Position numbers and translations under genes: made by a program. DNA of 29,490 bases from a virus. The notes beneath the pieces were generated by a model. It was not told where the DNA came from. It worked only from the letters and a program-made list of their open reading frames with translations, and ran no database searches. The DNA lies in the IMG/VR virus record IMGVR_UViG_3300007561_000014, positions 1 through 29,490 of that record; one strand, given 5' to 3'. Shown here piece after piece: positions 1-29,490 of the stretch (positions are counted from its first letter, which is position 1; every line of letters starts with the position of its first letter).

Positions 1-1029
1 AGGTGTGAAACGGCGGATGTAAGTTTGCTTGACAAGCCAGCGCTCTTCTTCGTCGAGCGATGCATTCACTTGCTCGAGGAGCTTGGCGGGGATCTCGCGA
101 TTGGATCCGTACGTGCGCGTCCAGCGGTACTCGTCGTGTTCCCACCAAGCGAAGAAGACGGCGTGCCACGGATCGTTGCGCTCTAGCAGGTTGACATCGC
201 GCTGCTTCCACGCACGCCAGAAGTCATCACGGAATTTCCCTTGGTCGCCATTCGCGGTGGACTCGTCGAATCCGTACGTACCTGGCAATGTAGGCAGAGA
301 GGCCATCACACCAGCTTGCTTGCGTTCTGCGTCGGGCCAGTGCGCGGTTTCTGACAAATGCACCATTGTCCTCGTTCCGCCCCGCCCTGGCTCTGGAGTT
401 TCTGCGGACGTTACGTGGATCTCGCCTCGGATCGGGTCTGTCCATACAAGTGAGCTGGTTGCCTTGGACTTCATCTTGAAGTCCCATGTCACGGGTTCGT
501 TGGTCTGCGGGTTGTACGTCTTGACCATGGACGTACGAGCGGTATCTGCGATTTGCAACAGGAGCTTCGAGCGGTCTTTGTTGTCGGCGATGATCAGTCC
601 GCGAAAGTTCTTCTCGCGCAGGAGCTTCTCGAACATGCACGCCTGCACGTACGTGGAGAAGCCCATCTGGCGAGCTTTGAGGATGATGATGCGCACCGGC
701 ACACCGGCCATCTCCATCTGCATGATCCACGACTCAAGCCGGCGCTGTGCGCGGTTGAGCTTCAGCGGATGGATCTTGCCGGCCTTGTCGCGGATGGGGA
801 AGTAGCGCTCAATCCACTCACGGCGCGAGAGGCGCGTGCGCACAAGCGACACGCCTGACTCCGAGCGAACGAACTCAGGCGCGGGAGCGCTGTCACCGTA
901 GACACCGAAGTTGCGATCAAACAGCCCCGAGTACAGGTAGTTGTCACGTACCTGCACATCCTCGCTGGTTTCGTCAACGCGCTTTTGCAGCGCGGAGAGA
1001 TCGGCAGCTTTGGGTGCTTTGAACGCCAC
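1..1029 (-). CDS. terL: Terminase large subunit, 3' end beyond the left edge
   Basis: This is the ATPase half of the DNA-packaging motor, which drives genome DNA into the prohead through the portal. The visible 343 codons begin at GTG 1029, the only start after an in-frame stop at 1033-1035. A Walker A-like loop KARQMGFST lies at about residues 118-126. A Walker B-like strand MVHLSETAHW is at 222-231, and a coupling motif with STANG is near 257-261. The HLSE form of Walker B and the RQMGFST loop are typical of phage terminases. The C-terminal RNase H-like nuclease domain is off the window, so nuclease residues cannot be checked. The gene follows a small zinc-binding protein by 3 bases and is probably co-transcribed with it. 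The ribosome site is weak. Family assignment is confident; the packaging type (cos, pac or repeats) cannot be told from this half. Confidence 0.93.
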   Translation of the reverse strand, partial: MAFKAPKAADLSALQKRVDETSEDVQVRDNYLYSGLFDRNFGVYGDSAPAPEFVRSESGVSLVRTRLSRREWIERYFPIRDKAGKIHPLKLNRAQRRLESWIMQMEMAGVPVRIIILKARQMGFSTYVQACMFEKLLREKNFRGLIIADNKDRSKLLLQIADTARTSMVKTYNPQTNEPVTWDFKMKSKATSSLVWTDPIRGEIHVTSAETPEPGRGGTRTMVHLSETAHWPDAERKQAGVMASLPTLPGTYGFDESTANGDQGKFRDDFWRAWKQRDVNLLERNDPWHAVFFAWWEHDEYRWTRTYGSNREIPAKLLEQVNASLDEEERWLVKQTYIRRFTP

Positions 1030-1032
1030 GTG

Positions 1033-1419
1033 TCACTTTTGGACGGTCTGCTGTAGCGACTGGGCACGCTCGAACATTGAGTTGATCATCGCGGCCATGC
1101 GACCATCAATCTCTGCGATGCCACTGAGCATCTGGTCTACCTGTTCATTGAACTGCTGCGTGGCCTTGCGGCGCTCTTCCAGCAGATCAACGATGGCGGA
1201 CACATGCTGCGAGCGAGCAAGTGAGTTGAAGCGGTACGAGCGGCGGTTGCGCTCGCGTGCTTTGTTGAGGTGGTACTCGCACATGCGTGTGTCATCGTGC
1301 ACCGGCTTGGCGCACTGCACGCACTTGCCGCCTTCCTTCATGCGCTGCCGATATTCGCGCATGTACTGGCGGAGGCGTTCACGACGGTCGAGGTCAGAGA
1401 TTTGTGTGTTGTTGCTCAT
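1033..1419 (-). CDS. Small zinc-binding coiled-coil protein, possible terminase small subunit
   Basis: A 128-residue protein if started at ATG 1419; an upstream in-frame TTG at 1455 would add 12 residues and has a slightly better purine-rich leader (AGAGAA). The N-terminal third is Arg-rich (RRERLRQYMREYRQRMKEGG). It is followed by a probable zinc site C33-x2-C36-x10-C47-x2-H50, then a basic stretch and a helical, coiled-coil-like C-terminus. It sits immediately upstream of terL in the same direction, which is the usual place for the small terminase subunit that recognises phage DNA. I infer that role from position and the DNA-binding look; the sequence does not match a small-terminase family I can name. 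A general zinc-binding regulator is the alternative. Confidence 0.7.
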   Translation of the reverse strand: MSNNTQISDLDRRERLRQYMREYRQRMKEGGKCVQCAKPVHDDTRMCEYHLNKARERNRRSYRFNSLARSQHVSAIVDLLEERRKATQQFNEQVDQMLSGIAEIDGRMAAMINSMFERAQSLQQTVQK

Positions 1420-1464
1420 TGGACTGGTGGCCGACGACTCATCGCCGCCGGCCAAGATTCTCTG

Positions 1465-1491
1465 CCAGTCCCTCTACACAGAGAGTCCTGG
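1465..1491 (-). other. Imperfect stem-loop between two minus-strand genes
   Basis: The bases form CCAG, an internal loop, CTCT, the loop ACAC, AGAG, a second internal loop, then CTGG. It lies between the stop of the small basic gene (1503) and the start of the zinc-binding gene (1419 or 1455). There is no T-run, so it is not a standard intrinsic terminator. It could be an RNA processing or attenuation structure, or chance. Confidence 0.25.
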
Positions 1492-1502
1492 CTGACGGTA
1501 CT

Positions 1503-1727
1503 TCAGCGCATTGACTTGCTGCCACGGCAGCGCCACTTCTTGCGCGACAAGTTGTTGGGAGAGTTGGGGTCTGACTTCCAGTCCCCACCGATCTTGGCGG
1601 ATCGAGCGCAGTAGGCATCGCCCTTGGGGGTGCCAGGGCGAATCTCGGAACCAGCCTGCCCGTACTTCACGGTGCGGGTGCGACCAGTCTTGGCGGAGGT
1701 GACCTTTTTCGAGAAACGCTTCTTCAT
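1503..1727 (-). CDS. Small conserved basic phage protein (DUF6321-like)
   Basis: A 74-residue, strongly basic protein from ATG 1727, reading MKKRFSKKVTSAKTGR at its start. It contains the blocks VKYGQAG, GTPKGDAYCARS and NNLSRKKWRC. From memory this pattern (YGQAG, KGDxYCARS, SPNxLSRKKWxC) belongs to a widespread small phage family of unknown function recorded as DUF6321; the number should be checked. Two cysteines are present, one in each conserved block. A longer GTG start at 1790 would add 21 residues but would overlap the promoter candidates. The gene leads the minus-strand group that ends with terL. Function is unknown; its abundance of Lys and Arg suggests nucleic acid contact, which is inference only. 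Confidence 0.75.
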   Translation of the reverse strand: MKKRFSKKVTSAKTGRTRTVKYGQAGSEIRPGTPKGDAYCARSAKIGGDWKSDPNSPNNLSRKKWRCRGSKSMR

Positions 1728-1763
1728 GGGCGAGCCTACTGCGCACTTCCTAGGGATGGGGGC

Positions 1764-1791
1764 TTGACTCTTACGACGCGAATCGTACACT
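1764..1791 (+). promoter_or_regulatory. Candidate sigma70-type promoter for the replication gene
   Basis: TTGACT at 1764-1769 matches the -35 consensus at five of six positions. After a 16-bp spacer, TACACT at 1786-1791 matches the -10 at four of six. It would start transcription just ahead of the ATG at 1820. It shares its -10 area with the minus-strand candidate. Confidence 0.5.
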
Positions 1792-1810
1792 GCCGACCAG
1801 TCCCACGCAA
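1782..1810 (-). promoter_or_regulatory. Candidate minus-strand promoter for the terL group
   Basis: On the minus strand TTGCGT (1810-1805) is followed after 17 bp by TACGAT (1787-1782). Matches to consensus are three and four of six, so this is weaker than the opposing candidate. The two -10 boxes overlap around 1782-1791, so the two promoters could not easily be occupied together. Confidence 0.35.
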
Positions 1811-1819
1811 GATAGTTTT

Positions 1820-2743
1820 ATGGCAAAATCAAAATGGAGCAGTATGACCACACAACTATGGCGCAACCCTGAAGTTGCATCGTTGAGCATGGAGGCTCGC
1901 GGTCTGTTCATGGAGCTGGTCATGTGGCAGCTCGAGCAAGGCTTCATCCCCGACGACCCGCTGTACTTTGAGCGGCTGTACGGTCGATTATGCTCGACTG
2001 ACTTTCATGCGTCATGGGCCGAGGTGACGGGCATCTTGGCTCGGACGGACAAGGGCTTTGTGTCGCCGTTCGTGGCGCAGGTCATGGAGGCTGAGAGCCA
2101 GGCGAAGGAAGAGGCTCGGCAGCGCCAGTCGAAGAAGCGCAGCAAGGATGCGAAGTCCTGTCACGCCGTGTCACGCGTGACATCGCGTGACCTTCCTCCC
2201 CCCTCTCCCTCTCCTCTTCTTTCCCCCCCACCCCCTATTAACTCCTCTCCCCTCACCCCCTCTCCATCCTCTCCCGAGGGGGCCGAGCCAAAAGTCTCGG
2301 CGGCGACCCAGCGTGAATTTCTCGACTGGTGGAAGGCACGCTGGAAGCAGGCACGGGGGACCGAGTACCTGATCCAAGCCAAGGACGCGGTGAGCGCCAA
2401 CAAGCTCCTCAAGGCTGCGTCGATGGACGAGGTGAAGCGCAGGGCCGAGCTGATGCTTGACCATCAAGACGCCTGGATGGCCGCTAGGGCGTCGTTGACC
2501 ACCTTGTTGGGCCAATGGAACCAACTGGTCGCCAAGTCCCCGCAGAACGCAGCACAGCGCGTTACAGTGGGTCAGCCTCCGCGCAGTTCCGATGACGAAT
2601 TGCGCGACGAATGGGAAAAGTGGAACTCGAGGGTACGCAATGCGATTCCTCCGTGGGTAGGCTCAGAGCAGGCCAGGCAGGACATCGAGATGCTCAGGGA
2701 GATCTGGAGGAAGAAGAATGCAGCAAAGGCAGCGTCCACCTGA
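1820..2743 (+). CDS. Replication initiator-like protein
   Basis: A 307-residue protein. The N-terminal 100 residues (TTQLWRNPEVASLSMEARGLFMELVMWQLEQG then IPDD) fit the winged-helix fold of phage replication proteins of the DUF1376/replisome-organiser type, where the same pattern of a short helix, SLSxEARGL and GxIPDD recurs. Residues about 120-155 form a Pro/Ser linker (PPPSPSPLLSPPPP). The C-terminal half (about 160-307) is charged and helical, rich in Trp, and could recruit helicase or primase. The ATG at 1820 follows a sigma70-like promoter and has only a weak ribosome site; the internal ATG eight codons later is the alternative. A palindrome cluster and a pyrimidine tract lie inside the gene, as origins lie inside lambda gene O. 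The role is inferred from domain pattern and context. Confidence 0.7.
   Translation: MAKSKWSSMTTQLWRNPEVASLSMEARGLFMELVMWQLEQGFIPDDPLYFERLYGRLCSTDFHASWAEVTGILARTDKGFVSPFVAQVMEAESQAKEEARQRQSKKRSKDAKSCHAVSRVTSRDLPPPSPSPLLSPPPPINSSPLTPSPSSPEGAEPKVSAATQREFLDWWKARWKQARGTEYLIQAKDAVSANKLLKAASMDEVKRRAELMLDHQDAWMAARASLTTLLGQWNQLVAKSPQNAAQRVTVGQPPRSSDDELRDEWEKWNSRVRNAIPPWVGSEQARQDIEMLREIWRKKNAAKAAST
2159..2191. repeat. Palindromic half-site cluster inside the replication gene
   Basis: TGTCACGC occurs at 2159-2166 and 2169-2176. Its inverse GCGTGACA occurs at 2175-2182, and GCGTGAC again at 2185-2191. The middle pair makes a perfect 14-bp palindrome, TGTCACGCGTGACA, at 2169-2182. Sites of the same orientation are exactly 10 bp apart, one helical turn. 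The cluster directly abuts the pyrimidine tract. Confidence 0.65.
2191..2274. other. 84-nt polypyrimidine tract, possible origin element
   Basis: The plus strand has 78 pyrimidines in 84 bases, no G at all, and an unbroken run of 39 pyrimidines at 2191-2229. It codes for the Pro/Ser linker of the replication protein. Such asymmetry can form triplex or easily unwound DNA and sits next to the half-site cluster. Selection for a Pro-rich linker alone is the alternative explanation. Confidence 0.55.
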
Positions 2744-2930
2744 CGTGTGGATCATCGTCTACCACAGCCAGGCTTACGGCCCATTCGAGACGCGGCTAGA
2801 CGCCTGCGATGCGGCAGCTAGGCGCTGGGGAACGGAAGGAGACTGGGAGCCACGTTTGCTGAATCCCAGTCTGACCAACACTTGCATGACGGTGCGCAAG
2901 GCACCGCCGCAAGTCACTCCGCCTTCTTGA
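2718..2930 (+). CDS. Small hypothetical protein after the replication gene
   Basis: A 70-residue protein starting at ATG 2718 inside the last codons of the replication gene. A strong ribosome site (GGAGGAAGAAG) lies just upstream, which decides the start. The sequence VWIIVYHSQAYGPFETRLDACDAAARRWG has the look of a small alpha/beta fold. No family is recognised. Its 3' end overlaps the end of the convergent holin-like gene by 17 bases, so the two transcription units run into each other here without a visible terminator. Confidence 0.65.
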   Translation: MQQRQRPPDVWIIVYHSQAYGPFETRLDACDAAARRWGTEGDWEPRLLNPSLTNTCMTVRKAPPQVTPPS

Positions 2931-3132
2931 CTTCGGCGAGCTTGGCAGCAACGACAGGTTGCAGCTTCGAGGCTGCTTCCTTCACGCCGTATGCGCCTTG
3001 GCCGGCCATCACCACTTCCCACGGGATGATGATGCCGATCTTCTCGAGCAGCACTTTCAGAATGGGCAGGAGGATGCTGACCCACCAGGTCGAGCTACCA
3101 ACGATCTTGGCAAGGATGGCTTGGATGTTCAT
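2914..3132 (-). CDS. Small holin-like membrane protein
   Basis: A 72-residue protein with a hydrophobic segment at about residues 14-30 (STWWVSILLPILKVLL) and a second, weaker one at about 33-44 (GIIIPWEVVMAG). It ends in a Lys/Glu-rich cytoplasmic-type tail. One or two membrane spans plus a charged tail fits small phage holins, which open the inner membrane at lysis, but no endolysin lies next to it. The ATG at 3132 overlaps the stop of the preceding gene as ATGA, so the two are probably translationally coupled. A second holin-like protein is encoded at 16796-17077. Function is inferred from topology only. Confidence 0.65.
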   Translation of the reverse strand: MNIQAILAKIVGSSTWWVSILLPILKVLLEKIGIIIPWEVVMAGQGAYGVKEAASKLQPVVAAKLAEVKKAE

Positions 3133-3590
3133 GGGAGATTCAGTTGCGGAGGCGGAGGTTCTTTAGGCTCGGAGATTTGCGCCTCAATCATCTTCGAGAC
3201 CAGCTTCTTGGCTCGCGCCTGTTGTAGCATCTCGATGGCCTTCAGCACATGCGTGGGCCGGCGAGACGTTTTCAGGATGCGCGTAATCGTACGTGACACC
3301 ATGTACTCGGCTTCCGCTTCAGAGAGCGGGATGCCGGCGTCGAGCTTCTTCTCGATCTCAGCGATGCGTTCAAGGAAGCTCGTGTCGGCTGCACCGACAT
3401 AGCTGCTTTGGTCGCCCTGTCCGCCGTTGCTATCAGGTCTCACCCAGATGTGCTTTCTGCCTTGCATGCGCCGTTCGTAGTCTTGCCGGCCACGTGAGTT
3501 GCTGTAACGCATAAGCGCGTCGGCGTCATCAAGACTCATATTGGGCACGTAAGGCTCATCCGACGTTAGGTCGTCGCCCTTCGTGCCCAT
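3129..3590 (-). CDS. Hypothetical protein, helical and charged
   Basis: A 153-residue protein from ATG 3590. The N-terminus is acidic (MGTKGDDLTSDEPYVPNMSLDDADAL). The middle is basic (RRMQGRKHIWVR), and residues about 88-145 form charged helices (LERIAEIEKKLDAGIPLSEA and ITRILKTSRR), ending in a proline run (PKEPPPPQ). It does not match a family I can name. A small adaptor or small-terminase-like function is possible because of its size and helices, but the zinc-binding gene beside terL is a better positional candidate. It sits in the sulfatase operon, 2 bases after the Lys/Met-rich gene and overlapping the holin-like gene. Confidence 0.75.
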   Translation of the reverse strand: MGTKGDDLTSDEPYVPNMSLDDADALMRYSNSRGRQDYERRMQGRKHIWVRPDSNGGQGDQSSYVGAADTSFLERIAEIEKKLDAGIPLSEAEAEYMVSRTITRILKTSRRPTHVLKAIEMLQQARAKKLVSKMIEAQISEPKEPPPPQLNLP

Positions 3591-3592
3591 GA

Positions 3593-3760
3593 TCAGCGAC
3601 CCATGCCGCCGCTCTTCATCTTCATGGCGCTGCCAGTCTTAGCGCCCTTCGGCATCATAGCCTTCTTCGCAGCACCGCCAGCTTTTGCCGCCGGCATGCG
3701 CTTGGGGCCAGAAGCCTTACCCATCATTTTGCCGCCACTCTTGCAGGATGAACCCTTCAT
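3593..3760 (-). CDS. Small Lys/Gly/Met-rich basic protein
   Basis: A 55-residue protein from ATG 3760 with a good ribosome site (AAGGAAGTGAT) just upstream. It is almost wholly Lys, Gly, Met, Ala and Ser, with blocks such as KSGGKMMGKASGPKRM and KAKKAMMPKGAK-like runs. Low-complexity K/G/M proteins of this size are common beside structural genes in podoviruses of aquatic bacteria, and their role is not established. Binding to DNA or RNA is plausible from the charge. A longer in-frame opening upstream overlaps the Arg-rich gene and is not needed. Confidence 0.7.
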   Translation of the reverse strand: MKGSSCKSGGKMMGKASGPKRMPAAKAGGAAKKAMMPKGAKTGSAMKMKSGGMGR

Positions 3761-3761
3761 A

Positions 3762-3935
3762 TCACTTCCTTTTGGTTTTACCGCTGATACGCATGGCACC
3801 GGCAGGTGACCGCGCTGCGGAGTTCGACTTGCGCTCGCGCATTCGCTCGCGCCGTTCGTAGCCACGCGACTCACCGCGCTCGTGACGCGGACCTTCGCCT
3901 CGTTCGTACCCGCCTTCGCGTTTGGCGTGTGCCAT
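3762..3935 (-). CDS. Small Arg-rich protein
   Basis: A 57-residue protein, read from ATG 3935 to TGA 3762. The stop of the upstream gene and this start share one base (TGATG), so translation is coupled. The sequence is a repeated YERGEG, HERGES, YERREM-like pattern: YERGEGPRHERGESRGYERR. It is very rich in Arg, Glu and Gly and probably disordered. The following gene takes its ribosome site from the last codons of this one. No family is recognised. Its place between two coupled genes is the main support that it is translated. Confidence 0.65.
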   Translation of the reverse strand: MAHAKREGGYERGEGPRHERGESRGYERRERMRERKSNSAARSPAGAMRISGKTKRK

Positions 3936-4207
3936 CAGTACGCTCCGTACTTGTTCATTTGCTGGGACGTGTACATCGCTCCAGCGCTCGGCCCCATGCC
4001 GAAGCCCTGGCGACGGTAGTTCTTCATACTGCGCAGCATCTGCTCACGCGCATACAGTCCAACCTTGGGGTCTGTGCGATAGCGCGGCGATGCGCCTACC
4101 GGCATCTGCGGCTGCGGCGTAGCACCGAACGGCGACTTGCTGGTGAAGCCGTACACCTCTTGCATGTAGCTGTTGGGCTTCGACTCGTAGTAGTCCTTGT
4201 TCTTCAT
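3935..4207 (-). CDS. Hypothetical protein coupled to the sulfatase
   Basis: A 90-residue protein from ATG 4207. The sulfatase stop TGA overlaps this ATG by one base, and a strong AAGGAG ribosome site lies in the last sulfatase codons. A GTG one codon earlier is possible but less likely. The sequence is polar, with many Tyr, Gln, Met and Pro residues (NSYMQEVYGF, ATPQPQMPVG, GMGPSAGAMYTSQQMNKYG). That composition resembles small virion or scaffold-associated proteins more than an enzyme. No family is recognised. The coupling to the sulfatase on one side and to the Arg-rich gene on the other ties the sulfatase into the phage operon. Confidence 0.75.
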   Translation of the reverse strand: MKNKDYYESKPNSYMQEVYGFTSKSPFGATPQPQMPVGASPRYRTDPKVGLYAREQMLRSMKNYRRQGFGMGPSAGAMYTSQQMNKYGAY

Positions 4208-5700
4208 CACCAGGCTCCTTGTAGGCTAGCGTACAATGACACCGCCTGTAAGTACGCATCTTTTTGCGTAGTCGTCATGGTCTGGCCAGTAGCCAGCTTG
4301 TTCGTGTCCTCGAACGGGTCAGCGCCAAGATCAAAGAATGCGTCTGAGTTCGTAGGAGTAACTGCTGCCCAGACACCAGGCGATGTCTCGGTCATGGCTG
4401 TGAAGCCTGCGACCCCTACTTGGCTGAAGCGTACGAGTTTGTAGTACGCATTGTTGTAGCGTACGACAACGGCTCTGGTGCCGGTGACGGTGGCGTAGAG
4501 GTTGGGCTTGTTGGGAGAGAACTTGTCGATCAGCAGCGACGTGCGGACTGTCGTCGTAGCCGGCGTGGTGCACACGGCCCAGAACGACTGACTGTTGCGG
4601 CTACCGCCACCTGCGACGCCGGTGCCGCTGGGCGGCGAGGAGACGAGCGCGGAGTTGCCGCCAGCGATCTCGATCACGGTGGAGAACAGGTCAGCCGGTG
4701 CGACGAGCGCGTCCGAGCTGCGGCCAGGCGTCGAGACCTTGGGGCCAGCCACGACCATGGGGACGTTTGTGCCGAGGTCGTAGACGGTGTACTTGGACTT
4801 CAGGCCGTTCAAGCCTTGAGCGACGTTGCTCTTGTCGGTGCCGTTGTCGGACCACAGGATCACGACGGTGTTGGCGCGTTGCTCTTGCGGGATGCCATTC
4901 AGCAGCACCCCGAACAAGTAGTCGGTGGCCTGCACCATGGCAGAGAAGTACAGCCGGCAGTTGGCCTCGCGCAACGCAGTCGAAGCGAACGAGCCAGACT
5001 CGTCTTGGTAGATGTCCGGCAGCACGTACTTCTCGCTGTCGTACATGTACGTCGGCGGCTTGTGCATGGGGCCGTGCGGCAGGTTTAAGGGCACGTACGC
5101 GAACCAGGGCTTGGTCTGGCGCTGGATCCACTCCGTGCACTTCTGCACAGTCCACAGCGGCGCATACATGTCGACTTGCTCGAGCGTCAAGTCCATGCCG
5201 TAGTACGTCTTTTTGGCGTGCCAGCCCTCAAATGCGTAGTACCCATCTTCCGGCGCGGGGTTGCCCTCGATGCCGTAGAACTCATCGAAGCCGGCGGTGA
5301 TGGGGTGAGAGGCTGCTCCGCCCATTGAGTTGTTGTTGGACAGGTGCCACTTGCCGAACGCGCCACATGCGTACGCATACGACGTAGCCTGCTTCAACGC
5401 CTTCGGCAAACAGACCTCGTTGTCCAGCAACGGCTGCGTCCCGCCCTGCACAAGGTCAGCAACCCCAGTCTTGAACCCGTACCGGCCAGTCATGAACGCT
5501 GCCCGTGTAGGCGAGCACCACGGCTGCGAGTACGCTCGCGTGAACTTGACGCCGGCCTGCACGAGCGCATCAAGGTTAGGCGTGCGAATGTTGCCGAGCG
5601 TAGAGTCGTACGACGTCACGTTGTACCGCGACGCATACACCGTCCACGCATCCATCCCGAAGTCGTCCGGCACTACCACAAGGATGTTAGGTCTGGTCAT
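4207..5700 (-). CDS. Type I sulfatase (arylsulfatase-like)
   Basis: A formylglycine-dependent sulfatase that would hydrolyse sulfate esters from a carbohydrate or aryl substrate. Counting from ATG 5700 (497 residues), the calcium ligands D12-D13 lie in RPNILVVVPDDFG. The active-site signature CSPTRAAFMTGR has C62 as the formylglycine residue and R66. K117 and H119 fall in GKWHL, H209 in NLPHGP, and D285-N286 in WSDNG. A lysine (301 or 303) precedes YDLGTNVP. The C-terminus has the usual FFDLGADPFEDTNKL. Thus every catalytic position known for the family is present. Maturation needs a host formylglycine-generating enzyme. No signal peptide is seen. In-frame starts at ATG 5742 and GTG 5793 are possible and none has a good ribosome site. 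The substrate is unknown. The gene is coupled to a phage gene by TGATG. Confidence 0.92.
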   Translation of the reverse strand: MTRPNILVVVPDDFGMDAWTVYASRYNVTSYDSTLGNIRTPNLDALVQAGVKFTRAYSQPWCSPTRAAFMTGRYGFKTGVADLVQGGTQPLLDNEVCLPKALKQATSYAYACGAFGKWHLSNNNSMGGAASHPITAGFDEFYGIEGNPAPEDGYYAFEGWHAKKTYYGMDLTLEQVDMYAPLWTVQKCTEWIQRQTKPWFAYVPLNLPHGPMHKPPTYMYDSEKYVLPDIYQDESGSFASTALREANCRLYFSAMVQATDYLFGVLLNGIPQEQRANTVVILWSDNGTDKSNVAQGLNGLKSKYTVYDLGTNVPMVVAGPKVSTPGRSSDALVAPADLFSTVIEIAGGNSALVSSPPSGTGVAGGGSRNSQSFWAVCTTPATTTVRTSLLIDKFSPNKPNLYATVTGTRAVVVRYNNAYYKLVRFSQVGVAGFTAMTETSPGVWAAVTPTNSDAFFDLGADPFEDTNKLATGQTMTTTQKDAYLQAVSLYASLQGAW

Positions 5701-5956
5701 AGCAGTCAGCGACACAGGCGGGATAGACGGCACGCACACCATGTCCGCCAAAAAGGCGCTTTTCGTCAAGCACAAACCGACATTTTCCCACACTCCTAAC
5801 TACCTACCACCACCAGCATTAGCACATACCCCCACAACCATCACTTGCCAACTCTTGACCGCACTTGCTACAACCCCCACACCCCCACAGCGCTAGCGTT
5901 AGCCCCCACGTCAGCGTGTGAGCTTGAGCCACACACCACCAACGCTGTCAACTTGC

Positions 5957-5982
5957 GCAACAGGGTGTTGCCAAATGCAACA
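5957..5982. promoter_or_regulatory. Operator-like GCAACA palindrome with extra half-site
   Basis: GCAACA (5957-5962), spacer GGG, and TGTTGC (5966-5971) form a perfect 6-bp inverted repeat. A third GCAACA follows at 5977-5982, exactly 20 bp (two helical turns) after the first. It lies upstream of the sulfatase on the minus strand and could bind a regulator. Recognition by a named protein is not shown. Confidence 0.35.
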
Positions 5983-6117
5983 GCCGCCTGCCCTCCCGCA
6001 CGCTAGCACACAGAAAACGCTAGCCGCTACCAAAATTGCGTGAGGGCATTGCCCCCTCCCCGCATCGTCGGCCACGAAAGCCCCCTGCCACCCTCCCGTG
6101 GGGGGTGCTCGAGCGCA

Positions 6118-6147
6118 CGAACGCACGCGAACGAGCGCGAACGAGCG
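6118..6147. repeat. Three tandem 10-bp repeats
   Basis: CGAACGCACG is followed by two copies of CGAACGAGCG. The period of 10 bp equals about one helical turn. They lie in non-coding sequence between the terminator and the sulfatase. The function is unknown. Confidence 0.55.
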
Positions 6148-6290
6148 TCGTCGGGTGTGGGCATCGTCCCCGCTCCGCTCCGCTTGGCTTCCGTCCGCTC
6201 CGGCTCGAGCGTGGGCGATGGATCGGCGGGAGTGTAAACGGATGCGCGGATCCGGTGAGCGTGCGTCTTCCCCTGGGAGTGTGCACAGAC

Positions 6291-6326
6291 AAAAAGACAG
6301 GGAGCGCGCGCGGGCGGCTCCCTGTC
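6291..6326 (-). terminator. Intrinsic terminator of the orphan gene
   Basis: A perfect 10-bp stem, GACAGGGAGC at 6296-6305 with GCTCCCTGTC at 6317-6326, encloses an 11-base GC-rich loop. On the minus strand it is followed by five T residues (6295-6291). It begins about 30 bases after the stop of the minus-strand gene that ends at 6357, where a terminator for that gene is expected. The stem itself is built from the repeated GGACAGGGA motif. Confidence 0.75.
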
Positions 6327-6955
6327 CCTGTCTGTCCTGTCTGTCTGGCTGTCAGACTACTGTCCGTCTCCCTGTCCTGTCTTCCTCCGGCGGAGGCGAT
6401 GCACAGCACGATGCGCGACATAGAGCGCGCGAGCCGCGCGCGCCTCCGCATCTCGCCAGTCTGTCTCTCCCTGTCCCTCAGCGCGAAGAATGGATGCAAG
6501 CGCGCGGTCCGCCGAGTAGTCCGCGCGAGTCTGCGGCTGTCCCTGTCCTCGCATCGTGTCAGCGATCGACTGCGGATCGAGCGATCCACGGCGTGTCTGT
6601 GCCGAACCACGGACCATGCCACAGCGTGATGGATGCATCACGATGCTGTGTAGACCGCGCGATTCATGCGCGATCGTGACAGGCTCCAGCCGCGCGGGTG
6701 GCGTTCCTTCAATCGCGCCGGACAGGATCAGGGACAGGCGCGAGACGGTTCCGGCATCGCCAGACTGCCACGCGCGCCTCTGTGCCTGTCTCGCATGCCA
6801 CACTGCGAGTCGCCAGACTTGCTGGCGCTCCGCGCGGCTGTCTCCCTGTCCCTGTCCGATCAGTGCTGTTCCATTGTCTGTCAATCCGATGCTGTTCATG
6901 CTGTCTCCCTGGCTGTGCCGGACAAGCGCGAGCGATGCGCTCCCTGTCCCTGTCC
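6319..6955. repeat. Eight dispersed copies of a 9-mer (GGACAGGGA on the minus strand)
   Basis: TCCCTGTCC on the plus strand starts at 6319, 6369, 6468, 6540, 6843, 6849, 6941 and 6947. I do not find it elsewhere in the window. One copy lies in the terminator stem, five in the orphan gene and two upstream of that gene. The copies in the gene all read Gly-Gln-Gly. Confidence 0.7.
6357..6899 (-). CDS. Orphan protein with repeated GQG segments
   Basis: A 180-residue protein from ATG 6899 to TAG 6357. The start has a good ribosome site (GGGAG, five bases before ATG), and a strong intrinsic terminator follows the stop; both support a real gene in spite of the repeats. The N-terminus (MNSIGLTDNGTALIGQGQGD) leads to a basic helix-rich part (AERQQVWRLAVWHARQAQRR). 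The C-terminal helix is Ala/Arg-rich (DAEARAARALYVAHRAVHRL). GQG or GQGQ occurs at four places, each encoded by the repeated DNA 9-mer. No family is recognised. It is the only minus-strand gene between the sulfatase and the early block, and it is divergent from the first early gene. A small DNA-binding or regulatory protein is possible. The alternative is that the opening is a by-product of the repeats. Confidence 0.6.
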   Translation of the reverse strand: MNSIGLTDNGTALIGQGQGDSRAERQQVWRLAVWHARQAQRRAWQSGDAGTVSRLSLILSGAIEGTPPARLEPVTIAHESRGLHSIVMHPSRCGMVRGSAQTRRGSLDPQSIADTMRGQGQPQTRADYSADRALASILRAEGQGETDWRDAEARAARALYVAHRAVHRLRRRKTGQGDGQ

Positions 6956-6969
6956 GGCTGTCTGTGGGG

Positions 6970-6990
6970 TAGTATCGGACACAATCGAGC
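6970..6990 (-). promoter_or_regulatory. 21-bp element, copy facing the orphan gene
   Basis: On the minus strand it reads GCTCGAT, five bases, CCGATACTA, and ends 70 bp before the ATG at 6899. A TTGCAT lies 17 bp before GATACT, so it may include a sigma70-like -10. The matching plus-strand copy is at 7221-7241. The match covers GC-CGAT and CCGATACTA, with the five bases between them differing. Confidence 0.45.
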
Positions 6991-7104
6991 ACAATGCAAG
7001 CCCACAGCCTGTTTTTTGCGCGCTTCTAAGTACTTGCAGGGTAACAGGTTAGAGCCGCGCGCGCGGATTGTCGCCAGATATGGGGGACCGTGGCCGCATA
7101 TGGC

Positions 7105-7143
7105 GGACGGACGGACAATGGACGGACGGACGGACGGACGGAC
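7105..7143. repeat. GGAC tetranucleotide repeats
   Basis: Three copies of GGAC (7105-7116), then AAT, then six copies (7120-7143). TGTC/TGTCC repeats of partly complementary sequence follow from about 7166 to 7188, so a large imperfect hairpin is possible. The copy number may vary between related phages. Confidence 0.7.
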
Positions 7144-7220
7144 GCAAGCGCGCAAGCGCGCGCGCCTGTCCGCCTGTCTGTCTGTCCGATTATGTCCGAT
7201 ATTCGCGCCGATAGTCCGGC

Positions 7221-7241
7221 GCACGATGTACACCGATACTA
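7221..7241 (+). promoter_or_regulatory. 21-bp element, copy facing the early genes
   Basis: It reads GCACGAT, five bases, CCGATACTA, and ends 65 bp before the ATG at 7307. Its partner on the other strand lies 70 bp before the divergent gene. The shared spacing suggests a promoter or an operator common to both directions. No good -35 box is seen for this copy, so an operator or a phage-specific promoter is as likely as a sigma70 promoter. Confidence 0.45.
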
Positions 7242-7306
7242 GTCAACCTGGCAACCTACGCTTGTCGCGTATGTGCCTGTCCTGACGGTATCGGCGGAGT
7301 GTTTGT

Positions 7307-7594
7307 ATGGAGACTGAAGATTACGGCGACCTGGCCCCGCTCCGCAGCATCCTTGAGCAGCTCAAAGCAGCACGCCTTGAGTTACAACGACTGCGGACAA
7401 CGGCAGGCAGGCGCTCTGACCACGCCTTCTACTACGAAGGCTTGGAAGATGAGTCGCACCGTGTCCATAGCGTACTCAACGAGTACGAAGTGGCGGATGA
7501 ACGCTTCTGGCTTGCCATCGCTTCAATCAAAAGCCTGATGGCTGACGAGCTTCAACAACACGCTCGTGTTGTGACGATTCGCCCTATCGAGTGA
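7307..7594 (+). CDS. First early gene, hypothetical helical protein
   Basis: A 95-residue acidic protein from ATG 7307, with GGAG about eight bases upstream. It reads as two long helices (LRSILEQLKAARLELQRLR and HRVHSVLNEYEVADERFWL), suggesting a small coiled-coil protein. It is the first gene of the plus-strand early block, directly after the repeat-rich control region. First early genes in phages often encode host-takeover or anti-defence proteins; that is inference from position only. No family is recognised. Confidence 0.75.
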   Translation: METEDYGDLAPLRSILEQLKAARLELQRLRTTAGRRSDHAFYYEGLEDESHRVHSVLNEYEVADERFWLAIASIKSLMADELQQHARVVTIRPIE

Positions 7595-7606
7595 TCCGCA
7601 GCTCGG

Positions 7607-7650
7607 CCCTCGTCTACGACGGCGAGGGTCGACCTGCCGACCAATCGGCA
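7607..7650 (+). promoter_or_regulatory. Two tandem hairpins ahead of a ribosome site
   Basis: CCCTCG (7607-7612) pairs with CGAGGG (7623-7628). TGCCGA (7635-7640) pairs with TCGGCA (7645-7650) around a CCAA loop. The second hairpin ends directly before AGAAAGGA, the ribosome site of the 44-residue membrane protein. The pair could control its translation or slow polymerase; there is no T-run. Confidence 0.4.
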
Positions 7651-7664
7651 AGAAAGGACTCTGC

Positions 7665-7799
7665 ATGGAATCTGACGATAGCGTCCACCCGTTGGACAAA
7701 ATCTTCATGCCCTGGCTCTACGCCATCCTCGCTATCGAGATGGTGGTTGTCGTGGCGATCATCGGCTACATGGGCTACTGCTGCTTCAGGTACTGCTAA
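7665..7799 (+). CDS. 44-residue single-span membrane protein
   Basis: Read from ATG 7665 to TAA 7797-7799, with a clear ribosome site (AAGAAAGGA). The first 13 residues are polar and acidic (MESDDSVHPLDKI). Residues about 14-38 form one long hydrophobic span (PWLYAILAIEMVVVVAIIGY), and the end is Cys/Tyr-rich (GYCCFRYC). It lies between the first early gene and the large conserved gene. Small membrane proteins in phage early regions often act in superinfection exclusion or host takeover, but nothing in the sequence shows which. No family is recognised. Confidence 0.65.
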   Translation: MESDDSVHPLDKIFMPWLYAILAIEMVVVVAIIGYMGYCCFRYC

Positions 7800-7805
7800 T
7801 CACGC

Positions 7806-8594
7806 ATGACGACAATACGACGACTTGTCAATCGTCGTACCCGTCGGGCCTCTGCTGCTAAGGCGACTGGTGTCGTCTTGTGGCAAGGTCCGTCTTGGTA
7901 TGACGGCTCTAGCATCGTCGCCATCGCCACCTGGAAGTCGTCTAATCGCAAGACTGGCAACATGGTCCAGATCTGGATCTTGAACGCCGATCTTTCGCCT
8001 ACGACTGCTGCCAAGCGTGGCAACGACGCTGCCTCCTGCGGAAGCTGCGCGTTCCGACCGTTCATTCAACGGCTGGCGCGTCGCCCTCGTGCGTCGCAGG
8101 CTCTCAAGGCTCTGCTTCGCTCTAAGTCTTGCTATGTCAACCTTGGCAAGGCTCCCAACGGCATCTTCCGTGCCTACAAGCGCGGTCGATACCCGCTCTG
8201 GAACGGCGACTTGTCGCTCTTCCACGGTCGCTCTACGCGCTTTGGCGCCTACGGCGACCCTGCGTTCCTGCCCGTGTCGCTCGTCGCTGGCATCGCTGCC
8301 GCGTCGAAGTCGCACACAGGCTACACGCATCAATGGCGCGACATCCGCTCCTCGTGGGCGCGTCGCTTCTTCATGGCCTCGTGCGACTCCGCGCAGGATG
8401 TCGCCGACGCCCGCGACATGGCCTGGCGCTACTTCTACGCTAAGCCTAAGGACGCTCCGGTTCCTGCCGACAGCGTCGTCTGCCCTGCCTCCAACGAGGC
8501 TGGCTCACGCACACAGTGCATCGACTGCACGCTCTGCGACGGCGTGCAATACGACCTTGACCGTCGCAAGTCCATCACCATCAACGCTCACTAA
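7806..8594 (+). CDS. Conserved cysteine-containing phage protein (DUF7227-like)
   Basis: A 262-residue protein. Conserved-looking blocks are GNMVQIWILNADLSP (about 51-65), SCGSCAFRP (77-85), SCYVNLGKAPNGIFRAYKRG (108-127) and a C-terminal cluster CIDCTLC. The cysteines come in pairs and may bind zinc or an iron-sulfur cluster. From memory, proteins with the same order (MVQxWIL, a CGxC pair, CYVNxGxxP, a YxRGxYP block) are widespread in phages and are recorded as DUF7227 without a known function; the number should be checked. The ATG at 7806 lacks a clear ribosome site and follows the previous stop by 6 bases, so coupling is likely. Confidence 0.8.
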   Translation: MTTIRRLVNRRTRRASAAKATGVVLWQGPSWYDGSSIVAIATWKSSNRKTGNMVQIWILNADLSPTTAAKRGNDAASCGSCAFRPFIQRLARRPRASQALKALLRSKSCYVNLGKAPNGIFRAYKRGRYPLWNGDLSLFHGRSTRFGAYGDPAFLPVSLVAGIAAASKSHTGYTHQWRDIRSSWARRFFMASCDSAQDVADARDMAWRYFYAKPKDAPVPADSVVCPASNEAGSRTQCIDCTLCDGVQYDLDRRKSITINAH

Positions 8595-8608
8595 CACGGA
8601 GTCTAAAC

Positions 8609-8989
8609 ATGCCCAACTACCTTGTTCACGTCCGCAAGCTTCCGGCAACGGACACGTGCGGCGTTCGCGTCGTCGCCACTCACCATGGTTACGACAACCA
8701 CGAGCGCATCGTGCTTCCGTATCGCTACGAACTGGATCACTGGGACAACATGAACTACGCGGCCCTCGCGTTGGTCAACAACAACTACTCGTCTTACCTC
8801 GGCATCCGCAAGTGGACTGCCGCGTCCGACGAGAAGTCGCACGTCGTCATCCTGCAAGTCCAGGTGAACGCGCCTAAGCACGAACCACTCAACGGCGAAC
8901 TCGACCAGCTTCTCAAGCTCGAGGGCGTCGAACTCTGCGACAGCCGCAACAACCCCAACCCCTCAATCGAATGGAGTACCTGCAAATGA
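8609..8989 (+). CDS. Hypothetical early protein
   Basis: A 126-residue protein from ATG 8609 with a GGAG ribosome site about nine bases upstream. It starts with a beta-like strand (PNYLVHVRKLPATD) and contains HHGYDNHERIVLPYRYELDHWDNMNY in two parts separated by short turns. Its composition is ordinary and globular. No family is recognised. Its stop overlaps the next start as ATGA, and it begins a run of seven genes linked in this way up to 10194. Confidence 0.8.
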   Translation: MPNYLVHVRKLPATDTCGVRVVATHHGYDNHERIVLPYRYELDHWDNMNYAALALVNNNYSSYLGIRKWTAASDEKSHVVILQVQVNAPKHEPLNGELDQLLKLEGVELCDSRNNPNPSIEWSTCK

Positions 8990-9243
8990 CCGACAACGAA
9001 CCGCTCTTCGACAAGCGCGATGAAGTCTGGTCGTCGCTCGAGCACGCTACGAATGCGCTAGCCGAACTCGACGACGCCATGCGCCTTGCCCTCAAGGCTA
9101 AGGCTGGCCTCAATCGCGACGACCTCGAATGCGTCCACTTGGCCGAGTACCACAAGTGTCTCGACCGCATCCGCAACGACCTCGCCTACGAACTCGCGCA
9201 ACTCGCCGAGCAGTACGGTCACCCCGACTGGGAGGTCGAATGA
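8986..9243 (+). CDS. Hypothetical acidic helical protein
   Basis: An 85-residue protein. The ATG at 8986 overlaps the previous stop as ATGA and has GGAG nine bases upstream, so it is preferred to an in-frame ATG at 8971. The sequence is nearly all helix (SSLEHATNALAELDDAMRLA and YHKCLDRIRNDLAYELAQLA) and acidic. A helical-hairpin fold is likely. No family is recognised. It is translationally coupled on both sides. Confidence 0.75.
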   Translation: MTDNEPLFDKRDEVWSSLEHATNALAELDDAMRLALKAKAGLNRDDLECVHLAEYHKCLDRIRNDLAYELAQLAEQYGHPDWEVE

Positions 9244-9476
9244 AGTACATCATCTCGTGGACTGAGCACATCCGCTACAACGCCATTGTCGACTGGCCCG
9301 ACGACATCGAACGGCTGCGCGACACCGTGCCTTGCTACCCAGGCAGCAACTCTGTCGATGTCGATGGCTCTATGACCAAGACTCGCGAGCGTTGGGATGA
9401 GCTGCGCTATCACGCCGAACCCGACTACGGCAACGCCGACTCGTTCGAGATCCAGCCCTACAAGGAGGACGCATGA
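9240..9476 (+). CDS. Small VPDD-type protein 1
   Basis: A 78-residue protein from ATG 9240, which overlaps the previous stop as ATGA. It begins KYIISWTEHIRYNAIVDWPDD, which resembles the start of two later small genes (9658 and 10015): Lys-Tyr, a short strand, then V-D-x-P-D-D. This suggests three diverged copies of one small acidic domain. Each of the first two copies is followed by a zinc-ribbon gene. No outside family is recognised. DNA mimicry or inhibition of a host protein would fit the acidity but is only inference. Confidence 0.75.
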   Translation: MKYIISWTEHIRYNAIVDWPDDIERLRDTVPCYPGSNSVDVDGSMTKTRERWDELRYHAEPDYGNADSFEIQPYKEDA

Positions 9477-9661
9477 CCTACACCAACTACGGAGAGTGCA
9501 TGGCCTGCGGTGCTGACGGCGAGGTCACCACTCACGACGAGCTGGCTGCTCAACCTGAGACGGTGCTCGAGACCGTCCACTTTCTACTACCACACGAGGG
9601 TAGCTACTACTGCCCAGAGTGCTGCATCCCCTACTCAAACCAACTGGAAGGATACCCATGA
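9473..9661 (+). CDS. Zinc-ribbon small protein 1
   Basis: A 62-residue protein with two CxxC pairs, C9-x2-C12 and C47-x2-C50 (the second inside GSYYCPECC), the classic spacing of a zinc ribbon. Start and stop overlap both neighbours as ATGA. A similar but shorter ribbon is encoded at 9890. Zinc ribbons of this size in phages may bind RNA polymerase, DNA or a host protein; none of these can be chosen from the sequence. Confidence 0.75.
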   Translation: MTYTNYGECMACGADGEVTTHDELAAQPETVLETVHFLLPHEGSYYCPECCIPYSNQLEGYP

Positions 9662-9900
9662 CCCTACGACCTGTGACCATCAAGTACTTTGTCGAGACCA
9701 TGAAGCAAGTCGAGATCGAAGTCCCCGACGACCTTCCCCTCGACCAAGTTGTCGCATCGCTGCGCGACTACAACAACCGCACGAAGTGGCGCGACTCGTG
9801 CTTCTACGAGATGAACCGCCACGGCAAGACGCTGTACGAGGATGTCGATCTCTCGCACGGCAATGTCGAAGTCAAGGAGGTGCCGCCCGATGAACTATGA
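9658..9900 (+). CDS. Small VPDD-type protein 2
   Basis: An 80-residue protein from ATG 9658, with a good ribosome site (GGAAGGA) and an ATGA overlap. The start contains IKYFVETMKQVEIEVPDD, matching the other two small proteins in the strand-strand-VPDD layout. The rest is charged (RTKWRDSCFYEMNRHGK) with an acidic end (VKEVPPDEL). The likely relation to 9240 and 10015 is seen only in about 25 residues, so the rest may have diverged beyond recognition. Confidence 0.75.
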   Translation: MTLRPVTIKYFVETMKQVEIEVPDDLPLDQVVASLRDYNNRTKWRDSCFYEMNRHGKTLYEDVDLSHGNVEVKEVPPDEL

Positions 9901-10018
9901 CGACCCCGCCTATGACCTATACCCCACCTATACCTGCAAGTACTGCGCTGCTATTCAAATCCCACTAACCCCTAACAGTCATGGCTACCTAGCCTGCGAG
10001 GAGTGCAACGACCAATGA
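9890..10018 (+). CDS. Zinc-ribbon small protein 2
   Basis: A 42-residue protein from ATG 9890, with AGGAGG upstream as ribosome site. C16-x2-C19 and C36-x2-C39 form a small zinc ribbon, and the second pair sits in GYLACEEC, similar to GSYYCPEC in the protein at 9473. The gene overlaps the previous one by 11 bases and the next by an ATGA. The strong ribosome site and paired cysteines support it in spite of its size. Confidence 0.65.
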   Translation: MNYDDPAYDLYPTYTCKYCAAIQIPLTPNSHGYLACEECNDQ

Positions 10019-10194
10019 AATACAAGTTCACATACCATCGTGCCGAGATCGTGTCTCAGGTCGTCGATGTGCCTGACGATGTCGATCCCAACGATTACTT
10101 CAACGAGCACAGCGAGGATGCTGAGTTCATCTGGAACAAGAAAGTCCTGCTCCTCGAAGACCGCTGCGACCTCATCGATGTGGAGGACGCATGA
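10015..10194 (+). CDS. Small VPDD-type protein 3
   Basis: A 59-residue acidic protein from ATG 10015 (ATGA overlap). It starts YKFTYHRAEIVSQVVDVPDDVD, again two short strands and then VDVPDD. The end is acidic (EDRCDLIDVEDA). It completes the alternating order VPDD, ribbon, VPDD, ribbon, VPDD from 9240. No outside family is recognised. It is coupled by ATGA to the methyltransferase-like gene. Confidence 0.75.
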   Translation: MKYKFTYHRAEIVSQVVDVPDDVDPNDYFNEHSEDAEFIWNKKVLLLEDRCDLIDVEDA

Positions 10195-10772
10195 AGGTAG
10201 GAGTGCTGTGCGAATACAGCGGTGTCGTGCGCGATGCATTCATCCGCGTCGGCCACGACGCCATCTCGTGCGACTTGCTGCCGACCGAAGCACCAGGTCC
10301 CCACATCCAAGGCGACTGCCTCGCGCAGGACTGGAGTGGCTACGACCTGCTCATCTGTCATCCGCCGTGCACGCACCTCGCCGTCAGCGGCGCACGCTAC
10401 TTCGCCAAGAAGCAAGTGGAGCAGGCCGCTGCCCTCGACTTTGTGCGTGCGCTGATGGCGCTGCCTGTCCCGCGCATCGCCCTCGAGAATCCCATCAGCA
10501 TCATCAGCTCGCGCATCCGCAAGCCTGATCAGATCATCCAACCATGGCAGTTCGGGCACGACGCAAGCAAGGCAACTTGCCTGTGGCTGCAAGGACTACC
10601 ACTACTGCAACCCGTCAACCAACTACCAGGAGATCACAAGACTCGACGCGCCAACCAAACACCATCAGGACAAAACAAACTCGGCCCCTCGCCTGACCGC
10701 TGGAAGCTACGCAGTCGCACATACGACGGCATCGCCAACGCAATGGCCCAACAATGGGGATCACTCACATGA
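10191..10772 (+). CDS. Cytosine-C5 DNA methyltransferase-like protein
   Basis: A 193-residue protein. GVLCEYSGVVRDAF at the start fits motif I (S-adenosylmethionine binding), and ISCDLLP fits motif II. CHPPC at about 56-60 fits motif IV with the catalytic Cys60, and ALENP (97-101) is the counterpart of the ENV motif VI. It is shorter than restriction-type enzymes and has little room for a target-recognition domain; similar short forms are common in phages. The product would be modified phage DNA that escapes host cleavage, or altered bases; the activity itself is inferred. The C-terminal RTYDGIANAMAQQWG is typical of the end of such proteins. Confidence 0.85.
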   Translation: MKVGVLCEYSGVVRDAFIRVGHDAISCDLLPTEAPGPHIQGDCLAQDWSGYDLLICHPPCTHLAVSGARYFAKKQVEQAAALDFVRALMALPVPRIALENPISIISSRIRKPDQIIQPWQFGHDASKATCLWLQGLPLLQPVNQLPGDHKTRRANQTPSGQNKLGPSPDRWKLRSRTYDGIANAMAQQWGSLT

Positions 10773-10993
10773 ACAATGACTTCCGAGCATACGCTCGACA
10801 ACTATCCAACCAGACAATCGACGAGCGCATCGTCGAGCTGCAACGGTCAAGCGTGCGCGACGAGCGCAACGCCCCGACCTACACCCAACAGATCCGCATC
10901 CTGCGCGACGAGCTGCAACGCAGGGTGCGTGACTACGATCAGCTCGAACATCGCAACCGCAACATGGGCACACGCCCGACAACCATCACCTGA
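10769..10993 (+). CDS. Hypothetical basic helical protein
   Basis: A 74-residue protein. ATG 10769 overlaps the stop of the methyltransferase-like gene as ATGA and is preferred to ATG 10754. It is rich in Arg, Asn and Gln, with helical stretches (DERIVELQRSSVRDER and QIRILRDELQRRVRDYDQL) suggesting a coiled coil. No family is recognised. It may work with the methyltransferase because of the coupling, which is inference only. Confidence 0.7.
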   Translation: MNNDFRAYARQLSNQTIDERIVELQRSSVRDERNAPTYTQQIRILRDELQRRVRDYDQLEHRNRNMGTRPTTIT

Positions 10994-10995
10994 CC

Positions 10996-11238
10996 ATGAC
11001 CCAACACGACAACTCCGACGCCCTGTACCAACGCTTCCTCGAGTCTGCCCGTCACGCCATCGAGGTTCACCTCGCAGCGTGCATCATGTTCGAGGAGACC
11101 AAGTGGCGCCGCACCCACGACCAGCGCCCTCGCGACACCGTCGTTGATGACGCCGTCCGCCGTGGCTGCGACGCCCTTATCCAACTGAGCGAACAGCGAC
11201 GCAACAATCCTCTTGCACACGACTACAATCCCGAGTAA
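10996..11238 (+). CDS. Hypothetical protein
   Basis: An 80-residue protein from ATG 10996, two bases after the previous stop, without a clear ribosome site. It reads as helical (SDALYQRFLESARHAIEVHL and VDDAVRRGCDALIQLSEQRR) with both acidic and basic faces. No family is recognised. Confidence 0.7.
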   Translation: MTQHDNSDALYQRFLESARHAIEVHLAACIMFEETKWRRTHDQRPRDTVVDDAVRRGCDALIQLSEQRRNNPLAHDYNPE

Positions 11239-11261
11239 CATCTGAACCAAGGAGACACAGC

Positions 11262-11474
11262 ATGACCCCTAACCGTGACACAATGTTCGTACTCGACCGC
11301 CTCATCGAATGGTATGGCAACGACGCCATCAAGGCGCCGCCGCCCGAGGTCGAAGCCACTATCCGCCTGGCCAAGTACCTCATCGCCGACATGCGGCACG
11401 AAGAGGAGACGCTAGATCGCTGGGCCGATGAGATGCAGAACCGCTACGACATGGAGTACACGACCCCGTTCTGA
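11262..11474 (+). CDS. Hypothetical acidic protein
   Basis: A 70-residue acidic protein with an AAGGAGA ribosome site eight bases before ATG 11262. It reads as two helices (TMFVLDRLIEWYGNDAI and EATIRLAKYLIADMRHEEE). It is the last small gene before the recombination module, from which a structured leader separates it. No family is recognised. Confidence 0.75.
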   Translation: MTPNRDTMFVLDRLIEWYGNDAIKAPPPEVEATIRLAKYLIADMRHEEETLDRWADEMQNRYDMEYTTPF

Positions 11475-11483
11475 GTAACACGT

Positions 11484-11539
11484 GGCGGGAGGACTCCTCC
11501 GCCGGCTGGGCTTCCCGCCTTCCATGCTACCCAGCCGGC
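11484..11539 (+). promoter_or_regulatory. Structured leader ahead of the exonuclease gene
   Basis: A short hairpin (GGAGG, ACT, CCTCC at 11488-11500) is followed by a perfect 10-bp stem, GCCGGCTGGG at 11501-11510 with CCCAGCCGGC at 11530-11539, around a 19-base loop. There is no T-run. The SD-like GGGAGGA is itself in the first hairpin. The next start (ATG 11563) has no ribosome site of its own, so RNA structure may control translation of the recombination genes. Confidence 0.5.
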
Positions 11540-11562
11540 ACCTACACCCTCATTCATTACAC

Positions 11563-12519
11563 ATGACGAAGACAATCAAACACGGAACACCTGAGTGGTT
11601 TGCTGCTCGTCGCGGCAAAGTCACTGGCAGCACAGCCGCTGCGATCCTTGCGCCTGGGCAGACTGGCGTGCGTGGCACCCCGCTCTCCGAGTGGATGCGC
11701 ATCACCAAGGAACTGGCTGGCGAAGACTTCCAATCGCCCGAGCCTGAGCCTGAGATGCCGGACGATGACGGCGACCGCCTCGCTGACATCCTCGCGTGGG
11801 GTTCAGGCAGCGAAGACTTCCATGCGCAGCTCCTCCGCAAGAGCGGCTGGGATGTGAAGCTCAACCAGGATCTGATCATCAGCACCGACCGCCCGTGGCT
11901 GGCTGGTACGCCAGACGGCTACGTCCAGACGGAGGATGGCACCGAGTCCTTGCTCGAGCTGAAGGCGCCAGTGCACAACTTCGCAGCGTGGCGTGAGCAG
12001 GCACCGATGGGTGCGCGTGTGCAGGCCAGCATCTACATGCACCTGACCGACATGGACAGCGCCGTCGTGTCCGCCCTGATCCCGCCCAAGCCACGCTGGC
12101 ACACCGTCATCCGCAACGATGAATGGGAGGCGTGGGCGCTCGACACGCTCGACCGCTTCTGGCATGGCCATGTTCTGGCCGACATCCCGCCGCCTGCTAT
12201 GCCAGGCGAGCACGACCTCGACATGCTGAAGCTGATCTACCCTGAGCCGAAGGCAGGCACCGCCGTCCGCTTGACGGACGACGCCCTCGCCGCAGCGGCA
12301 CAGCTCGAGCAGGCCAAGGCCATGAAGAAGGAGGCCGAGCGCATCGAGGCCGAAGCCAAGAGCATCATCGTCGCTGCTATCGGGGACGCCGAGTACGGCA
12401 TCCTGCCCGACGGCAGTGGCTTCTCGTACCGCAGCACGAACCGCACGGAGCCGGCTCGTGATGCACGCACCATCTCGTTCCGTACCCTGCGCTACGCCAA
12501 GCAACTGAAGATCACGTGA
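11563..12519 (+). CDS. YqaJ-type exonuclease (lambda exonuclease-like)
   Basis: A 318-residue nuclease of the YqaJ/PD-(D/E)XK group, which trims DNA ends to give single strands for annealing. Residues 6-25 (KHGTPEWFAARRGKVTGS) are the usual entry of the family. E84 lies in GSGSEDFHA, D118 in AGTPDGY, E132 and K134 in LELKAP, and Q154 in VQASIYMH; these fit the metal-binding and catalytic set. The C-terminal third has a charged helix (AKAMKKEAERIEAEAKSII). An in-frame GTG at 11482 would add 27 residues encoded by the hairpin region, which do not look like protein; ATG 11563 is chosen. It pairs with the RecT-like gene downstream. Confidence 0.9.
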   Translation: MTKTIKHGTPEWFAARRGKVTGSTAAAILAPGQTGVRGTPLSEWMRITKELAGEDFQSPEPEPEMPDDDGDRLADILAWGSGSEDFHAQLLRKSGWDVKLNQDLIISTDRPWLAGTPDGYVQTEDGTESLLELKAPVHNFAAWREQAPMGARVQASIYMHLTDMDSAVVSALIPPKPRWHTVIRNDEWEAWALDTLDRFWHGHVLADIPPPAMPGEHDLDMLKLIYPEPKAGTAVRLTDDALAAAAQLEQAKAMKKEAERIEAEAKSIIVAAIGDAEYGILPDGSGFSYRSTNRTEPARDARTISFRTLRYAKQLKIT

Positions 12520-12602
12520 TGTTCACCGCCCTCTTCTACGCTTGGCTAATCGCTGGCTTCTACCACACCGGAGTTTGCAATGAGCAACATTACAACGACT
12601 GA
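12519..12602 (+). CDS. Possible 27-residue leader peptide or membrane microprotein
   Basis: ATG 12519 shares one base with the exonuclease stop (TGATG). The frame gives a short hydrophobic start (MFTALFYAWLIAGFYHTG) and stops at 12602, 23 bases inside the RecT-like gene. It could couple translation of the two recombination genes or be a small membrane peptide. There is no separate ribosome site. It could also be chance. Confidence 0.3.
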   Translation: MFTALFYAWLIAGFYHTGVCNEQHYND

Positions 12603-13566
12603 TCAAGCACAGCCCCTGTCCGCAGCCACGCTCGAGGCGTTGGTTGTGGGCGGCGACCTGTCCAAGCTCAACCCTGGGCAGCGCGTGGAGTACTACACCG
12701 CACGCTGCGTACGGGCTGGACTTGACCCCGCAACCCAACCGTTCCAGTACCTGAACCTGCAAGGCAAGCTGACGCTGTACGCAACCAAGACGTGCACCGA
12801 CCAGCTCTCCAACCTGCACGGCATCCGCCTCACGATCCTGTCCCAGCAGACGGACGACGGCATCCGCATGGTGACCGTGCGTGCCGAGGCCAAGGACGGG
12901 CGCGTGACCGAGGAGATCGGTGCGCTCCCGCTCGCTGGTCTCAAGGGTGACGCACTGGCCAACGCACTGATGAAGTGTGTGACCAAGGCCAAGCGCCGCG
13001 CAGTGCTCTCGCTGTGTGGGCTGGGCATGATGGATGAGCTGGAGCTGGAGACTGTTGCCGGCGCCAAGCCCATGTACGCCAGCGGCACGACGAGCACGCT
13101 GGTTCCGCCGACCCAGGCGAAGCCAGTCATCACCGTCAAGGCGACGCAGCCTGAGCCTGAGACGCAGCCACAACTGCACGTCAACCAGGATGATGCGCCG
13201 CCCGAAATCGAGATGTTCGATGATGATCACGTCGCCGTGTACGGTGTGCGTGTGCCCGTCAAGGTGTTCGACAACTTCGGTCAGTGGTCGAAGTACGACT
13301 GCGTGTCGAAGGACAAGCAGGCTACCAGCAAGTCGCACCTCCGCAGCTACACCTGGGCAACGGCAACGGACGGCGAGCCGGACGGCAAGCGTGCAGCCAG
13401 CCTCAAGTGGGTGATCGGCAAGGCCGTCGAGGAGCAGGCACAGGGCAAGGAACCCAGCCTGTTCGCGCAGCGTGCAGCATGTGCGCTGTACGTCCTGAAC
13501 GGGAAGTCCAAGTCGGCAGCGAGCGCTGCGCCTGACGAAGACGAGATGGATACGGTGCCGTTCTGA
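12580..13566 (+). CDS. RecT-like single-strand annealing protein
   Basis: A 328-residue annealing protein, partner of the exonuclease. Residues about 30-160 carry the pattern of phage RecT-like proteins: VEYYTARCVRAGLDPATQPF, GKLTLYATKTCTDQL, and ANALMKCVTKAKRRAVLSLCG followed by LGMMDELE. A variable, charged, Pro/Gln-rich linker follows, then a C-terminal part (about 225-310) with GQWSKYDC and HLRSYTW. The last ten residues, DEDEMDTVPF, look like the acidic tip of bacterial SSB, which docks partner enzymes. ATG 12580 has a GGAG upstream. It is coupled by TGATG to the next gene. Confidence 0.85.
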   Translation: MSNITTTDQAQPLSAATLEALVVGGDLSKLNPGQRVEYYTARCVRAGLDPATQPFQYLNLQGKLTLYATKTCTDQLSNLHGIRLTILSQQTDDGIRMVTVRAEAKDGRVTEEIGALPLAGLKGDALANALMKCVTKAKRRAVLSLCGLGMMDELELETVAGAKPMYASGTTSTLVPPTQAKPVITVKATQPEPETQPQLHVNQDDAPPEIEMFDDDHVAVYGVRVPVKVFDNFGQWSKYDCVSKDKQATSKSHLRSYTWATATDGEPDGKRAASLKWVIGKAVEEQAQGKEPSLFAQRAACALYVLNGKSKSAASAAPDEDEMDTVPF

Positions 13567-14066
13567 TGGCAAAGGTCAGCCCCACGCAGCGTAGTCTCAA
13601 GCACCTGCGTGAGGCTGGCTATCACGTCGAGATCGTTGAACGCTGGAACCAGTGGTCGCGGTCTCGACACGACCTGTTCAACATGTTTGATCTGCTCGCC
13701 CTGCATCCCGATGGCACGCTCGTCGGGGTGCAGGTGACGAGTACCGCACACGTAGCCGAGCGCGTCGCCAAGCTAGAGGCGAACCCGCTGCTCGCACTGT
13801 GGGCTAAGAAGAACACCGCTGTCGTACATGGCTGGGCCAAGCGTGGCCCACGCGGCAAGCGGAAACTCTGGACGTTGAAGGAGGAAAGCTGTGACGAACA
13901 AGGAAGATTCAGGCCCGTGGTTCTGGCTGAAGATCATACTGACGATTGCGTTGATCCTGGTAGTGTTGGCCGTGTTCGGCCCACTCGCCGCCGTGCTCGC
14001 GTTCTTCGGGATGGCGGTGCTGGACAAGCTGGACACGATTGCCAAGCAGAGGAACAGCAACGATGA
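13566..14066 (+). CDS. PD-(D/E)XK-like nuclease family protein with a long tail
   Basis: The first 110 residues look like a small nuclease-fold protein: WNQWSRSRHDLFNMFDLLAL carries a conserved Asp (42). GTLVGVQVTS follows, where the usual E-x-K is Q56-x-T58, as in a group of phage homologues, so catalytic activity is uncertain. From about residue 110 the frame continues for 56 more residues that are Arg/Gly-rich and look like a shadow of the membrane gene at 13891. A stop in another frame (13892-13894) at the start of that membrane gene would be the expected end, so either the protein has a long overlapping tail or the frame has shifted. The stop at 14066 overlaps the ATG of the next gene as ATGA. 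Confidence 0.7.
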   Translation: MAKVSPTQRSLKHLREAGYHVEIVERWNQWSRSRHDLFNMFDLLALHPDGTLVGVQVTSTAHVAERVAKLEANPLLALWAKKNTAVVHGWAKRGPRGKRKLWTLKEESCDEQGRFRPVVLAEDHTDDCVDPGSVGRVRPTRRRARVLRDGGAGQAGHDCQAEEQQR

Positions 14067-14070
14067 GTGA
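13891..14070 (+). CDS. 59-residue membrane protein, out of frame within the nuclease gene
   Basis: Starts at GTG 13891 with a very strong ribosome site (AAGGAGGAAA). The first 14 residues are polar (TNKEDSGPWFWLK), then a long hydrophobic stretch of about 28 residues (IILTIALILVVLAVFGPLAA, then VLAFFGMAVL) and a basic tail (DKLDTIAKQRNS). One or two membrane spans are likely. It shares nearly all its length with the 3' part of the nuclease gene in a different frame. The hydrophobic run and ribosome site make it the more likely product of this stretch. A function in lysis or exclusion is possible. Confidence 0.65.
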   Translation: MTNKEDSGPWFWLKIILTIALILVVLAVFGPLAAVLAFFGMAVLDKLDTIAKQRNSNDE

Positions 14071-14335
14071 CATGTTCTCAATCGCAGACAAGGTGTACGC
14101 CATCGTGGCGGACGTGCTCGAATGCAAGAGCGACGACCTGACACGGGACACCGAGTTCATTGCTGACCTGGGTGCAGACCAGCTCGACATGCTGGAGATC
14201 GCACAGCTATTGCAGCAGACGTTCCGCATGCAGGTGCAGGCGAACGACCTCGAGCGCCTGACCACGGTCGGGCTGCTGTTCGACTACGTGCACTACCACG
14301 CCAGCGACTGCCGGCAACCTACGCCTTACGACTGA
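14063..14335 (+). CDS. Acyl carrier protein-like, prosthetic serine replaced by Gln
   Basis: A 90-residue acidic protein matching acyl carrier proteins over its full length: IADKVYAIVADVLECKSDDL, DTEFIADLGAD, LDMLEIAQLLQQTF and the end LTTVGLLFDYV. In the normal motif DSL the serine carries 4'-phosphopantetheine. Here the motif is D39-Q40-L41 (codon CAG), so the protein cannot be loaded at that position. It may instead act as a structural partner or as a mimic that binds host ACP partners. ATG 14063 has AGAGGA upstream and overlaps two preceding stops. It is the last plus-strand gene and ends 3 bp from the convergent virion operon. Confidence 0.85.
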   Translation: MSDMFSIADKVYAIVADVLECKSDDLTRDTEFIADLGADQLDMLEIAQLLQQTFRMQVQANDLERLTTVGLLFDYVHYHASDCRQPTPYD

Positions 14336-14338
14336 CTT

Positions 14339-14719
14339 TCATGACCTCTGTTCGTCGTGAAGGATCTCATCCTCGACGACCTGATTGCCGCCGATGAATG
14401 TGCATCCGTAAAGCTCGGAAGCCCCTCGGATGATTGCGTTGCCGTAGACTCGTGACTCACCGTCAACGCGGGACGTGCCCTCGACGATGCAGTTGCCGAG
14501 GCACTGGGTCTCGTGGCCCACAAAGCAGTCCCCACGGATCTGTGCCTGCTCATAGATCCAGGCATCGTCACAGACCCAGGCGTTGCCGTAAACCTTGGCG
14601 GTCGAGTCGATCCAGACCGAGTCATCCACGACTGCGGTGTCAGCTACCCAACCCCCGCCATTGGCGTGCTGGTGGGCCGCTACAGGGCCGTTGCCGTCAC
14701 CGAAGTCATAGGTGGTCAT
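14339..14719 (-). CDS. Beta-solenoid hexapeptide-repeat protein
   Basis: A 126-residue protein. From about residue 22 to 110 it follows a six-residue pattern (VADTAV, VDDSVW, IDSTAK, VYGNAW, VCDDAW) typical of left-handed beta-helices, with later blocks IRGDCF, VEGTSR and VYGNAI. Similar small proteins exist in phages, and the fold is also used by hexapeptide acyltransferases, but no catalytic histidine motif is seen. As the last gene of the virion operon, after tail-fibre-like genes, it could cap or decorate the tail. The start overlaps the previous stop (ATGA). It ends 3 bp from the convergent ACP-like gene without a terminator. Confidence 0.75.
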   Translation of the reverse strand: MTTYDFGDGNGPVAAHQHANGGGWVADTAVVDDSVWIDSTAKVYGNAWVCDDAWIYEQAQIRGDCFVGHETQCLGNCIVEGTSRVDGESRVYGNAIIRGASELYGCTFIGGNQVVEDEILHDEQRS

Positions 14720-15903
14720 CGTTCGGCCACCACCACATGGCCCGTCAGCGTGACCGCCGAGGAGCTAGTGTTCTTGATGAAGGGGATGATGACCGACCCC
14801 GTGTAGATGCGGATTCCAGGGTCGCTGTACTTACTGGGCGTAGCAACATTGACCTGCGTGCATGACAGCAAGGTCAAGGGTCGAGCCACAATCAGCGACA
14901 CCGCGCCAGCGCCCAAGCTCGTGCCCAAGGTGATGGACTGGATGCTGCGCACGCCCTTGTCGCCTGCTGCTAGCTGGAACCACACCACATTGCCGATCAC
15001 AGGGGTCGGCGGGATCTGGTCGCCTGCAACAGCCAGTAGCGTGGCTGTGCGGTTTCCCGTGCCGTCAGAGTTGGTGTAGGTCACCGTGCTGTTGGTAATC
15101 GCAGCGGCGTTTGTATTGGCCGTGGTGGTCAACAGGCCAATGACATAGCCCTCGCCGTTCGTGCTGCCGTTTAGGTCACGGGCAGGGAAGGTAGGCGAAG
15201 TGATGGCTTGCGCCGTGGTCGTTGTCACCACGATGCCCGTGTTTACCCACACGACATCCGCCAGCATGATGGTGCAGAGCGTGGTTGTGGTCGCTGCCGT
15301 CTCGGTGATGTACAGAGAGCCGGTAGGTGTCCACAACTGCAATGCGCCGTTGTCCGCAGCAGTCGTGCCGTTAGTCGCTCGACCGTTGAGGCCAGGCGTG
15401 CCAGGCGACCACGCACCCGTGAAGCCAGCATCCTTGCCGAAGCTGTACCAGTAGGCTGTACCTTCGGTCGCTGTGCCGACCTTGTTGATCGGGATGACGC
15501 GACCAGTAATGCCTACGTTGACAGGACTGTTGACCTTCTTGTCGCCCGTTGCGTCATACACCGACCACTCGCAGCCGTCAGTCCATTGCAGCGACTCACC
15601 TGCCATGAGCACGGCCTTGAACAAGCAGTACTCTGTGCCGCTGACATCCTTCTTGACCGTCACGGTGTTGTCCGTGCTGGCGTGACGATTGAAGACCGAG
15701 ATTGACTTAACGCCGCGCTGGGTTGACGATGCGGGAGCAGCGACAATCACGGTCGTGCCTGCCGTGTTGATCGTGCCGTGCCCATCGCCTGGCGTGAACG
15801 CCGTGGTGGTCATGTCCACATACGACACGGCGTAGTCAATGTCAGCAGTCGAGCTAGTCGTGAGGTCTAAGGACTTGGTCGTAGCGTCAAGTGTGATTGC
15901 CAT
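14716..15903 (-). CDS. Thr-rich virion protein, fibre or decoration type
   Basis: A 395-residue protein, very rich in Thr, Ala, Val and Gly with few charged residues, as in beta-rich virion proteins. Residues 1-130 form a possible compact domain (DYAVSYVDMTTTAFTPGDG, GVKSISVFNRHASTDNTVTV). The middle has a carbohydrate-binding look (YWYSFGKDAGFTGAWSPGTPG), and the end has a beta-sandwich feel (GIRIYTGSVIIPFIKNTSS). No named family. It sits between the fibre-like gene and the beta-solenoid gene, overlapping both by a few bases, which favours a tail or fibre part that meets the host. Confidence 0.75.
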   Translation of the reverse strand: MAITLDATTKSLDLTTSSTADIDYAVSYVDMTTTAFTPGDGHGTINTAGTTVIVAAPASSTQRGVKSISVFNRHASTDNTVTVKKDVSGTEYCLFKAVLMAGESLQWTDGCEWSVYDATGDKKVNSPVNVGITGRVIPINKVGTATEGTAYWYSFGKDAGFTGAWSPGTPGLNGRATNGTTAADNGALQLWTPTGSLYITETAATTTTLCTIMLADVVWVNTGIVVTTTTAQAITSPTFPARDLNGSTNGEGYVIGLLTTTANTNAAAITNSTVTYTNSDGTGNRTATLLAVAGDQIPPTPVIGNVVWFQLAAGDKGVRSIQSITLGTSLGAGAVSLIVARPLTLLSCTQVNVATPSKYSDPGIRIYTGSVIIPFIKNTSSSAVTLTGHVVVAER

Positions 15904-16334
15904 CAGAATCCTCCGAACGCCATACGGCCCATGACCTGCGGCTGCGACAGTCCGCCGGTCGCACTGAACCGAGCGTCATCACCAGCCGCGACCGTGCCAG
16001 CAGTCGTGCCGACATTCAGCACCGCTGCGCCGCCAAGCCCCAAGCTCGTGCGGCCTGTGCTTGCAACCAGACCAGTAGCTCCGCCGTCCCACTTCAGCCG
16101 GTCGGTGTACGCTGTGTCCCAGTTCGTCTGGCTCGAGGTCGTCGGGATCGAGTAGCCGGCAGTGAAGGTCAGCGCGAGCGTGCCGCTGCTGATCACCGGC
16201 GAACCACCAACCGTCAGCCCTGTCGGCGCCGACAAGCCAACGCTCGTGACCGTGCCGCTGCCGCCACCACCCGACGGCTTGGTGACTGCGTAGTCCAGCT
16301 CGTACCGCTTGAATAGATCTAAGCGAGTGGTCAC
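15903..16334 (-). CDS. Tail-fibre-like repeat protein
   Basis: A 143-residue protein from GTG 16334, whose start overlaps the previous stop as GTGA. After a short N-terminus come a Gly-rich hinge (GGGGSGTVTSVGLS) and segments seen in many tail-fibre shafts: PTGLTVGGSPVISSGTLALT, TGLVASTGRTSLGLG and AGTVAAGDDARF. These are typical of fibre stalks and collagen-like phage proteins. It is short for a whole fibre and could be an adaptor segment working with the 395-residue protein. The receptor-binding tip cannot be identified. Confidence 0.8.
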   Translation of the reverse strand: MTTRLDLFKRYELDYAVTKPSGGGGSGTVTSVGLSAPTGLTVGGSPVISSGTLALTFTAGYSIPTTSSQTNWDTAYTDRLKWDGGATGLVASTGRTSLGLGGAAVLNVGTTAGTVAAGDDARFSATGGLSQPQVMGRMAFGGF

Positions 16335-16699
16335 TGCAACACCCCGCTGTTCGCTGGGTATCTGTCAACCGCGCAGTGCACATGCACAACGCTTGGCCCA
16401 TTGCTCGCAGCCTTGATCACGATGCCGGCGTTCACGCGGCGCCGGTCTACAATCGTGCGTGTCGTACGTGCAGGCACAGTCGTCGCACACACCACACCAC
16501 CGGCGTTGATGTCACCCCACTGCACCGTGACGAGGTAGTCACTCGTCCCGCTGTTCGTTGCCTCAATCGTCACTACATCCCAGAACTTGGTGCTGTTGAC
16601 CGCGACATGCAGAATCTCCTGCGTGCTAGTCAACGTGCGCATCTGCCCGTTGGGCAACGTCGTCGCGCACAGTAGCTCAGGTTGATCGAGGTTTGCCAT
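16331..16699 (-). CDS. Small beta-rich virion protein
   Basis: A 122-residue protein from ATG 16699. It looks like a single beta-sandwich (EILHVAVNSTKFWDVVTIEA, SDYLVTVQWGDI, VPARTTRTIVDRRR, GPSVVHVHCAVDRY). It lies between the holin-like gene and the fibre-like gene in the virion operon, so a small tail or head-fibre part is likely. No family is recognised. Confidence 0.75.
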   Translation of the reverse strand: MANLDQPELLCATTLPNGQMRTLTSTQEILHVAVNSTKFWDVVTIEATNSGTSDYLVTVQWGDINAGGVVCATTVPARTTRTIVDRRRVNAGIVIKAASNGPSVVHVHCAVDRYPANSGVLQ

Positions 16700-16784
16700 T
16701 GTGCACCTTGTCTCCTAGCTGATGCCGGCAGATGCGACGGATCCTCACGCGCCATGCGCCAGACACCAGCACCCACCAGAACAT
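16677..16784 (-). CDS. Possible 35-residue membrane microprotein
   Basis: ATG 16784 to TGA 16677, starting 11 bases after the stop of the holin-like gene and overlapping the next gene start by 23 bases. It has a short hydrophobic start (MFWWVLVSGAWRV) and then a very basic part (RIRRICRHQLGDKV). That layout suits a small lysis or spanin-like peptide. The ribosome site is weak, so it may not be translated. Confidence 0.35.
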   Translation of the reverse strand: MFWWVLVSGAWRVRIRRICRHQLGDKVHNGKPRST

Positions 16785-16795
16785 CTTACCGCACT

Positions 16796-17077
16796 TCACT
16801 TCGGTCCCTTGACCTCAGGCACCGAGATCGTTGCGTTCTGCGCTGCAAGCTGCCATGCCCAGGCTTCCATCTGCGAGCGCGTCCATGTGTTGGATTGGTC
16901 GCGCTGCATCACCTCGAGCTTGTGACTCATGTCTGATCGTAGCATCTGGATCTCATTGCCGAGATCAGTCATGGTCTTGACTGCTACTGCTGTCCCACCG
17001 ATGACCGAGAAGAGGACGGTGATCACGATGCCCAGCGGCAGCGCACCAGTAGTGAGGTCGAACATCTTGTCGTTCAT
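16796..17077 (-). CDS. Holin-like or Rz-like membrane protein
   Basis: A 93-residue protein with one hydrophobic span at about residues 13-34 (LPLGIVITVLFSVIGGTAVA). A charged, coiled-coil-like region follows (MTDLGNEIQMLRSDMSHKLEVMQRDQS) and then a polar tail. One span plus a periplasmic or cytoplasmic coiled coil fits small phage lysis proteins. No endolysin is seen next to it. Its ATG overlaps the stop of the giant virion gene as ATGA, so it is coupled to late expression. Confidence 0.7.
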   Translation of the reverse strand: MNDKMFDLTTGALPLGIVITVLFSVIGGTAVAVKTMTDLGNEIQMLRSDMSHKLEVMQRDQSNTWTRSQMEAWAWQLAAQNATISVPEVKGPK

Positions 17078-20000
17078 CGCGGCATGATCTCAAGGTTACC
17101 CCACGGGATAGACGGTTTGTATCCAGGGGTGCTTTCCAGTTTTTGAGTTTGGATCTGCTCTTTCTGGGCCTTGCGGAGCTTGGCTTGAAGAGTCACTTGT
17201 TTGTACTCTTCGGGCGCCGCTTTGCGCTTCACTTTTTCTGTGACATCTTGGGCGATTGTTACCGCCAGCCGCATGAACTCTTGGCGTTGAGCACGAGCCA
17301 TGGTTGGGTGGTTCTGGCTGATGTAGTGCAGGGCAGAAACACAGTCCCATGCTTCATTCAATGCCCTGTACTCGATGTAGTCAGGCAGTGTTTCAGGGAT
17401 GCGCGTGCTTGCCTTACGCTTGTCGGCCATCTCTTTCATCATGGCCAACTGCTGGATGATTGGACTCCGCATCGTGAAGGGGCCAGTCTTAGACGTAAGA
17501 CCACCACCCCACATCGAGCCATAGCCTGGAGCCTGCTTGGCAGCTTCTGGAGTCTGCGGCCCCTCTAGCTCCAGCAACGTAGCCAGGTTGTCCGCTGCTC
17601 CAGCAATGAACCCTTCGATGATGTGGTCGGCTTGACGCGGCGAGACAGCGCCATTCAACGCCTCGGACAGATAGATACCGACCTCAGTGGTGTACGGAGT
17701 GACGCGCTCTTGGCTTGGACCTTGAGCAAGAGCAGGTTCCACGGGAGAGTGCATCTCGTTTGACTCGATACCCAAAGCCGTGAACCCTTTATCGACAATC
17801 CACTTGTTCAGGTCGTTGACGTTTGCTGCGTTCTCAAGGCCAGCCTGCACGAACTGCGGCATCAACGCAGGCATGAACGCATTGATGAACGCCTTAGTTT
17901 GGTTGGCTGCGTAGTACGGATCACGACTGCTCATGCCATCAAGCACTGCGACCAACAGCTTGGCCGGCAAGAACTCGGTCATCGGGTTCGGGATGCGCAG
18001 CACCTCGGTTGTCCCCTCCTCGGTCTTGTATCCGAAGAGCCAATAACGCAGACGATCCTCGTACGATGCATTCTCGTACGCTTCCTTCATCGCCGGATCT
18101 TCGTCGTCGTGCGCCATCGCCCAGTACGCCATGGCCATACCCATGAGGCCAGCCATCTTGATGCCGTACTGGATGCGGGTGCGCGGGTCACCCATCTGCT
18201 TGGCGGCGTTGCGGAAGAAGTCGCGGGTCGTTACAAAGGTAACGTTGAAGTACGGAAGGTAGCGGTTCAGCTCCCCCGCCGTGCGACCCGACAAACTCCA
18301 GTTGGTCGTGACCCTGCGCAGTGCAACCGTTGCAGCAACCCACTGCTCTTGACTGATCGGCCCTTCGCCTGAGTAGCCGGCTTGCTTGAGCGCCTGCTGC
18401 ATCTCGAGCATGCGTCCGATCCGCGACGGGAATGAGAACTTGCGTTCAGCCAAACGCCACAGGTCGCTGTTCGGCTTAACGATGTTGGGCAGGGTCAGTA
18501 GATGCTTGATCCGCTGGCCGCGAGTCATCATCACATATTCAATAGATGACTTGCTCATGGTCGCAGACCAGGGCGAGTCAAAGCTGCCAGCCATCCGCTT
18601 GTACTGTTCGTACGGCTCGTACTTGACGCCGACTTCAGCAGCAGCCAAGCGCAAGTACATAGCAGGGTAGTCAACCAACGCCTTGAGACCAAACCACGGC
18701 TGCGTGCCGTTCATGTATGTGGTCCCGAAGTCCATGATCGGAGCAGCGATCAACTGGAACTTATAGTTCAAACCAGTCGCGAAGAGCTTGAAGGCACTTG
18801 TGGCGCCTTGCAGTACGCCAAGCGCCCAGTGCGAACGCCACGCCTGCATAACCTCCTGCGGCTTCATCGCTGCAACAGCAATGGCCAAATCCTTGTGGAT
18901 GCTGTAGCGGCGCTTGATCGGTTTCTTAGTGACTACCGTTCTGCCGTCAGGAGTTGTTGTCGTCACATCCTGTACGTCAACGTAGTCAACAATCACTCGG
19001 TCATCGCTGTTGACATCCTGCGCTGCATTCAATCCCATCTCGCGCAGAGCGGCGATGTTTGCTGAATCACCAACGTCAATCATGCTTGCAGCAGCTTTGC
19101 CGCTGGGCGTAGACGCCGGCTCTGGTAGAACACCGCCTTCGTCAATGTCTGTCAAGTCAGTGACAAAGTGCGGCTGCTTCATTACATCCGCGACATTGAT
19201 CACGTTGCGGATAGCCATCCGCTTGTGGACTAGTGTCAGCAACGCCTGAAGATTTGCTTCGCTTTCCCGCAGTACATCATTAACAGGCGAGACAGAGCCA
19301 CGCAGCTTGCCTTCGGTGCCGCGACCAGAAATTGAAACCGTACCTTCTCCAGCGCGACGCACATCAAACACAGCGGCCAAGCCTGTGTCAGCCGACTGGC
19401 CAGTAGCCATGTCGTAGATGACACGCTGCAACGGGACATAGGTACCAGTCGTGCCGGTCGCCTCTTCGTACTTGGCAATCGAATCAAACACCTCGGCGAA
19501 CAGAGGATCGTTTGCCTTGACGTAGTCGATGGCATGTCCCCACCACGCCATGAACTGAGCATGCGATAGCTTGATTGCTTCGCCGTACTTCTTTTCTAGG
19601 CGAATGATTGTCTCGCGCTGGGGGTTAATACCATCAGGCGAAGCAACCGCTCGATCACTTTCATACAAAGCAATCGCACGCTTGGCGTACAGGTAATCGC
19701 TAAAGTCTGAGGCTTGCTCGGTTTCGCCGATCTCGCCAGCCTTGCGACGCATCGGATCCAGCGCCATCTCTAGCGACTGCGATCCTGGAATGACGTTGCC
19801 ATGGCCATCGGTCATGCCGACAGACATCCACGTTTGCAGCAGGTTCGCGTTGATTGCTGCAAGCGCCTCGTTCATGTCGTTGACGCGCAGGCGATCCAGC
19901 TCGTTCTTCGACAAGCCGATCTTCTTGCCCTTCGCAATCGCGTCTTTTTCTTGGAGCCGCGTGCCAACCATCACGTTGACAAGCTCGCGCTCATAGAAGC

Positions 20001-23000
20001 TGAGTGTCAGCAGTTCCTTGACCCGCTGCTTCCACGGCTTCGACTTGCGCTTGACCTGCGCGGCCTTGCTGATCTTCTCAAAGCCTTGGAATCGGTATGC
20101 AGTGAACCTGCTAACGGCTTGGTCGTATGCCTTGCCAATGTCAGGGTTCTTCTGCATCAGATCCGCAAGCCACCGCGATGTCTCAGGGTACGCCGCGTTG
20201 TACGCTTCAGGGCGGATGATGCTGCCCATCACGAACTCGGCCACGCCTTCGTGCATGTGGCCACCAGCCGGCGGGATACTGCTGGGGTACACCAGCTTGC
20301 CGAGCTTTGTCATCTCTGCACGCACAGCCGCCGGCATCGCAGCATCTAGAGCCGTGACACCTTCAATCCCCGCGCCAAAGACACGAGCAACCAGCGCGTG
20401 TCCGATCTCGTGCAAGGTCACATGGAAGTTAAACTTGTTGGCGGTACGAACTACACCATTCAAGTCATAGCGGCCAATGTACGGCGTGCCGCTCATCTCC
20501 GCTGTAACCAGCGGGGCAACAACTGCGTTGGCCAGATCCACTACAGCATCGCGCAAGTCGATCTTGGTCACGGGTGCCGCAGGCGGATTGGTGAGCGTAG
20601 GCTCCAGCGTGCCGGTTAGCGATGCACCCTCGAAGCCAGGCGCGTCACCCATCTCAATGATGGGCTGGCCCATACGCTCGCCCAGTGTGGTATCCGCGCC
20701 ACGCAGCGCGTCGTAGTTCATGCGAGGCTTGCCGAACCCAGAGTCGCGACGCGACTTCTCGGCTGCACGCGCTGACCGAGCCACGTCGTTTCTACGGGCA
20801 TTGGCTGCTGCACGGCGACGCAGTTCACCCTGAGCCAAGGTGCGATGCGCAACCCACGTTGCAACGCTTGTTGCTTTGGCTGGCAGCGCCACGACCCTTG
20901 GCCTCACCGCTGTAACAGTCGGCACCCCAGTGACAGGGTCAACCTTGGTCTCGACCGCCTCGCCCTCTAGGCCAACAGGAATCTGGCTGTTGATCATTAC
21001 CTGCAACTGTTCATCGGTCGCAGTGCCAATGAACTCAGCGGTCGTGTCCAGCGCAGGGCCAGCTTCAAGGCGCACATCCGGCGACATCACTTGAAGCTCT
21101 ACATACGGATCAGCCGTCAATGCGGCATCGAGTCGATACTCGTACGCAGTCTTGCCAGGCGGCGGCTTGCCAACTTCAGCGGAGACGCCAGCCTTCGGGA
21201 TGGCAGTCTCTCGTGCACCAGGCTTGCCAAACGAAGTCGACTCTGGCGTTGGCGCCGTAGCTTCGATGGTCTGACCTAGTTGCTGTGCAGCATCAAGCGA
21301 CAAAGCATAGGTCGTTCGCTCGCCTGGGACGGATACCAGCAAGCCAGCGTCTCTCATCAACGCTAGGGATTGGAGCACCCGCTCACGGCGCTGTCCGATG
21401 TCTTCATCTTTCGACTTCGGAACACCGCCCATCAAGGTGTCGACGGTGACGCCGTTCGGTGACTGCGCCACAATCTGAAGCATCCGCTTCAGGAAGTTGC
21501 TGAAACCAATCTTCGCCCCGCCATACACCTCAGGCATTGACTTGGCCAGCACAACGCCAGCCTGCTCAGGCGTGACGTTGTACTTACCCTTGGCGGCATT
21601 TGCCGGTGCAGCTCCTGCTTCTGTGGCAGCAAGCGGTTCAGGCTGCGTTCCACCAAAGACGTCAGGCAGCAGCTTCTGTAGTTGCTCCTGCGTTACGCGG
21701 CGAGTCTCTTCGGCACCCAACCGCTTTGTCAGCGTGTTTTCGCGGTCAACCTTGGCTTTGCGAATCTTCTTTTGAGTAGCAACAACCGTTCTGCTCCATG
21801 CCCTGTCTGGGCTAACCGGCACGCCGATGCCCTGCGCTTCTGCCTTTGCCAAAGCAGTAGCTTCGTCGAGGCTTGTCTCAAGAGCAGCAATCTCCTGCTC
21901 GAGCTTTCGTTCCTGCTCGAGTAGCTGCTGCGCTTGAGCATCCGACTGCTCCATCAACTGGACTAGCGCCCCAGCCTTCTGGCGAACCTGATCTTCAAAC
22001 GCACGGGCTTTCTCAGTCTGTTGCGGAGCGCCGTCTTTCTCTCCCGCTTCGCGAATGATCTGTCGGCGCAGATCTTTAAGAGCTTTTTTGCGTTCGCTGC
22101 TCTCAGGCACAGGCAGCAGCAGCGCTTGTAGTTCTTCTGCTTGACGCTCAGTCAGCTCGCCGGCTTCCTTGCGGCGCTTAACCTCCGCTTGGATTTCGGC
22201 CTTGCGTGCAGCTTCAGCCGCATCCTGTTTTGCAACCAACTCTTCGTACTGCTGCTTAAGCCGCTTGATGTCATAGCGGCTTTCTGCCATCTCGCGATTG
22301 CGAAGATCAGTCGGACTAGAGTCGTACCACTTTAGGAACTCGCGCTCAAGTTGAGCACGCTCACGCTCAACCATGTCGGGGTTGGTAGCACGCTTCTCCT
22401 GCATGTATGCATCAAGCGCAGCTTGACGCTGTTTAGCAGGAGCGCTCTTAGCTTCCTGCTCTGCGGCTTGCTCTCTGGCTCTATACCACGCACTTAATTC
22501 TTTGCGGCTTGCTGCTCCTTCTTTCTCCAGCAGCTCGCGCTCCTTGTATGGAGTTCGGTCATACCACTGCAAGAACTGACTCTGAAGTCGATCAATGTCG
22601 CGCTGTGTAAGGTCTGGATTGGCAGAAGACTGCTCATCCATGAACGCCTTAAGCGCGGCCTGTCTTTGCTTGGCTGGAGCTTGTTCCGTGGCTTGGGCAG
22701 CATCAGCCTCTCGAGACTTGTACCAAGCCCGCAACTTGTCGAGCTGTGCAGTGCTTTCCTTTTCCTCCTTGCGACGCTCCGTATATGGGGTCGCCCGATA
22801 CTGATCCAAGAACTCCCTACGGAGTCGTTGATCATCACGCTCGGTAAGGTCAGGATTAGCGGCCTTTTGCTGCCGCATGTACTCTTCTAGAGCTTTAGTT
22901 TCCTGCTCCTTCGCGGCACCTTCGGTTGCCTTCTCAGCTTCAGCTTCGGCAGCTCGCAGCTTGCCAAGCAAACCCTGATAGTCTTCTTCTTGTCTCTTCT

Positions 23001-25473
23001 GTTCTGCCTCGCGGTCTTGAGGGGACAGCTTGTATTGTTCAGTTAGCTCCCTGTATGCAAGAGCTACATCGCGCTCGGTCGCATCGGGTGACTTTTCAAG
23101 AGCAAGAACTTTTGCTTGGGTACGAAGATCTGCCTCGCGCAGCTCGTCTTGGTATTTACGATATGATTCACCAACAGCACGATCAGAGTCTTTACGCGCT
23201 CTCTCGGCGCTTGCCTTTGCCGCTGTCTTAATCTCTTTCGTGCGTGCTGTCCGTTGAGCCTCAGCCTCTGGCCCACCGACGACTCCCTCTAGCCGCTGCT
23301 GCGCGGTCTCTTCAGGCGTCGGTCCACTGGCTGCTTGGTAGGCTTCGTACTGCTCAATGTATTGAAGCTGCTGCGAGCGACGAAGCTGAACGGCCTGCTC
23401 TTGCGTAACGCCGGATGGCCACGTCTTTGAATCGAACAGATCAATCGTGACGACCTTGGCGTACTGCGGCTCAACCGGCACGCCTTGATCCAGACGACCA
23501 CGCACATTACGCGCCACCGCCGTAGCGATTCCGATGTCGATCTTCTCTTCGGCTGCGATGATCGCCGCGAGTTCATTGACTCGCACATCACGCGGCAAGT
23601 TCTGCTCGTTCAGCGCCTGGCCGTAGTACTTGTCAGCAATCGTCTGCTGCTTGACGTCGGGCTTGCGTGCCTCGATGCGCTGCGTCAGCTCTTCAGCCGG
23701 CGTGACAACATCAATTGTGCCGCCAGGGATCTGTCGTTGCAGTTGTCGCTGGACAACATCTACATCATCCTTCTCCGTAAGGCGAGACAGGATGACATTG
23801 CCTTCCTTGTCCTTCAGCCGCACGACTACAGCATCAGGGCTTGTCGGCTTGCCCTTGCCCATGCCGTACAAGATCTGGTCTAGCGTCGCTTCTGTGACGC
23901 CACCCTCTGACTCGTTGGCAATCGTCAGCGCAGACGCAATGCCTTGGTCTCTTGTGTAGACCGTGCCGGAAGCACCGCCCTCGCCTTTGATCTTGACAGG
24001 GATAACCTTGGAGGCGCTCTCAAACAGCGCCGGCGAAGGGGCTGGAGATCCATCCGCAACGAACACCGCATACTTGTTGTTGCTCTCGTCGAGCATCGCC
24101 GAGAACTGCGCGTCGATGTAACGTTGCGGTTCAGGCTCGATGCCCTTGAAGTCTGCTGTGCCCAAGATCGGAGCAATGCGCTCCGTCTGTTCAGGACTCA
24201 GGCGCTCAAACGGCAACACCTCGCCTGTCTCTTCATCTAGAACAGGACGATCACCAATCTTCGGCGACAGGTGTGTTTCGCCACGTCCGCGACGGGCCAC
24301 CATCAATTCAACGGCGCCACGAATCAAACCACCTACTTCGGCACCGCCCTTGCCTGCTGCTTGCAGTTCAGCGATGACTTCATTTAGCTCGACCATGTCC
24401 GCATCGGTTGCGTACATGACGCCGAAGTTCACGAATAGCTGCTCAAGGATCTCTTGGAAACCTTCAGCGGCAGCGGCTGTTCCGACACGCCCAACGGCAT
24501 GCCTGTTCAGCCCGTCCATCATCTTCTGGAACTTGCCGCCGGACGCCTTGTTCCAGCGAGCAGCCATCTTCAAGTACGTATCACTGAGCTTCTGCGTCAG
24601 AGGCAATCCAGCGATCTTTTGCCCCAACACGAACTTGGTGGACAAACCAGCCGTTGCCGCCGCCGGCGCTCCAGCAATCAGGCCACCGACAAGCGCGTCT
24701 TCAAATGGAGCGCCTAGCTCGCGAGCACGCACATACGCTTCGTTTGACTGCGCCAACGCAGCCATGCCGCCAACTGCAAGCAAGCCGCCAGAGCCAGGGA
24801 TCAAACCTAATACAAGGTACGGAGAGGTTCCGCCTACATTGGAGGCAAGCCCCGTGCCCCAGAACTCCAGCACTTCAGGCGAGCGAGCACGATGCCTCTT
24901 GGCCATCGTGTCGCGCACGTAGTTGCGCATGTCTAATTGGCCGAAAGCGTTTCGACCGCTACCGTCACCTTTGCCGCGATTCAACATCGCGTTGGTGAAC
25001 GGCTTTCCGAATTGCTCCCACGTATACAGGTCCGCTTGGTTCTTGTCTCCAGCGAACATGGTGGTGGCGATGTCGTCGCGGAACTTGCGGTATTCGTCGT
25101 CCCCTTGAGTCAGGGGCACGTCGTAGGTCAACGCAAAGTCGTGCATCAATCTGGGAATAGAGTCTTCCCAGGTGTCTACGGTTTGGTTGGCGCTGATAAA
25201 GAACGCCTCACCCATAGCCGCAGAGTAGTCCAGCATCGAGGCCGGCGGCTTGGCCGCAGGCGTTGCCACAGCAGGCGGTGGCTCGCGCTGCTGCGCAAGC
25301 TGATTGAATGTGTCAGCTCCAATGCTATTCAGCAGGTATTGGTCGCCACTGTCGTTGGGATCAAATGCGATCCCTGCTGCTTGGCTGATGTAGTCATCAC
25401 CGCTATCCATCGGTGAGACGGCCAACGGGTTCTGCTGTGACGCTTGCTGGGGAGCCTGCTGCGGGTCTTGCAT
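17074..25473 (-). CDS. Giant internal virion protein with protease motif and LPD38-like domain
   Basis: A 2799-residue protein. Residues 1-60 are Gln/Pro-rich. A hydrophobic part lies at about 210-285 (YLVLGLIPGSGGLLAVGGM, LVGGLIAGAPAAATAG). Four copies of a 79-residue charged coiled-coil unit fill about 795-1110. A zinc-protease signature, HEIGH at 1688-1692 with EGVAE at 1742-1746, follows. The C-terminal part, about 2190-2500 (including RRVTTNWSLSGR and LPYFNVTFVTTRDFFRN), resembles the domain that closes many phage large polyvalent proteins (LPD38, from memory). Its place after two smaller internal-type proteins recalls podovirus ejection proteins, so it is probably packed in the head and sent into the cell with the DNA. 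No polymerase or lysozyme motif was found. The role is inferred. Confidence 0.85.
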   Translation of the reverse strand: MQDPQQAPQQASQQNPLAVSPMDSGDDYISQAAGIAFDPNDSGDQYLLNSIGADTFNQLAQQREPPPAVATPAAKPPASMLDYSAAMGEAFFISANQTVDTWEDSIPRLMHDFALTYDVPLTQGDDEYRKFRDDIATTMFAGDKNQADLYTWEQFGKPFTNAMLNRGKGDGSGRNAFGQLDMRNYVRDTMAKRHRARSPEVLEFWGTGLASNVGGTSPYLVLGLIPGSGGLLAVGGMAALAQSNEAYVRARELGAPFEDALVGGLIAGAPAAATAGLSTKFVLGQKIAGLPLTQKLSDTYLKMAARWNKASGGKFQKMMDGLNRHAVGRVGTAAAAEGFQEILEQLFVNFGVMYATDADMVELNEVIAELQAAGKGGAEVGGLIRGAVELMVARRGRGETHLSPKIGDRPVLDEETGEVLPFERLSPEQTERIAPILGTADFKGIEPEPQRYIDAQFSAMLDESNNKYAVFVADGSPAPSPALFESASKVIPVKIKGEGGASGTVYTRDQGIASALTIANESEGGVTEATLDQILYGMGKGKPTSPDAVVVRLKDKEGNVILSRLTEKDDVDVVQRQLQRQIPGGTIDVVTPAEELTQRIEARKPDVKQQTIADKYYGQALNEQNLPRDVRVNELAAIIAAEEKIDIGIATAVARNVRGRLDQGVPVEPQYAKVVTIDLFDSKTWPSGVTQEQAVQLRRSQQLQYIEQYEAYQAASGPTPEETAQQRLEGVVGGPEAEAQRTARTKEIKTAAKASAERARKDSDRAVGESYRKYQDELREADLRTQAKVLALEKSPDATERDVALAYRELTEQYKLSPQDREAEQKRQEEDYQGLLGKLRAAEAEAEKATEGAAKEQETKALEEYMRQQKAANPDLTERDDQRLRREFLDQYRATPYTERRKEEKESTAQLDKLRAWYKSREADAAQATEQAPAKQRQAALKAFMDEQSSANPDLTQRDIDRLQSQFLQWYDRTPYKERELLEKEGAASRKELSAWYRAREQAAEQEAKSAPAKQRQAALDAYMQEKRATNPDMVERERAQLEREFLKWYDSSPTDLRNREMAESRYDIKRLKQQYEELVAKQDAAEAARKAEIQAEVKRRKEAGELTERQAEELQALLLPVPESSERKKALKDLRRQIIREAGEKDGAPQQTEKARAFEDQVRQKAGALVQLMEQSDAQAQQLLEQERKLEQEIAALETSLDEATALAKAEAQGIGVPVSPDRAWSRTVVATQKKIRKAKVDRENTLTKRLGAEETRRVTQEQLQKLLPDVFGGTQPEPLAATEAGAAPANAAKGKYNVTPEQAGVVLAKSMPEVYGGAKIGFSNFLKRMLQIVAQSPNGVTVDTLMGGVPKSKDEDIGQRRERVLQSLALMRDAGLLVSVPGERTTYALSLDAAQQLGQTIEATAPTPESTSFGKPGARETAIPKAGVSAEVGKPPPGKTAYEYRLDAALTADPYVELQVMSPDVRLEAGPALDTTAEFIGTATDEQLQVMINSQIPVGLEGEAVETKVDPVTGVPTVTAVRPRVVALPAKATSVATWVAHRTLAQGELRRRAAANARRNDVARSARAAEKSRRDSGFGKPRMNYDALRGADTTLGERMGQPIIEMGDAPGFEGASLTGTLEPTLTNPPAAPVTKIDLRDAVVDLANAVVAPLVTAEMSGTPYIGRYDLNGVVRTANKFNFHVTLHEIGHALVARVFGAGIEGVTALDAAMPAAVRAEMTKLGKLVYPSSIPPAGGHMHEGVAEFVMGSIIRPEAYNAAYPETSRWLADLMQKNPDIGKAYDQAVSRFTAYRFQGFEKISKAAQVKRKSKPWKQRVKELLTLSFYERELVNVMVGTRLQEKDAIAKGKKIGLSKNELDRLRVNDMNEALAAINANLLQTWMSVGMTDGHGNVIPGSQSLEMALDPMRRKAGEIGETEQASDFSDYLYAKRAIALYESDRAVASPDGINPQRETIIRLEKKYGEAIKLSHAQFMAWWGHAIDYVKANDPLFAEVFDSIAKYEEATGTTGTYVPLQRVIYDMATGQSADTGLAAVFDVRRAGEGTVSISGRGTEGKLRGSVSPVNDVLRESEANLQALLTLVHKRMAIRNVINVADVMKQPHFVTDLTDIDEGGVLPEPASTPSGKAAASMIDVGDSANIAALREMGLNAAQDVNSDDRVIVDYVDVQDVTTTTPDGRTVVTKKPIKRRYSIHKDLAIAVAAMKPQEVMQAWRSHWALGVLQGATSAFKLFATGLNYKFQLIAAPIMDFGTTYMNGTQPWFGLKALVDYPAMYLRLAAAEVGVKYEPYEQYKRMAGSFDSPWSATMSKSSIEYVMMTRGQRIKHLLTLPNIVKPNSDLWRLAERKFSFPSRIGRMLEMQQALKQAGYSGEGPISQEQWVAATVALRRVTTNWSLSGRTAGELNRYLPYFNVTFVTTRDFFRNAAKQMGDPRTRIQYGIKMAGLMGMAMAYWAMAHDDEDPAMKEAYENASYEDRLRYWLFGYKTEEGTTEVLRIPNPMTEFLPAKLLVAVLDGMSSRDPYYAANQTKAFINAFMPALMPQFVQAGLENAANVNDLNKWIVDKGFTALGIESNEMHSPVEPALAQGPSQERVTPYTTEVGIYLSEALNGAVSPRQADHIIEGFIAGAADNLATLLELEGPQTPEAAKQAPGYGSMWGGGLTSKTGPFTMRSPIIQQLAMMKEMADKRKASTRIPETLPDYIEYRALNEAWDCVSALHYISQNHPTMARAQRQEFMRLAVTIAQDVTEKVKRKAAPEEYKQVTLQAKLRKAQKEQIQTQKLESTPGYKPSIPWGNLEIMPR
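22147..23091 (-). repeat. Four tandem 79-residue repeats in the giant protein
   Basis: Copies begin at residues S795, N873, N952 and N1031 (spacings 78, 79 and 79). The consensus is roughly NPDxxERDxxxLxxxFL, three to four residues, YxxxPYxER, then a Lys/Glu/Ala-rich helix with PAKQRQAAL. The first copy (SPDATERDVALAYRELTEQY) is the most diverged. This gives a long helical stalk. Confidence 0.75.
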
Positions 25474-25476
25474 TGA

Positions 25477-27357
25477 TCAACCGCCTGTGGGCTTTACGCC
25501 AAAGGCCGACATTACGCGACGCAGAGCTTCTTGCTCGGCAGCGCTGCGATATTTAGGTGCAGACATTTGCGGCGCCTTTTCAGGTGCAGCCACAGGTGCC
25601 GACTTAGGAGCAGGCTTGGGCGCAGGCTTGGGCGCAGCCTGAGGCGGCGGCTTCGACGCCGGCTGGGCGGCGGGAGTAGCGGCTGTTGTAGCGGGAGCGG
25701 CGGCGCCTGCTGTTTTGTCTTTGGCTTGAGATTCTTTCCGTGCCTTAGAACGCCGAGTCATCTCAGCAGTAGCGAACTCGCGTGTGTATGTCGGGTAGTC
25801 CAGGTTGTAGTACCCTCTAGATGCTGCGGCCAACGCAACCTCTTCTTTGGTCCACGGACGCCCATACTCCTTCATGAACTTTTCGCGCTCTTCCAGCAGG
25901 TCACTCGACATCTGTCGACTTTCTTCTGGAGTGCGATCAATGTTCGCCTGATAGAGTTTCATGCCCTGCGGGATAGGAGCATCCTGCACTTGGATGCCAA
26001 GCTCCTGCATTGCTTCCTTCTTAAGTGCCTTGACCCGATCCTTGATTGCCTTTACTTGCTCGGGGGTAGCCTTCCCCTGCACGGACAATGCGTTATACAA
26101 AGCCATTGGGTCCGCAGTCGCAGACGTCAGCTCGTCAATCTTTTGCGGCGCAATACCAACGCCCTCCATCATCATGCGAACAGACTGATCGTTACGAATC
26201 AGATCGTTTGTATAGCGATTAAGCTGCGCATTGATCGTAGCCGTTTGCGATTCCTTCCCTGGCCCGAAGCCAACCGCTCCATCGCTGTAGGTGACCATCG
26301 GCTTTTCGCGCACGTAAGTCGCCAGCTCCGAGTAACCCTTATCGCGCAGCCGAGCATCACGCACTTGGTCAAACTGTGCATTCGGGCTGCTCATCGCAGT
26401 CGCCAGAGCTAGCTTGTCGTAGTACGCATCGAGCTTCGCTTGACGCGCTTGCGGCGAAGCAGCAGCCCACCACCTGGGATCGTTGAGGGTGTTATTTAGA
26501 ACATCCAGTTCCGAGGTTAGCTTCGTGAACTCAATCTCTTTTTCCGGCAGCACCGCGCTAGTACGGCCCTGCTTCTTCAGCTCCGACGGGTTGATACTCT
26601 TCTGGAATGCTTGGTACCGAGCAGAAGCTGTGCTTCTTGACGCTGCCTCTGCCGCTAGTTTGACCGCTGCGTCTTGAGCGGCAGTGACTTCTTTGATGTC
26701 GGTGCTCTGCAACCCAGCAGAGATTTGACGCCATTGGTTTTGGTCAACATACGGATCGCCGTCATACGGTCTGATTGCGGCTGCGCCAACATTCGAGCGC
26801 CGCGTCCTATCCGCGTCTTCAAGCACTTTGGCCTGATCCTTAGCCTGTCTGTCTAGCCTTTCTAATTCGGCCTTTTTAGCATTCGCGGCTGCGGTGGAGT
26901 CGCTATAGAGGAAGGCATTCTTTGCTGCTTGCTCTGGAGTTTCTCCGTATGCCACCAAGGTTGCGGTTACTTCAGATCTAGCGGCGGCAGCTTTTGCATC
27001 GCTGGCAGTCTTTCGAGCGTCGGCTTCATCTTTGGCTAGATCTCTCTGGGTCTGCCGATCTAGAGCGCGCTCACCCTGTTGAAAGTATTGAGACGAAATA
27101 CGCTCAATCGTTTGGAAGTCCTGTCCAGCCTCACGCTCGCCTTTCTGGAACGCTTGGATGTCCTCGCGGTTCTCGATTTCAAACTTGCGTTGCCGCTCAG
27201 TCTCAAGGTTCTTGCCGATGTTGGTAAGACCCTCTGCCAGCCCAGGCGCCATAGCGCTCAAAGCAGTACCCAGCGAATCCTTCTTCGCCGCAGCGTACTG
27301 CGACCAGAGTTGTTCAAGTGCGTTGGCCTGCGGACGGTAGAACTGAAACTCAGCCAT
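25477..27357 (-). CDS. Internal virion protein-like, 626 residues
   Basis: A 626-residue helical protein from ATG 27357 with a GAGGTG ribosome site. Residues 1-240 are charged helix (QTIERISSQYFQQGERALDR, DARKTASDAKAAAARSEVTA). The middle is mixed (NDPRWWAAASPQARQAKLDA), and residues about 550-600 form a Pro/Ala/Lys linker (PPPQAAPKPAPKPAPKSAPV) before a short helical end. Its size and its place between a small Gly/Ala/Gln-rich protein and the giant protein match the middle ejection protein of podoviruses (T7 gp15 position). Sequence similarity to that family is not evident, so the call is by context. It ends 3 bases before the giant gene. Confidence 0.7.
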   Translation of the reverse strand: MAEFQFYRPQANALEQLWSQYAAAKKDSLGTALSAMAPGLAEGLTNIGKNLETERQRKFEIENREDIQAFQKGEREAGQDFQTIERISSQYFQQGERALDRQTQRDLAKDEADARKTASDAKAAAARSEVTATLVAYGETPEQAAKNAFLYSDSTAAANAKKAELERLDRQAKDQAKVLEDADRTRRSNVGAAAIRPYDGDPYVDQNQWRQISAGLQSTDIKEVTAAQDAAVKLAAEAASRSTASARYQAFQKSINPSELKKQGRTSAVLPEKEIEFTKLTSELDVLNNTLNDPRWWAAASPQARQAKLDAYYDKLALATAMSSPNAQFDQVRDARLRDKGYSELATYVREKPMVTYSDGAVGFGPGKESQTATINAQLNRYTNDLIRNDQSVRMMMEGVGIAPQKIDELTSATADPMALYNALSVQGKATPEQVKAIKDRVKALKKEAMQELGIQVQDAPIPQGMKLYQANIDRTPEESRQMSSDLLEEREKFMKEYGRPWTKEEVALAAASRGYYNLDYPTYTREFATAEMTRRSKARKESQAKDKTAGAAAPATTAATPAAQPASKPPPQAAPKPAPKPAPKSAPVAAPEKAPQMSAPKYRSAAEQEALRRVMSAFGVKPTGG

Positions 27358-27365
27358 AGGTCACC

Positions 27366-27917
27366 TCAGATCATTGATCCCAAGCCCTGCATCAAGCCAC
27401 CCAGCGCCGAGCCGAAGCCTTGCGCTCTAGATGCCTTGACGTTGGCGTCCGCTGTGTACTTCGCAATGATCGGCGCCATGAGCTGCTCGATCTCTGCCTG
27501 CTTCGCTGCGGCAAGCTCGGTGCCCGTGCCCTTCATCAAGCCAGCCATCTGGTCGTAGTACCCAGCAGCAGCCTCGCCCTTGGCTTGGCCCAACTGCTGT
27601 AGCGATGCGCCGCGCTGCTGTGCAGACATACGACGCACGAGGTCGCTGCTCAACCCCTGCCCCGCCATGTCAGAGGCGAGCTGGTCCATCTGCAAGCCGT
27701 ACGAACCAGCAACGCCGGCAGCGCGAGCTGCGTACGCTTGGCGGTACGCCTGCATCAGGTTCTGCTGCGCGAGTCCAGTGCCCTTCGTGATGTAGTCGTA
27801 GATCGCCGGCAGGCCGTACTGGCCCTTGTAGATCTCCTTCGGCATCAGCGGGATGTCCCTGCCCTGCGCCGCCCCACCTACGTTGAACCCTTGGAAGTTG
27901 TAGTCTTGTTGGTACAT
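27366..27917 (-). CDS. Internal virion protein-like, 183 residues
   Basis: A 183-residue protein rich in Ala, Gly, Gln and Met (GLAQQNLMQAYRQAYAARAAG, SAQQRGASLQQLGQAKGEAA, GFGSALGGLMQGLGSMI). Such composition is usual for small internal or ejected proteins of podoviruses (T7 gp14 position). It may form the membrane-spanning ring during DNA entry. It follows the tail protein by one base and precedes the 626-residue gene by 8 bases. The ribosome site is AGGTG. The assignment is by context and composition. Confidence 0.7.
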   Translation of the reverse strand: MYQQDYNFQGFNVGGAAQGRDIPLMPKEIYKGQYGLPAIYDYITKGTGLAQQNLMQAYRQAYAARAAGVAGSYGLQMDQLASDMAGQGLSSDLVRRMSAQQRGASLQQLGQAKGEAAAGYYDQMAGLMKGTGTELAAAKQAEIEQLMAPIIAKYTADANVKASRAQGFGSALGGLMQGLGSMI

Positions 27918-27918
27918 C

Positions 27919-29490
27919 TTACACCTGGTCTGTGTCGATCAAGCGGTATGTGATGCTTGACAGAGTGAACTTGAGTCCGACGTTCAGCGGAGCGCTTTCA
28001 ACGGAGACCTTGAACCAGCGTCCGTCCACACCGCTGAGTGTAACCTCATGCTCGGTCTGAGTCAGATCCAACGTGGCTTCTGCCTTCACGTTGTCGCTGT
28101 CCCAGTCCGTGTACACCTTGACGATGACTTCGCCGTCCTGCTCCTTGCCGAAGACGAAGTTGATGTACATGAGCACCTTGCGGGTCTCGCTGTTCCCCAT
28201 CTCCGCCCACGGCGTCTCGTAGTAGACCGGCACGCCACCGATGCCCAGCGTTGCACTCGCAGGGATGGGAGCAGGCAGCGGTCGATCAAAGTGCACGATG
28301 TTGTCTTGGCACGACAGGATCGGGACTTCGCGTGTGGTGCCATCGGCATCCACATACGACGCTGTGACTCCGCGCCAGCCTTCCAGCGTGCGGTCCATCA
28401 TCGTGGGGTACGCAGCGCGGAACCCGTAGCCGGTCACAGGATCAAACACCTGCAACACAGCCTTCCCGTAGATGGTTCCATAGAGCGTGTATTGCTGTCC
28501 ACGCATAGCGAACGGCGTCTCTTCGCGATCCATCCAGACCACGAAGCCCTCTTCGGTGCCACCGACTAGGCGCTCCACGTTGTTGGACTTGGACTGCACG
28601 GAGGCCAGAGCCGTGACGTTGGGCAGGCGGTACAGGCTGTACACCGGCCCTTCGTCGGTCAGGTCTAGCGTGATACGGCGGGACTGCCGATCTTCTCCCA
28701 ATCCCTTGAGCGACAGCGTGTACTGGTTCCGCTTGCGGTTCACGGCTGCGTACGCACGCACGAGAGCGCGGCTGTCAACGTCGTCCTGCACGAACGTACT
28801 GACGTTGTCGCCAATGTACTGCGGCTCGGCGAGGTTCGTGACGCCTCTACGCATGCAGACTTGGAGTCCACGGTCGGACATGAAGAACAGCAGGTTGTCC
28901 TTCGCCAGCATGGTCGGGTGCGCGATGCAGCCAACGCCAGACGAGATCAAGTCCGGCACCGCGAAGTTGTCGCCTGCAAAGTCTACGGAGGCTAGGGCGC
29001 GGCGCTTGGCAGCGACGAAGAACCCGTCGAACTCGCACATGCCGGTGATCCTGTCGCCGTTGCCGCCTTGGATGCGGAACGTCTTGAGGAAGTCCACGGC
29101 ACCAGGCAAGCCCACACGCGAGGGCGAGATGCCGTCTGGCTGCACAGCGAGTGCACCGTACAGCATGCGGCTCTTGCTCGAGGCAACTAGGTCGCAACGC
29201 GGCGGCTCGTAGTTGTTGAACTCCAGCGGGGGGCCAAGGACGATCTGGTCGTCAGGCACCTCGATTGAGTAGCGCCCAGTTCCGTTGGCCAGCTTGGCTA
29301 CGCGGTACAGGGTTCCGGCATTGCCGTCAGCCACGCTGCAATACACCCAGACCTCGCAGCCCTTCGGCCCAGTCGGGATGTTGGTCAGCGTGATGATGAT
29401 CGGGCCAGCGTCGTTCGATACGTCGTTGCCGGCGGGGTCGACCTCAAGGATGGGCGAGGCGTTACCCACCACTCCTTGGATCGGATCATA
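27919..29490 (-). CDS. Tail protein (tubular B or stabilisation type), N-terminus beyond the edge
   Basis: The frame is open to the right edge (523 codons), and the sequence reads YDPIQGVVGNASPILEVDPAG across it, so the internal GTG at 29472 is probably not the real start. The protein is beta-rich with blade-like segments (MCEFDGFFVAAKRRALASVD, PTMLAKDNLLFFMSDRGLQV, VYSLYRLPNVTALASVQSKS). That layout fits phage tail proteins that form a beta-propeller nozzle (tail tubular B or stabilisation proteins). It stands first in the visible late operon, ahead of the internal proteins, as in podoviruses. The portal and capsid should lie beyond the edge. Confidence 0.8.
   Translation of the reverse strand, partial: YDPIQGVVGNASPILEVDPAGNDVSNDAGPIIITLTNIPTGPKGCEVWVYCSVADGNAGTLYRVAKLANGTGRYSIEVPDDQIVLGPPLEFNNYEPPRCDLVASSKSRMLYGALAVQPDGISPSRVGLPGAVDFLKTFRIQGGNGDRITGMCEFDGFFVAAKRRALASVDFAGDNFAVPDLISSGVGCIAHPTMLAKDNLLFFMSDRGLQVCMRRGVTNLAEPQYIGDNVSTFVQDDVDSRALVRAYAAVNRKRNQYTLSLKGLGEDRQSRRITLDLTDEGPVYSLYRLPNVTALASVQSKSNNVERLVGGTEEGFVVWMDREETPFAMRGQQYTLYGTIYGKAVLQVFDPVTGYGFRAAYPTMMDRTLEGWRGVTASYVDADGTTREVPILSCQDNIVHFDRPLPAPIPASATLGIGGVPVYYETPWAEMGNSETRKVLMYINFVFGKEQDGEVIVKVYTDWDSDNVKAEATLDLTQTEHEVTLSGVDGRWFKVSVESAPLNVGLKFTLSSITYRLIDTDQV

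Follow-up and report, generated by a model that had tools for sequence, protein, structure and literature searches.

A catalytically complete sulfatase gene in a conserved slot of an uncultured tailed phage lineage

Introduction

Phages that cross polysaccharide layers are known to do so by cutting the chains or by removing acetyl groups. Sulfated glycans are common on aquatic bacteria and algae; to our knowledge, the removal of sulfate is not an established phage strategy. The stretch of DNA analyzed here, referred to as the window, is a virus record of 29,490 bases which ends inside the gene for a large terminase and in which the open reading frame at positions 4207–5793 of the minus strand encodes a sulfatase. 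The locus raises the question of whether a complete sulfatase belongs to a phage and, if so, on what it would act. Earlier surveys have counted sulfatases on viral contigs, including 13 on potential prophage regions (PMC11077953; see also PMC10029852). Those entries are lists; for the gene described here, we show that its slot is fixed, that its alleles are exchanged, and that it is under selection, and we present a model of its structure. The open-access literature searched yielded no experimental work on a sulfatase encoded by a phage.

Identification of a Complete S1-Type Sulfatase

The preliminary description of this DNA proposed a complete, phage-encoded sulfatase of the formylglycine type possessing all of the residues required in type I enzymes, and each element of that proposal was borne out. 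The translated frame matched the Sulfatase family PF00884 with 126.4 bits (curated cut-off, 25; E 1.9e-36). Numbering from the ATG at 5700, the ten catalytic residues are present, viz. the metal ligands D12 and D13 together with D285 and N286, the formylglycine motif C62-S-P-T-R66 (of the form C/S-x-P-x-R), the Lys-x-His pair K117 and H119, the later H209, and K303, which is the lysine seven residues before the glycine of DLGTNVP. These residues were invariant in the eight phage copies aligned, save that the copy of contig L014 ends at the contig edge before reaching D12–R66. No hydrophobic N-terminal stretch or signal peptide was apparent by eye, and no additional carbohydrate-binding or virion-attachment domain was seen in the protein.

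The structure prediction that had been recommended as a check pointed to the same class of enzyme. An initial model built with eight phage sequences was poor (pLDDT 62.8) and was replaced by one based on 26 sequences, for which the mean pLDDT was 89.6 and the pTM 0.92. Over residues 1–497, this model adopts the two-subdomain, alkaline phosphatase-like fold of the sulfatases, with Z scores of 35–42 to solved enzymes. The best of these was the human N-acetylgalactosamine-4-sulfatase (GalNAc-4-sulfatase; 1fsu; Z 42.3, rmsd 2.8, 396 residues aligned), and the S1_19 carrageenan sulfatases PsS1_19B (6psm; Z 39.5) and ZgCgsA (9hh2; Z 39.8) were also matched. Most of the solved sulfatases matched by the model act on glycans, and the sequence profile pointed to the same group as did the predicted fold; S1_19, S1_16, and GalNAc-4-sulfatase lay close together in score in this comparison. 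The phage protein shares with these S1 carbohydrate sulfatases the predicted full-length fold, the catalytic residues, the CxPxR motif, and the C-terminal subdomain. It differs from them in having only 24–26% identity in structural alignments, in lacking a signal peptide as judged by eye, in being encoded among phage late genes, and in having no formylglycine-generating enzyme (FGE) seen nearby. Taken as a whole, the residues and the predicted fold provide good support for a full-length S1-type sulfatase of the formylglycine class that is catalytically complete by its residues.

The superfamily to which this protein belongs is promiscuous, and a weak match to PehA was obtained (40 bits against a cut-off of 900), such that a phosphonate or phosphate ester hydrolase might be considered in place of a sulfatase. 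Such an assignment is very improbable given that the sulfatase set of Asp285-Asn286, Lys117-x-His119, and Lys303 is entirely invariant and that the top fold matches are sulfatases. Phosphonate hydrolases use an Asp-His and are not known to have the Lys-x-His pair.

Start of the Gene and Its Neighbors

The features of the locus are collected in Table 1. The preliminary description had placed the start of the frame at GTG 5793, and this is probably wrong. The DNA upstream of position 5742 is a conserved leader; where L004 and L006 have the counterpart of ATG 5742, the frame that it opens ends in a stop codon overlapping the sulfatase ATG, while in L003, L019, and L028 the sulfatase starts at the position of 5742. 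For these reasons, GTG 5793 was set aside as unlikely, and translation probably begins at either ATG 5742 (511 amino acids) or ATG 5700 (497 amino acids). At the other end, the overlap with the following gene and the ribosome site inside the sulfatase were as first described: the stop codon at 4209–4207 overlaps the next ATG at 4207–4205 (TGATG), and AAGGAG is found at 4220–4215 within the sulfatase. Stop and start also overlap or nearly abut in L003, L004, L006, L014, L019, and L028, i.e., at every junction inspected. With this junction to the late gene block and the same gene order in related phages, the earlier view that the sulfatase is part of the phage operon was upheld. No sigma-70-like promoter was found near the gene.

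Table 1. Features of the 29,490-base window and the observations on which they are based.
Feature	Positions	Strand	Basis and remarks
Large terminase, cut by contig end	1..1029	-	Covers 74% of the L002 terminase at 100% identity; phrog_2 terminase large subunit, E 1.3e-9
Late gene, 153 aa	3129..3590	-	78–100% identical in relatives; begins near-identical terminase-portal block
Small late gene; longest frame 93 aa, with abundant Gly, Lys, Ala, and Met	3593..3874	-	Kept in most relatives
Small downstream gene, 90 aa, ATG 4207	3935..4207	-	In exchanged block; unmatched in L004 and L006
Translational junction, AAGGAG ribosome site within sulfatase and TGATG stop/start overlap	4205..4220	-	Sequence
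Sulfatase gene, minimal form	4207..5700	-	ATG 5700, 497 aa; start may be ATG 5742 (511 aa); PF00884, model, homologous genes on further phage contigs
CSPTR motif, Cys62 (formylglycine site) to Arg66	5503..5517	-	Sequence; invariant in every phage copy reaching it
Conserved upstream region or sulfatase leader	5743..6101	-	92–97% identical in L004 and L006
GC-rich stretch between divergent gene blocks	5800..7300		Long overlapping ORFs, probably spurious; conserved in L006 to about 6200
Phage acyl carrier protein, phosphopantetheine attachment domain	14039..14335	+	PF00550, E 1.1e-10; phrog_5934; ends early gene block
126-aa protein	14339..14719	-	Weak hexapeptide/beta-solenoid repeat matches, below cut-off
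2799-aa late protein	17074..25473	-	LPD38 large-polyvalent-protein domain, E 2.1e-10; no homologue in isolate phage collection

Phage Ownership and a Fixed Slot

Bacteria carry many sulfatases, and several matches in "phage" databases resemble bacterial DNA, so it had to be considered that a bacterial gene was misjoined to a phage contig through assembly error or host contamination. A search for relatives of the terminase collected 22 loci. Contigs near-identical or related to the window supply a complete terminase (that of L002), a P22-type portal, and a major head protein. The gene order that the preliminary description suggested be sought in viral metagenomes was found: nine contigs of the terminase lineage extend into the slot upstream of the late block (the window, L002, L003, L004, L005, L006, L014, L019, and L028), and each of them has a sulfatase there. 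Within this set, the window and L002 are nearly one phage, as are L005 and L006. The phage sulfatases formed a single clade against 18 bacterial sulfatases (support 100/99). Nor was there a close bacterial gene with bacterial flanks in the scan made; the best bacterial tblastn segments reached approximately 31% identity across the greater part of the domain, and some short stretches exceeded this, in a scan that was seeded by short peptides and hence samples the bacteria rather than covering them exhaustively. With independent contigs sharing the slot and near-identical phage DNA on both sides, bacterial contamination was ruled out and the probability of a misjoined gene is negligible. The sulfatase gene is real and is owned by the phage.

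The lineage is one of uncultured tailed phages which, by their sequences, carry a P22-type portal. Matches to the terminase, portal, and RecE were too distant for identification of the host, and two giant late proteins were without matches. No integrase was detected among the ORFs scanned in this incomplete contig.

Homologues in other viruses were few. When three of the sulfatases were searched by tblastn against isolate phages, only weak matches were obtained, mostly 20–30% identical and none convincing; these involved unannotated fecal contigs and records named for Salmonella, Acinetobacter, and Campylobacter. One of these, Campylobacter phage A11a (MG065691, marked UNVERIFIED), was rejected as a homologue from an isolate phage since the record resembles bacterial DNA; the neighbors of its sulfatase, as named by eye, are a sodium symporter, a regulator of the AraC type, and a transporter of the MFS group. 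In a library of viral protein structures, all of the matches at E ≤ 0.001 were to giant viruses, at 10–16% identity, and none was to a phage. The giant-virus sulfatases (Yasminevirus, Satyrvirus, and Tetraselmis virus 1) and phrog_19870, a family without an assigned function, have the sulfatase fold or family in common with the phage protein.

A second phage was represented by L029, a contig of 73.7 kb. Its sulfatase (31% identical) has a complete set of catalytic residues, and no relatives of it besides L029 itself were found in IMG/VR. The gene overlaps a preceding gene for a protein of 339 amino acids and is followed by one encoding 1727 amino acids; an 825-amino acid gene also precedes it, and still farther upstream there is another gene with a match to a family of virion structural proteins (E 7.8e-15). 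This context supports, but does not prove, an association of the sulfatase with virion or late functions.

Selection and Exchange of Alleles

The sulfatase is under purifying selection, with dN/dS values of 0.09–0.25 in the better-resolved pairs: 0.164 (L004–L006), 0.192 (L019–L028), 0.245 (L014–L019), and, with a high dS, 0.092 (L003–L004). More distant pairs were saturated.

Compared with L004 and L006, the DNA of the window is 92–97% identical just upstream of the sulfatase and 94–100% identical from approximately position 3750 into the terminase block. Across the sulfatase gene, identity falls to 42–84% per bin of 100 alignment columns (57–60% in protein), and the small downstream gene has also been replaced in these two contigs. 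Despite a more distant backbone (terminase 83% and portal 89% identical), L003 has a sulfatase that shares 79% identity with the L004 protein, compared with only 60% for the sulfatase of the window. This discordance between gene and backbone indicates that alleles were exchanged. By these alignments, sulfatase alleles were shown to be swapped between phages with otherwise near-identical neighboring DNA. When the proteins of the window and L004 are compared, divergence is greater in the C-terminal half (53% identity) than in the N-terminal half (67%).

Identity between the window and L004 is also only about 60% for genes of the distal tail and for internal virion genes, and since these are about as divergent as the sulfatase, its exchange may be part of a general mosaicism; the notion of the sulfatase as the sole hypervariable gene was softened accordingly. 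Over positions 1–3940 of the window, the terminase-to-portal block is approximately 97% identical in DNA to L004 and L006, while the head and tail genes are approximately 60–80% identical in protein, a pattern that might reflect either strong mosaicism or the packaging block having recently swept through these phages.

Proposed Function

The step from this genomic pattern to the function of the sulfatase is inferential. The balance tips, if modestly, toward a late, host-matured sulfatase that would desulfate extracellular polysaccharide on or around the host at adsorption or lysis. The enzyme would be expressed together with the late genes, and a maturation enzyme belonging to the host would install its formylglycine in the host cytosol. 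It would then act on sulfated polysaccharide outside of the cell, be it the capsule or exopolysaccharide of the host or surrounding algal polysaccharide, having been delivered either on the virion, as an aid to adsorption, or by release at lysis. That near-identical phages have traded divergent alleles would fit adjustment to a changing sulfated glycan, and suggests action on changeable sulfated sugars on or around bacterial hosts.

No FGE (PF03781) was found in eight phage records, which are incomplete, while matches were present in four of 14 control genomes. Based on this and on what is established of sulfatase maturation, the phage sulfatase, if active, most likely depends on a maturase of the host.

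An extracellular glycan was favored over sulfur gain as the object of the enzyme because of the glycan-sulfatase fold, the late position of the gene, the allele exchange, and the context in L029. As an auxiliary metabolic gene, the sulfatase would act in the cytosol of the infected cell and free sulfate from esters that are either intracellular or imported. The protein, lacking a signal peptide, would indeed remain cytosolic, and surveys have included sulfatases among viral auxiliary genes (PMC11077953, PMC10029852). Nevertheless, the gene is located with the late packaging genes, the early genes being on the opposite strand, its nearest folds are glycan sulfatases, no other sulfur gene was recognized in the window, and an exchange of divergent alleles is unexpected of a housekeeping metabolic function. 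With regard to an origin as a host-derived metabolic gene, the best bacterial segments in the scan seeded by short patterns were, as noted, approximately 31% identical. An auxiliary metabolic role is judged distinctly unlikely, and sulfur gain, given divergent alleles exchanged between near-identical backbones and a place among late genes, is the least favored of the roles proposed.

A narrower form of the extracellular reading, by analogy with the influenza neuraminidase as the model of decoy clearing, would have the sulfatase never on the virion; made late and released by lysis, it would desulfate receptor-bearing debris or slime such that progeny escape trapping. Its joining to the late block, the lack of a signal peptide or attachment domain, the presence within that block of a short hydrophobic ORF resembling a holin, and a swapping of alleles that fits a changing glycan are all consistent with this. 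In L029, on the other hand, the sulfatase lies among large virion-type genes, and release solely as a clearing enzyme is considered rather unlikely, though less so than a metabolic role.

Returning to action on extracellular polysaccharide in general, it is tentatively suggested, at somewhat less than even confidence, that the sulfatase is a surface-modifying enzyme, borne by the particle or released at lysis, and forms a host-range module whose alleles are exchanged to match differently sulfated capsules or slime. If so, it would represent a class of phage enzymes which strip charge from the chain instead of cleaving it and which depend for their activation on the formylglycine-generating enzyme of the host. 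This proposed logic resembles that of the capsule depolymerases and capsule-modifying enzymes of virions (tailspikes and deacetylases), which likewise address host-surface polysaccharide and have alleles exchanged between near-identical phages. Unlike them, the phage sulfatase would remove sulfate, neither cutting the chain nor removing acetyl groups, has no virion-attachment domain, and has a putative virion location only.

Concluding Remarks

Membership in S1 places the protein in a known family; what is new is the conserved slot with exchanged sulfatase alleles in a phage lineage. The family also supplies sulfatase sequences far from those known. If the proposed role is true, full activity of these phages could be confined to hosts possessing a sulfatase-maturing enzyme, which would constitute a rule of host range, and the swapped alleles would mark sulfated glycans that are under phage pressure.
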